A stretch of 52,022 bases of DNA from Akkermansia muciniphila (GTDB lineage Bacteria > Verrucomicrobiota > Verrucomicrobiia > Verrucomicrobiales > Akkermansiaceae), in the NCBI GenBank assembly GCA_945862285.1, contig CAMAYN010000002.1:1-52022 (forward strand), given 5' to 3'. The notes below the pieces were generated by a model. That model saw nothing but the letters and a program-made list of their open reading frames with translations. It had not been told where the DNA came from and searched no databases. The first letter of the stretch is position 1. Each line of letters opens with the position of its first letter. Shown here one piece after another: positions 1 to 52,022 of this stretch. A program made the position numbers and the translations under genes.

Positions 1-348
1 CCCGCCTCGGAGCAACGCAAACACTGGGCTGCCGAAAGCGCACGCCGCCGAAAAAACCTTCATGGCATCCTTCTCTGTCCGCCGCGCGACGTGCTTCACG
101 CCCGCATCGCCCGCCGCGCCGAAGAAATGTTGCAATTTGGTGCCATAGAGGAAGTCGCCGCCATCCGCGACACTCTGTCTGCCACCGCTCGCAAAGCGAT
201 TGGATTTTCGCAAATTTGTAGCCTGATCGATGGTCGATTGAATCGCGCCAAATGCCTACAAAAAATCATCGAAGCCACCCGCCAATACGCCAAACGCCAA
301 ATCACCTGGTTCCGCCGCGAAACATGGCTCAAGCAAGAGCCCTCCTAA
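1..348 (+). CDS. miaA: tRNA dimethylallyltransferase MiaA, C-terminal part (5' end outside window)
   Basis: The frame is open from base 1 and ends with TAA at 346-348, so only about 115 C-terminal residues are present. MiaA transfers a dimethylallyl group to N6 of A37 in tRNAs that read UNN codons. The visible part matches the family's C-terminal region: a RIxxRxxxM helix followed by GAIEEV, the ARKAIGF segment, and the terminal block ending RQYAKRQITWFRRE, which is a hallmark of MiaA. The P-loop and the substrate-binding half lie upstream of the window. The gene is followed by a gene-poor stretch and a transposase remnant. The identification is firm; the true start cannot be seen. Confidence 0.9.
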   Translation, partial: PASEQRKHWAAESARRRKNLHGILLCPPRDVLHARIARRAEEMLQFGAIEEVAAIRDTLSATARKAIGFSQICSLIDGRLNRAKCLQKIIEATRQYAKRQITWFRRETWLKQEPS

Positions 349-662
349 CCGTGGTGAATGCGTCCAAGTCTCTCAGCCAAAAACACAATCCCACTCAACG
401 TCGGTATTTCCTTCACAGCAACGCGATTTCCTCCTGATCCATCCCTCCCTGATCGAACGATGGTTCGTGAAATAAATCTTGAATCCCCACAAAACTCCAA
501 AGAATCAACACAATCTCCTACGCTGGATGTGTTGACAGAAAAGGGGCATAGTACATTATGTTAGGCGAAAATTATGGAATAACTTTCATCCTAAAGAGGA
601 AAATGAAAAGCTAGCAAAAGCGGAGAAATCGTAGTAAACACAAGGGTATGGAGACGATTGAC
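349..662. other. gene-free stretch between miaA and the transposase remnant
   Basis: I see no convincing gene here. A ribosome-binding-like AGAGG at 595-599 precedes an ATG at 603 that opens only three codons before a stop, so it is not a gene. The one signal of note is a promoter-like sequence at 532-560, listed separately. The stretch may contain the left end and leader of the decayed insertion sequence that follows, but I could not define a terminal inverted repeat. Confidence 0.5.
532..560 (+). promoter_or_regulatory. sigma70-like promoter candidate
   Basis: A perfect TTGACA at 532-537 is followed after 16-17 bp by CATTAT/ATTATG at 554-560, a weak -10. It points at the transposase remnant and may be the old IS promoter. 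There is no other support. Confidence 0.3.
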
Positions 663-1130
663 ATGCCATCAAACGCTCACCCAAAAGGTGAAACAAAAAC
701 CACCCTCAATTCACCTCGCGGAAGCTGGCCGCTCGACACCCCCGGCGGGCGATTTCACGCCGAATGGAATGACCAATCCGCCGTCACCCGCGATGGCCAG
801 TAGATATCCTTCTTCCAGTTTCTCCAAGCAGGAGCGCGATGGCAAGAGTTCTTGCGTGACTGCCCCCTACACTACGAAGGAAATCGCAGCAGCGGAGCCG
901 ATCACGTCATGGGCACCATCATGCTCAGCGTGCTCAGCGGACACTGGCGCTACGCCCACATCATCGACTGCATCCGTCCCGCCCTACACCTGCCATGGAT
1001 TCTCGACTGGGATACCACCGTCAAGCCACTCTACGGCAACCAACAAGGAGCAAAAATCGGCTACAATCCCCAAAAGCCCGGACGTCCCAGCCACGTTTAT
1101 CACTTTATAGCTAATACATACGTTATTTAG
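663..1130 (+). pseudogene. IS1380-family-like transposase remnant
   Basis: Reading from ATG 663 gives a transposase-like N-terminal part, interrupted by an in-frame TAG at 801-803. The same frame continues to TAG at 1128-1130. The second half contains LDWDTTVKPLYGNQQGAKIG followed by YNPQKPGRPS and HVYH, which resembles the catalytic-core region of IS1380-family (DDE) transposases. The homology stops right after HVYH, in an A+T-rich tail, whereas family members are usually above 400 residues. This copy is therefore both nonsense-mutated and truncated, and cannot encode an active enzyme. I saw no clear terminal inverted repeats. Confidence 0.75.
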
Positions 1131-1223
1131 TGTTTTTGGCAAAATTTTTATTATGAATTGCGGCATCAGCATGTTATTGCAGGAATATGATAGAAGTATT
1201 TCAGCAATTTCTTTGATTGGCCT

Positions 1224-1240
1224 AGCGCTTGGAAAGCGCT
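1224..1240. repeat. 7-bp perfect inverted repeat upstream of panD
   Basis: AGCGCTT and AAGCGCT are separated by GGA. The repeat lies about 60 bp upstream of the panD start. It has no T-tract, so it is not an obvious terminator. It could be an operator or leader hairpin, or chance. Confidence 0.35.
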
Positions 1241-1299
1241 GCCACGGTGGGGCAAGAAATCCCCTTGACCTTGATGGATTATGGGTTTTTGCTTTGTGC

Positions 1300-1647
1300 G
1301 TGTTGAGACAATTATTGAAATCGAAATTACATCGCGCCATGATCACGGAAGCGGATGTGGATTATGAGGGCAGCATCGAGATTCCTCGGGATTTGATGGA
1401 CGAGGTGGGACTTTGGGAAGGGGAAAAAGTTTTGGTGGCATCGATTACTACGGGAAATCGTCTGGAGACCTATGTACAGCCTGGTGTGAGTGGTTCGGGG
1501 AAGATTCTCATTAATGGCGGCGCAGCGCATCGGATTAAGAAGGGCGAACGCGTGGCGATCATGGCTTTTGCTTTGTCTGCCGAGCCGATTCAGCCGAAAA
1601 AAGTGCTGTTGAATGATCAAAATGTGATCATTCGTAAGGCGAATTAG
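1300..1647 (+). CDS. panD: aspartate 1-decarboxylase (pyruvoyl-dependent)
   Basis: The protein makes beta-alanine from L-aspartate for pantothenate and CoA synthesis. I chose GTG at 1300 because the protein then begins MLRQLLKSKLHRA, as PanD proteins do, and the self-cleavage site DYEGS falls exactly at Gly24-Ser25. The product is 115 aa, close to the usual 115-130. The GSGKILINGGAAH segment and the C-terminal VLLNDQN also match the family. The frame stays open further upstream to 1153, but that extension has no PanD homology. No clear Shine-Dalgarno sequence precedes the GTG. The gene stands alone on the plus strand, convergent with the metallophosphoesterase gene. Autoprocessing to the pyruvoyl form is expected from the conserved Gly-Ser. 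Confidence 0.92.
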   Translation: MLRQLLKSKLHRAMITEADVDYEGSIEIPRDLMDEVGLWEGEKVLVASITTGNRLETYVQPGVSGSGKILINGGAAHRIKKGERVAIMAFALSAEPIQPKKVLLNDQNVIIRKAN

Positions 1648-1662
1648 CCCAAGTCATTTGAT

Positions 1663-2457
1663 TTACCCAATACGCCATGTACCGAGGAGTTCATGGCGCT
1701 GGCAGGAATCGGCAGTGATTTTCACTTTGCCGACACGCAGCAGTCCTTGATTCCATTCGCACCACAAAGCGCCGCCGGGGGGCATGTAGGAACCGGTGTT
1801 GATGACGAGGAGTTTGCCATCGTCCCAGATCCCTTGTCGATGAAAGTGTCCGCAAATCATGACCTTGGCTTGGGGGAAATAGTGCCGAGAAAAACGCCGG
1901 GTTTGGCAAATCATGTGCCACCAGCAAATGATCATGCGGAACGCGCGTCCCGGTGGCGTGATAGCATCCCAAATGCGCAGGAGAATGTGGCGATGTTGAC
2001 TGATGAATGGCGGAATCAGCAGGTGGGCGATTTTCCGACCGAGATCAATGCGCTGTTCTACGGTTTGTGGGGAGGAAAGCCAGCAGTCGTCGATTTCTTT
2101 CGATAAGTGCATTGCCATGCGGCTCCATGGTGCGCCTTCGGCGTAAATGCAATCGCCGTGGGTGATGGCGATGGCACCATCGGCTAGGGTAGCAAAGGAT
2201 TGGTCGACGTTATCGGGATCATGATTGCCGGGAAGGAGGATGATCTCGATGTTTTTGCTTTGGCACATGGCTTGGAGGTCGGCCCACAGGCGGGCGCCTT
2301 TTTCTTTGAATTCGTGGGCGAGTTGCTGCCAGGTATCGCCATTGAGAAGGAGGGTGCGGCAATCTTGAAGGAGAGGTTCGAGCATTTTTGCCTCATCCAA
2401 CAGGCTGCCGCCGTGGCCGAGGTGGAGGTCGGATAAAATAAGAACGGGCTCTTTCAT
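1663..2457 (-). CDS. calcineurin-like metallophosphoesterase, LpxH/YbbF-like
   Basis: A 264-aa metallophosphoesterase with the full motif set: DLHLGH near the N-terminus, NGDTW, GNHDPD, THGD and a late GHFH, all of which bind two metal ions in this superfamily. The architecture recalls UDP-2,3-diacylglucosamine diphosphatase (lipid A pathway), but the sequence alone does not fix the substrate. ATG at 2457 is preferred over the longer frame to 2520, because it overlaps the stop of the upstream methyltransferase gene as ATGA. The two are thus probably co-transcribed and translationally coupled. A segment near residues 165-185 rich in W, I and C (RMIICWWHMICQ) may be a membrane-associating helix. 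Confidence 0.8.
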   Translation of the reverse strand: MKEPVLILSDLHLGHGGSLLDEAKMLEPLLQDCRTLLLNGDTWQQLAHEFKEKGARLWADLQAMCQSKNIEIILLPGNHDPDNVDQSFATLADGAIAITHGDCIYAEGAPWSRMAMHLSKEIDDCWLSSPQTVEQRIDLGRKIAHLLIPPFISQHRHILLRIWDAITPPGRAFRMIICWWHMICQTRRFSRHYFPQAKVMICGHFHRQGIWDDGKLLVINTGSYMPPGGALWCEWNQGLLRVGKVKITADSCQRHELLGTWRIG

Positions 2458-3062
2458 GATTCGCGTTGTCGCACAGCTTCGTAAAGGCAAATTCCGGTTG
2501 CTACGGAAACGTTGAGGCATTCGACTTTCCCTGCCATGGGGAGTTTGCAGAGGAAGTCACAATTTTCTTCGGTGAGGCGGCGCATGCCCTTGCCTTCGGC
2601 ACCGAGGACGAGGGCGATGGGGCCTTTGAGGTCGATTTGGTAAAGACTTTTGGTGGCGCGATCCGAGGTGCCGACGATCCAAACTCCGATTTCTTTGAGT
2701 TTTTCCATGCATCGCGCGAGGTTGGTGACTTGGAAAAAGGGCACCCAATCGGCAGCACCGGTGGAAACGCGGCGCACGGTCTCGGTGATGGAGGCGGATT
2801 TATCTTTGGGGGCGATGACGGCGGCTACGCCAGCAGCGTCACAGGTACGGAGGATGGCGCCGAGGTTGTGAACGTCTTGAATGCAGTCGAGGATAAGAAT
2901 GAGCGGCGTTTTGTAGGCGGCGAGGTGTTCGATGAGGTCGTCTTCATTGCGCGCGGGGACTTCCGTGCGCTCTGGCGAGGCGGCGGCGAGTTGCCGCACG
3001 TGGCGGTTTTCGCGCGCCTCATCGTCACGTCTGCCGTGAGGTTTTTTGCTAAAATTCTTCAC
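2454..3062 (-). CDS. TrmH/SpoU-family RNA 2'-O-methyltransferase (RlmB-like)
   Basis: A 202-aa SAM-dependent RNA ribose methyltransferase of the SPOUT class. Motif 1 (IQDVHNLGAILRT, about residues 61-73), motif 2 (LVLGAEGKGMRR, 151-162) and motif 3 (LPMAGKVECLNVSVATG, 174-190) are all present and form the trefoil-knot SAM site. RlmB, which methylates G2251 of 23S rRNA, normally has a 70-80 residue L30e-like RNA-binding domain first. Here only about 50 charged residues precede the catalytic domain, so this is a short variant and the exact target is uncertain. The start is GTG at 3062; no in-frame ATG lies between it and the upstream stop at 3099-3101. The stop overlaps the next gene by 4 bp (ATGA). 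Confidence 0.85.
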   Translation of the reverse strand: MKNFSKKPHGRRDDEARENRHVRQLAAASPERTEVPARNEDDLIEHLAAYKTPLILILDCIQDVHNLGAILRTCDAAGVAAVIAPKDKSASITETVRRVSTGAADWVPFFQVTNLARCMEKLKEIGVWIVGTSDRATKSLYQIDLKGPIALVLGAEGKGMRRLTEENCDFLCKLPMAGKVECLNVSVATGICLYEAVRQRES

Positions 3063-3117
3063 GGACGAACTATGGATAAAGATTGATGGAAATGTAAATC
3101 AATCTTCATGCAAAATG

Positions 3118-3951
3118 TTACATTTGATAGCAACGGATGGCGTTTTGCGAGAAAATCGCTTGTTGTTCTGCGCTGCTGAGACGGGAAAGATGTGCGCGGA
3201 CAAGGTCCGGCCAGTGGCGGTATTGCTCGACGCGGAGCAGGCAAACGGGCCAATCGGTGCCAAACATGACGCGATCTATGCCGAAAATTTCAATGGTTTC
3301 ATCGATGTATTGGCAAAGGGTGGCGTCGTCGAGTGTGGCATCGCGCACTTCGGTGACCATGCCGGAAATTTTTACGCCGATGAGGTTATCGCGTTCTGAC
3401 ATTTGACGCATGCCATCGCGCCATGTGGAACTGATTTCGCCGTTTTGGATCACGGGTTTGCCGATGTGATCGAGGATCATCGGGAGCTGCGGATGAGCAT
3501 CGAGGATTTCGATGGCGAGCGGGATTTGGTGTTCGTAGATGAGCAGATCGTAGCGGAGATTGGTGGCGGCCATAGCAGCTAAACCGCGATGGAAATGCGG
3601 GTTGCGGAAAAATTCTACGGGCTCTTCTTGAAGGACGTGGCGCAAACCTTTAAGCGCGGGTTGTTGTGTCCATTCGGCGAGAAGTTGTGCGATATTTTCC
3701 TCGATCAATGGCAACCAGCCGACGACTCCGCGGACGATGGGGAATTTTTCAGCGATGGTGCAAAGATCGGCGGTTTCTTGGATGGACTGTCGAGCCTGGA
3801 CAACGACTGTGCCAGTGATGCCGGCACTGGTTGCAGCGGCGGTGATTTCTTCGCCGAGATAGGTCTGTGCTAGTAAGCTGGCGGGGGGAATCCAGGGATA
3901 TTGCGCGGCATCATAGTGCCAGAGGTGGTGGTGGGAATCGATGATGTCCAT
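3118..3951 (-). CDS. amidohydrolase family 2 protein (COG3618, lactonase-like)
   Basis: A 277-aa TIM-barrel metal-dependent hydrolase. It begins MDIIDSHHHLWHYD, the metal-binding HxH motif of the amidohydrolase_2 family. It later has MILDHIGKP and FGTDWPVC, which carries the conserved catalytic Asp. COG3618 includes L-fuconolactonase and 2-pyrone-4,6-dicarboxylate lactonase, so a sugar-lactone substrate is plausible and would fit the polysaccharide-degrading genes elsewhere in the window. The gene lies 27 bp downstream of the FAD oxidoreductase gene on the same strand, so both may be one transcription unit acting on the same carbohydrate-derived compound. That link is inference. Confidence 0.82.
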   Translation of the reverse strand: MDIIDSHHHLWHYDAAQYPWIPPASLLAQTYLGEEITAAATSAGITGTVVVQARQSIQETADLCTIAEKFPIVRGVVGWLPLIEENIAQLLAEWTQQPALKGLRHVLQEEPVEFFRNPHFHRGLAAMAATNLRYDLLIYEHQIPLAIEILDAHPQLPMILDHIGKPVIQNGEISSTWRDGMRQMSERDNLIGVKISGMVTEVRDATLDDATLCQYIDETIEIFGIDRVMFGTDWPVCLLRVEQYRHWPDLVRAHLSRLSSAEQQAIFSQNAIRCYQM

Positions 3952-3978
3952 AGTGCGAGAATGCCGCGAGGGGTTGCG

Positions 3979-5610
3979 TTATTTTTTTGCCCGTTTCCAC
4001 GCTTCGGGGCGAACGATCTGTTTTGCCGCTTCGAGTTTTTTCAGGAGTTCGGGATAAGGCACGTCTTGCACGCGGGATTTGTTATCGATGGCGAGTCCGG
4101 CGGCGATGGCACTGCTTTGGCTAAGAGTCATGAAAACAGGTTCCATGCGGATGGATCCATGTGCGACGTGCGATGCGGAGAGGCAGATGGGCGAGAACAA
4201 GTTTTCGCATTCGCCGCGCTTGGGAATGATGGAGCGGTAGGAGACACCGTAGGGACGAGGCGGGGTGCGCCAAATGACGCCTTCATTTTGCACGGTGCCC
4301 TTTTCCGTGACGATGTGTTGCACACAGTGAGAATCCATGCCAAAGGAAGCTAAACCAACGGGATCTTCTGCTTTTCTTGTGCCCATGGCATCGTGCTGGG
4401 TCATGACGTAGTCACCTACGACACGTCGAGCTTCGCGAATGTAGATCATCCACGGCCAGCCGCCATTGTCGGTGAATTCATCTTTCGGGAGGCCGTATTG
4501 TGCGGTCTGTTTGCGGATTTTTTCTGGCACTCTGGGGTTATTTGCCATCGTCCATAAAAAGCCAAGGATGTAGGTTTTATGAGCTTTTTCGATTTCGATG
4601 CGGCGTTCGTAGCTGGCTTCTGGGTATTCGTAGTTGGCACCGACGTAATCAGAGCCGACGGCGTGCATGTTATTCCAGTCCACTTTTTTTCCGGTGCCGC
4701 CAAGGGGCTCGATGAGGGCCGGCATGCGGTTATCGCCCGCTTCAAAGTTACGCAAAAGGAGTTCGTGGTCGATTTCGCGATATCCTTCGGGTTTTACGAT
4801 AGGGATTTGATTATCAGGGTTGGCAGTCAGGCAGACGCGATAGTTAAACGCCTGAATTTTTTTATCGCCTTGGCCGTTCGTTAGTCCTTCTGCCTTAACA
4901 ATGTGGGGTAATAAGCCGCTGGAGGGGTCGCCTTTTTTGACGTAGGGATCGACGTCAACGACGAAGTGATCTTTGTTTTTCTGGCCGTAATGAACCCGAG
5001 GATCGGTATCGCCACGGCGCACGCCTGCGAGGTCTTCTTGGTATTGGCTTTCTGGCTCCCGTCCCACAGTGTAAGTCACTCCAGCCGCAGCCATCAGGTC
5101 GCCTACGTATGTGGCATCGATAAACATTTTCCCATGGTAGGTTTTGCCGCTGAGCGTGGTGATGGCAGTGATTTTCTTGCCATCCATGGTGACTCCTTTG
5201 CCGGATGTGCGATCGAGTTGCTCATTAAAAACCACGGTTAATCCGGCATCTTTGATCATTTTTTCGAAGACATTTTTCCCGACATGTGGTTCAAAGCTGC
5301 GGACGTTTTTCACGCCGTAAGTAGCGGATACAGCATCGTAGAATTCTGAGGCGATGCCGCCAAAGGTGCTGCGGTAGCCTAAGAAATCTGTGGCTCCCAA
5401 ACCGCTAGCCGTCATGCCTCCGACGAACTTGGTGGGATTTACGAGGATGACATTTCGTCCTTCGCGTTTGGCAGATAAAGCGGCGACGACAGCGCCCGAA
5501 GAATCGCCATAGACGACGATGTCATACGTGGGATTTTTTTGCTCTGCGGCCCAAGAACAATGGAGCAGAGGAGCAAGGATGCTAAGCATCAAGTGAATAG
5601 GTTTTTTCAT
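3979..5610 (-). CDS. secreted FAD-dependent oxidoreductase (FAD_oxidored family)
   Basis: A 543-aa flavoprotein with an N-terminal signal peptide (KK, then a hydrophobic stretch to about residue 22 ending AAE). The dinucleotide-binding beta-alpha-beta is YDIVVYGDSSGAVVAALSA, followed by the GGMTASGLGATD segment typical of PF12831 proteins. These are common in Verrucomicrobiota and Planctomycetota genomes near polysaccharide-degradation genes, and their substrates are mostly unknown. The C-terminus carries ASHVAHGSIRMEPVFMTLSQ, also typical of the family. The ATG at 5610 is followed directly by the signal peptide. It is divergent from the COG0523 GTPase gene and upstream of the amidohydrolase gene. 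Export implies that FAD is loaded before or during Tat or Sec transit; I see no RR motif. Confidence 0.85.
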   Translation of the reverse strand: MKKPIHLMLSILAPLLHCSWAAEQKNPTYDIVVYGDSSGAVVAALSAKREGRNVILVNPTKFVGGMTASGLGATDFLGYRSTFGGIASEFYDAVSATYGVKNVRSFEPHVGKNVFEKMIKDAGLTVVFNEQLDRTSGKGVTMDGKKITAITTLSGKTYHGKMFIDATYVGDLMAAAGVTYTVGREPESQYQEDLAGVRRGDTDPRVHYGQKNKDHFVVDVDPYVKKGDPSSGLLPHIVKAEGLTNGQGDKKIQAFNYRVCLTANPDNQIPIVKPEGYREIDHELLLRNFEAGDNRMPALIEPLGGTGKKVDWNNMHAVGSDYVGANYEYPEASYERRIEIEKAHKTYILGFLWTMANNPRVPEKIRKQTAQYGLPKDEFTDNGGWPWMIYIREARRVVGDYVMTQHDAMGTRKAEDPVGLASFGMDSHCVQHIVTEKGTVQNEGVIWRTPPRPYGVSYRSIIPKRGECENLFSPICLSASHVAHGSIRMEPVFMTLSQSSAIAAGLAIDNKSRVQDVPYPELLKKLEAAKQIVRPEAWKRAKK

Positions 5611-5725
5611 AGGCTTTCAAAAGACGTGCTGATGCTGGAGAATCTTTCAGTTGCTGGCACAGTTTCATAAATGACTTGTGGCAAATGGATAGGTGATTCA
5701 TGCTTTTCTGGCTTTGGTAAAATGC

Positions 5726-6922
5726 ATGAGTGTGACGCAACATAAGATCCCCTTAGTCGTGGTGACGGGTTTTCTTGGATCGGGAAAAACAACGCTACTT
5801 CGGCGGTGGCGGCACGAAAAGCAGTCCACAGATGCGGTTTTGATCGTACAGGATTTTAGTGAGCTAGGCGTGGATGCCGAACTGATTTCTGGTGATGATC
5901 CTACGCCTGGAGCGGGACTGCTCGTTGGCCGTGTTGCCGCGCTACATGGAAATCATGCGCGAGAAAATTTACATGCCTCAATGGGGAAAATTTTACATGA
6001 AATTCTCCGGATTCAGCCGAAAGCTCCGTTGGTATTATTGGAGAGCACAGGCGCGGCGAAGCCCGTCCCGCTGTGGAAGTCGATTATCCAAAATTCTGCC
6101 TTTTCCATCCGTCACTGGATCGTCACGGTGGACGCACTGAACTTCCATCGGGATTTTGCTGATGGAGAAATTTTCACAGGAGAACGCCCTGCGGTCGATG
6201 ATTCAGCCCTTCAATTAGCCGCCTCGGTCATGGTGGAACAACTCCTTTTTGCCAGTGTCATTGTCCTCACAAAAACGGACACCATCGGAAAATCCATTCT
6301 CGATCAACAAATCAAAACACTGCAAAAAATTCAACCGTATGCGACCATTGCCTGCTCTGCGCGATCTGGCTTACAGCTTGCGCAGCTTGATGGAATCCCC
6401 TCACCTAAGCCCGAACGCATGGAAAAAGTCGCAACGTTTCTTTCGCAACAAGATCACGCACAAGCGATCACCGCCGACGTAACCAGTCATGTCATGCGCA
6501 CGCTGCGGCCCTTTCATCCCCAGCGATTGTATGACGTATGCCAAGGCGAATTGGGCACGGGATTGTATCGGACAAAAGGATTTTTATGGATGGCCTCGCG
6601 GGCGGACGATGTATTACTATGGCAACAAGCAGGAAGCCAAGTCACTTTGGAATTGATGGGCCTATGGCGCGCGGGCTTGCTGGCGAAGAATAATGGGACA
6701 CTACTCGCTGAGGAACGTGATGCACTAATTGCTGCATTGGCTACCCAGGACCCTGATTTTGGTGATCGGCATATTGAGCTTACTTTGATTGGACAAGAAG
6801 ATGCCGTGAAACGTTTCTCCGCATCGCTCATGCGAGCACTCTGTAACGAGGAAGAAGTAGCGAAATGGAAAAAGGGCTTTGCATTTCCGGATCCATGGCC
6901 TAAAAACCTCAGAAAACAATAA
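5726..6922 (+). CDS. COG0523/CobW-family GTPase lacking the CxCC motif
   Basis: A 398-aa G3E GTPase with Walker A GFLGSGKTT at about residues 15-23, a mid-protein ESTGAAKP segment, an LTKTD guanine-specificity motif, and a CobW C-terminal domain (GFLWMASRADDVLLWQQAG). Relatives are metallochaperones or metal-insertion GTPases for zinc or cobalt. Most carry a GCxCC metal-binding motif after the first switch; here the equivalent region reads GAGLLVGRVAALHGNH and has no Cys. Metal binding is therefore either different or lost. ATG 5726 is preferred because the earlier in-frame start at 5693 adds a non-conserved leader. The next gene starts 6 bp after the stop, suggesting an operon. Confidence 0.85.
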   Translation: MSVTQHKIPLVVVTGFLGSGKTTLLRRWRHEKQSTDAVLIVQDFSELGVDAELISGDDPTPGAGLLVGRVAALHGNHARENLHASMGKILHEILRIQPKAPLVLLESTGAAKPVPLWKSIIQNSAFSIRHWIVTVDALNFHRDFADGEIFTGERPAVDDSALQLAASVMVEQLLFASVIVLTKTDTIGKSILDQQIKTLQKIQPYATIACSARSGLQLAQLDGIPSPKPERMEKVATFLSQQDHAQAITADVTSHVMRTLRPFHPQRLYDVCQGELGTGLYRTKGFLWMASRADDVLLWQQAGSQVTLELMGLWRAGLLAKNNGTLLAEERDALIAALATQDPDFGDRHIELTLIGQEDAVKRFSASLMRALCNEEEVAKWKKGFAFPDPWPKNLRKQ

Positions 6923-6928
6923 GCAAAA

Positions 6929-7369
6929 ATGGAACCTTTCGTTTACCAAGGACTACCTGAACTACCGGAAAGTGCTAAACAACGCGCGCCAAGAACGCCT
7001 CAGGAGAGACAACTCGAAATATCCCGCATCGTACCGCGATTGGTCGCATTGATCGATGAACATCGACGCGCCGCTGCCAGTATGAACATCATTCTATCGC
7101 AGCAAGACATGCAATGTGTCATCGAAGCCTTGAAGGAACATGCCCGCAATGGCAATCCCCAACCCGCAACCGCCGCGCGTGACGAAGTTCATGCCTATGT
7201 CTTGCAACGATTATTCGAAGAGCTTTCGGAAGAGCCGAGCAATATCCTATTTACCACAAAAACTAGTCCCGACACAGTGCGCTACGATGCCATGGAGTCG
7301 GCCTTTTGGATGGAATGTTTGAATGAATTGGAAAAACGTTTACGTAATTCTACCAAATTTAAGAAATAG
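6929..7369 (+). CDS. conserved-looking protein of unknown function
   Basis: A 146-aa soluble protein with no family I recognise. It is rich in charged residues and predicted helices (DEHRRAAASMNIILSQQDMQCVIEALKEH and later FEELSEEP, ECLNELEKRL). It has no signal peptide or membrane segment. It starts 6 bp after the GTPase gene, so it is probably co-transcribed with it and may share its metal-homeostasis context; that is guilt by association only. The reading frame is clean and codon use resembles its neighbours, so it is probably a real gene. Confidence 0.65.
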   Translation: MEPFVYQGLPELPESAKQRAPRTPQERQLEISRIVPRLVALIDEHRRAAASMNIILSQQDMQCVIEALKEHARNGNPQPATAARDEVHAYVLQRLFEELSEEPSNILFTTKTSPDTVRYDAMESAFWMECLNELEKRLRNSTKFKK

Positions 7370-7412
7370 CCCCTTTCACACTCCCCCACATTTCAACGAT
7401 ACACTGATTCCT

Positions 7413-8282
7413 ATGAGCATAAAAAAATTGATTCCTTTTGTTTCCATCTTCGCGCTGCTGTTAGCCCGCACTGCCGCCGGTCAAGACGCTGCGCCCAAAC
7501 AAGAAAAGCAAAACGAAAGTAAGGAAGATGCGCTAGCCGCAGCAGTCGCTAACTTGAAATTGCCCGGCGTGACAATCAATCGGGAAAAGCTCGAAGTTTC
7601 CGTAGATGCCATCTGCTGCTTAGACGCAGGACTTCTCGAATACGCCATTTGCAAACCTGACACCTTCGAGCATGAATCCCTTTTCACCACGACGGCCAAG
7701 CCCGAACTGATCCACGCCGCCCTGTTACTTTGCGGGTTGAAAGACAATCCGCAAATTCATACCTTACCCGAATTATGGTGGAACGAGGCATTGAAAAAGA
7801 AAGAATCGAGGCTGCAAATCGAAGTCGAGTGGGAAGACAACAAGCAAAAAGTTCGCCATAGCCTTAGTTCCTTAATGCAATCGCGCCAAGGTGAAGACCC
7901 ACGTGAGCAAAATAAAGTTGCCGCCAAGCCGAAGCCAGCTGAAGACGCTTGGATTTTTTGTGGATCATTCATTCACAAACCAGAAAATGGCGGACCAAAT
8001 GCGTATGCCGCGAATCTCAGCGGTGTCATCGTCGGCATTTGGCCAGACCCCACAGCCGTGATTCAATATGGCGTTCCTAACGAAAACCCCTATGGGAATC
8101 CTGAAGCAGGCTTGGAAATCAATGAGGAAAAAATGCCCAAACTCGGAACGGCGGTAAAATTAATTTTTATCTGTAAATCACCCGAAAAAAAAGAAGTCGT
8201 CGAAGAGAAGAAACCAACTCCTGAAACGGCCCAGCCTGCGCCAGCACCTACATCACCACAGGCAGAAACGGAAAAAAAATAG
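7413..8282 (+). CDS. secreted YdjY-domain protein
   Basis: A 289-aa protein with a Sec signal peptide (residues 1 to about 23, ending TAAGQ). Its first half contains VSVDAICCLDAGLLEYAIC and HESLFTTTAKPELIHAALLL, which is the pattern of the YdjY domain found in many Verrucomicrobiota and Planctomycetota secreted proteins. The biochemical role of this domain is not known. The C-terminus is a Pro/Glu/Lys/Ala-rich low-complexity tail (about the last 30 residues), likely a flexible linker. The start at 7413 was chosen because it puts the signal peptide at the N-terminus. It is the last backbone gene before the island. Confidence 0.75.
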   Translation: MSIKKLIPFVSIFALLLARTAAGQDAAPKQEKQNESKEDALAAAVANLKLPGVTINREKLEVSVDAICCLDAGLLEYAICKPDTFEHESLFTTTAKPELIHAALLLCGLKDNPQIHTLPELWWNEALKKKESRLQIEVEWEDNKQKVRHSLSSLMQSRQGEDPREQNKVAAKPKPAEDAWIFCGSFIHKPENGGPNAYAANLSGVIVGIWPDPTAVIQYGVPNENPYGNPEAGLEINEEKMPKLGTAVKLIFICKSPEKKEVVEEKKPTPETAQPAPAPTSPQAETEKK

Positions 8283-8339
8283 CGGTTCTCTTGCTTTGGC
8301 CTGAACTTTGTATCGAATCACCAGGGCAAAAATGTAAAA

Positions 8340-8359
8340 AGGGAGCCCGAAGGCTCCCT
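8340..8359 (-). terminator. original intrinsic terminator of tRNA-Tyr (displaced left copy)
   Basis: On the minus strand this is an 8-bp stem (AGGGAGCC/GGCTCCCT) with a TTCG loop followed by a T-run. It lies just downstream of the left tRNA-Tyr 3' fragment. The matching terminator of the intact tRNA at the right junction differs by one loop base. Confidence 0.75.
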
Positions 8360-8377
8360 AATGGTTCGACAATGAAA

Positions 8378-8435
8378 TGGTGGGCAGAGCTGGATTCGAA
8401 CCAGCGTAGGCGCAATCCAGCAGATTTACAGTCTG
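8378..8435 (-). repeat. attL: 58-bp 3' fragment of tRNA-Tyr
   Basis: This matches the 3' part of the intact tRNA-Tyr at 37317-37374, from the CCA end through the T arm and variable arm into the anticodon stem, with a single mismatch (T for G in the long variable arm). The match ends abruptly at 8435. Similarity continues outward to about 8336 through the terminator. This is the direct repeat expected when an element integrates into a tRNA 3' half and replaces it with its own copy. Confidence 0.9.
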
Positions 8436-8450
8436 TTACTTCTTCGATTT

Positions 8451-8468
8451 TCATTGATTCATCAATGA
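8451..8468. promoter_or_regulatory. perfect 8-bp inverted repeat next to attL
   Basis: TCATTGAT and ATCAATGA are separated by 2 bp. The palindrome lies 15 bp inside the island and about 60 bp upstream of the integrase start. It could be an operator for the integrase gene, an excisionase site, or a recombinase site. No experimental parallel is claimed. Confidence 0.5.
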
Positions 8469-8526
8469 TCACTAATGATAGCAGTTTTTCCTTGTTTTTC
8501 TTTAATATATAAACGATTATCTCCTC

Positions 8527-9951
8527 GTGAGCACGATCAAAGACAATCAAATTGAGTCAGCCGTACCGGAGAAAATTGCACCGTTTTTGCACCGCTCGAA
8601 AACCAACCATACTCGGGCCGGTGAGAGCAAAGCTGATGCACGGTATTGGTTAAGCGGCAAACGCTTAGTTCTTCATGATTCAGCCAATTACTCCATACAA
8701 CTCTCAAAACAAGGCCAACGCGCTTGGTTTCCTCTTGGAACACCTAACAAAAAATCAGCAGCAGCGAAGGCCGCAGAAATCTATATCTTCATGCAGAAAC
8801 ACGGTTGGCACGCAACAATAGAAAAATATAAACCCAAGGCAAAATCTAATGAACTGGGTGATGTTTCGAGTGTAGGAAAACTGATCAAAATAGCCTGTAG
8901 CATCTCATCCGCGCGGCGCGAAAGTCTAAATGCCTACACTAAGGCATTACGAAGAATCGTGTCTGAAATCAAAGGTATTCAGAGCAATCGCAAATACGAC
9001 TTTCAAGGTGGTGGTGTAGCCCATTGGCAAGGTGCTATAGATGCTGTTAGCTTAGACTCTATTTCGCCATCTGATGTTGTCGCATGGAAAAACAAAAGAT
9101 TGAGAGACGTGGAGAACGACCCTCTTGCAAAACGACGGACGATTACAACGGTCAATTCACTCATACGAAATGCCAAAGCCCTATTTGGAAAGAAAATCCT
9201 GCCGTTCATCGAACAAAAAATGCCCATCCCCCGACCATTGCCATTTGAGGGAGTTTCTTTAGAAAAAGCACCTTCCATGCGCTACATCTCAAGGATGGAT
9301 CCTTTTGCTATACTCGCCAGCGCAAAAAATGAACTGGCAATAACTAAGCCCGAGGTGTTCAAAGTTTTAGTCCTAGCTCTCGTTTGCGGCATGAGAAGAT
9401 CCGAAATCGATAACCTTCTCTGGCGTGCTTTCGATTTTTCCAATGCAAAACTAAGTGTGGAAACTTCCGAATTCCATCAACTAAAAAGCGAAGACAGCGC
9501 CGGTGAAATTGATTTAGATTCCGATACTCTGGCATTATTCAGAGGCTTTCGCGCTCAGAACCCCACTTCGCTATTTGTCATCGAGAGCCCTAATGCTCCA
9601 CGAAACGAAATGAAAGCTCGATGCTATCGATGCAATGCAGTCTTCAAGGTGGCGCTGGACTGGTTGCGCAGCAAAGGTGTTGAAAGCACTAAACCACTTC
9701 ACACCTTGCGCAAAGAGATTGGTAGCGTCATTGCCAGCGAATACGGCATCTTCGAAGCATCGCGATACTTGCGACATTCTGACATTCGAATCACATCTGC
9801 GATTTATGCTGACAAGAAAAAGGCGATCACCCCGAAAGCATTTGCAGGATTACTTGGACCTACCCCCAAAGAGGATTCAATCAACATATCAGAGCATCAA
9901 TCAACGAGTAAACAAAAAACAACACGCACTCGGAAACCTTCCTCCAAGTAG
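8527..9951 (+). CDS. tyrosine recombinase (island integrase)
   Basis: A 474-aa phage-type integrase that catalyses site-specific recombination between the element and the tRNA-Tyr gene. Catalytic residues are visible: GMRRSE (Arg at about 290), HTLRKE with His392 and Arg395, RHSDI with His417, and the nucleophile in SAIYAD, Tyr427. The N-terminal part has an arm-binding-like segment (YWLSGKRLVLHDS) and a SAM-like core-binding region around residues 115-235. It starts with GTG at 8527, with no good Shine-Dalgarno; a later start is possible. The first 25 codons overlap a 36-bp repeat that recurs at the other end of the island, which may be an arm-type binding site inside the coding sequence. 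Position beside attL is typical for such elements. Confidence 0.92.
   Translation: MSTIKDNQIESAVPEKIAPFLHRSKTNHTRAGESKADARYWLSGKRLVLHDSANYSIQLSKQGQRAWFPLGTPNKKSAAAKAAEIYIFMQKHGWHATIEKYKPKAKSNELGDVSSVGKLIKIACSISSARRESLNAYTKALRRIVSEIKGIQSNRKYDFQGGGVAHWQGAIDAVSLDSISPSDVVAWKNKRLRDVENDPLAKRRTITTVNSLIRNAKALFGKKILPFIEQKMPIPRPLPFEGVSLEKAPSMRYISRMDPFAILASAKNELAITKPEVFKVLVLALVCGMRRSEIDNLLWRAFDFSNAKLSVETSEFHQLKSEDSAGEIDLDSDTLALFRGFRAQNPTSLFVIESPNAPRNEMKARCYRCNAVFKVALDWLRSKGVESTKPLHTLRKEIGSVIASEYGIFEASRYLRHSDIRITSAIYADKKKAITPKAFAGLLGPTPKEDSINISEHQSTSKQKTTRTRKPSSK
8563..8598 (+). repeat. left copy of 36-bp end repeat with tandem TTGCACCG
   Basis: Thirty-five of 36 bases match 37225-37260 in the same orientation. 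Each copy holds two TTGCACCG units with starts 11 bp apart (8576 and 8587 here), about one helical turn. In the circular form the two copies would flank the attP core at roughly 110-130 bp on each side. This fits arm-type integrase binding sites, which is an inference. Confidence 0.75.
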
Positions 9952-9986
9952 TGAATTAGATCATTCAACTGTAAACGAAAACGAAT

Positions 9987-11303
9987 ATGAGCACCAATCT
10001 ACAATCAGAATCTCATGAATTAATTCACGGAGAGATCAATTTGCAGCAAATCGATCAGTATCTCAGAATTAAAGACGCTACTGAACTTGCTCGCTTGGCT
10101 GCTACGATGGCAACAAGCTCCAAATCCCTTAGTCCGCAAGAACTGATCGACTCCGCACTTACGTTGCAGGAAGAAGCTGAAAAAGGATTGATCCGTAAAC
10201 GTGTACAGTTGCTATCGCAAATGAATTTGCAAACAGCTCTTGAGATAGCTCGTCAACTTGGTGTTCTTGATAAAGCATTCGCACTGGGGAATGATCCCGT
10301 TCTCAACGATCCTGTAAAAGGTCCTGTCGTTGAAGTCTTAAAAAAAATCTTTTCGCAGGATGCGCAGCTATGCATTAAGGATAACAAGCGGCGCAGCGAC
10401 AAAGCATTGGCTGAAGCCGATTCCAGAACAGTAATACCTCGCCCAAGCCTCCCATGCAATCTTGAAGAAGCTCTGCGCTACTCTGTTGATGCCCCTGATA
10501 AATCTTGGCCCTTATTAGAAAGAGCATTTATTGATTTTTTGGGAGTATATCAAAGTGAACGCATTGCAACTCAAGAATGCGATTATCGAACAGACATCGA
10601 AGAGCAATTTAATAGGGACAAAGAACTACTAGCCGATCTAGCGAGGAAAGCCAAAACAGATCAAGAATTACAGCCGCAGCTAAGTTCCCTAAAAGCAGAG
10701 CTAGATGCGACTTGTAAAATCATTGATGAATGGAAAAAGGAAAAATTTTATCGTGAATGTTTCACTCCAACTCTAACAACTCCTGATCACATTAAAGAGC
10801 AATCTGAAATCACATACAAAAATTTCTGGGGCTCGCGACATCTCGTCAGAAGCGAAGATTCGCTGTGTTTTCTCACAATAGATTTTTACGCTTTCTGGAA
10901 AGCTCATTCCAAAGCTTATTTAAAACAGCATACAGAAGCAGAAAAGAAAAAGCTACAGACCAGCAAACAAAAATCAAAGACCGGAGCGAAAGGCCCAACG
11001 ATCCGAGATCATGATAAGTGGGTGAGACACTGCCAAAATTTCAAAAAGTTCCAAAATGATCCACTCCAAATCAACAAGGGTGCAGATGTAACTAGTCAGA
11101 TAAAGTTGTTTGTAGATAGTAAAAGCGGATTGAGGGACAAAGTAGCCAAGAAAAAGCTATCTGATACTCTGAACACTCTCTGCAATCCAGGCAGCCTACA
11201 AACCAGTGCTTTAGATTTGCTACAAATCCTACGAAATGAAGGCAATAAAGCGATTTCCGAAATTACGATTATTGAGTGCCTTGCCATTTTACGTAGAGTG
11301 TAG
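9987..11303 (+). CDS. island protein of unknown function, helical
   Basis: A 438-aa protein that I do not recognise. It is almost entirely predicted helix, with charged coiled-coil-like stretches (for example around residues 205-250 and 310-330) and a very basic segment near residue 325-335 (KKKLQTSKQKSKTGAKG) that could contact nucleic acid. No enzyme motif, signal peptide or membrane span is visible. It lies 35 bp after the integrase gene in the same direction, so it may be expressed with it. It may belong to the maintenance or transfer module of the element, but no function can be assigned. Confidence 0.6.
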   Translation: MSTNLQSESHELIHGEINLQQIDQYLRIKDATELARLAATMATSSKSLSPQELIDSALTLQEEAEKGLIRKRVQLLSQMNLQTALEIARQLGVLDKAFALGNDPVLNDPVKGPVVEVLKKIFSQDAQLCIKDNKRRSDKALAEADSRTVIPRPSLPCNLEEALRYSVDAPDKSWPLLERAFIDFLGVYQSERIATQECDYRTDIEEQFNRDKELLADLARKAKTDQELQPQLSSLKAELDATCKIIDEWKKEKFYRECFTPTLTTPDHIKEQSEITYKNFWGSRHLVRSEDSLCFLTIDFYAFWKAHSKAYLKQHTEAEKKKLQTSKQKSKTGAKGPTIRDHDKWVRHCQNFKKFQNDPLQINKGADVTSQIKLFVDSKSGLRDKVAKKKLSDTLNTLCNPGSLQTSALDLLQILRNEGNKAISEITIIECLAILRRV

Positions 11304-11431
11304 AAAGCAGTGGTAAAAAATGTGAAAATATTTCTTTGCAGATTTTGGGCTTTCAAATTTAAGGATTTCGCATCGCCCGTGGATGATTTTAAGGGCTCAT
11401 CGATTTCCTCACATTGTCTTGTTGGGATAAT

Positions 11432-11538
11432 TTGGATCACCACCTCCCATTTTGTGCATTTTTAGTGGATCGCACTCATGTATTTTTATGCGCTGTGTGG
11501 ATCACCAAAGGTGAATGCAGTATCCAAGGTGGATCACC
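11432..11538 (+). repeat. four iteron-like direct repeats, consensus GTGGATCACC
   Basis: Copies lie at 11432-11441 (TTGGATCACC), 11465-11474 (GTGGATCGCA), 11497-11506 and 11529-11538 (both GTGGATCACC). The spacings are 33, 32 and 32 bp, about three helical turns, so all copies face the same side of the DNA. The third is followed by a TCACC-AAA-GGTGA palindrome. They fill the 284-bp gap between the unknown protein gene and the excisionase-like gene. They could be a replication origin bound by an initiator, or operators for the HTH protein. Confidence 0.7.
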
Positions 11539-11587
11539 CTACTGTTTGCGATAGTGATTGCGAGCTTAAGAACGCTCTCAACCACAC

Positions 11588-11782
11588 ATGAACGACAAGA
11601 AAAGTGAAGAACAGAAAAGCGCATCAGAACCTTGGATTGACACCAATGCTGCATGCAGACACTTGGACATCTCGGCACCAACCATACGCAGATGGATCAA
11701 AGCAGGAAAACTGAAGCCAAAACGCACACCCACTGGTGAGCTCCGTTTTCGGCGATCAGAACTCGACCTCATCCTCGCCTAA
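11588..11782 (+). CDS. HTH_17 (MerR-like) DNA-binding protein, excisionase-like
   Basis: A 64-aa protein that is little more than a winged helix-turn-helix: WIDTNAACRHLDISAPTIRR then WIKAGKLKPKRTPTGELRFR. This is the helix-turn-helix_17 type found in excisionases and small phage regulators. It could direct excision of the island by bending attachment-site DNA, or regulate the replication genes downstream. The iteron-like repeats end 50 bp upstream of its ATG and are obvious candidate binding sites. It is the first gene of the plus-strand replication block. Confidence 0.82.
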   Translation: MNDKKSEEQKSASEPWIDTNAACRHLDISAPTIRRWIKAGKLKPKRTPTGELRFRRSELDLILA

Positions 11783-11874
11783 ACCAAACAGGCCGACACC
11801 ATTTCTGGCATCGACCTGCGGTAGTAGTTTGCTGCGAAGAAAATAGCCTGAAGTGTAGTCACCTGCAACCTAAA

Positions 11875-12147
11875 ATGCAGAAGATAATGTTTCAACTGAA
11901 TCAAATAACATGCGCCCTGGGCAATTCAAGAAAGACGGAATCTTGGCCGCCTCTAAAGCAAGGTATCGCAACACAATCAATTGATATACTCAACCAACCA
12001 TATCGATTTGGAGATGTGACGGCCACTCAAATGGTGCCGCTTGTCATTGCTGAGTTTCTACAATTGATCTCCCACTTGAATAGCAGCAGAGCATGCCGTG
12101 AGGCCTATCAAGAAATAATGGATCCAAAAATTGATGCGAACCATTAA
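11875..12147 (+). CDS. small island protein of unknown function
   Basis: A 90-aa protein with no recognisable domain. Residues after about 40 resemble a helical domain (ATQMVPLVIAEFLQLISHLN). It ends 5 bp before the start of the replisome-organiser-like gene, so it probably belongs to the same transcript. It might be a replication accessory or control protein. The ORF is short and I have only its position in the operon as support. Confidence 0.5.
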   Translation: MQKIMFQLNQITCALGNSRKTESWPPLKQGIATQSIDILNQPYRFGDVTATQMVPLVIAEFLQLISHLNSSRACREAYQEIMDPKIDANH

Positions 12148-12152
12148 AACCG

Positions 12153-12833
12153 ATGAAACTTGACCCTGGATTTATCAATCACTGGAAAACCGAGCGCCTT
12201 ATGGATCAACTCGGAGCCGAGGGAGTCATTGCTATTCTGAGATTGTGGGGAAATGCTCAAATCCGCCGCGCTTTTTCGGGATTGCATTTCACCCCGAAGC
12301 GACTCGCCATGGAAACCAAATGGAAAGGTGATGCAGAAAAACTTTTTGCTGTCCTAACTGATCCTGACGCGCCATGGCTAGACATGGATGAAGATGGGAC
12401 TTTTACCATTCACGGATTTTCCGAGCATCAGCATCAGGTGGTGAAGCTGTGGGAGAACGGCAAGAAGGGAGGAAGGCCACCTAATACTGCTCGGAAAACC
12501 TCTCCTTCCTCTTCTCCTTCCTCTTCTTCTTCCCCCATTTGCGAACCAAATGAAAACCAAATGGTTTTAGAAAACGAACCTAAGGCGAGAAAGCAGAAAG
12601 CCAAAGGAAGCATCGAAGAGTTAAAATCGTTCGCAGTGGAAATAGGCTTACCAGAATCAGATGGTGAAAACTGTTTTCACAAATGGGAATCAACTGGCTG
12701 GAAGGGCATAAAGAATTGGGAGGCGAAAATGAGGACATGGAAGATAGAAAAATATCACCCATCCCAAAAGTATCCCACCGCAGATCCCCAAAACACTAAT
12801 CTCATCGTTGGAGGGAGGGTTATAAAACAATGA
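12153..12833 (+). CDS. replisome organiser / helicase-loader-like protein
   Basis: A 226-aa protein. Its N-terminal 100 residues (KLDPGFINHWKTERLMDQLG, GVIAILRLWGNAQ, HGFSEHQHQVVKLWENGKKG) look like the winged-helix region of phage replication proteins that recruit the helicase. A Ser/Pro low-complexity linker at about residues 115-128 separates it from a C-terminal domain with AVEIGLPESDGENCFHKWES, similar to the DnaT/DnaD-type C-terminal motif that contacts ssDNA. Its stop overlaps the ATG of the DnaB helicase gene (ATGA), a classical initiator-helicase pairing. The linker is encoded by a TCTTCC/TCTCC-rich tract at 12501-12535 that could be prone to slippage. Confidence 0.65.
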   Translation: MKLDPGFINHWKTERLMDQLGAEGVIAILRLWGNAQIRRAFSGLHFTPKRLAMETKWKGDAEKLFAVLTDPDAPWLDMDEDGTFTIHGFSEHQHQVVKLWENGKKGGRPPNTARKTSPSSSPSSSSSPICEPNENQMVLENEPKARKQKAKGSIEELKSFAVEIGLPESDGENCFHKWESTGWKGIKNWEAKMRTWKIEKYHPSQKYPTADPQNTNLIVGGRVIKQ

Positions 12834-14158
12834 ATAATACACCCGAAACCTTCCAAGCCCTTCCCCACGCATTAGGACCAGAGAAGGCTGTTTTATCAGT
12901 CCTCTTCCAATATCCTGAAATGCTCGACGAGGCTCCGACCCTGACAGCGGAACATTTCTATCTACAGAGCCATCGTATGCTCTTCAAATTGATCCACGAA
13001 CTCACGAAGGCCTGTAAGGCCGTGGAGCTCGTGTCATTTACCCAATTGCTCATTGACCGCAACATTATGGATGTCGTGGGCGGACCGTCTGCCATTACCG
13101 AAGTATTCTCATATGCGCCAAACTGCTCGCACTTTCAAGAACACCTCAGATGCCTGACGAGTAAGCTCGCCTGCCGAATGACGATTGCAGCAGCCCGAGA
13201 AATGGAGCGAGTTGCATACGAAACTGATGATACGACGGCGATCCTTGAAGCCACCTCTGCGCCCATTTCAGCAATTCACGACACTCTGACTTCAACAAGG
13301 CCAGCAAAAAGCACCAAGGCTGTTCTTGCCAGCTGCTTAGATCGATTTCAGCAATTGTGTTTGGGACATGAAGACCCGATGGGTATCGAAACCAGTTTGG
13401 TTGAATTAAACCTGCGTTTTCGCGGACTTCACAGAAAGCAAACCGTGGTGATTTCAGGATACCCTGGAGCGGGAAAAACGACATTGGCCACACAACTTGC
13501 TATAGATGCTGCGCTGGCAGAGCACAATACCCTGATTTGTTCTCTAGAAATGCCGGAGGAAACGATGATGACCCGACTGCTTGCTTACGTTGCCGGCGTA
13601 GGAGGTGATGCCATAACAGACCCTAGACGATACTCGATGAAAACAAGTGGGACAGAGAAAGTAACGGCCGAGCTGTTAAAATCTATCAATTCCGCATCGA
13701 TGAAAATTAGTGTGTCTCCGCTGACGATTGAGGACCTTATCGGTGCGAATGTCTATCAGATTTCCGCGTGCATTCGTCGGGCTCATCGCAAGAAATCCTT
13801 GGACGTGGTTGCCGTTGATTACGTGCAGCGTATTCGACCAGTTCCCGAAATGAAGAGAGAGAGTCGTGAACAGCAGCTTGCCCATGCATCGAACCACCTT
13901 GCAGATTTATCAAAAGAACTTGGGTTTTGCCTTTTGCTTCCTTCACAGCTCAACAAAGACGGTGCGGCCAAGCATGCCGAAGCGATCAACGAAGATGCAG
14001 ATCTACACCTACAAATTGTCCAGGACCGCACTGGACCAGCAGCCACATTTGCACATCGGGGTATCGCCGTAGTGAAGGACCGCCATTCAGGACAAGACGG
14101 CACACTCTTGCATATCGTGCTGGACGGCCCAATGCTCAGGTTCGTCGCCAAAACATAG
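12830..14158 (+). CDS. replicative DNA helicase, DnaB family
   Basis: A 442-aa DnaB-type hexameric helicase. The N-terminal domain starts GPEKAVLSVLFQYPEMLDEA and includes SHRMLFKLIHEL. The RecA-like domain has Walker A SGYPGAGKTTLA at about residue 206-217, the CSLEMPEE motif, and Walker B with VVAVDYVQRI near residue 325. Such helicases, carried with a loader gene, let an element replicate as a circle after excision. It overlaps the loader gene by 4 bp. It is distinct from a chromosomal DnaB in length and context, consistent with phage or plasmid origin. Confidence 0.9.
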   Translation: MNNTPETFQALPHALGPEKAVLSVLFQYPEMLDEAPTLTAEHFYLQSHRMLFKLIHELTKACKAVELVSFTQLLIDRNIMDVVGGPSAITEVFSYAPNCSHFQEHLRCLTSKLACRMTIAAAREMERVAYETDDTTAILEATSAPISAIHDTLTSTRPAKSTKAVLASCLDRFQQLCLGHEDPMGIETSLVELNLRFRGLHRKQTVVISGYPGAGKTTLATQLAIDAALAEHNTLICSLEMPEETMMTRLLAYVAGVGGDAITDPRRYSMKTSGTEKVTAELLKSINSASMKISVSPLTIEDLIGANVYQISACIRRAHRKKSLDVVAVDYVQRIRPVPEMKRESREQQLAHASNHLADLSKELGFCLLLPSQLNKDGAAKHAEAINEDADLHLQIVQDRTGPAATFAHRGIAVVKDRHSGQDGTLLHIVLDGPMLRFVAKT

Positions 14159-14162
14159 AACT

Positions 14163-14708
14163 ATGCGAACACTCATCTTATGCCGAGAACGACTTGATCG
14201 ATTGCTTGCAGTGTTAGATAGAAATAATGGCACAGCCTCATTTCGTGATCTAGATAGAACATATCGACTTCATGCATGGGAAATAGAACATGCCGCACAA
14301 TTAGGCTGGATACAGATATTCATTAGCAAACCATCTACGGGGCGACCGTCTAGATGCGCGAAAAAACTCAGCCAAAATACAGTCGCGAAACTACCTCCCT
14401 ATCGCGAACAAATCACACCTGAAATCAACTATCGCCATCAAAGATTCGCATTCGAGTCCATCAACATCATGCCCGGCGGCAATTTGGGATTCAAACTATC
14501 CACCTTGGTCCGGGCTTACATGAAGACATTTCCAAATGCCAAAAGCAGAAAAGGAGCATACGCAAGTGCAAGTAGGCTCGCGAAACGATTCGAGGTAAAG
14601 GTAGTTCAACTCTGGTATCGCCGAACAATGACGATGTCCCCGCGTGAGCCCATGCCAAACAGTGTCCAAGGAATTATCGATCGACTTCGCGCTCTTGGTT
14701 TGCTATAA
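14163..14708 (+). CDS. putative DNA-binding protein of the replication module
   Basis: A 181-aa basic protein starting 4 bp after the DnaB stop, so part of the same operon. The N-terminal half (MRTLILCRERLDRLLAVLDR, FRDLDRTYRLHAWEIEHAAQ, then STGRPSR) resembles a winged helix with an AT-hook-like GRP turn. The C-terminal half is rich in Arg and Lys with a KRFEVKVVQLWYRR helix that could be a second HTH. I do not recognise a named family. A role in replication, partition or regulation is possible. Confidence 0.55.
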   Translation: MRTLILCRERLDRLLAVLDRNNGTASFRDLDRTYRLHAWEIEHAAQLGWIQIFISKPSTGRPSRCAKKLSQNTVAKLPPYREQITPEINYRHQRFAFESINIMPGGNLGFKLSTLVRAYMKTFPNAKSRKGAYASASRLAKRFEVKVVQLWYRRTMTMSPREPMPNSVQGIIDRLRALGLL

Positions 14709-14911
14709 TTTGCTGCATTCTGGATCCTTTTTGGGGAATTGTTATCTGACCAACAAAGCGTTCGAGTATGACAGCATGCAATCGAAGATGGTGAAGACTC
14801 CGCTTTTCTGAATGAACGCCAGAATGATTCACAATCATCGGGATAAATGATGACATTTGTTGACATTTATTTTTAACAAAACTCGGCATCGCAATCGATG
14901 CTGCCGGCTTT

Positions 14912-15250
14912 TCAAACTCCAATCACTGATTTTCGCAAACTCCTCACGTAGCGCTTGAACATCTTAGCAACTTGACAGCGCTTAAGCCCCCACTCCCCAA
15001 TCATCACTCGCCATACATCCATTCTGGCTTTGTCTGCAACGGGAATCCTTGAATAACAGACGATATTCATCGGGTCAGCGCCATACTCTTTAGCTTTCAT
15101 CATAACCAAATCACGGGCTCTATGGAGCAACTCAAGATTTACGGGTGATGGCTTTTTCGGAGGTAGGGCGCATGGAACTGGTTTTGGTGGCCGCGGTTTG
15201 CTGGGAGACTTCGACAAAAATCGATATTTATTTCTAGGTATAGGCTTCAT
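14912..15250 (-). CDS. small basic protein with possible C-terminal HTH
   Basis: A 112-aa protein with a Lys/Pro-rich, disordered-looking N-terminus (about 35 residues) and a helical remainder. The segment RMDVWRVMIGEWGLKRCQVA followed by KMFKR looks like a helix-turn-helix, and the preceding helix ARDLVMMKAKEYGAD is reminiscent of DnaA domain IV. This is a weak resemblance. It is transcribed toward the replication genes, with a 203-bp gap between their 3' ends, and lies 54 bp downstream of the phosphatase gene. Its function is unknown. Confidence 0.5.
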   Translation of the reverse strand: MKPIPRNKYRFLSKSPSKPRPPKPVPCALPPKKPSPVNLELLHRARDLVMMKAKEYGADPMNIVCYSRIPVADKARMDVWRVMIGEWGLKRCQVAKMFKRYVRSLRKSVIGV

Positions 15251-15304
15251 AAGGAAAATGTGTGTGTTCGAATGGGTAAATGGTAAACTTCTTGTGGTAC
15301 TGTT

Positions 15305-16267
15305 TCATGAGTGACCGATATAGTTTTCGGCTTTGATACGCTGTTCTCCCTTCCAACGGTAGGCCACCAGAGGTCCATCAACAGCGGCAGAATAGTCAAG
15401 GCATGCGACATTGTGCCTTTCGGGATAGAATGCGGCATTGGCAGGCTTGTAGTAATGGCCCACGAACACGGGAGTAGCATCCACGTTGTATGGTTGGAAC
15501 ATTTGCCTAGCCTCATCATTCACCGGCCAATCTTTGATCTGAGAATTACTGGGGAAAACCAAATCGCTGCAAACTCGACCGTTGCTCACGGCTTCCCACC
15601 AACGAGCACGGAATTGTTTCCGTATGGTTCCCGTATGATCAATGAAGAAGTGTGGCTCAGGCAACGGAACTTCGATTCCTTTGAGGACTGCTTCGATCGC
15701 CTCGTATTCGCGAGATTTCTTTACAGTGCAAGCGAGAAAGAAATCGGGATCTTCGAGACTTTTCCCCTCCAATACCCGCAAGTGCTCTGGATGCCAGCAG
15801 GCATGCACCGCACGAAACTCGCCAAGATCGAGCGAAAACGGTAAGCGTTTCATCCAGGGAATCCACACTTGCTGCCACTCGCTCGCAGGATCATCATAAT
15901 CAGGGAAATCATCCAGTGTGCCTTGGTGTTGCGCGATATTCTTGCTGCCACGGATGCGCAACCATTTGCCATCCGGCCCCTTGCTGTGGAAGTAGATGGC
16001 GTTGTATTCGTGATTGCCCATTAAGCACAATGCATCTCCTCGATCGCACATCGCTTTCACGGCCCGCAATGTGTCACGAACTCCGTCAGGAGATGGGTGA
16101 CCAGGTTTGGGATCAATGAGATCACCGAGAAATAATGCGCGGTGCCCAGCAGGAGGAAGAAATCCCTCAACTTCCCGTGTATAGCCAAGTCGTTCCATTA
16201 GCGCGGTCAGTTTGTCAAAGCGCCCGTGTATATCTGCGATGATGTCGTAGTGCATGTCGTTCTTCAT
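15305..16267 (-). CDS. calcineurin-like phosphoesterase (PrpE/Ap4A-hydrolase-like)
   Basis: A 320-aa metallophosphoesterase. Motifs in order are DIHGRFDKL (residues 10-18), GDLIDPKPG, GNHEYNAIYF, a central HACWHPEH, and GHYYKP near the C-terminus, so the di-metal centre is complete. The early GNHEYN and long insert resemble the serine/threonine phosphatase and diadenosine tetraphosphatase branch. The substrate could be a phosphoprotein or a dinucleotide such as Ap4A. It is divergent from a LysR-type regulator with a 72-bp shared intergenic region, so that regulator may control it. It sits between the replication module and the defence run; a nucleotide-signal-degrading role in defence or stress is possible but unproven. 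Confidence 0.8.
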   Translation of the reverse strand: MKNDMHYDIIADIHGRFDKLTALMERLGYTREVEGFLPPAGHRALFLGDLIDPKPGHPSPDGVRDTLRAVKAMCDRGDALCLMGNHEYNAIYFHSKGPDGKWLRIRGSKNIAQHQGTLDDFPDYDDPASEWQQVWIPWMKRLPFSLDLGEFRAVHACWHPEHLRVLEGKSLEDPDFFLACTVKKSREYEAIEAVLKGIEVPLPEPHFFIDHTGTIRKQFRARWWEAVSNGRVCSDLVFPSNSQIKDWPVNDEARQMFQPYNVDATPVFVGHYYKPANAAFYPERHNVACLDYSAAVDGPLVAYRWKGEQRIKAENYIGHS

Positions 16268-16339
16268 AACGTCAGAAACATGGCGGAAAAAATTGCATCT
16301 TGCAATGGAGTAAGTCTCACATTATATGACTGCGTAGTC

Positions 16340-17266
16340 ATGAATCAATTCGAACGTCTTTTTGCTACTTCTGGCCTTTCATTGGACCGACTCCACACTT
16401 TTCTGCGCGTTGTTGAGGCGGGTAATCTCTCCAAGGCGGCGCAAGGCGATGCTACAAAACAATCACAGTTTTCTCGTCAGATTAAAGAAATGGAAAGCTT
16501 CTTCGGTATCGCGCTGACGCGCAGAATCGGACGCCGTATCGAAATCACGGAAGAGGGCAAACATTTGGCTGGACTGATTCGCCGGCAATTTTACGAACTC
16601 GATGATTTTCGTGAAGCAATGGCCGGCCGCAGTATCAACGTTCGCATCGGCTCACAGGGCAGCATCATCGATTGGTTGATCATGCCTCGCCTGGGTGAGA
16701 TACCCAAAGCCCTGGGGAATGTCATGGTCGAACTCGAACAAATGCGCAGTCTGGACGTGGTTCGATCCGTTGACGACGGGCGACTCGATTTCGGCATCGT
16801 GCGAGATGATGCTCTCGCCACACAACACAAGTGCTGGAAGCTGGGAAAAGTCGGCTACTCACTTTTTGCCCCATTGCATTTGAGCAAAGACAGTCAAGTG
16901 ATCGATGACGTCATTCGCAAATCGCCAATCATCGAGTTACTGCCGGGTGGGCAGTTTGCGCGCAATTGGCAAGAATATCTGAGTAAGAAGTCATTGCGCC
17001 CTAGGGTCATTGCAAGAGCCTCCTCATTTACCGACCTCATCAAAGCAGTGCACGCAGGCTACGCAGCAGCGGTTCTGCCCGATCTCGCAGCCGTAGATTT
17101 TGATCCGAAACGATTTCGCCACTATCCTATCGCTGAGCTCAAAAGCCGCTCCCTCGTGTTGATCGCCAATCCACGCAGCCTCGACCGCGCAGGACTATCG
17201 AATGACAGCGCCGCCAAGTTGGCAAGCCTTCTCAAACAAAGCTTTGCGTCGGTGAGAAATTCATGA
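16340..17266 (+). CDS. LysR-type transcriptional regulator
   Basis: A 308-aa regulator. The N-terminal winged HTH (LDRLHTFLRVVEAGNLSKAA to about residue 70) includes the QSQFSRQIKEMESFFG recognition helix and linker, followed by a periplasmic-binding-like effector domain (IGSQGSIIDWLIMPRL and onwards, with DFGIVRDDA). ATG at 16340 is favoured because the HTH then begins near residue 15 as usual; the frame extends upstream to 16226 without homology. It is divergent from the phosphatase gene (16267), a typical LysR target arrangement, and its 3' end faces the 3' end of the eleven-gene defence run. It could therefore regulate the phosphatase, itself, or the element. Confidence 0.88.
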   Translation: MNQFERLFATSGLSLDRLHTFLRVVEAGNLSKAAQGDATKQSQFSRQIKEMESFFGIALTRRIGRRIEITEEGKHLAGLIRRQFYELDDFREAMAGRSINVRIGSQGSIIDWLIMPRLGEIPKALGNVMVELEQMRSLDVVRSVDDGRLDFGIVRDDALATQHKCWKLGKVGYSLFAPLHLSKDSQVIDDVIRKSPIIELLPGGQFARNWQEYLSKKSLRPRVIARASSFTDLIKAVHAGYAAAVLPDLAAVDFDPKRFRHYPIAELKSRSLVLIANPRSLDRAGLSNDSAAKLASLLKQSFASVRNS

Positions 17267-17327
17267 GTTTCTCACCCAATACGCACGCGCGCGCGAGGCA
17301 ATTACGATGTATTTGAATAAAAGACAT

Positions 17328-18824
17328 TCATGACCTATCAGGAAACCTTGTCCGACAATAATTCAACAATTGTTCCCCTGAAATATTGTGCGTTGCAGGA
17401 TTTGTTCTAACATAAAAATCAACCCCTCCAATAAAACACGGTGCATTAGATGCTCTCACATCAACACGCAACACAGGCACGTCATCGAGCATGACTATTT
17501 TATGGTCAATCAAAGGAAAGAAGTTTGACCCTATTTTACTTTTTAATAATTCCTGAAAATGAAGCACGAATTTGTCCCTATTACCCTTAAACAGAACGTC
17601 GATTTCATGCACGATTCCAGGAATGGAATGATCATCTGCTACCCCAATCAGCAACGTTCCACCATCAGAATTTAAGAATGCTGCAATAGTTTTAAGAACT
17701 GCGAGGGCTTTACCTTTATCCACCAAATCTGATCGTTTATCTAGGCTAAGCGTTTGCTTAAATTCTAATGTTTTGGATTCATCACGATGAACCAAAATAT
17801 GCGTATCTTCAGTGTTTGGATCTTGATCCACTTTGAAAATTTTCAGCAGGTCGGACAGTCTGTGCTGAACGGGTAGTTGCTCTACATCCTTAGCATTCAA
17901 CGAGGTAAAATCAGTCTCAGTCTCCTTACGCACACGGGCTGACGTATATTCTATAAGTACTGAATCACAGTCCGAAGCATACCATTGGCGCTTCATACTT
18001 TCTGCTGCTGCAATGACTGAACCCGATCCACAATAAGGATCAACGATAGTATCTCCCTCCTTTGTGAAAACGGACAAAATTCTTTTAGCTAACTCTATTG
18101 GTTGCGGATACACACTTCGGGCCAAGGTGACGATGTCAGATGAGGCTGACGGCATAACATCCCATACTGAGCCTAAAGGACGAGACGTTTCATCCAGATA
18201 TCGCTTGATCCGTGGAAACATACCACCCGCGAAATCGATTCTGCAATCCGCTGCTAAAGTTTCCAATTTTTCCTGCGAATGATGCCACGAATATCCCGGG
18301 GGTGGTGTATGTCCTCTCCACTCAAACTGCATGAGAGGGCGATCAGCCTTTGATAACAGTGTTTCCAATCGGTAAGCTCGCCCGTCGTTGTCGCATAAAT
18401 TGAATTGATTCAGATCGTCCTCATTCACCTGTCGCATTGGTGGAACGAAAAAGTAATCGCCCTCAGTTTTACTGTAGGCGATCAGATTCGAGTGATTTGG
18501 AGTAGGATGAGACCGATATTGCGCAGCTCGTTGTTGGTTGAGAATCAATTCCGTAAGGAAGTTACTTTCTCCATAGACGCGATCAAGCAATGTCCTCACT
18601 GTAGAAATCTGCCTTGGAACCGCGTGCCAAACGATCAAGCCATCATCTTTCAGACATGCCTTGCAGAGTGCCGCTGTATGCAAATAAAGCGACGCGAGAT
18701 CTTTATCAGACATAGACCCTTCAGCCTCCCATGGCGGGTCAATGTAGGCAAATGCTATCGATTTCTCTGGTATTCTCTTGAGCAGATCGAGTGATGAGCA
18801 GTGAGCTAATGATCGCGTATTCAT
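17328..18824 (-). CDS. DNA methyltransferase fused to an AlbA_2 (Schlafen-like) domain
   Basis: A 498-aa protein with two parts. The first is a beta-class DNA amino-methyltransferase: motif IV DPPW at about residues 29-32 precedes motif I, DPYCGSGSV near residue 260. Whether the target is N4-cytosine or N6-adenine cannot be told. The second part, from about residue 340, has ESKTLEFKQTL, VLKTIAAFLNSDGGTLLIGV and ADDHSIPG, the signature of the AlbA_2 domain (divergent AAA-4, Schlafen type), a putative ATP- or nucleic-acid-binding module found in regulators and some nucleases. I do not recall this fusion as a standard family. ATG 18824 is preferred over a TTG at 18839. It is last in the run, 42 bp after the Res-like gene, and may methylate the sites that the upstream nuclease attacks or sense modification. 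Confidence 0.8.
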   Translation of the reverse strand: MNTRSLAHCSSLDLLKRIPEKSIAFAYIDPPWEAEGSMSDKDLASLYLHTAALCKACLKDDGLIVWHAVPRQISTVRTLLDRVYGESNFLTELILNQQRAAQYRSHPTPNHSNLIAYSKTEGDYFFVPPMRQVNEDDLNQFNLCDNDGRAYRLETLLSKADRPLMQFEWRGHTPPPGYSWHHSQEKLETLAADCRIDFAGGMFPRIKRYLDETSRPLGSVWDVMPSASSDIVTLARSVYPQPIELAKRILSVFTKEGDTIVDPYCGSGSVIAAAESMKRQWYASDCDSVLIEYTSARVRKETETDFTSLNAKDVEQLPVQHRLSDLLKIFKVDQDPNTEDTHILVHRDESKTLEFKQTLSLDKRSDLVDKGKALAVLKTIAAFLNSDGGTLLIGVADDHSIPGIVHEIDVLFKGNRDKFVLHFQELLKSKIGSNFFPLIDHKIVMLDDVPVLRVDVRASNAPCFIGGVDFYVRTNPATHNISGEQLLNYCRTRFPDRS

Positions 18825-18866
18825 AGAAGTAGACAGCAACAGTAATGACGATAGTAAGTTTCCTTG

Positions 18867-21800
18867 TCACAAGGTTACATTGGATTTGGCGGCACCGGTT
18901 ATTAACCCAAACATCTTGCCGATGTAGGAATCAGGTTCATCTTTTTGAAGTATGATATGAGCCTCAGCGAAGTCGGCTTCAGTTTTGAGCTCATCCCACC
19001 ATTGGATCTGCTTGAATGAGGTGGTAGAAAGGATGAATGATTCCAGGAATAGGTCCGGGTTATCTGGCTTGAGACGAGCCTCCAGTTCTTTAATTTTCTC
19101 GGCAAAGGCGATTTTGGGATCGTTAAATCCTTGGGTGTTACGCAGCCCCTTGGGATCGACAAAGCAGACGTGCTGCTTGTTGCCCACGATCAGCCAGACG
19201 ATAAAGTCCGGGTAAAAATTGCCGGCCTCGAAGAAGCCGATTCCTTTCTTGCTTCGGTTGCGCAAGACGAACAGCTCTTTGTTCTCAAAAAACGCCTTGT
19301 TGGTCTCATGGAATTTTTTGAGGTCTTGCATGAATTGCCATTCGCCGGGATTCAACGAAACAGGCGTGACTTCGATGACCGAGTTCCCGTTGATGTGGAT
19401 GAGCGGCGAATATAGGTGCTTGTCCCAGCGTAAGGCATTGACTCTAGCAAAAGCAAATTTCTCAAATGTGCCAGAGATGACTTTTTCTCTTAAATCTTGA
19501 ATTTGTTCGATGAGCTCCGTTTCGCCTTGCTGGATGCGGAAGGTGTATTCTTGGAGGAAATTCGGATCGTTTTCTGTCAGTTCAAATACGGCGGCGTGTT
19601 TGCTTTCCCATGCTTGTTTGCGGTATCGGTAAAGGCGATCGATGTAGCCAGTGAGTAATGCCTCCGCGATTTGTTGCCAGATGCGGACGCGCTCGAATCG
19701 AGTAGGCTCCAGCTCTTCCTTAGGAATAAAAAGATTATACCAGTGGGGATTAGATAAGATGGTGGAGATCTGATCGCGTTCCAGTCGTAAGTTGTTGTAT
19801 CCGCGCACGGTTTTAAATTGTTGAAGGCGCAGATAGAGTTCCTCGTAGTCAAGGAAAGCAAGGTTTGTCGAATTGAGGCTACCTTCGTCTCGCTTGGCCT
19901 TTAATGTCGCACCCGATTGTGCCGTGGCTTTCAGAGCTTCGATGCGGGGATACCAGTCAACGACGACGGGAAAGCGGCGGAAATAATCCGCTTCCAACTC
20001 AAAGTGCGGCCTCGGTGCATCGCGTTTGTAGTTCAGGTTATCTGGCACGCGCACTACTTTGAGCTTCCGTGATGGGAAATCGTTTAGAGTAGGTATGATG
20101 GGGATTTCTACTTCTTCCCACTCGGGATCAGTCTGAATGCCTTCAGTTTCCAAGTATTCTTTGAACTGCTTCATGTAGTCGGCACGCACACCGAAGACAT
20201 CGAGCGTCTCCACAATACTCAAAAATCGTCTTTGCGATTCTGTCGCCCGCTGCATGACCTCGTGATTGATGCGTTTGAGTGCATCGGAACGTTTGAGCGT
20301 CATGTTCCAGCCCTTTAGCCGCACACCTCTCCCGAAAAGCTGGATGATTTCCGAGCCTTCCTTGCGACCAAGGTTCATCAGGCCGATGGCTGATACCCGC
20401 CAACTATTCCACCCCTCAGTGAATTTGCGAGACCCCAGCACAATGTGAATGCGGGAATTGGACTGGGCTAGTTGTTTGAACAATGATTCGCCGAATTCCC
20501 TGTCTGGGTCAGCGATGAGAAATTTCGGATGTTCCGAGCATCGATCGTATAGTGTTTTTTCATCGCCCACGTTGATGACGCCAAAGGGCTCTGCCACCCC
20601 TAGACTAAGACTGAGTTCACCTTTGGCGGAACGGATGTTGCAAACATGGATTTTGCCGCCACCCGGTGAATTGAACAAGGAGCGCAGAATCCCCTCAAAG
20701 GCCTCTTCTCCGGTCAGATTGATCTTTTTCAGGTAGGGAAATGCGGCAGAGAAAATCGACTGCTGCTTCGTATCGATGAGTCCGTCGGTCTCCGTTAGCA
20801 GGCGATTGAGGCTGGTGACGGAAAGAGCGCGGTCTGATGTGAACTTCGCCAGAAACAGTAACACATCGACAATGTCCGAGATTTCCCCGGCGTTAACCTT
20901 CGCCCCGAAGAAAGCCCATAGTGGGCGCTCGATGTTGAAAATGGCAAAGTCCGCCGGATGATCTTCCCACAAGCGAAGTTGTTGGTAGAACGATAGTAAG
21001 GCACCCGTGAGATAGAGTTCTCTTTGCCCGCCATCTTGGTGTTCGGAGAGATTAAAAATGCGGTAATTTTTACCGTAGCCGTCCTTGTGGAAAAAGCGGT
21101 AGCTATAATCAAAGAGAATCCAACGGGCATAATTTTGCTCCATCTTAGGGTCCTTGGCCGCTTTGACGGCTTGGCCGAAGGTGGCGGAGTATTCGAAGCT
21201 GAAACCATCTCGGCATAGTGCTTCGCGGCGCTCCATCCATTTTTCTCCCGATGATCCTCGGTGCCCCTCATCGACCATGACCAGGTTCTTGCCTTCAAAG
21301 CAGTCCACGGCCACGAGCTTGTCTTTCGATTCGTCGGCGAGCTTGTTCACATCGACGATCTCGACGGTGTATCCGGAAAACATCGTTGCCTGTCCTGTGC
21401 CTTCTTTGTCGAAAATCTCCGCATCGATGCCCGAGGCGCTGAACTCCTTCAGGTGCTGCATGCTCAGCCCATCGTTCGGTGTGAGGAGGATGATCTTGTT
21501 CAATTCACGGCGTTTGCCCGCTTTCTCCAGGTAGTGGAGGTATTGAAGGATGTTCACGTGCATTTGCAGCGTCTTGCCACTGCCCGTGGCTTGCCAGAAG
21601 CAGAGCTTTCGCAAGTCCACCTCAGTGTAGCGAGTTTCAAAGCGGTCCGCCGCTCTCTCTTGCTCCTCATTGAAGGCCTCTAGGTGCGCATTCAGGCCAG
21701 CCAGTAGCTCGGCAGGGCGATGGAAGTACCAATGGAGGTAAATCTCCGTAAAAAGCAGGGCAATGTATTGATAATATTTCCAGCGAATCGGCTCCGTGCG

Positions 21801-22082
21801 GCGACCGTTGATACGCTGGGTATGGCGCACAATGTTTTCATCGAACGCACGGAGCAGCGCATTCGGGAGCTTCTGCCGCTCCACCGTGTAGCGTGTCAGC
21901 AGGTGGTGAAATTCGGTGACATTTTCCGTGTCCCATGCCTCCGCGTCCGGGTGACGAAACTCTTCATCGCAGAGCTTGTCGATGTCCTTCGCCTCCAGCA
22001 GCGAAAAGATCCATTGCTGGAGAATGAGCTTCTTATCGAAGTCCAGAGGCGGGCGGGCGTTTGTTTGTCTGCGTGCTGGCAT
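18867..22082 (-). CDS. type III restriction-like helicase-nuclease (Res/COG3587-like)
   Basis: A 1071-aa DEAD/DEAH helicase with a C-terminal nuclease. Walker A is ATGSGKT at residues 165-171 and motif II is DEGH at 271-274. A late QLFGRGVRLKGWN corresponds to motif VI. Near the C-terminus FYPDFIVWLIV and FVDPKG (about residues 956-979) give the PD-(D/E)xK signature of type III Res subunits, with Asp959, Asp976 and Lys978 as likely catalytic residues. Together with the Mod-like gene at 25922-29041 it would cut unmodified DNA after ATP-driven translocation or diffusion. Unusually, about 3.8 kb of ATPase and DUF4276 genes separate it from Mod; normally mod and res are adjacent. Confidence 0.87.
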   Translation of the reverse strand: MPARRQTNARPPLDFDKKLILQQWIFSLLEAKDIDKLCDEEFRHPDAEAWDTENVTEFHHLLTRYTVERQKLPNALLRAFDENIVRHTQRINGRRTEPIRWKYYQYIALLFTEIYLHWYFHRPAELLAGLNAHLEAFNEEQERAADRFETRYTEVDLRKLCFWQATGSGKTLQMHVNILQYLHYLEKAGKRRELNKIILLTPNDGLSMQHLKEFSASGIDAEIFDKEGTGQATMFSGYTVEIVDVNKLADESKDKLVAVDCFEGKNLVMVDEGHRGSSGEKWMERREALCRDGFSFEYSATFGQAVKAAKDPKMEQNYARWILFDYSYRFFHKDGYGKNYRIFNLSEHQDGGQRELYLTGALLSFYQQLRLWEDHPADFAIFNIERPLWAFFGAKVNAGEISDIVDVLLFLAKFTSDRALSVTSLNRLLTETDGLIDTKQQSIFSAAFPYLKKINLTGEEAFEGILRSLFNSPGGGKIHVCNIRSAKGELSLSLGVAEPFGVINVGDEKTLYDRCSEHPKFLIADPDREFGESLFKQLAQSNSRIHIVLGSRKFTEGWNSWRVSAIGLMNLGRKEGSEIIQLFGRGVRLKGWNMTLKRSDALKRINHEVMQRATESQRRFLSIVETLDVFGVRADYMKQFKEYLETEGIQTDPEWEEVEIPIIPTLNDFPSRKLKVVRVPDNLNYKRDAPRPHFELEADYFRRFPVVVDWYPRIEALKATAQSGATLKAKRDEGSLNSTNLAFLDYEELYLRLQQFKTVRGYNNLRLERDQISTILSNPHWYNLFIPKEELEPTRFERVRIWQQIAEALLTGYIDRLYRYRKQAWESKHAAVFELTENDPNFLQEYTFRIQQGETELIEQIQDLREKVISGTFEKFAFARVNALRWDKHLYSPLIHINGNSVIEVTPVSLNPGEWQFMQDLKKFHETNKAFFENKELFVLRNRSKKGIGFFEAGNFYPDFIVWLIVGNKQHVCFVDPKGLRNTQGFNDPKIAFAEKIKELEARLKPDNPDLFLESFILSTTSFKQIQWWDELKTEADFAEAHIILQKDEPDSYIGKMFGLITGAAKSNVTL

Positions 22083-22111
22083 GAATGTCGAGTAAAAGTA
22101 ATTGGAAAAAG

Positions 22112-22675
22112 TTAGGCTACATCAGCCAGCAAACGGCGAATCCCATCGAGAAAAACCTGAAAGCTGCGGCTTGTGTTACTCTCAATATCAAGGTGCGGGC
22201 CAATCTTGCGTGACCCGCCGATTTTCTGGTAGGATCCTTTTGTGATTTTGTGAAGCTCGGTCGCTGGATTCACAATTTGATCAGGCGTGCGATATTTTGC
22301 TTTATTTGAAAATTGGACAATCCCGCTTAATCCAAGCCCTTTTTCTACGGCCCCTAAGTCACCAAAATACCAGCTTTCCAGCTCGCGGCAGGCGATACGA
22401 ACGAGTGCTTCTGGCCGCCCCGCCGCTCGACAAATCTTCAACAAGTTCTCCTTGATCACACGGCAATCCCCACTGTCCTGATCCCGCATTACCAAGAAGA
22501 CTGAATTCGGTCTGAGCCAATCCTTGATCTTCCGGCCTAGTTGGCGTTCCAAGTCCTGCTTGCCCTCGAACACCATGAAATGAACGGAGACTCCATCAGG
22601 CAAGACCCTCGGCAATAGCCCTTCAAGCATGGCCCTGGCGGATGGCTCTTCTAAAAGCAATACCAATGTTTTCAT
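22112..22675 (-). CDS. DUF4276 protein 2 (Toprim-like)
   Basis: A 187-aa DUF4276 protein. It begins with a beta-strand and LLLEEPSARAML, then FEGKQDLE, and has RDQDSGDC with Asp65, Asp67 and Asp70. This Glu near the N-terminus plus a DxD is the Toprim-like pattern. IACRELESWYFGDL is another family block. DUF4276 proteins are usually paired with COG4637-type ATPases, as AriB with AriA in PARIS or RloB with RloA, although AriB carries DUF4435 instead. Its start overlaps the ATPase 2 stop by 4 bp (ATGA), so the two are translationally coupled. The likely role is an effector nuclease, held by the ATPase until triggered; this is inferred from the related systems. Confidence 0.8.
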   Translation of the reverse strand: MKTLVLLLEEPSARAMLEGLLPRVLPDGVSVHFMVFEGKQDLERQLGRKIKDWLRPNSVFLVMRDQDSGDCRVIKENLLKICRAAGRPEALVRIACRELESWYFGDLGAVEKGLGLSGIVQFSNKAKYRTPDQIVNPATELHKITKGSYQKIGGSRKIGPHLDIESNTSRSFQVFLDGIRRLLADVA

Positions 22676-23862
22676 TGTGGATCAGCACCGAGAAAAAAGC
22701 CCTGCTTCCACAAGAAGCCCATCTGATCACCATCGCGCATGTAGGCAGCGATCTGTTCATCGTCCATCGCACGGTGCACTTTGGTGTAGCCTTTACTCTT
22801 CTCTAGCCAGAAGACTTCATCTAGTTGAACGGCATTGAGAAAGTCAGGTGAATGCGTAGAAACAAACACTTGTCCGCCCCGTTCGCTGTAGGCGCGAAAT
22901 TCCTCAGCCAGTTCCCACAGCAGTGAGTGATAGAGTTGGTTTTCTGGTTCTTCCACGCACAGTAGTGGGTGTGGCTCTGGATCGTAGAGAAGTACCAAGT
23001 AGGCGAGCATCTTGATCGTACCATCAGATACGTAGCGGGCAAGGAAAGGATCCTCAAACGCACCATCTTGAAACTTTAAAAGTATCCGACCTTCCTCGGT
23101 GGGCTTGGATTCCACCTTGGTCACGCCGGGAACCCGCTGCTTCAGTTTTTCAATGATGACGTCAAAAATTCTACGATGATGGTGGTAAAGGTACTCAATC
23201 ACTTGGGAGAGATTTTCTCCTTCGCGCGATAGGTGCTCGGCATAGCCGATTTCCTGTTCCGGGCGGGCGCGGCTGATGTGGAAATCGGATACGTGCCAGC
23301 GCTCGATCAAATTCCCTAACGCCACCACTGCGGGGAATTTCTCGAATTGCGCTAATCCCTTAATGGCTAGAATATCTGAGGATTTGAGAGTTTGCTCCTC
23401 ACGCTTCAATTGACCCTCATCTTCCACGGCTTCCATTTCATTGGTGACGGCTACACCTTTCCCTTCGGAAAAATCCAGGAAGCGCCATGGCTTTCCGGTT
23501 TGTCCACGTCGGTACTGGAGAATTTCTTTCTCTACGATAGGGCGTCCGTTCATTTCATTGATTACGAGCGAGTACGTAATAAGACGCTTCTTGCGGCCTT
23601 CTTCGCGGAACTTCAGTTCGATTTCGATAGGGCCCCGGCTATCACGGCTACGCACTTCTTGGAATCCGCGGCTTCCACCCAACTTGGCCAGTGCGGTGGT
23701 GACGTTTGCCGTCATTGCATCCCGCAGGAATCCAAAGACGGAAAACAAGGTGCTCTTACCCGTTCCGTTCGCTCCTACGAGCACGCAGAAACGCGGAATG
23801 TTTCGCATCTCCACGTCTTGAAAGGCGCGAAAGTTTTTCAATTTGAGATATTCGATGTGCAT
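22672..23862 (-). CDS. ATPase 2, SMC/ABC-like AAA_15/AAA_21 type
   Basis: A 396-aa ABC-type ATPase of the COG4637/OLD-like class. It begins with the LKLKNFRAF strand-loop typical of these proteins; Walker A is GANGTGKST at residues 30-38. The signature-like region is YVSDGTIKMLAYL. Walker B is LLCVEEPENQLYH, and VSTHSPDFLNA holds the switch His. No nuclease domain is fused, so the effector is probably the coupled DUF4276 gene just downstream. A 49-bp gap separates it from the small ORF upstream, one of the two largest in the run. Its sequence differs clearly from ATPase 1, so the two pairs are not a recent duplication. Confidence 0.85.
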   Translation of the reverse strand: MHIEYLKLKNFRAFQDVEMRNIPRFCVLVGANGTGKSTLFSVFGFLRDAMTANVTTALAKLGGSRGFQEVRSRDSRGPIEIELKFREEGRKKRLITYSLVINEMNGRPIVEKEILQYRRGQTGKPWRFLDFSEGKGVAVTNEMEAVEDEGQLKREEQTLKSSDILAIKGLAQFEKFPAVVALGNLIERWHVSDFHISRARPEQEIGYAEHLSREGENLSQVIEYLYHHHRRIFDVIIEKLKQRVPGVTKVESKPTEEGRILLKFQDGAFEDPFLARYVSDGTIKMLAYLVLLYDPEPHPLLCVEEPENQLYHSLLWELAEEFRAYSERGGQVFVSTHSPDFLNAVQLDEVFWLEKSKGYTKVHRAMDDEQIAAYMRDGDQMGFLWKQGFFLGADPQ

Positions 23863-23911
23863 GTTCTTGATTCTTGCTGGATGTTACTGGCAGTTTACCC
23901 GCATGAACTTC

Positions 23912-24079
23912 TTATCCAAGTCTTAAAGGCGACCAGCTATTGCTGTTGTGGCGAGATGGGATTGCGTAATAAAATGCAGGGAGAAAGTCACTGTAATCTG
24001 TTTCGGGAACATCAGCCAATGAAAACATAAATCCATTGATTTTCAAAAGACTGCCGTGATAAATAGCATGACGTGTCAT
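23912..24079 (-). CDS. 55-aa small ORF coupled to DUF4276 protein 1
   Basis: This small frame lies in the 213-bp gap between the two ATPase modules. Its ATG overlaps the stop of the DUF4276 gene as ATGA, the same coupling seen at three other junctions of the run, and it ends with TAA at 23912-23914. The 55-residue product begins MTRHAIYHGSLLKINGFMF and is rich in aromatic residues, ending WSPLRLG. I recognise no family. It could be a small regulatory partner or trigger of the ATPase-DUF4276 module, or the remnant of a longer gene. Support is the start coupling and operon position only. Confidence 0.45.
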   Translation of the reverse strand: MTRHAIYHGSLLKINGFMFSLADVPETDYSDFLPAFYYAIPSRHNSNSWSPLRLG

Positions 24080-24810
24080 TGTTCTTCCTCCTCGGTTACG
24101 GTGACTGCTGCCAGCCCTTCGAGCGATGAGACCCAGTCGTTAAAATGGCGGCAGTTAGCGCGGAGAGTGTCGAGCCCCACGATTTCTAAAACGTTGATCG
24201 CACCACTTTGGTCACTCCGCTTGTATTTCTCGTAGACCGAAATGTAACTGGCGATGCGCTTGGAGGGCGCACCTGTCGGTGTGTGGTTGATCTCCTCCAC
24301 ATCATCGAATTTAGCCACATCGGCTGCCAGTAGCTCAAGCTCCCGTGCGTCCTTAAGGAACAAGGTTCCCATCGCCTCGACGTTGACTAGCAGAAGGGTT
24401 TCGAATTCGTGAAGTTGGATATAGGGGATGAACCTTTGGCTGCCCAAATCTGCTCCAACCTTGCCGAGTTCGGCTTCAAAAAATTCGACCCTTCTCCGAC
24501 TCTCTGATATCTTTTTTCCCTTTTCGTAGTCGGGGAAATCTCCAGGCAACCCATAAAGGTCGATCAGAGTTGTGAACCAGGTGTTGGGGCGATTCCCATG
24601 CTGCCGAATTAATCGCTCCAGATCGCCTAGATAGTGACGGAAGGCACCGCCGCCTTTGAATACTTGTCCCGCTTTCCTGTCCCGCCGTGTTGTCACCATG
24701 GGAGCTGAAATATCGATACCTCGTTGGGCCAAATGGGGAGCCAGCATGCGCTTCACCAGATTTGCCTCGGAGAACCCTTCCACCAGACAATAGATTGTCA
24801 CCCGATTCAT
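24076..24810 (-). CDS. DUF4276 protein 1 (Toprim-like)
   Basis: A 244-aa DUF4276 protein. The N-terminus VTIYCLVEGFSEANLVKRML has the conserved Glu11, followed by LIDLYGLPGDFPDY with Asp84 and by RFIPYIQLHEFETLL, the family's most typical block. It is distinct from the other DUF4276 protein here: longer, with an EEEEQ tail and a GLPGDFP motif rather than RDQDSGDC. ATG 24810 is chosen because it overlaps the ATPase 1 stop as ATGA; the longer frame to 24846 begins inside the ATPase gene. It should be the effector half of the first ATPase-effector module, with a Toprim-like metal site as a possible nuclease. The function is inferred. Confidence 0.8.
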   Translation of the reverse strand: MNRVTIYCLVEGFSEANLVKRMLAPHLAQRGIDISAPMVTTRRDRKAGQVFKGGGAFRHYLGDLERLIRQHGNRPNTWFTTLIDLYGLPGDFPDYEKGKKISESRRRVEFFEAELGKVGADLGSQRFIPYIQLHEFETLLLVNVEAMGTLFLKDARELELLAADVAKFDDVEEINHTPTGAPSKRIASYISVYEKYKRSDQSGAINVLEIVGLDTLRANCRHFNDWVSSLEGLAAVTVTEEEEQ

Positions 24811-25901
24811 GGCTGCGGCATCCCTCCCAGTAAGTTCTTGTCCCACAGTTCACCTAGGGAATACTCGCCCAACCATTCCCGTAGCGCTTCTTCTTTCGGC
24901 TTTGTTAAGACCGTGCCTCCGTCCACTCGATCCACCACGATCAAATCATCGACCTGCAAGTGGTCCACCAGAGGACTCGACTGAGTAGACACGATCAACT
25001 GACAGCCTTCCTCTGCCAAGCGGAACATCCCGGCTAGAATGGTGATCGCGAAGGGATGTAGCCCCAGTTCCGGCTCGTCAATGATGATGCAGGACGGCGG
25101 CTCCGGTTGCAGAAGTAGTGCTGCAAGGCATATGAATCGCAGAGTTCCGTCTGATAGTTGATGCGGATAGTAGAGCTTAGGTGAATAGCGTTCCGTCCAG
25201 AGAAGCTGGACTTTCCCCTGTGCATCCGGCTTTAATTCGAAATCCCCGAAGAACGGTGCAGCCTGTTGAATGTGGCTGATGATCCGCTTGTAGTATGGGT
25301 TCTGTTCTTCTCGCAGACGGAGCAGGAAAGGTGCGATGTTTCCCGCGTCAGGCCACAGCCGTTCGTTGTCCACCGCGTTTTGTGGCCTCATCAAGGCGGC
25401 AGTGCGGCTGGTGTTATGAAAATGATAGACACGCCAGCCACTTAGGGCGTCCTTGGTGAATTTCTCACCTGCGGGGAATGTGCCGGCTCTGGGAACCCAG
25501 CTCTCGAAATGGCCGCTTGCGTTACCGTAGCGGGAAAGTCCCAGCATCCCATCGAAAGTCGCATCCTCCTTGGCGAAAAACATCCTTCCATCATCACTCA
25601 CCCGTAGCGCCATTTCGTAGGTGTTTTTCGCAAATCCCAGTTTGATCGAGAATTCCTGTGTCTCCTCCACTCCCCTGAACAGCATGGCGTCCGCGCCACC
25701 GCTTTCTGCGATGAACCGTTGCAGACCTAGATTCGGGTCCATCATCGATCCCAGCATCTGGAAGAAGCTGATGAAGTTGGATTTGCCGGAGCCGTTTCCG
25801 CCGATGAGCACATTAAGTCCAGAGTTTAGCCTAATTTCCGGCTGTTTTCGGATAGAGCGGAATCCTTCCAGTTCGATGGATCTGAGTGTGGTGTTTGCCA
25901 T
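24807..25901 (-). CDS. ATPase 1, SMC/ABC-like AAA_15/AAA_21 type
   Basis: A 364-aa ATPase of the COG4637 type. It starts with SIELEGFRSIRK; Walker A is GGNGSGKS at residues 34-41 and the signature-like motif is HQLSDGTLRF. Walker B is CIIIDEPELGLHP, with LIVSTQSSPLVD following. The protein is close to the RecF/OLD-like ATPases commonly paired with DUF4276 proteins. ATG 25901 is preferred over a start at 25937, which would overlap the Mod gene. It lies 20 bp after Mod and overlaps DUF4276 gene 1 by 4 bp. In PARIS an analogous ATPase senses a phage anti-restriction protein and releases the Toprim effector; whether this one does so is unknown. Confidence 0.85.
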   Translation of the reverse strand: MANTTLRSIELEGFRSIRKQPEIRLNSGLNVLIGGNGSGKSNFISFFQMLGSMMDPNLGLQRFIAESGGADAMLFRGVEETQEFSIKLGFAKNTYEMALRVSDDGRMFFAKEDATFDGMLGLSRYGNASGHFESWVPRAGTFPAGEKFTKDALSGWRVYHFHNTSRTAALMRPQNAVDNERLWPDAGNIAPFLLRLREEQNPYYKRIISHIQQAAPFFGDFELKPDAQGKVQLLWTERYSPKLYYPHQLSDGTLRFICLAALLLQPEPPSCIIIDEPELGLHPFAITILAGMFRLAEEGCQLIVSTQSSPLVDHLQVDDLIVVDRVDGGTVLTKPKEEALREWLGEYSLGELWDKNLLGGMPQP

Positions 25902-25921
25902 GGTTTTCGGTAGGTTGGAAT

Positions 25922-28900
25922 TCAGCAGCCCTCCCACATGAGTTTGGGGAATTCTTCATCGGTGAGGCGGACTTTCCAGGTTTGGTCTTCGCGGCGGAGG
26001 TTTTCTAGGTGGTGGTCGCCGTTGACGTAGATGAGGCCGAACTCACCGTCGAGGACGCTGATCTTCTGTTTCTTGCACCAGTCGTTGAGGGCATCGGCAT
26101 CGACCTCGGTGGTGTTGCGCCAGAGGACGAGGACTTTGTCGCCCTCGGGGTTGGTGCCTTCTACCCACTGGACGCCACCGTTTTTCTTGTCGGGGCCGCC
26201 GCCTTGGGCGAGCACGGTAAGGCCGAGCAGCCAGTTGAAGGTTTCGACGAGATCGACTTTGGTGGTCTTGGTCTCACCGGCGGTGCTGCTGGCGATTTCT
26301 AGGGTGTAGTTCCACGGATCGGTGAAGGCGGAGACGTTCAGCAGGCTTTGGCTACCGCTGGCTTCCAGATCGAGCATGTAGCCGAGGCGGTAATCTTCTT
26401 GAGCTTCCGCGCTCATGGCTTCCAGCGCCAACTCCTGGGCGCGGCTGCGGTGCAGTCGTAGGTTGTTAAGAGTATCCTCGCAGCTTTCGAGACGGAGGAT
26501 CTTGAAGCAATGGGAAATGCCCGTGTTGCGACTCTGCGGTTTTCCATCTTTCCAATCCTTCGAGTAAATGACTTTTTTTAGTCTCGGAACCAGCACCGTG
26601 TCGAAGTGGCCCCCCATATCGGCCAATAAAAACTCTAGAGTGTGGCCAGTTTCTCGACCTACTTCTAGAACGGCCTGACCAGTAGTTCCGGAACCTGCAA
26701 AAAAGTCACAGATGATAGCCTCAGGACGAGCGCCGAAAGAAATCAATCGTTTGATAAACTGAGGAGGCTTCGCGTTTTTGAAAATATTCTCAGCTGAATC
26801 TCCGAAAAGTGCCGTCAGCGCGTAAGAGCCAAGGCGACCATCTAGATTAATAACACTCCGGAGGGAGTCCAAATAATCCTTGAGGTAGATCTTAATCTGA
26901 ACGATGCGCTTTTCGTCTGGTCCGTAGAGCAGCCTATCTTTGTCGATATAATCACGTTTGATCGTCTCCCAAGGAAAGCGATATCCGTTGGACGGCTTAT
27001 TCATTCGCAACCCCGTCACAGGATGATCGATTTCGTAGTCATATCCACCCGGGTGGGGGTTATGAACGCTTTGAGAACCAGTGTATATCCCGTCTTCATC
27101 GACAAACTTATATCTATCCAGCTCGCCAACCACATCTAAATTATCCTTGATGAAAGCTCGCAGGGCTTTCTGGATCTGAACCGGTGAAAGACCCTTCTTT
27201 ATCCATTCATCATATTGCTCTAGAAGAATCTCTTTGGCATCGGCAAAGGCATTTTTCCAGACGGCTTCAAGAGTTTCTGGCTTGGGTGCGAAACAAGTTA
27301 CATATTCATGTTCAACAGCGATTCGCGTTGGGTTGTTGTCACGTGCATTATGCCAAACAATTTCACCGACCGATGAACTCTTGCCAAGAATCTGAGCGCT
27401 GAGAATCTGGAGGCGAGGATGTTCATTATCGTCGGTAGAAACAAACACAACGCCGGTAGGCGATAGAAGATCAATAGACGCAAAAATTCTATCTTGGACA
27501 AAACTCAACCACGCGGAACTAGTGTAACCATCGCGATAGGGGAAAATCTCCTTTTTTGTATTGTAAGGTGGATCGGCGTAAATCGCTTGAATCTTCCCTG
27601 CAAGTTTTGATCGGACAAGCCCAAGCATTTGAAGGTTTTCTGCGTGAAAGGCGCAGCTTGTTACTTCTCCTAAGATCGTTGAAAACAGACTTGAAATCTC
27701 AGTTGGTAAGCATTGTGTGTTAACTGGCAACCCTTGATTTTCCCTCAAAAACTCCACCGTCAACGGCACAGAATACCCCGTCCTGCCCAAATCCGCCTTG
27801 ATCTCATCAATCGCAAACAGCCTCACCCATTCTTCCCGCTGCGCATCACACGCGGCGATTTCTGGATAGAGTTCCTGCGGGATGCGGTCGAGGGTGACGA
27901 CGTAGTCGCAGGCGGTGACGAACTTTTTCTTGAGCCAGAGTTTTTTCTGGAAGTCTTCCAGTTGGGCGAGGAAGCGGATGACCTTGGCGGCGATGGAGCG
28001 CAGGGCCTTGAGCTTGGCGCGGGTCTCGTTCCAGTTTGCCTCCGGGGCTTCATCGAGGTCATCGAGATGGAGGACTTCGTTTTTGATGTAGAAGTCCAGC
28101 TCGCGGCGGAGGAAGCCGCCGAGATCCTTGTGGACGAAGTAATCAAAGGTATTGCGCCCGGTGTATTCGGTGAGGTGCTTACCGAGGATGCTGCGGGTTT
28201 TGCTTTTGACGGTGTATGTAGGGTCGTTGGCAGCGAGGTCAGTGAAGGCTCCTTTGGCGTGCTCGGTGAGAATGGCCTTGGCGGCGGCTTCATTGAGCGC
28301 GGCCTGTTTTTCTGCTTTACCGAGAGGCAGATAGGCAAATCCGAGGATGAGATGATCTTTCGAGTCGCTCGCGACGGAACCCTGAAACACAAAGCGGCGT
28401 TCCTGTCCTGCCACTGCCTTGGCGTTATCTTTTTCGATGTCCGCCTCCACGAGCTTGAAGGTGACGGTGGGGCGGGTGTCAGGCTTGTCGCCGTCTTTTT
28501 GTTTCGGTGCGGGGCCGAGGCGGAAGGAGTAATCTCGCAGGGTCTCGGAGGACTTGATGTAGTATTGGTCCGCATTCGCCCAATGGAGTTTCACCTCCTC
28601 ACCCTCGTAGGGAATGGCGTAGGTATCCTTCTTGTAGCGGCGCAGGGAAATGAAGTCGCCGTCTTGGTAGTAGCGTGAGAAGAAAGTGGCGAGATGAGAG
28701 AAAATCTCGTGGGAAAGCGCGGTGGGATCAGATGCACTAGTGGCGACTTTTTCGCGGAGTTCGCGGATCTTCGGCACGGCGGCCAGCGCTGCCTCGTCCA
28801 GCCCCATACCTCGCAGGTCGGCCTCTGCTTTTGCGAGTTCCGCCTTAGCCTCGCCCGTACCGGAGCCCAAGGCCTCGGCAAGAATACGGTCCACTTGACC

Positions 28901-29041
28901 TTCGAGTGAATCCAAAAACTCGGAAATCTCAACTCGCCGGGCATTGAGGATGCGGTAAATGCCGAAGTCGAGCTCAGCAGCGGCATCGAGCTGGAAGAGT
29001 TCGGCGAGCTTGGAGCGGAGTTTCTGGAATGATGCGGACAT
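25922..29041 (-). CDS. type III-like DNA methyltransferase (Mod, COG2189-like)
   Basis: A 1039-aa beta-class DNA methyltransferase. Motif IV, DPPYN, is at about residues 489-493 and motif I, FAGSGTTG, at about 778-785. The order IV before I is that of beta-class N6-adenine enzymes, including type III Mod. About 480 residues precede the catalytic core, much longer than in classical Mod; the segment LKLHWANADQYYIKSSETLR with ALHLDD-type repeats may bind DNA or dock Res. The last 230 residues are probably the target-recognition or partner region. ATG 29041 (MSASFQKLRSKL) is chosen over 29143 because the longer frame overlaps the MBL gene. The frame on the opposite strand (27713-28678) is an antisense shadow. 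Confidence 0.88.
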   Translation of the reverse strand: MSASFQKLRSKLAELFQLDAAAELDFGIYRILNARRVEISEFLDSLEGQVDRILAEALGSGTGEAKAELAKAEADLRGMGLDEAALAAVPKIRELREKVATSASDPTALSHEIFSHLATFFSRYYQDGDFISLRRYKKDTYAIPYEGEEVKLHWANADQYYIKSSETLRDYSFRLGPAPKQKDGDKPDTRPTVTFKLVEADIEKDNAKAVAGQERRFVFQGSVASDSKDHLILGFAYLPLGKAEKQAALNEAAAKAILTEHAKGAFTDLAANDPTYTVKSKTRSILGKHLTEYTGRNTFDYFVHKDLGGFLRRELDFYIKNEVLHLDDLDEAPEANWNETRAKLKALRSIAAKVIRFLAQLEDFQKKLWLKKKFVTACDYVVTLDRIPQELYPEIAACDAQREEWVRLFAIDEIKADLGRTGYSVPLTVEFLRENQGLPVNTQCLPTEISSLFSTILGEVTSCAFHAENLQMLGLVRSKLAGKIQAIYADPPYNTKKEIFPYRDGYTSSAWLSFVQDRIFASIDLLSPTGVVFVSTDDNEHPRLQILSAQILGKSSSVGEIVWHNARDNNPTRIAVEHEYVTCFAPKPETLEAVWKNAFADAKEILLEQYDEWIKKGLSPVQIQKALRAFIKDNLDVVGELDRYKFVDEDGIYTGSQSVHNPHPGGYDYEIDHPVTGLRMNKPSNGYRFPWETIKRDYIDKDRLLYGPDEKRIVQIKIYLKDYLDSLRSVINLDGRLGSYALTALFGDSAENIFKNAKPPQFIKRLISFGARPEAIICDFFAGSGTTGQAVLEVGRETGHTLEFLLADMGGHFDTVLVPRLKKVIYSKDWKDGKPQSRNTGISHCFKILRLESCEDTLNNLRLHRSRAQELALEAMSAEAQEDYRLGYMLDLEASGSQSLLNVSAFTDPWNYTLEIASSTAGETKTTKVDLVETFNWLLGLTVLAQGGGPDKKNGGVQWVEGTNPEGDKVLVLWRNTTEVDADALNDWCKKQKISVLDGEFGLIYVNGDHHLENLRREDQTWKVRLTDEEFPKLMWEGC

Positions 29042-29066
29042 GAGTGCTAGAAAGAGTGTAGCTGGT

Positions 29067-30365
29067 CTAGGAATGCTGTGAAAGCCGAAACTGCGAGAAC
29101 AACGCCCTACCTTGCCATGCCCATCCGACGGACTTGTTGACAAGGATAGGACATCTGTGAACTAGATCCAAAACGACCTCACGATGTGGGTGGCCAGGCC
29201 GGCGCAATCTTTCATCTGCGCAGAATACGGAGTAGCAGTGAAAAAAGTCCGCAGACGAACCAGTTTCCCAGTTTGCTCGGGAGCCGTGGTGGGGAACTTG
29301 GAGAATAGCGATGCGTCTCCATCGCTCAACGCTGAGAAATCGTATCAGTTCGTCTCGATTCGCCTTAACCTTAAAATTGGCGTCACCGGCATAAAGAATA
29401 GAAACAGCGCACATATCGTGAGCAAGGTATTCATGCCAACCTCTGCGCCTAAATCCAAAAGTTGGCTGTGGCAGGGGCTGAGTCATCCAGAATTCATCTG
29501 CATCCAGCGAAGGACCACTATAGACGCATAGACTCGTGGAGTTCACTGTCTCGCCCTTAGGCAACGACGCCTTGTAAATAGCCAAGATTGCCTTCAGCTT
29601 CACAGTATCTGGGTCGAAAATCGTGCCGGCATGAGGAATTAATTCCTCGATCTGACTCCTGATCGATTCGATTAGGGCTGAGTCGATGGGCTTGTGATGA
29701 AAAAGAAACTCCCAGTAAGTGTTTGACCCATTGTATGAAGCGAATCCCCTCAAGTGTTCACCATATAATTCCAAAACGATTCCGCGTTCCGCAAGTAGTT
29801 GTAAAGTCTCGGGGGGCAATTCCGTCCTTCCATGTCGTGACTCTTGCTCAAATTTGAGATTCCACTTCTCATCTGGAAAGTCGTTTGGCGTGTCGCTTTG
29901 ATTTCGGTCATCGGGAGGCATGTCGGCAGGACCACCAAGCATGATAATTCGACGTATCGTCTTTGCTCGATCAATCACAAAGGCCACAGGATTTTCCAAG
30001 AACTCGATGTAATCTGAGTCAGGATTGTCAGCGGACGCAAGAAGGATGAGTCGTTCGATGGTGGACCAGTAAGGTAAGACAACTGTATCAACATCAAGAT
30101 TCTTAAGTAAGTCTCCTAAACCGCTCACGTGATCTTTATCGAAGTGAGAGATGCACAAGAGGTCAAGTTTTGTGGAGATTATGAAATCGCGGAAGCGCTC
30201 TACAATAGGCTTGATCTGCACAGTTGAAGTGGAACCGCAATCGAATACCCAGTGGTAGGGTGGCAATTCCTTGTGTTCCTGGATCGCTATCACCGTGCCG
30301 CTGGCAAAAAGTCCCTGACCTGCTTGGTGAAACCTATACTGAAAGTCAAATGATTCCTGTTTCAT
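29067..30365 (-). CDS. MBL-fold metallohydrolase, ComEC/Rec2-like motif
   Basis: A 432-aa protein with metallo-beta-lactamase motifs. CISHFDKDHVSGL at residues 71-83 provides the metal ligands His74, Asp76, Asp78 and His79. YAGDANF at about residue 323 carries the bridging Asp, and VPHHGSRANW near 357 a further His. The HxDxDH form is that of ComEC/Rec2-type MBL domains, some of which cut DNA. No signal peptide or membrane span is visible, so this is a stand-alone cytoplasmic protein. It may be a nuclease or a nucleotide hydrolase. It overlaps the helicase gene upstream by 4 bp (ATGA) and precedes Mod by 25 bp. MBL proteins occur in several defence operons, but I do not recognise this specific family. 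Confidence 0.78.
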   Translation of the reverse strand: MKQESFDFQYRFHQAGQGLFASGTVIAIQEHKELPPYHWVFDCGSTSTVQIKPIVERFRDFIISTKLDLLCISHFDKDHVSGLGDLLKNLDVDTVVLPYWSTIERLILLASADNPDSDYIEFLENPVAFVIDRAKTIRRIIMLGGPADMPPDDRNQSDTPNDFPDEKWNLKFEQESRHGRTELPPETLQLLAERGIVLELYGEHLRGFASYNGSNTYWEFLFHHKPIDSALIESIRSQIEELIPHAGTIFDPDTVKLKAILAIYKASLPKGETVNSTSLCVYSGPSLDADEFWMTQPLPQPTFGFRRRGWHEYLAHDMCAVSILYAGDANFKVKANRDELIRFLSVERWRRIAILQVPHHGSRANWETGSSADFFHCYSVFCADERLRRPGHPHREVVLDLVHRCPILVNKSVGWAWQGRALFSQFRLSQHS

Positions 30366-33300
30366 GCAATTTGATCAATCAACTTGGATATAGCTTCGGA
30401 GTCGAAACTGCCATTGGATAGATCACGGGAAATGATGAGGCGACCATTTGGCCCACCATGTTCCGTGATCCCATGCTCGGCATACCACTGCTTTTTCTCT
30501 TCCCAGCGTTTCCTGTAGCCGGGGTCGTGCAGCATGCCACAGTGCTCCCAGTAGTAGGTGATACCCGTGTCGTCATCCTCGATGGTGAAGTCCGGATATT
30601 TTGTCACGCCATCGATGACTAGCGGGGCCTCGTAATGATATGGCAGTCCCTTGGCGTGAAGCATGTTGGCGATGATCACCTCAGACTTTGAGCGGACAGC
30701 TTCGCCACGGGTGGTGATGTGAATGAGGCGTTCTTCGAGGAACTTGTCTTTCAAGCCGCGGACCTGAACGGGATTGGGAGCCCTGAACAAATTCGTGAGA
30801 CGCATGGCAGTCGCTGAATGATGCTCGGAGGAAAGCCTTTGCAGCTCGGTGGCATCACCCTGATGGAGCACTATGACTTTTTTGCGTTGTCTGGTGAGCG
30901 CAGTATAAATGAGCTCCCGCGTGAGCATGAGTGGCGAGCGAGGAAGAATGAGAAAGACGACATTGAATTCACTACCTTGCGCTTTGTGGATCGTCAGGGC
31001 ATAGGCGAGGTCGATAGCCGCATCTCCATCGTCGCCAAAGTCGGATGGGTAAAAGGTGAAAGCGGTGCCGAGTTGGGTGGCAAACTCGATCTCAAGGTTC
31101 TTCGGCATCCAGTTACGTTTAATCGTTTTGCGATGACCGACGACAATCCCGATTTCTCCATTGGCCAGATAGCCGCAATCATCGGGGGAGGGAAACATAC
31201 GACTTATGGACACTGTCCAATTCCTGTTGTTGATCACCTTGTCTCCGTAAATGATTTGCTGTTCCCCCACGGGAAGTGGAATGCTACGCTTGAATCCTTG
31301 TTTTTTGACCCATTCTACCAATGGGCCTTTGTAGCGGAGATGGATCAGACGATTGAGTGGATCGACGCCCCACGGTTGCTGCTTGACGGGGCTGAGAATC
31401 TGCCAAGCCTCTGCGGCTTTGCCTGAACTGGCGCGGTTGCCGAATTTCGGGTTGAACCATGTATTTCCCTTCTCATCTAACACGGCACCTGTGGCAACTG
31501 AGAAAGCCTTGGATTCCTCAAGCGCAGGATCGAATGCAAGGTGTTCAGCTAAGAGAAGCGGTATCGCACGCTCCAGTTCATCAGGAGTTTCCCAACGAAC
31601 GAAATGAATGGTGTCGCTCTTGCGCTTGCCAGCCAGGATTTCAAAAACTTGATCTTCACCCGGACCGTTGGCAGAACCACCAAACCACGAGGCGAGTTGA
31701 AGGTCATCTCTTTCACCTGCTCCTTGTCGACGCGGAATGGTAAGTTCGGCAAATCCCTTCGCGACGCGCGGAAAGCGGGTGTCGATATCTTCGGGAGTTA
31801 AGTGGGCGACAATGTCAACGAAGGGTCTGCCGGCACCGATGGGTGGAAGTTGTCGAGGATCTCCCACAAAGATGAGACGGTGAACACCTGAGAGAGATTG
31901 CAGGAGTGATGCGAGCATGTCCTCGGTGAGCATGGAGCACTCGTCAACAATTACGGTGCGAGCCACTTTGTCGGCAGGCTCATCATTAAGGAAGTAGCGC
32001 TGAAGTTTTCCATCATAGCGGCCTGATGCACTGAGGTGCTGGGCCAGAGTGCGCGCTTGAAAATTTGCGGTTCCAGCTTGTCGTGCTACGGCTTCCATGC
32101 GGACCCGTGCTTTGCCAGTAGGGGCGAGCAATAAGATGGAGCCGGCGTTTACTTCCGGGTGCTGGCAGAGAACGGAGAGCAGGGTAGTTTTCCCTGTGCC
32201 AGCTGGACCGATAAGGACGCTAAAACGAGAAGCAGCAAGTTCGGCAAGGGCTGCGGCTTTTTCCAATCGTGCTTGCTCCTCAAGTTCATCAACATCGCTT
32301 ACGCCTTGACTCGCAAGGAATCGATCAAGTTCGGCGCGCCAGTCGACTTTCAGTTCATGACGCTTGGCATCTTCCCCTAGTGACTTGGTGACCTTGTTTC
32401 GTATTACGGCAGACAGTTCTTTTATGCGATCAAGCTGATAGGCTCGTTTCCCATTGCGCATCGGCATCAGGCTAATCACTCCACAAAATTGCTCTTCTTC
32501 GGCGATATCAAGCAAATCGGCGGTGACGTCAGTAACTGCTCCTTCGCCCTGATTCCTACGCTTTTCACTCGATCGAAGGGTGGTGATCACATCATCGATC
32601 GCCATCAAAGTGTCTCCTCGCAACGCAGCAGTCTCAAGTTCGCGAATCGTTAGAGCCCGCAAGCGGCGAGAGTCAACTGCGGATTTAATTTCAGCAGCAC
32701 CCGGAATGGGATATTTCTCACGAATGAAATGGCTTGCGAAAAGTCCTCGATCCAATACCTCGATTGAAATGGGAAATTCAGTAAACCGTGTAGTCTCATA
32801 GATCAGATAAGGATTCTCCAGGAAATCCGCGTCGGTGGTTTCAACACCGTGTTCTTTGCGAATTTCCGGAATGGCGATGAACCCAGCTTGATCGTCAGTC
32901 AGTGCAATACGACTGAGGAGTTGAAGGAAGTTGTCGCGCGTTTGTTTAGCGGTACGTATACGAGTCCAGGACTTAACGATTGTGGAATCGATGTGCCGAG
33001 CGAGTTCTGGAGGAAGGAGATCACTGGGATTTGCCAGCATGGAGTCAAAAGCTGCCCATGGATTGCCGTCCTCGCCCACGTGCTCAGCAAGAGCTTGTGC
33101 CACAAAATGTCCCATAGGGATACCGGTGGCAGTCAACACCGCGCCCATTCCTGGAAACGGGCCTCGCTTTTTCCAAAGTCTGCCAAGTTCCTTATCGATC
33201 CAAGCTTCTTGTTTTTGTGTCGAAACGTTGAAAAGCTCGGATGCGCGGAGAAGTGCTGCTCGACAAGCCAGTAGGGATTCGATGGCAGCATCGCTACCAA

Positions 33301-34177
33301 CATGCTCCGTGGCGAATGAAAACTCAGTAAAGCGGTCTTCAGGAGCGAACGCGACAACTTCAGCGGGATCAAAGGCGCGACCTTCGTCTGAAGCAGCCAG
33401 AGCTTGATGGTAGGGCAGAATAAAGCCATCATTGAAATCTGGGCGAATCGAGTGCGTTACCATTCGTTCCCACAAAAGAGAGCGAATTTTACCGTTCGGG
33501 GATCCGTGATAGTCATATTCTGTGAGCCCACCGACATGCTTCACGCGACCGACACCAATTAGAATGCGACGTCCCGTGTCTTCGACAAGAGGGATCTCCT
33601 TTGCGTAAAAGAACACGAGTGATTCTTCCACGCGGATGTGGTTCCAAAAACAGTCAAGCAAAGCATGATGGTTGCGATAGTCCTGTATCCAGTGAGTCTT
33701 GAACGGGATGATGCTTTCAACCTTTGCCTCAAAAGACTGATCCACCTCCGGCAATGGATAACGCTCAAGCAAGGGTTTTTCAGTAGATTTATCATCACCG
33801 AAAACAACGGGCTTCATCATCCAACGGAATGGAAGTGCCGCGGCTGAATAGGCAGGATATTTGAGTTTGGTAGGCGCGAAGTGTGCGTGAGTATCTTGGG
33901 ATGACTGAGCATAGGGATGCGCATGTTCCCGGCTGAAAGAAAAATCAGCCATAAATGTCGCGCGCTCTTTCACACAGGGTGGAAACTCCGAAGGCGATAA
34001 CTCGCTGAGAGACCGGCCGGCCAAAGGCGTTTCTTTTGCTTCGTCCTTGTTATCAGCGATGTTTTTGAGCTTAAGGCATGAAGTATTGCGTCCTGGGCAT
34101 TTGCAGATTGTGCCATTCCAGCCTAAATCATGCCATGGCACACGAATGGAAAGGTGCTGTAAAGGAAAGTGTTTCAT
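30362..34177 (-). CDS. RecD-like SF1 helicase with C-terminal PD-(D/E)xK-like nuclease
   Basis: A 1271-aa protein. Near the N-terminus WHDLGWNGTICKCPGRNTSC has Cys25, Cys27 and Cys34 in a zinc-finger-like cluster, an unusual leader for a RecD protein. The central AAA_30/SF1 module has Walker A IGPAGTGKTTLL near residue 655, DECSML near 742, FVGDPRQLPP soon after, and a UvrD_C_2 block LTIHKAQGSEFNVVF. The last 120 residues hold RSKSEVIIANML, KYPDFTIED and YYWEHCGML with following Lys residues (about 1159-1230), consistent with a PD-(D/E)xK nuclease. ATG 34177 lies 5 bp past the SNF2 stop; a TTG at 34198 is the alternative. Its expected activity is unwinding and cutting of foreign DNA. Confidence 0.85.
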   Translation of the reverse strand: MKHFPLQHLSIRVPWHDLGWNGTICKCPGRNTSCLKLKNIADNKDEAKETPLAGRSLSELSPSEFPPCVKERATFMADFSFSREHAHPYAQSSQDTHAHFAPTKLKYPAYSAAALPFRWMMKPVVFGDDKSTEKPLLERYPLPEVDQSFEAKVESIIPFKTHWIQDYRNHHALLDCFWNHIRVEESLVFFYAKEIPLVEDTGRRILIGVGRVKHVGGLTEYDYHGSPNGKIRSLLWERMVTHSIRPDFNDGFILPYHQALAASDEGRAFDPAEVVAFAPEDRFTEFSFATEHVGSDAAIESLLACRAALLRASELFNVSTQKQEAWIDKELGRLWKKRGPFPGMGAVLTATGIPMGHFVAQALAEHVGEDGNPWAAFDSMLANPSDLLPPELARHIDSTIVKSWTRIRTAKQTRDNFLQLLSRIALTDDQAGFIAIPEIRKEHGVETTDADFLENPYLIYETTRFTEFPISIEVLDRGLFASHFIREKYPIPGAAEIKSAVDSRRLRALTIRELETAALRGDTLMAIDDVITTLRSSEKRRNQGEGAVTDVTADLLDIAEEEQFCGVISLMPMRNGKRAYQLDRIKELSAVIRNKVTKSLGEDAKRHELKVDWRAELDRFLASQGVSDVDELEEQARLEKAAALAELAASRFSVLIGPAGTGKTTLLSVLCQHPEVNAGSILLLAPTGKARVRMEAVARQAGTANFQARTLAQHLSASGRYDGKLQRYFLNDEPADKVARTVIVDECSMLTEDMLASLLQSLSGVHRLIFVGDPRQLPPIGAGRPFVDIVAHLTPEDIDTRFPRVAKGFAELTIPRRQGAGERDDLQLASWFGGSANGPGEDQVFEILAGKRKSDTIHFVRWETPDELERAIPLLLAEHLAFDPALEESKAFSVATGAVLDEKGNTWFNPKFGNRASSGKAAEAWQILSPVKQQPWGVDPLNRLIHLRYKGPLVEWVKKQGFKRSIPLPVGEQQIIYGDKVINNRNWTVSISRMFPSPDDCGYLANGEIGIVVGHRKTIKRNWMPKNLEIEFATQLGTAFTFYPSDFGDDGDAAIDLAYALTIHKAQGSEFNVVFLILPRSPLMLTRELIYTALTRQRKKVIVLHQGDATELQRLSSEHHSATAMRLTNLFRAPNPVQVRGLKDKFLEERLIHITTRGEAVRSKSEVIIANMLHAKGLPYHYEAPLVIDGVTKYPDFTIEDDDTGITYYWEHCGMLHDPGYRKRWEEKKQWYAEHGITEHGGPNGRLIISRDLSNGSFDSEAISKLIDQIA

Positions 34178-34182
34178 ACTGA

Positions 34183-37065
34183 TTATAAGACCTGCCAACG
34201 AATACTAAACAATGCGTTGACTTCGGTTTTCTGATGAAGCCGCGATTCAAGCGCAGCCACGAGAGTTTTACGTTTTTCTTCGATCTCGTCTTCGATTTCA
34301 AAAATGCGTTGGCGTTGACGGCGTTTGGACTGCTCAAGAGTGAGGATTTGATCCTGTATCGACTTCTCTTCCTGAAGTGTGGGAGCTTGGCGCGATCGGC
34401 GCTGAAGATCTCGGATCTGGCGTTTTACATCTTCCAATTGTTTCTGCGATGCAAATTCCATATCTTGTGCCCACTGATCGAGCTTATCCCGAGCATGCTG
34501 AAAATGGACATGATTCGTCTCATGAGACCGATTGAGGGTCGCGGCGATGTGGCGCTCAGCTTCAGCCGAGAGTCGCTGAGGTGGCGCGGCGGTCAAAGTC
34601 CTAGCCTCACCATCGATGGAGAATAGCCGTTCGCACGTTTCCTGATCAATGTCCTGTCCGTCATCATCAAATGCAGAAAAAAGCAGGTATTCCTCACGGT
34701 CTAGGGAGTCAATTCGGAGGTGCTGAAGTGTAAGCCAGCCTGAACTGCCCTTAAGTTGCTCGATAACGCTCACCTTTGCGGTGTGTGCAGAAATGTCGAA
34801 AACAACTTCAGCAATTGGGCAGGTGTACCCTTTACCTAGAGATATGGTATGCTCTCCCAATGGGTGATTCATACGGTAAAGGAAGTCTCCAGGAACATTG
34901 GTGCGCCCTTTGGAGACAAGACGGTAATGCCCAGGAGCAGCAGCGTTGATCGGTGAATCGCGCAGTTCGAAGGCGAGTTCATCATCGTCAAAATCTGCAT
35001 CATCCCGGAGTTCGTAACGAGTGAGCGCCCAGAACAATCGTCCGATGCGATCTAGCTGTTGGCGGGCTCCATCAAGCCGCACCTTTAGACGTTCATGGAC
35101 ATCTTCATCAAAATGATCGAGCAGTGCTTGCCTCGTTTCCTTCATGCGAGACTGAATCTGCTCATCAAGATCATGTTGAAGTTTTGCAAATGCTTCTTTG
35201 ATTTCATCTGATGAACGACACTGCTGATAAATTTCGAGCACGCGGCGTTCGAAGTCGATCGACCCATCTACCAATCCGAGCACATCATCCGATGCATCAA
35301 ATAGTGTTGAGAAGAGATGAAACTTCGTCTCCAAAAGTTCGTGTACTCGGATATCAGCCTCGTTACGCTGATTGAGAAAATTGATAACAACTACATCATG
35401 CTCTTGCCCGTAGCGATGGCAACGCCCGATGCGTTGCTCGATGCGTTGGGGATTCCACGGCAAATCGAAGTTCACTACTAAGGCGCAAAACTGGAGGTTG
35501 ATACCTTCTGCCGCAGCTTCAGTAGCAATCAGAATTTCGGCGGAGTCCCGAAATGAGTCAATGATGGCGGTGCGGGAATCGACTGGTCGGGATCCGGTCA
35601 TGCGGCCGCTGTCGCGGTTTTTGGCGGCCCAGGTCTCAAAAATTTGTTTTGAGTCGGGATCGTTATTAGAGCCATTGAACACAACAACTTTGCCGGCGTG
35701 CCCGTTGGCTTCGAGGAATTCCTTGAGGAATGTTTGGGTGCGGCGGGATTCCGTAAAAATGACGGCTTTCCGTGGCGCGGGAGGAGACATGCTCGTCATT
35801 TGCTCAAAACCGATTTCCAAAGCCTTCAGCAGCGTAAGACTTTTCGTATCCACGCCGATGCTGCGCGCCCAACGAATGTAGTCTTCCAGTTCTGCGATTT
35901 CTTTTTTAAGCTTGGCAGGGTCAATCGGCTGCTCCGTGGTGCAGATTTCAGTAGGAACTTCATCCTCAGAAACTTCCGCGTCTTCGGCATCCTCTAGAAG
36001 TTCGTCGAGAAGATCTCCGTCAAGCTCATCTCCAGCAAGCAGTTGCCCAAAAAGATCGCGACTGTTTTTTTTATCTTCCTGAATGCGAAGAAGTCGATCA
36101 CGCATCATTTCCAAGGTTCCAGCGAGAGCACGCGGCGAGGACGAAAGTACTTTTCGGACCAGGAGAACAATGAGGTGTCGTTGGCGCTGAGGAAGAGCGT
36201 AGCAATCCTCTCGCTGTAGATACTGGGAGACTGTTTCGTAAAGTTTATGTTCCTGCTCCGTGGGAGTAAACGGACGCGTTAGCAATTTCCGCTGAGTGTA
36301 TTTCACATACTCCAACACTTGGCTTCTGAGTGTGCGATGACAAAAGCTAGCAAGCCTTTCTCGCAATCCGGGTAGATCTCCGCCCGCATTCGCGAATTGG
36401 GTGCGAAATGAAGGTAGGTCTCCAAATAGGCGCTCGTCAATCAGAGTTGCGAGACCATAAAGCTCTACCAGTGAATTTTGAAGCGGCGTAGCTGTGAGTA
36501 GTATTTTTTTGCAGCCTTCCGTGGCGGTGCGGATGGCTTGCCCAAGCCTATTGCTCTCACGATAACAGTTTCTGAGCTTGTGTGCCTCATCCATCACCAC
36601 AAGATGCCAGGGTATCGATTTTACTTCAGCAGCAAGCCTTGCAGCATATTGATAAGAACTAATGACAATCTGGCTTTGCTCAAATGGGGAAGAGTGACCA
36701 TTTTTCTGCAACTCCTTGTATGCATATGCATCCAGGATGATCGAGGGTAGATTGAATTTTTCCAAAAGCTCCATTGCCCATTGTTTGCGTAGAGACGCCG
36801 GCGTGATGATCAGAAGCTTGCGGCGATTCTCTGCCCAATACTGGCATAACACAAGTCCAGCCTCGATGGTCTTGCCCAATCCAACTTCATCAGCCAGAAG
36901 CACGCCTTGTGAAAGCGGTGAGCGAAGAGCGAACATCGCGGCCTCGATTTGGTGAGGATTCAGTTCTACGGTTGCATCAAACAGAGCCCGACCAATACGG
37001 TCCACCCCATCGCCACCTATGCGGCTGAGTTCATGCGCGAAGTATTTGGCATGGTAAGGAGTCAT
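34183..37065 (-). CDS. SNF2/RapA-type DEAD/DEAH helicase, first gene of the defence run
   Basis: A 960-aa SWI2/SNF2 ATPase. It starts MTPYHAKYFAHELSRI and has Walker A DEVGLGKT at residues 59-66 and DEAH at 159-162. The helicase C-terminal domain contains ATEAAAEGINLQF and IEQRIGRCHRYGQ. An acidic insert (DELDGDLLDELLEDAEDAEV) lies between the two RecA-like lobes, and the C-terminal 120 residues form a coiled coil. Such ATPases move along double-stranded DNA without unwinding it; DrmD in DISARM and BrxHII in some BREX types are also SNF2-like. ATG 37065 is preferred to a frame opening at 37131, since MTPYHAKYF is the family-like start. A candidate promoter lies at 37105-37131. Confidence 0.9.
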   Translation of the reverse strand: MTPYHAKYFAHELSRIGGDGVDRIGRALFDATVELNPHQIEAAMFALRSPLSQGVLLADEVGLGKTIEAGLVLCQYWAENRRKLLIITPASLRKQWAMELLEKFNLPSIILDAYAYKELQKNGHSSPFEQSQIVISSYQYAARLAAEVKSIPWHLVVMDEAHKLRNCYRESNRLGQAIRTATEGCKKILLTATPLQNSLVELYGLATLIDERLFGDLPSFRTQFANAGGDLPGLRERLASFCHRTLRSQVLEYVKYTQRKLLTRPFTPTEQEHKLYETVSQYLQREDCYALPQRQRHLIVLLVRKVLSSSPRALAGTLEMMRDRLLRIQEDKKNSRDLFGQLLAGDELDGDLLDELLEDAEDAEVSEDEVPTEICTTEQPIDPAKLKKEIAELEDYIRWARSIGVDTKSLTLLKALEIGFEQMTSMSPPAPRKAVIFTESRRTQTFLKEFLEANGHAGKVVVFNGSNNDPDSKQIFETWAAKNRDSGRMTGSRPVDSRTAIIDSFRDSAEILIATEAAAEGINLQFCALVVNFDLPWNPQRIEQRIGRCHRYGQEHDVVVINFLNQRNEADIRVHELLETKFHLFSTLFDASDDVLGLVDGSIDFERRVLEIYQQCRSSDEIKEAFAKLQHDLDEQIQSRMKETRQALLDHFDEDVHERLKVRLDGARQQLDRIGRLFWALTRYELRDDADFDDDELAFELRDSPINAAAPGHYRLVSKGRTNVPGDFLYRMNHPLGEHTISLGKGYTCPIAEVVFDISAHTAKVSVIEQLKGSSGWLTLQHLRIDSLDREEYLLFSAFDDDGQDIDQETCERLFSIDGEARTLTAAPPQRLSAEAERHIAATLNRSHETNHVHFQHARDKLDQWAQDMEFASQKQLEDVKRQIRDLQRRSRQAPTLQEEKSIQDQILTLEQSKRRQRQRIFEIEDEIEEKRKTLVAALESRLHQKTEVNALFSIRWQVL

Positions 37066-37104
37066 CAATTGTAACGATACGGGAACGAGACATATCTGGT
37101 AGGC

Positions 37105-37131
37105 TTTATAATGCAAGTTTACTCTGACCAA
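37105..37131 (-). promoter_or_regulatory. possible promoter of the eleven-gene run
   Basis: On the minus strand TTGGTC (37131-37126) and TATAAA (37110-37105) are 15 bp apart, about 40 bp upstream of the SNF2 start. The -35 is imperfect and the spacing short, so support is modest. I saw no other better promoter between the tRNA and the gene. Confidence 0.3.
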
Positions 37132-37224
37132 AGCTACTATTTCGAAATCCTTGTTGCTCCAAAAGCACCCTCAACCAGCTATTTCCCGTAATTTCATAAA
37201 ATTGGGCAACATCGTGAGACCGTC

Positions 37225-37260
37225 GTACTGGAGAAAATTGCACCGTTTTTGCACCGCTCG
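37225..37260 (+). repeat. right copy of 36-bp end repeat with tandem TTGCACCG
   Basis: This copy matches 8563-8598 at 35 of 36 bases (the difference is T for C at position 5 of the repeat). It lies just inside the tRNA terminator copy at the right end. The two TTGCACCG units begin at about 37238 and 37249, 11 bp apart. Confidence 0.75.
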
Positions 37261-37280
37261 CAAAATCTCTAACAAGAAAA

Positions 37281-37300
37281 AGGGAGCCCGGAGGCTCCCT
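37281..37300 (-). terminator. intrinsic terminator of tRNA-Tyr (island-borne copy)
   Basis: On the minus strand an 8-bp stem AGGGAGCC/GGCTCCCT with loop TCCG is followed by TTTTTC, a normal rho-independent terminator. It begins 17 bases after the tRNA 3' end. A near-identical hairpin, with a TTCG loop, remains at the left junction, so the element carries a copy of the host gene's 3' end together with its terminator. Confidence 0.8.
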
Positions 37301-37316
37301 AATCATTGCGACGAAA

Positions 37317-37402
37317 TGGTGGGCAGAGCTGGATTCGAACCAGCGTAGGCGCAAGCCAGCAGATTTACAGTCTGCCCCCTTTAGCCACTCGGGCATCTAC
37401 CC
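37317..37402 (-). tRNA. tRNA-Tyr (GTA), intact, at the right island junction
   Basis: An 86-nt class II tRNA with a GTA anticodon (loop CTGTAAA) and a long variable arm. The acceptor stem GGGTAGA/TCTGCCC pairs fully with one G-T wobble, the T arm has GGTTCGAATCC, and CCA is encoded. The 3' 58 nt are the copy supplied by the island; the 5' part belongs to the original chromosome gene. It is probably functional, since the element rebuilt a complete tRNA. Confidence 0.95.
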
Positions 37403-37478
37403 ATTTTCATTGCGGGAGGAGATTGTTCTCCATCTTACGTGCTTTTGGCAAGAGAAAAAAATCTGTTTTATGAAAATT

Positions 37479-38300
37479 TTATTTTGCCTCGAAAATCAAG
37501 CGGTCGTTGCCGTTTGGATCTTTCACAGGATCATGCTCTAACGCAATCACGAAACCCTTCATGGGGGAAAGGGGTTCAAAGTTCGGATTTTGTAAAACAA
37601 TCGGCGTGCGACCAGAGCTGGAAAACAGCAAGCGCGGCTTGCCATACGCATACATTTCCACCTCAACGGCACTCAATGGTCCAAATTTTTCTGTATCGGC
37701 AAAATTAACGCTGTCGATGATCCCGCAACTATCCTTCTTTTTATCAATCCGCACGAATTTAATTTTATCTTTGGACAATTTTGTCTTCTCTTTATCAGGA
37801 TCAACTCTTTGATACGGTTGCTGAAATCGGCAACGTGTCTGAAATTTGAGCGGTTTGGTAGTGGTTCCTTTATCGACAATGCGCCCACCGAAACTGATTT
37901 TATCGCGATCGAATTCCACAATGACTTCATACTCCACACCACCGGTGACTTTGCCGCGATAGGTCACCTTCGTCGGTTTATCCGTTGCTTTGTCAGTGGT
38001 GGATAGCGAATCTTTGACTTTTTGCAGTGTGGTCCAGCCTTTTTCGCTTTCTGCCATCACGGTAGGAGCGATGAGAATGGCTTTACTAAAACCCATACGA
38101 GTGCCGTTGCTGCTTTTAATTTCTAGTTCGATGACTCCATCAGGGTTAATACCGATGGCGAAAGTCCGGCGATCGGAGCCGACAAAGTAGCCGAGCCATG
38201 GTTTTTCTTGCCATGCGGGGAGTTGTGCTGGCGCCGTAGTAAGGGACGTGGTAAGGGACGCTCCGATGAGGAGCAAATGGAGTAGGTTTTTTCGATTCAT
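37479..38300 (-). CDS. secreted protein of unknown function
   Basis: A 273-aa protein with a Sec signal peptide (MNRKNLLHLLLIGASLTTS, cleavage after about residue 25, PAQ). The mature part is beta-rich with many Lys and Asp residues (VTYRGKVTGGVEYEVIVEFD, FGGRIVDKG) and ends with AFVIALEHDP-like strands. I do not recognise a family. It directly follows the tRNA-Tyr gene and lies 54 bp downstream of the TPR-like gene, on the same strand, so both may belong to one unit. It is probably periplasmic or outer-membrane associated. Confidence 0.65.
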   Translation of the reverse strand: MNRKNLLHLLLIGASLTTSLTTAPAQLPAWQEKPWLGYFVGSDRRTFAIGINPDGVIELEIKSSNGTRMGFSKAILIAPTVMAESEKGWTTLQKVKDSLSTTDKATDKPTKVTYRGKVTGGVEYEVIVEFDRDKISFGGRIVDKGTTTKPLKFQTRCRFQQPYQRVDPDKEKTKLSKDKIKFVRIDKKKDSCGIIDSVNFADTEKFGPLSAVEVEMYAYGKPRLLFSSSGRTPIVLQNPNFEPLSPMKGFVIALEHDPVKDPNGNDRLIFEAK

Positions 38301-38354
38301 GTTGGTGTTAGGTTTTTGGGTATTGAGGGAGAATTTTTCCGTTGAGGTAAAAGG

Positions 38355-40994
38355 CTACGGCAGGGGGCCGAAATGAAATTTTAGGTTTTGGCGCAGGATT
38401 TGAGGATCTTCCCGTTCATCGATTTGCGATAAGAAGAGTGAATCTTCTGACCACTTGATGGCAGCAGGTCGATCCCGCAGCGCGAAGTGAATTTCCGCCA
38501 TGGTATCGGCATAAGCGGAGGTGTCTGGACGCAGCTTCATGGATTTTTGTGACAGGGTTTTTGCTTCGGCGAGACGCATTTGACTGCGGGATGCAAGCCA
38601 TGCCATGGAGTTGTAAATATTATCGTAATTGGGATAGCGATCGCGCTGTTTGGACATAGCCGCCCAACTTTCCTCAAACCACTGATTGTGTTCCGTCATC
38701 ATTCCGCATCGGCGTAAGGAGGGGAAAAAGGAATCGGCTAGAGACGCATCGGCAAGGAGGGAATTGTGGCATTTCTTGAGAATGCGTAAGCTACTTTTGC
38801 GATCCGTGGCCGCAAGGGATAATCCATGAGCCATGTTCGCCTGCATTCTCGTACGGAAGAGTATGCTTGAAGGATAGGCTTGCTCTTGTGACTGGGAAAC
38901 ATTTTTTATGAGACTGGCTTCAAACAAAGCGGAGGCGAGTGACCATTTCCCCATCTCCATGGCGATTTGTGCAAAGTGTTCGGTATTTTCTGCCCATGAG
39001 TCGCTCGTAGGACGCGAAACGTAGAGTGCTTTTTCGCACCAAACCAAAGCCTCTTCTACCAAATTGTATTGAGCATAGTAGTGCGCCGCAAACCAACATG
39101 TATCAGCATCACCTAGGATATGAAGGCGGAAAGTTTTTTCCTGCAAAGCGGCTTCTTGTTGCTTGCCTGCCATCCGCAAACTGACGGCTTGTTGGAGCAG
39201 AAATCGTGGGTTTTCCGGAGTCGCTTCTGCGAGTTTGGCAAATTGATCCGCCGCTTGCTGCCATTGCTTCTTTTTTAGAAACTCATCTCGTTCGTCGTCA
39301 CTTTTTCTCGGGACGATCGAATCAAGGAGTTTACTTGGTGCAACTTGTTGGAGCATGGTCAGTAGCGGTAACTTTTCTGCACGATCATTCTCTCCTGCTT
39401 GTTTATGCCACGCTACGATTTTCGCTAGGATTTTCTCTCTTTGTCCGTCTGGGTCAGTTGCCAACGAAAAGCACCTAAGAAGGAGTCGATAACGGTCGGC
39501 CAATTTGAGATCGGGTTCTAATTCCCCTAACCATTTCCACCACGGTTCGGTGAGTGGATTCGCGCCATCACCGCGCCACATTCTCGCTGGGCCACCGATG
39601 CCAGATTTGGCAATAATTCCATCCCAGACGAGTGCGTCGTTAGGCGAAGAAATTTCATACACTTTGGCGAATGTCAACGGCGCGTGAAAGGGGGAATTAA
39701 AGCTCGATTGCGCAAGAATGATTTCAGCAAGGTCTTCGAACAGTTGAGGTTCCGACTTTTTAAATTCGATGAATTGAGGAATCACATCACGATCGATAAT
39801 ATCCCAGCACCCGCGTTTCTCGAGCCAAGAAATCAAGTAGAGAAAATTGAGATCACCGAGCTCTTCATTGGCACTGTAATCGTCCAAGCTGTCTTCCAAA
39901 AAAGAATGATAATCTGGTTTTTCATCTGTAATTTTCACACCGATATGAGCCAAGGCCTCCTCGTCGCGTTCCTGGCTGGCAAAGAAAAGAAAATCTTGTC
40001 CGCCTGTATCCTCCAGCATTTCGCGCGCTTGCTGATCGTAGCCAAGGGCAAATAGCGCATTCGCTACAAAGGCATTTCCCTCCACGCCACCCTTCATTGA
40101 TGTACGGAGCTTTTCCAGCTTCTCTTCATCTGGCGGCAAGGCATTTCTTGCGTTGTCAAGGAGAGAGGTGTAGCTACTTATTTTAGCACTGCGCGCAGAA
40201 GATAAATCGACCAGTGGCACGTGATTCCCGTTCAATAATTCTACTATCGCGACGAGCGACTCATCTTTCTGTTCGCGGGCGAGGCGAAGTGTTTCCTCGC
40301 GGTTCCCTGCGGCGCGATAGAATGCAGCGAGGATTTTTTTCGATGTTTCATCTTTATTTTTGCTAAGTGCTTCGATCTCCTTTTGTGAGTTCCCCATTGT
40401 TTCTACAAGATAGGCGAATGGCATACCGTAGTCGCCGTCTTTGTTGCATAACATCCGCAACCACTTCTCCGCTTCTCCGACTTTACCTGCGGCAATGAGC
40501 ATGCGGGCTTCCATGACTGCATCGTAGCGCGCTAGATTTCGCAAACGCGCTTTGTCAGCCGGATTTTTGGCCCGCTCGGCGAGCAAAGTATTAAGCCTAT
40601 ACTTTTTTTGACTGCGTAATTTCTGAATTTCGCGGTATTGAACCTCATGAGATAAAAGATAAAATCTCTCAATGAGTTGGATGAGCTCCGCAGGATCATC
40701 GGGGTGAATACCTAACTCAATTTTATCGATCACAATTTCCGCTCGTAGCGACACTTCTGGATCGGAGCTGGTGGCGGCTACTGTGAGGGCATCCATCGCG
40801 GAATCGCCAAGGAGAAGAAGCTGCTTTTCCGCTTCTCTGCGCTCTTTGACAGTGGGCAATGTGAGGCGAGAGATCAGTTCGTCAACCGAGGCCTGAGAAA
40901 GACAGCAAAAAACGGCGTTATTTGCTAAACAGAAAAACGCAGTTAGCAATGTTTTACGGTAGGGTGCGATGAAATTCATAAGAGCAACATTCAT
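38355..40994 (-). CDS. large exported TPR/HEAT-like helical-repeat protein
   Basis: An 879-aa protein with an N-terminal signal-like hydrophobic segment (about residues 14-32). Residues 35-95 resemble HEAT-type repeats (DELISRLTLPTVKERREAEK, SDPEVSLRAEI), and the rest is long runs of helical pairs. The C-terminal 300 residues look like tetratricopeptide repeats (for example WFAAHYYAQYNLVEEALVWC). No catalytic motif is visible. Such proteins serve as scaffolds in the envelope of many Verrucomicrobiota and Planctomycetota. The start could be the ATG at 40994 or 40979. It lies 20 bp from the IscU-like gene, transcribed in the same direction. Confidence 0.65.
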   Translation of the reverse strand: MNVALMNFIAPYRKTLLTAFFCLANNAVFCCLSQASVDELISRLTLPTVKERREAEKQLLLLGDSAMDALTVAATSSDPEVSLRAEIVIDKIELGIHPDDPAELIQLIERFYLLSHEVQYREIQKLRSQKKYRLNTLLAERAKNPADKARLRNLARYDAVMEARMLIAAGKVGEAEKWLRMLCNKDGDYGMPFAYLVETMGNSQKEIEALSKNKDETSKKILAAFYRAAGNREETLRLAREQKDESLVAIVELLNGNHVPLVDLSSARSAKISSYTSLLDNARNALPPDEEKLEKLRTSMKGGVEGNAFVANALFALGYDQQAREMLEDTGGQDFLFFASQERDEEALAHIGVKITDEKPDYHSFLEDSLDDYSANEELGDLNFLYLISWLEKRGCWDIIDRDVIPQFIEFKKSEPQLFEDLAEIILAQSSFNSPFHAPLTFAKVYEISSPNDALVWDGIIAKSGIGGPARMWRGDGANPLTEPWWKWLGELEPDLKLADRYRLLLRCFSLATDPDGQREKILAKIVAWHKQAGENDRAEKLPLLTMLQQVAPSKLLDSIVPRKSDDERDEFLKKKQWQQAADQFAKLAEATPENPRFLLQQAVSLRMAGKQQEAALQEKTFRLHILGDADTCWFAAHYYAQYNLVEEALVWCEKALYVSRPTSDSWAENTEHFAQIAMEMGKWSLASALFEASLIKNVSQSQEQAYPSSILFRTRMQANMAHGLSLAATDRKSSLRILKKCHNSLLADASLADSFFPSLRRCGMMTEHNQWFEESWAAMSKQRDRYPNYDNIYNSMAWLASRSQMRLAEAKTLSQKSMKLRPDTSAYADTMAEIHFALRDRPAAIKWSEDSLFLSQIDEREDPQILRQNLKFHFGPLP

Positions 40995-41014
40995 AGACAG
41001 GGAAAGCGGAAAAA

Positions 41015-41494
41015 TTAGGCATCTAAGAGCCGAATCTTTACATTTGATGGTCGATTCCCTTCGATTTGAGAAGATAAAGAAGGCGCATTTGCTGAGGAAT
41101 GATTGATTAGCGCAGAGCGATTTTGTGTGCCATCAAGTGCTTCTTTTAGCGCGCCTTCCACGAGTTGCCCACAGTGAATTTTCATCGGCGGAAGTGCACC
41201 AAGATCACCACTCAAATCAGCGGCACTCATGGATCGGGCTTGCTCTAGCGTCTTTCCTTTCAGCAGTTCCGTAGCCATCGATGCCACTGCAATCGCCGTT
41301 TGGCAGCCGAAACTCTGGAAGGAAGCACGATCTATCACTTTTTGCCCATCTTTATCGGTAAATTTCAACCACATGCGCAACATATCACCGCAGTCAGGAG
41401 AACCAACAGTGCCAACAGAATCCGCATCTACCATTTCCCCTTGATTTCTCGGGTTGGCTAGTGCATCACGCACACGATCATCAAAATCATTCAT
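41015..41494 (-). CDS. Fe-S cluster assembly scaffold (IscU/NifU N-terminal family)
   Basis: A 159-aa scaffold with the conserved cysteines Cys35 (SPDCGDM), Cys64 (SFGCQTAIA) and Cys108 (KIHCGQL), and Asp37. The block NPRNQGEMVDADSVG at the N-terminus and ASMATELLKGKT are also typical. LPPMKIHC replaces the LPPVKxHC motif that binds HscA in classical IscU. The protein would hold a nascent [2Fe-2S] cluster made by a cysteine desulfurase. Residues after about 125 form a non-conserved tail of some 35 residues, an oddity. No iscS, iscA or sufBCD gene is adjacent, so it acts with a system encoded elsewhere. Confidence 0.88.
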   Translation of the reverse strand: MNDFDDRVRDALANPRNQGEMVDADSVGTVGSPDCGDMLRMWLKFTDKDGQKVIDRASFQSFGCQTAIAVASMATELLKGKTLEQARSMSAADLSGDLGALPPMKIHCGQLVEGALKEALDGTQNRSALINHSSANAPSLSSQIEGNRPSNVKIRLLDA

Positions 41495-41620
41495 CGCTCC
41501 AATCTAAAGTTATTTTACGAATGCGCAAGGACAGACTTTCAGAGAAAAATCTCCCACTAGAGGTATTTTTTGTTTGAATCACAAACGCGCCCACTGTGTG
41601 ATGACATGCATCCAAATCTT

Positions 41621-44095
41621 ATGAAAACCCCGACGATATTTCTTCGCTCCATTACCTTCACCTTCCTTGGTTTGTCCAGTTTGATTCTCGCTGCTCCCCT
41701 GCCCAAGCTCAACACTTCTGTCGGCTCAGCTCAAGCCATCACGAGCAACGATCAACTCACCGTTACTACTGGTACACTCACACGAACATGGAAGCTAACA
41801 CCATACGGACTGCAAACCCTTTCCCTAACGTCCCAGTACGGTCAAATCCCTACGATTCCAGCAGTAAATTCCGTACAAACCGATTGGGAAGCTAAGGGCT
41901 GGATCGATTCTTCCACCCCCGCAGAGTTCGTATCACTCACGAGCCGTGAAAGCACCGACTCTCATTTTACTTCTAAACACTTAGAAGTCATCGCCGAGTT
42001 TCACTATTCCCAATCCAAGACAGCACTTCGATACGTCATCTGGGCGTATCCAGGAGCTGATGGCATTCGTACACAGCTTTGGATGAAAGATCTTGGTGCC
42101 GCAAACAACAAAACCGTCAAAGTCATTCCGCCGGATTTCATCGTTGACGCAGGCAAGTCCACGGGTACGGAAATTTCCCACGAGAAAGAAATCGTCATGC
42201 GTGTCGGCCCTTTAGACGCCGCAAAAAACTACAGCCTCGAGACGTTCTGTCCCGCAGGTATCGCCGCTACACAGGACATCACCGTCGCGAGCATTGATAA
42301 TGAAAACAAGATACTTGTGTCTGCTCCGAAAGATCCGTCCTCTCCCGCCCAGGCCAATCTCGCCATGGAGCTTCGCCCTAACAACTTTGTCACCCTTCGC
42401 ATTCGCAGCAAAGACAGCAAGACACCTGCTCGCATCTCCTCCGCTCGCATCGTCGAATCCACTGGAGCCATCGTAGCAGAAATCACCTCAGCTTCTCCCG
42501 CTGCCACAGGCACACTGCCACACAAACACAACACCCACACCAAACCGTCCCACCGCACCGATTGGTTGCCCGTAACTCCTCACAATCTCTACGCCATTGG
42601 CTACTACAACGACACCCAAAACCGCCACACTCCCCAAACTCCCTTGCTCCGTGCCGAGGCAGTGAACCACGGCATCACTTCTTGGGCGAGCATCCTCTGC
42701 CTAGAGCCAGAAATCTCATCCATCGCAGCTCTCGCGGTGGTCAAAGAATCGCACAAATGTGCCAATCAAACCGGAGTCGATACCGGCGCTTTCCTCGCCG
42801 ATGCCACTGGACTTACCATGACGGGCTTCGGTATTTCCCGCAACGACCTACGCACCAACGAATGGCGTTGGGCATGGGCCAACTGGATCATCGCCTATCC
42901 GACCTCTTCATCACCCGCCGCACTGGCGGATTCGCGCGAACTCGCGTTAAAAAAATTTCAACGCCTACGATATCCCGTCCGCACTGAACTCGACCTTTAC
43001 CTGAAAGCCAATACGTGGGGTTCTGGCATTGATGCAGAAACATCTGTGGCTCGCGCTGCGGAAAAAGAGGTTCTCGCAGAGATTGAATCTGTCGCCGATC
43101 TCGGACTGGAAACGCTACAAATCGACGATGGCTGGCAGAAAGGTCGCATGGCGACCAAGCCTCCTGCCCAGGCGGAATGGGAACCCCGCCCAGACTGGTA
43201 TCCGGAGGGATGGAAAAATGTCACTGCCGCTGCCGCCGCAAAAAAAATCGACCTCGGCATCTGGCTCGCTGCCCGCGCACCGCTTGATGCAATGATCAAA
43301 AACTACGACCTCGCTCACTTTAAAACATGGAAACTCGACTTCGCCAACCTCTCTACTTACGATGGCGTACAAAGTTACCTCGGAAAAGGGCGCAGCCTCA
43401 TTGAACACACCCAGCACAAGATACGTGTCAACTGGGACGTCACCGAGATTCCACCCCGCTACGGTTACTACTGGGCCAGCGAATGCGGAAACCTTTGGCT
43501 GGCAAATCGCAAGCCTCTGATGCCGACCAGCGTCGTGCCTAAGCCATGGCTGATGCTGCGTGAAGTTCGTGAAATCTCACGCTACCTGAACATCAACAAG
43601 ATCGAACTCCCCATCCAAAACTTCGCTATGGTAGATCCTAAAATCAGCGATGCTCATCTCCACTCCACGACATATTCCACCGCGCTTGGGTTTGCCGGAA
43701 TCCCGGTGTTTTTCCAAACTACTCGCCTCCTTACCGCACCACAACGAGAGGAAATCAAGGGACTCCTAGAGCGATACAAAATACATCGCACGGCCATGTT
43801 TCACTCCTACGTTTTTCCCATCGGCGACGAACCAGACAACCAATCATGGTCTGGCTTGCAATGGCATAATCCCGAAAACCCACAAACGGGCTACCTGCTG
43901 ATTTTCCGCGAAAGGCTCAATCAACAAGCCGAAGCCACTATTCCCCTACGATTCCTCTCACCCGGCAAAAAACTCACTACCGAAAACATCATCACTTCAC
44001 ACCGCTCTACCCACACTCTGGATGAAAAATCCGCCGCCACTTTCCAGCAAGATCAGGCGGGCGGCATCTTGTTTTTACAATACACGGTCGAATGA
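41621..44095 (+). CDS. secreted glycoside hydrolase of the alpha-galactosidase type (clan GH-D, GH36-like)
   Basis: An 824-aa exported enzyme. The signal peptide is MKTPTIFLRSITFTFLGLSS with cleavage near residue 25-30. An N-terminal beta-rich domain of about 400 residues precedes a TIM barrel with ETLQIDDGWQKG near residue 500, a motif shared by clan GH-D. WKLDFANLS near residue 570 is the usual position of the catalytic nucleophile (Asp in KxD). I could not identify the acid/base residue with certainty, so the precise activity (alpha-galactosidase or another alpha-glycosidase) is open. ATG 41621 puts the signal peptide at the N-terminus; the frame extends to 41570. It converges with the BNR_4 gene, suggesting a carbohydrate-degradation group. 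Confidence 0.78.
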   Translation: MKTPTIFLRSITFTFLGLSSLILAAPLPKLNTSVGSAQAITSNDQLTVTTGTLTRTWKLTPYGLQTLSLTSQYGQIPTIPAVNSVQTDWEAKGWIDSSTPAEFVSLTSRESTDSHFTSKHLEVIAEFHYSQSKTALRYVIWAYPGADGIRTQLWMKDLGAANNKTVKVIPPDFIVDAGKSTGTEISHEKEIVMRVGPLDAAKNYSLETFCPAGIAATQDITVASIDNENKILVSAPKDPSSPAQANLAMELRPNNFVTLRIRSKDSKTPARISSARIVESTGAIVAEITSASPAATGTLPHKHNTHTKPSHRTDWLPVTPHNLYAIGYYNDTQNRHTPQTPLLRAEAVNHGITSWASILCLEPEISSIAALAVVKESHKCANQTGVDTGAFLADATGLTMTGFGISRNDLRTNEWRWAWANWIIAYPTSSSPAALADSRELALKKFQRLRYPVRTELDLYLKANTWGSGIDAETSVARAAEKEVLAEIESVADLGLETLQIDDGWQKGRMATKPPAQAEWEPRPDWYPEGWKNVTAAAAAKKIDLGIWLAARAPLDAMIKNYDLAHFKTWKLDFANLSTYDGVQSYLGKGRSLIEHTQHKIRVNWDVTEIPPRYGYYWASECGNLWLANRKPLMPTSVVPKPWLMLREVREISRYLNINKIELPIQNFAMVDPKISDAHLHSTTYSTALGFAGIPVFFQTTRLLTAPQREEIKGLLERYKIHRTAMFHSYVFPIGDEPDNQSWSGLQWHNPENPQTGYLLIFRERLNQQAEATIPLRFLSPGKKLTTENIITSHRSTHTLDEKSAATFQQDQAGGILFLQYTVE

Positions 44096-44130
44096 TCGAA
44101 ACGTCATTCCCCGCAAAAAAACTCAGAAAA

Positions 44131-45486
44131 TCAATCGTCGGCAATTTGATAGACGCGTAACATCGATGGCTCAGGCCATGGCTCCGGGCGCGGCAAGTCG
44201 CGGTTCGCGGGCAATGTTTCCCATCGTAACATGTAGCTCGTTTTCGCACGAGGACTGCGACCGCTATCACGCGCGCTACGCAGCTCTAATCCAGGGAAAC
44301 TTCCCTCGATCTTAGAAATGTTAGATGTCTTTGTCGGCTTTGTGATTTTCCCAACCGCCTTGAGTGTTTGCGGATCCAACTGCCAAGTGCCGTTTCCAAA
44401 TTTCTGATGCCGATAACTTTGCGTGAAAATTCCATTCGCAACCACGACCACAGCACCTAAATGAATGCCGAAGTGCAGCGAGCCGCCACCAGAAAAATCC
44501 CAGTGCCACGGCCAATCAGCAATTTGAGAAAATTTCCATTCACCCTTCTCCCACCGTGCATTCCATGGCTGGGTATGACCTTGCGCATCATTTTTATGAT
44601 AACTCAGGATCACATTCTTTTTGTCATCAAAGCCGATTTTATGGTTGCCATTGATGATACCCCCTTGCACCGGAATGGGATCGACCACTGCACCATCCTG
44701 CAACCGAATCGGCAGACGAAGGTTTTTTCCTCCTGCCGTTTCCCAATCGATAAAATTTTTGCTGCGGGCATAGCTCAAATCGTGATTCGTCGAGGCATCC
44801 GAGGTCTCGCGCCATACCCATGACAAATGGAAATATCCGTCCGGACCAAGTGTTGGACCAGAGAAATAGGCATTGCGTTGACCTTCGCCATCGGTCAACG
44901 GATGCTCCAGCAAGCGCTTCCATGTTTGCGTTTTGAGATCGTACTGATTGATGATCTGATTGCCATTACCGCTGCCGCCATCGCGATACATAAAAATGAG
45001 TTTCCCTTCCGGTCCACGCAAAAATTTCGGATAGGTCGTGCGCTCTTCCTGCTCGCCAACCATCGAATTGATCCGGATCAAACTCTTCGCATCGAATGGC
45101 TTTTCACTACGAAAATAATTCAATGGCACGCAATGCATATCGCCACTTAAATGAAGATAACCATCGTCATCGAGCGTCATCGTCAAATAATTGTGACTGT
45201 CCCAGACGGTAGTAATCGGCAACTTCGTGAAGTCCCACGTTTTTTCCTCCAACTTCCGCTGCGCCACGGTCAATTGACGTTTGTCATCATAGAATGCCAC
45301 AAACTGATGCGGAGCATGCGTCAGCAAACAGAAATCCACCGGATGCGCCGACCACACCGGGGCAATATCAATCGACTCGATCACCTCAGAAGCACGCACC
45401 CTCCCCTCATAAGAGAAAAGCGCCGCTAGGATGATGAGCAAGCTCGCACGAAATCCCTTCCTGCATTGAGCGAATCTTTTTTCCAT
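44131..45486 (-). CDS. secreted BNR_4-domain protein (lyase or sialidase-fold glycan-active)
   Basis: A 451-aa secreted protein with a signal peptide (RASLLIILAALFSYEGRVRA). The rest fits the BNR_4 (PF15892) seven-bladed propeller: HNYLTMTLDDDGYLHLSGDM, GYFHLSWVWRET and NGNHKIGFDDKKNVILSYH, each typical of blades of these proteins. Propellers of this kind are found in PL24 and PL25 ulvan lyases and in other glycan-active proteins, but no catalytic residue can be fixed here. The ATG at 45486 is chosen; a GTG lies one codon upstream. It is divergent from the pectin-lyase-fold gene and convergent with the GH36-like gene, which suggests one polysaccharide target. Confidence 0.78.
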   Translation of the reverse strand: MEKRFAQCRKGFRASLLIILAALFSYEGRVRASEVIESIDIAPVWSAHPVDFCLLTHAPHQFVAFYDDKRQLTVAQRKLEEKTWDFTKLPITTVWDSHNYLTMTLDDDGYLHLSGDMHCVPLNYFRSEKPFDAKSLIRINSMVGEQEERTTYPKFLRGPEGKLIFMYRDGGSGNGNQIINQYDLKTQTWKRLLEHPLTDGEGQRNAYFSGPTLGPDGYFHLSWVWRETSDASTNHDLSYARSKNFIDWETAGGKNLRLPIRLQDGAVVDPIPVQGGIINGNHKIGFDDKKNVILSYHKNDAQGHTQPWNARWEKGEWKFSQIADWPWHWDFSGGGSLHFGIHLGAVVVVANGIFTQSYRHQKFGNGTWQLDPQTLKAVGKITKPTKTSNISKIEGSFPGLELRSARDSGRSPRAKTSYMLRWETLPANRDLPRPEPWPEPSMLRVYQIADD

Positions 45487-45546
45487 CACAAAAATACGGC
45501 ATCTCCACCATCAAACTTGCAGTGTGTGTCATCGAAATACGAAATC

Positions 45547-47166
45547 ATGATACTGAAAATGATGACCATTGAAACATCGACGCCTCATGCAGCGTTGCTA
45601 TCTTTACATCCAAAAACCATCACTGTGAAACTTCCATACCTGCCATGCATCATCCCCTCCTTCCCCATCATCCTTGGTTTTTTGTTTCTCACAGCAAAAA
45701 TCGCAGTCGCAGAAAGCATCGTTACCTACGAGGAATTCGGCGCTAAGGGCGACGGCATCACCGATGACCTTCCTGCCATTTGCCAAGCGCACGAACACGC
45801 CAACAAAAATAACCTTGCCGTGAAATCCAAAGCCGATGCGACATATCACCTCGGGAGTAAACCGCTCACAGCAATCATTGCTACCGATACCGATTGGAAT
45901 TCATCGCGTTTTATCATTGATGACACTGCCGCATCGATCAACTCTAACAAACCGATCTTTGATGTTCGATCTCTCTCAAATACCATCCCTCTCAAAATCA
46001 CCAACCTCAAGCGTGGTCAAAAGTCCTTAGCCGCTCGACCACCTACGGAATGCCTTGTATTCGTAGAGAACAACCAAAAAAAATTATACATCCGCAAAGG
46101 GCTCAATCAAAATAGCGGCTCTCCGCAACGAGAAGTATTCATCCTCAACAGTGACGGCAGTATCGCCGATGACATTGATTGGGATTACGATTCGATTACC
46201 AGCTTATCTGCTAACCCCATCGATAAAAAAACGCTTCTTCTCAAAGGTGGAGTTTTTACCAACATTCCCAATCAATTATCTCCTGAAAAAAATCCCCATT
46301 ATTGGCTACGCAACATTCGCATCTCACGATCCAAAACTGTGGTCGATGGCGTTACCCTAAAAATTGCTGATCATTACAAACCCTCACATCCCTATCAGGG
46401 CTTTCTTGATGCGAGCCGCTGCGCGAAAATCGTTTTTCGCAATTGCACTATCGACGCGCGAAAGTATTACAAAAAAATTGGCAGTGCAGGAAAATCCGTG
46501 CCCATGGGTACCTACGGCTACAGTGCCAATCTCGTCAGCGACTTCCGGATGATCAATTGCCGCATGGGCAACGACATACAAGATCAAAATCTTTGGGGCA
46601 TTGTAGGAACCAACTTCATGAAAAATTTTCTCGTCGAAGATTGTTCTCTGAATCGCGTGGATGTACACCAAGGAGTGTCCGGCAAATACATCATCCGTCG
46701 CACCACGCTGGGACACGCGGGACTCAACGCCGTCGGGCGCGGTGAACTCATCGTGGAAGATTCCACGATCCACGGAGCAAACCTTGTGAGATTCCGCGAA
46801 GACTATGGCTCCACATGGGAAGGTGATGTCTCGATTAGCAACTCCAAATGGATTCCCAAATCAGATGGCTTTAGCCAACTTGCAATCTTTGGTATATCAA
46901 ACACCGAAACCCACGACTTTGGCTACCCATGCTACATGCCGCAAAACATCAAGATTGATGGACTCTCGATCGACGACTCTCGGCACGGAAAAAATTACCA
47001 AGGCCCCTCCTTTTTTGGTAATCCACTCGGAAAATCTACAACCAAACCACCCTTTCCCATGCATCGCACAAAATCGATCGAAGTGAAAAATTTTTCCACA
47101 TCAAGCAAGCTTCCCTTTCGCATCAGTGACAATCCCTCTGTCTCGGATGCCATCAAAGTTCGCTAA
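45547..47166 (+). CDS. secreted pectin-lyase-fold protein (right-handed beta-helix)
   Basis: A 539-aa exported protein. Early in the mature part EEFGAKGDGITDDLPAICQA is the typical start of the Pectate_lyase_3/GH28-like superfamily. The later region repeats parallel-helix turns, for example IVFRNCTIDARK, FLVEDCSLNRVDVHQG, YIIRRTTLGHAG and LIVEDSTIHG. The hydrophobic segment LPYLPCIIPSFPIILGFLFL is a signal or membrane anchor around residue 30-50, preceded by an unusually long N-terminus; starts at 45547, 45559 or 45562 are all possible. It probably cleaves or binds a polysaccharide. It is transcribed away from the BNR_4 gene. Confidence 0.75.
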   Translation: MILKMMTIETSTPHAALLSLHPKTITVKLPYLPCIIPSFPIILGFLFLTAKIAVAESIVTYEEFGAKGDGITDDLPAICQAHEHANKNNLAVKSKADATYHLGSKPLTAIIATDTDWNSSRFIIDDTAASINSNKPIFDVRSLSNTIPLKITNLKRGQKSLAARPPTECLVFVENNQKKLYIRKGLNQNSGSPQREVFILNSDGSIADDIDWDYDSITSLSANPIDKKTLLLKGGVFTNIPNQLSPEKNPHYWLRNIRISRSKTVVDGVTLKIADHYKPSHPYQGFLDASRCAKIVFRNCTIDARKYYKKIGSAGKSVPMGTYGYSANLVSDFRMINCRMGNDIQDQNLWGIVGTNFMKNFLVEDCSLNRVDVHQGVSGKYIIRRTTLGHAGLNAVGRGELIVEDSTIHGANLVRFREDYGSTWEGDVSISNSKWIPKSDGFSQLAIFGISNTETHDFGYPCYMPQNIKIDGLSIDDSRHGKNYQGPSFFGNPLGKSTTKPPFPMHRTKSIEVKNFSTSSKLPFRISDNPSVSDAIKVR

Positions 47167-47205
47167 AATTACGCAATCGCGATTCAACGCAACAGCCACA
47201 ATCAT

Positions 47206-47634
47206 TCATTCAAGATCTATCACCTCACCTCGATAAATGATTCTATCAATCTGGTATTTTTTGAAGAAGCGATCCCAGTAACTAACATTATTTAGCAGAG
47301 CATCCACGTCTTCGCGCGTAATCCCTTTTCGCTCACCTGCGGCAATGAATAGGATGAAATCATCATCGCTCAGGCCAAGCGACGGGGCAGAGAGATGACG
47401 CTGCGCCTCCAAATGATATCGATATTTCCATAAACCAAGATGACTCAGCACTTGCGGTAGGGGCAAAGCCTTACCCCTCGGCAGGGTGGAGATTTTGTAT
47501 GGTAAGCCATCGATGGAAGATTGGGGAACTAGGGAAATTCTTGGTTTAATTTCTGGTGATTGTACCACGCTAGGTGAACTGCTACACGCGTTGATCAACC
47601 AAGCTAGCAAGCATACGGAAAATGATTTTTTCAT
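47206..47634 (-). CDS. small lipoprotein of unknown function
   Basis: A 142-aa protein with a lipobox (LINAC, Cys at about residue 17) after a hydrophobic N-terminus, so probably lipidated. The mature part has LGLSDDDFILFIAAGERKGI and TREDVDALLNNVSYWDRFFK, an amphipathic helical region. I recognise no family. ATG 47634 is used; a GTG lies two codons earlier. It lies 6 bp downstream of the next gene and is probably co-transcribed with it. Confidence 0.6.
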   Translation of the reverse strand: MKKSFSVCLLAWLINACSSSPSVVQSPEIKPRISLVPQSSIDGLPYKISTLPRGKALPLPQVLSHLGLWKYRYHLEAQRHLSAPSLGLSDDDFILFIAAGERKGITREDVDALLNNVSYWDRFFKKYQIDRIIYRGEVIDLE

Positions 47635-47640
47635 GATCAC

Positions 47641-47946
47641 TTATTGTTTCTGGCAAAAATACTCCGCTAGTTGTAACCATTCATCCGCTAGTGAGAGACC
47701 TGCGCGTGGGGTATTTCGCCGTGCCCGTTGGTACCAATACTGCGCGTTTCCTAAGTCACCCTCCTCGCGATGCAAGTAGGCGTGAATCCAGGCGCCATCG
47801 GGGTCGGGAATTTCTTGGCATAAATCATGCGCTCGATCCCAATTACCCGCTTTGGCATGCCATAACGCCAATTCGGGCGGGCGTAAGGAGGGCGGAACAC
47901 TTCCTCCACTGAGAGCGGAGGCGAGTAGGGATTTTGCGTCGATCAT
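47641..47946 (-). CDS. conserved small TPR-like protein
   Basis: A 101-aa cytoplasmic protein with the block ELALWHAKAGNWDRAHDLCQ and, further on, WIHAYLHREEGDLGNAQYWY. This pattern recurs in uncharacterised proteins of many bacteria and looks like one and a half TPR hairpins. The function is unknown. ATG 47946 is preferred over a TTG at 47958. The stop is 6 bp before the lipoprotein start. Confidence 0.65.
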   Translation of the reverse strand: MIDAKSLLASALSGGSVPPSLRPPELALWHAKAGNWDRAHDLCQEIPDPDGAWIHAYLHREEGDLGNAQYWYQRARRNTPRAGLSLADEWLQLAEYFCQKQ

Positions 47947-47980
47947 GGTTCGGAACAATGAGTGTTAGATGAATATTTTT

Positions 47981-49276
47981 TCAGCGAATGGCAGAGAAAA
48001 TGGTTGGATCGACCGTATTGATGAGCCGAATCGAAGTAGCCGTTGGTTGATCAATACGCAAGATTCGCCCCTCTGGTGTTTTTACCGCCACACCAAGCGA
48101 CATGTCATCTTCACTGCCCGCATGAGCGGCACCCATACGGGAAAATGCCTGGACTGCTGCTTTTGCGGCGGTTTCATCGTGCCATTCCGTTACCCAAATG
48201 ACGTGGTGGTCAAAGTCCGATGTCGCAAAGAGTCTCCATCGATCATGGCATAATTTTTCCGCCAAATTCCGCGCCTGAAGAGCATCGCCAAGCGGATCGA
48301 GCCACAGCTTTACACCCAAGGCTCCTCCGCTATCTTCTAAGATCGCCTCCCCTGGCGTGGTCGGCAAAGTAGCAACGGCTTCACGAATTTCTCGTTCATA
48401 CGGGAAAAGAATTTCTCCACTGCGCAAAGGCGGCTTGTGCAATGTTTTCATTAATTCTTCTCTCCCCTTCACCGCTTGGGCATCGGCGTACGATTTTCCA
48501 TCAATCGCCACGAAGGAACTCAAACCCTGCAAAAATGGCGGCAATGATAACAATAACTGCTGCGCTTCGGTATCTTCCTTGAGCGACATGAAACCTAAGG
48601 CACGAGCATTTTCCTGAAAAAATTTCGCCTCCGCCGCAGCGGCAACGCCACTATGAAGCGCCTCCCGCGTGCGCATCGATTCATCATCGATCTCACGCGA
48701 CGGCGGGAAGTGTTGCTGCAATAAAATCCTCGTCAGGAGTTTCAAGAGCGACGCTTGATCGGCTACATTACTCTCCTGATAGCGATCCGTCACCCATCCT
48801 TCGCCCGATGTTTCATCAAACCACGTGCGAGCACCGACTGCGCGTAAAGCAGCCCACTGTTGGCCGAAGCGATCTTCCATCCCTAACCAGCCGATGAGTT
48901 GATAGGCGGTATTCCGATCCTCCAAGCCTCCTGGTCCGAGCTTTTTTTCCATCGACGCGACAACGCGATCACGCAACTCCTCATTCGCCAATCGGTGAAC
49001 TATGGGAGTGCTCAGAAAACTCAAGCCCGTTTGGTTTTCCACACGAGTGACGGCATCAGGTGGAATGGCAAACTCCCCACCGCCTTGGGAAAGTGAACGC
49101 AATTTTTCATTCTCCGTTGTGAGCGCCTGAACTTTCTGTTCGAGTTCGGCAATCGTTACATGATCTTGCCGATCGACTTGCGCCGATTTTTGGCGATTAC
49201 TTCCATACAACCAGCCCGCAGCACCGACAGCAGTGCCCATTAAGCAGACCAAAGTCGATAGATGACGGATCGCCAT
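47981..49276 (-). CDS. membrane-anchored protein of unknown function
   Basis: A 431-aa protein with a single N-terminal membrane segment (LSTLVCLMGTAVGAAGWLYG) followed by a coiled coil (IAELEQKVQALTTENEKLRS). The rest is helical with alternating charged stretches, ending in a beta-rich domain (WRLFATSDFDHHVIWVTEWH, MSLGVAVKTPEGRILRIDQP). I recognise no family. The topology is probably inside-short, periplasm-long. It follows the next secreted protein gene by 4 bp, on the same strand, so the two may act together. Confidence 0.6.
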   Translation of the reverse strand: MAIRHLSTLVCLMGTAVGAAGWLYGSNRQKSAQVDRQDHVTIAELEQKVQALTTENEKLRSLSQGGGEFAIPPDAVTRVENQTGLSFLSTPIVHRLANEELRDRVVASMEKKLGPGGLEDRNTAYQLIGWLGMEDRFGQQWAALRAVGARTWFDETSGEGWVTDRYQESNVADQASLLKLLTRILLQQHFPPSREIDDESMRTREALHSGVAAAAEAKFFQENARALGFMSLKEDTEAQQLLLSLPPFLQGLSSFVAIDGKSYADAQAVKGREELMKTLHKPPLRSGEILFPYEREIREAVATLPTTPGEAILEDSGGALGVKLWLDPLGDALQARNLAEKLCHDRWRLFATSDFDHHVIWVTEWHDETAAKAAVQAFSRMGAAHAGSEDDMSLGVAVKTPEGRILRIDQPTATSIRLINTVDPTIFSAIR

Positions 49277-49280
49277 GAAG

Positions 49281-49850
49281 CTAACGCGATGGGTTTTGGA
49301 GAGTTTTCTTAAACTCGTTTTCTTCCAATGCAGTAGGCTTCGTATAGACTTCTTCTACCGTTTTCCCTGGCTTATGAACGATGGCAATGGGTTTGTTCTG
49401 TTTGCCATTCGCATCGTAAGTATAAATGAAACTGCGCACAGGAAGTTCCGTCTCGCCATCTTCAGCGACATGTTTGACACGGGCATCAAACATTTGCTCC
49501 GCACACAAAAGGCCTTGTGCATCGTAAGCGTAGCGAGATTTGAAAAGCATTTGCGTCTGTTTTCCATCGTAAATCTGACAGCCCAGTGGATTCCCACGGC
49601 GGTCAATTCGATAAATGGTCTTCATCACTAACTCCGTGGTGCCTTTTACTGTTACTTGATAGGTTAATTTTTCTAACAACTCCTTGCTCGGTGTGCGCAG
49701 GAAATAAGAAGTAGCGCCGTCTTTCTGCTTTACGATACGAGAAAACTGAACATCAGCTTCATTCGGATTCAGATCAGCCGTCGCCTGAGCCAAAGCCGCG
49801 TGAGAGGCAAAGATGCAACTAAGAGCAAATACGCAAGCTAGTGATTTCAT
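49281..49850 (-). CDS. secreted protein of unknown function
   Basis: A 189-aa protein with a signal peptide (MKSLACVFALSCIFASHAAL, then AQA). The mature part contains repeated beta strands with Asp/Gly/Lys-rich turns (YRIDRRGNPLGCQIYDGKQT, YAYDAQGLLCAEQMFDA, YTYDANGKQNKPIAIV), similar to YD/RHS-like beta-hairpins. I do not assign a family. ATG 49850 is chosen because it precedes the signal peptide. It lies 4 bp upstream of the membrane-anchored protein gene. Confidence 0.62.
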   Translation of the reverse strand: MKSLACVFALSCIFASHAALAQATADLNPNEADVQFSRIVKQKDGATSYFLRTPSKELLEKLTYQVTVKGTTELVMKTIYRIDRRGNPLGCQIYDGKQTQMLFKSRYAYDAQGLLCAEQMFDARVKHVAEDGETELPVRSFIYTYDANGKQNKPIAIVHKPGKTVEEVYTKPTALEENEFKKTLQNPSR

Positions 49851-49953
49851 ACGCCGCCATGGTAGGGAAAAACAACATCGCCACAAGTAAAAAATCGGGC
49901 ATATCGGCGCCAAAGTCAATGATGGGGCATAAAGGCGCGGACGCGGCTTTTGA

Positions 49954-52022
49954 TTACTTCTTTTTCCCTTGTTGCATGGCTTGGGAGAACCAGTCGTTGC
50001 CTGGGGCTGGTTGTGGCGGTCGGCGGTCGCGGGATGGGTTGCTGCGATCTTGATTGTTACGGTCGCCGGGGGCGCTGCGGCGTTCCATGTCGGGTTTGCT
50101 CTTCATGCTCAGGGCGATGCGGTTGCGGGTGAGGTCAACTTCGGTGACGATGACTTGCACTTTTTGGCCGACTTTGACGACTTCGCTGGCATCGCGGACG
50201 AATTGGTCGCTAAGTTGACTGACGTGGACGAGGCCGTCTTGGTGCACGCCGACATCGACGAAGGCGCCGAAGGCGGTTACGTTGGTGACGATGCCGGGGA
50301 GCTTCATTCCGACTTTCAGATCGGCGGGTTTATCGATGCCTTCGGCGAAGGAAAAAATCTCGAACTGTTTGCGCGGGTCGCGTCCTGGTTTAGCGAGTTC
50401 GGCGATGATGTCTTTCAGCGTGGGCAGGCCGACTTCGGCGGTGACGTATTTCTCTGGTTTGATCTTGGCGCGGGCATCGGGCTTGGTGAGGAGGTCGTGC
50501 AGGGTGCAGCCGAGGTCAGCGGCGATTTGCTCGACGAGGGGGTATCGCTCGGGGTGGACGGCGGAGGAATCGAGCGGGTGGGCGGCGTTGGCGACGCGGA
50601 GGAAACCTGCGGCTTGCTCGAAGGCTTTTTCGCCAAGGCGGGGGACTTTTTTCAATGCCTCACGGGAGGGAAATGGCCCGTTGGCAGCGCGGTGGGCGAC
50701 GATGTTTTCCGCTAGCGAGCGGTTGAGGCCGGAGACGTATTGAAGCAGTTCTTTAGAGGCGGTGTTGAGTTCCACGCCGACGGCGTTGACGGCGCTGATC
50801 ACGGTATCGTCGAGGGAATCTTTGAGGGCACGTTGATCGACGTCGTGCTGGTACTGGCCAACGCCGATGGCCTTGGCGTCGATTTTTACCAGTTCCGCGA
50901 GGGGATCCATCAGGCGGCGACCAATGCTAATGGCACCGCGGACGGTAAGGTCGAGATCGGGAAATTCTTCACGGGCGACATCGGAGGCGGAGTAAATGGA
51001 AGCGCCAGATTCGTTGACTACGACGATGGGGATGGAGGCGGGGAGGGAGAGCTTGCGGCAAAAGGCTTCGGTCTCGCGGGAGGCGGTGCCGTTGCCGATG
51101 GCGATGGCTTCAATTTTATATTTGGTGATGAGGGCGAGAATTTCCTTGGCGGCCTCGTATTGCTGGGCGTTAGAGCCAGCGGTGATGTGGAGCACGGTAT
51201 GGTGGAGAAGGGTGCCTGTGGCATCGAGGGCGACGGTTTTGCAACCAGTGCGGAAGCCGGGGTCGATGGCAAGCAGGCGTTTTTGCCCGAGCGGGGAGGC
51301 GAGGAGCAGTTCGCGCAGGTTATCGGCAAAGACTTGGATAGCGGTAGCATCGGCGGATTTCTTCGAGGCGAGGCGCATTTCCGTTTCCATGGAAGGCATA
51401 AGCAAGCGTTTGCAGGCATCTTCGGCAGCGGTGGTGACTTCGCGGGCGGCGGCACCGTGGCCAGTGACGAATTGGGCAACGGCGTGGCTGGTGACGCGTT
51501 CGAGCGGGACATCGATGCGCATGAGGAGGAAGCCGTCTTTTTCGCCACGTCGGATGGCGAGCAGGCGGTGGGAAGGGATGGAGCGGAGAGGTTCTGACCA
51601 CTCGAAGTAATCACGGAATTTGGCGGCATCTGGTTCGGCGTCCTTGCCATACATGACTTTCGAGGAAATGGTGGCCTCGGCTTCGTAGAGTTTGCGGGTA
51701 ATGCCGCGCAGGGGGGGATCGTCGGCAATGACTTCGGCGATGATGTCACGGGCACCGGCGAGAGCATCGGCGGTGGTTTTGACTTCGAGTGCCTCGTTGA
51801 GGTATTTGGCGGCTTCGGTTTCGAGATCGTTGGCGTTTTGGTTTTCGATGAGGAAGGTAGCGAGCGGCTCGAGACCACGTTCTTTCGCCTTAGTGGCGCG
51901 GGTTTGGCGTTTCGGGCGAAAAGGCGCGAAGGTGTCCTCAAGGGTGCTCATCGTCTGGCAGGCGAGGATTTTCTTCTGAAGTTCGGGCGTGAGTAGGCTG
52001 CGCTCTTCCAGGGACTTGAGGA
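49954..52022 (-). CDS. tex: Tex-family RNA-binding protein, N-terminus outside window
   Basis: About 688 residues, open at the right edge; the frame continues upstream of the ATG at 51951 with SLEERSLLTPELQKKILAC, so that codon is internal. Tex acts in transcription and RNA processing. Domains seen in order are the Tex N-terminal region (FAPFRPKRQTRATKAKERGL), the YqgF-like nuclease-fold domain (LLAIDPGFRTGCK), a helix-hairpin-helix region and a C-terminal S1 domain (GIVTNVTAFGAFVDVGVHQD). The C-terminus after S1 is an Arg/Pro/Asn-rich tail. The antisense frames at 49969-51597 are shadows. The identification is firm. Confidence 0.92.
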   Translation of the reverse strand, partial: LKSLEERSLLTPELQKKILACQTMSTLEDTFAPFRPKRQTRATKAKERGLEPLATFLIENQNANDLETEAAKYLNEALEVKTTADALAGARDIIAEVIADDPPLRGITRKLYEAEATISSKVMYGKDAEPDAAKFRDYFEWSEPLRSIPSHRLLAIRRGEKDGFLLMRIDVPLERVTSHAVAQFVTGHGAAAREVTTAAEDACKRLLMPSMETEMRLASKKSADATAIQVFADNLRELLLASPLGQKRLLAIDPGFRTGCKTVALDATGTLLHHTVLHITAGSNAQQYEAAKEILALITKYKIEAIAIGNGTASRETEAFCRKLSLPASIPIVVVNESGASIYSASDVAREEFPDLDLTVRGAISIGRRLMDPLAELVKIDAKAIGVGQYQHDVDQRALKDSLDDTVISAVNAVGVELNTASKELLQYVSGLNRSLAENIVAHRAANGPFPSREALKKVPRLGEKAFEQAAGFLRVANAAHPLDSSAVHPERYPLVEQIAADLGCTLHDLLTKPDARAKIKPEKYVTAEVGLPTLKDIIAELAKPGRDPRKQFEIFSFAEGIDKPADLKVGMKLPGIVTNVTAFGAFVDVGVHQDGLVHVSQLSDQFVRDASEVVKVGQKVQVIVTEVDLTRNRIALSMKSKPDMERRSAPGDRNNQDRSNPSRDRRPPQPAPGNDWFSQAMQQGKKK

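Follow-up and report, generated by a model that had tools for sequence, protein, structure and literature searches.

In multi-site operators, as known from integrative elements and from phages, several phased sites lie upstream of a regulatory or replication operon. In the integrated island SGI1, oriV comes immediately downstream of rep and ahead of xis; it has four 17-bp iterons flanked by AT-rich DNA, and replication stops when it is deleted, which makes it a tested precedent (PMC7433901). TIGR arrays, another type of regular row of short repeats and variable spacers beside a gene, comprise two alternating repeats with 9-nt spacers, a unit length of 36 nt and a Nop-domain protein (PMC12045711).

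The window studied here is the whole 52,022-nucleotide stretch of Akkermansia muciniphila DNA that was analysed (assembly GCA_945862285.1, contig CAMAYN010000002.1, positions 1 to 52,022). It contains an island of approximately 29 kb, which extends from a partial tRNA-Tyr copy to the intact tRNA-Tyr and has the left-end gene order tyrosine integrase, ORF2, repeat array, HTH gene, 90-aa ORF, Rep and DnaB, followed by defence-model genes. The original prediction had placed the repeats beside DnaB in an island able to excise, and both the tRNA-integrated island and the DnaB gene are real. The features are as follows.

8336 to 8435, no strand: attL, copy of the 3′ part of tRNA-Tyr (92% over 101 columns)
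8527 to 9951, + strand: tyrosine integrase of the island (family match)
9987 to 11303, + strand: ORF2, 438 aa, of no known family; goes with the array; proposed binder
11304 to 11345, + strand: AT-rich tract that follows the ORF2 stop and precedes the array; GC minimum of 20% in the 30-mer at 11314
11369 to 11377, + strand: weak unit 1, CGCATCGCC (chain scan; resembles the units of L057 and L039)
11400 to 11408, + strand: weak unit 2, TCGATTTCC, doubtful (chain scan)
11433 to 11441, + strand: unit 3, TGGATCACC (direct reading, chain scans)
11466 to 11474, + strand: unit 4, TGGATCGCA (direct reading, chain scans)
11498 to 11506, + strand: unit 5, TGGATCACC (direct reading, chain scans)
11530 to 11538, + strand: unit 6, TGGATCACC (direct reading, chain scans)
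11545 to 11555, + strand: conserved box TTTGCGATAGT (alignment of the window, L039 and L057)
11588 to 11782, + strand: HTH_17/excisionase-like protein, 64 aa (family match)
12153 to 12833, + strand: phage-type replication initiation protein (Rep), PHROG 9474
12830 to 14158, + strand: DnaB-type replicative helicase (family match)
37277 to 37374, no strand: attR side, at the intact tRNA-Tyr 37317 to 37402 on the − strand (sequence comparison)

Several observations concern the island itself. Its cargo, 17328–37131, forms a block matching anti-phage models, with model matches to a type III methyltransferase (25922–29143) and restriction enzyme (18867–22082), two HEC-01-like ATPase/partner pairs (22112–25937), a PDC-S68 protein (30362–34198) and a DrmD-like helicase (34183–37131); the protein at 17328–18839 matches methyltransferase models over its first 340–350 residues or so only. 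Of the five DnaB relatives with a name, four come from Verrucomicrobia records, counting Haloferula as a member of that phylum. The 181-aa ORF at 14163–14708, which has no family match, is 46% identical to its counterpart in L039 (6924–7451) despite the unrelated replication genes that precede them. The Rep model built from three sequences had low confidence (pLDDT 54) and a winged-helix-like N-terminus, and gave no match in the PDB at E 0.001; a short 12-bp tandem tract lies inside this rep gene at 12501–12533.

The array was located in the 284-bp gap between ORF2 and the HTH gene. By direct reading, GGATCRC occurs there four times in direct orientation on the + strand, with starts at 11434, 11467, 11499, and 11531 and spacings of 33, 32, and 32 bp. 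The sites read TTTGGATCACC (GGATC at 11434), AGTGGATCGCA (11467), TGTGGATCACC (11499), and GGTGGATCACC (11531), and exact GTGGATCACC is present in two of the four. A strict chain scan, which required at least four 9-mers with at least 7/9 matches at 31–33 bp spacing, returned one occurrence in the window and none in 10 shuffled windows. With a looser chain score (30–34 bp), the region reached 37 with six units, adding the weak units at 11369 and 11400 and giving spacings of 31, 33, 33, 32, and 32 bp. This score was matched by none of 300 first-order Markov resamplings, while one of the 365 tiles of 284 bp over the window reached it and the runner-up scored 27. No other array of at least four units was found at 8000–16000 of the window, and this is the one place in the host assembly (3.65 Mb, 279 contigs) that contains the triplet GGATCRC-N24-27-GGATCRC-N24-27-GGATCRC; GTGGATCACC by itself occurs there 12 times. 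Since only about 9 of every 32 bp are alike, the array was not detected by find_repeats and Tandem Repeats Finder. The repeat row is real, with the predicted period of 32–33 bp, and the remark that the sites share one DNA face fits as well, because 32 bp corresponds to about three helix turns.

Among 260 genomes from the same family, nine contain a relative of ORF2; seven of these carry most of the gene (with a broken frame in L060), and the other two, L058 and L059, fragments. A profile search of 384 genomes of the class returned only the own genome. An array of 9-bp sites at 31–33 bp spacing lies downstream of ORF2 in six of the nine genomes, or six of the seven with most of the gene. The unit consensus in this comparison was GGATCACC for the window, GCATCACC for L057 (five spacings of 32 bp), GCATCGCG for L039 (32, 32, 32, 32, and 31 bp, the first unit overlapping the end of ORF2), TGCCACTC for L060 (five spacings of 32 bp), CCATCRTGC for L061 (32, 32, 32, and 33 bp), and GCTTCGTGC for L040 (32 and 31 bp plus a weak fourth unit). 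L040 was the weakest array counted (p 0.013, three good units). No array was found in L062, which has most of ORF2 (p 0.34), or in L059; the fragment-bearing L058 was left out, as its p of 0.015 came from the best of several sub-windows in GC-rich DNA, with most units at 6–7/9. The unit sequences vary from island to island yet grade into one another. Across these six arrays, all from one bacterial family, with L040 weak as a whole and the window row weak in its two upstream units, the architecture of the array is conserved, not the sequence of the site. In L061, a minisatellite with a 10-bp unit (ACGGCGGATG) was also seen at 4680–4780, between integrase and ORF2.

The flanks of the array recur as well. 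All six array-bearing islands have an AT-rich tract ahead of the array, which ranks among the top 0.1–0.4% of AT-rich 30-mers in five islands and in the top 6% in L060, and which sits inside the 3′ end of ORF2 in L039; in the 7001–37400 stretch of the window, 0.15% of 30-mers have 20% GC or less. The box TTTGCGATAGT begins 15 bp past the start of the last unit in the window, L039, and L057, that is, in three of the five HTH-bearing islands, with looser forms in L061 and L040. Perhaps this box acts as an extended −10 element; a consensus scan of 11250–11700 returned no + strand sigma-70-type promoter, and we therefore offer this role as a suggestion. An inverted repeat, GAGC..GCTC, was noted just 5′ of the HTH start (11562–11577), with a longer GAGCG..CGCTC form in L057. 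A cluster of DnaA boxes was considered, since the window units, read on the minus strand, recall TTATCCACA and unit 5, there TGATCCACA, has one mismatch to a DnaA box. The likeness is not kept in the relatives, whose units are unlike DnaA boxes, and the cluster was rejected as support; no perfect DnaA box (TTWTNCACA) was found in the array region.

The presence of the array was then compared with that of each neighboring gene. L071 and L072, the two loci with the HTH gene and no ORF2, both lack an array; the integrase of L071 is 61% identical to that of the window and is followed by a different second gene. In L060, the array is present although its integrase does not match that of the window (Phage_integrase by Pfam), and no HTH start was found in the last ~130 bp of its contig. 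The replication modules behind the arrays are non-homologous, with Rep and DnaB in the window, a CHC2 primase and DUF3987 in L039, and D5_N/DUF5906 in L057, while two L061 proteins scanned for replication families gave nothing recognised. Conversely, the viral contigs L009 and L011 encode Rep proteins 72% and 49% identical to that of the window and have no row of at least four units. Accordingly, the array was rejected as the origin of the 12153–12833 Rep, which belongs to a phage initiator family and is not associated with the array. Because the array is kept without the Rep or integrase of the window and is absent from HTH-only loci and Rep-bearing viral contigs, it goes with ORF2, and not with the HTH protein, Rep, or integrase. 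Site similarity correlated with protein identity at the same rho of 0.59 for ORF2 and HTH (10 pairs each) and at 0.53 for ORF2 over 15 pairs; therefore, this co-variation does not single out ORF2.

ORF2 itself had no initiator-family match in Pfam, PHROGs, NCBIfam, or PDB sequences, and its single-sequence model was unusable (pLDDT 44). No relative of ORF2 was found in plasmid and phage records, or of Rep in phage records, and scans of viral contigs gave no relatives of ORF2, HTH, or integrase. An iteron origin is recognized by at least three direct repeats in phase, an adjacent AT-rich region, and an adjoining cognate initiator of a known Rep family. The first two are present here, and ORF2 matches no known Rep family. 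A DnaA box is frequent at such origins, though not universal.

Compared with the described systems, the locus resembles SGI1, likewise an integrated island, where direct repeats and AT-rich DNA separate the 3′ end of a replication gene from xis (PMC7433901). The SGI1 iterons are 17 bp long, its Rep is of the RepA_C type, and its oriV has a putative DnaA box, whereas the island of the window has 9-bp units at 32 bp, an ORF2 of no known family, and no perfect DnaA box. Three related Verrucomicrobia islands (L012–L014) share DnaB relatives (58–69% identity), a left-end integrase, and direct repeats in the replication module. Their repeats, however, are 22- to 24-bp near-contiguous iterons inside rep (L012 3322–3410, L013 3790–3862, L014 2850–2945), and these islands have no ORF2 and no 32-bp array. 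The sequence of these rep iterons differs in each island, and they were not seen in L015. With the multi-site operators of phages and integrative elements the row shares several phased sites upstream of a regulatory or replication operon; it differs from them in having five to seven direct sites, each single and set 32 bp apart, and a putative binder of unassigned family. With 9-bp units and no cas family among the eight proteins scanned at 8.5–15.3 kb, it does not resemble a CRISPR. A narrow literature search, which is not proof of absence, found no report of such an array. On the best reading, ORF2 would bind the sites and the array would be an iteron-like origin or control region of the excised island, as in SGI1.

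The original prediction had named an iteron origin and a multi-site operator, and these are still the right pair of hypotheses, although the binders named with them are unlikely. An operator without an origin is possible, if doubtful, and nearly as likely as an iteron-like origin. ORF2 would then occupy the row cooperatively, as repressor or activator, and control the promoter in front of the HTH-replication operon, which such an array would overlap or abut. The divergent sites would be immunity groups, and the origin would lie elsewhere, for example inside rep. The position of the last unit 15 bp ahead of the TTTGCGATAGT box, just upstream of the HTH start, suits an operator, as do the independence of the array from the type of replication module and the intragenic iterons of related rep genes. 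Because L012–L014 carry their iterons inside rep, the origin of the window could likewise be inside its own rep, which contains just the 12-bp tract, with the array as operator. An operator would have no use for an AT-rich tract at the far end of the array, and the promoter scan described above also counts against it. Binding of the units by the excisionase-like HTH protein, whether to regulate its own gene or within an excision complex, is unlikely. The HTH_17/excisionase family of this protein, the array immediately upstream of its gene, and a divergence that tracks site divergence as well as that of ORF2 speak for it, but across five proteins the recognition segment PT(I/L)RRWIKA varies at the I/L position alone while the sites differ, L071 and L072 have the gene without the array, and L060 has the array with no HTH start in the last ~130 bp of its contig. 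The 12153–12833 protein, the other binder named, is likewise an unlikely candidate, given the array kept with unrelated replication genes and missing beside close Rep relatives. ORF2, upstream of the array and unnamed in that prediction, is the better candidate.

That the row serves ORF2 on the excised circle as a centromere-like (partition) site, or in some other architectural role, is quite improbable; a row of short phased direct sites adjoins the gene of the presumed binder as it would at such a site, but of the eight proteins scanned at 8.5–15.3 kb none was recognised as a partition protein. Transcription of the row as a guide-RNA-like array of short repeats and ~23-nt spacers is the most improbable alternative. 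The constant period, variable spacers, and a unit length close to that of TIGR arrays agree with it, but each unit has one repeat and no second (loop) repeat, with one conserved block per unit by column information (24 of 32 columns), no second block by eye in rows of 32, and none of the TIGR-Tas features seen, and the seven ORF2 members have no Nop match in Pfam. Five window spacers have no second match in the window at up to 5 mismatches. RNA folding was not consistently better than in shuffles (z −1.7, −2.0, and +0.8), so RNA structure was dropped as support, and Rfam gave only two sub-threshold matches, at 8378–8428, the tRNA fragment, lending no support to an RNA.

We tentatively favor the reading in which ORF2 binds the row and the complex forms an origin of iteron type for the excised island, which possibly also acts as an operator. 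ORF2, whose gene lies just upstream, would bind at the five to seven short sites, which are direct and share one face of the helix. Bound in a row beside the AT-rich tract, ORF2 would most likely mark the origin and melt this tract, so that replication would start there with the loading of whichever helicase or primase module the island carries. The same complex may in addition control the operon headed by the HTH gene, which starts ~50 bp past the last unit. Counting against an origin are the ORF2 relative L062 and the fragment locus L059, both without an array, the iterons inside rep in L012–L014, the lack of a perfect DnaA box, the lack of an initiator-family match for ORF2, and a 9-bp unit per 32 bp, against the usual 17- to 24-bp near-contiguous iteron. 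It is conceivable, albeit doubtful, that ORF2 represents a new family of DNA-binding initiators, with 9-bp sites three turns apart, a fixed architecture and an island-specific site code, which can serve unrelated helicase and primase modules.

If ORF2 is the binder, this small set of islands would form a natural series with an altered site code and an unaltered geometry, which would allow a direct test of the co-divergence of protein and repeat (incompatibility or immunity groups). The series would likewise allow a test of how a single origin or control region can serve helicase/primase modules that are unrelated. The proposal would be the first functional hypothesis for the unannotated ORF2 family, in islands that here carry anti-phage genes.
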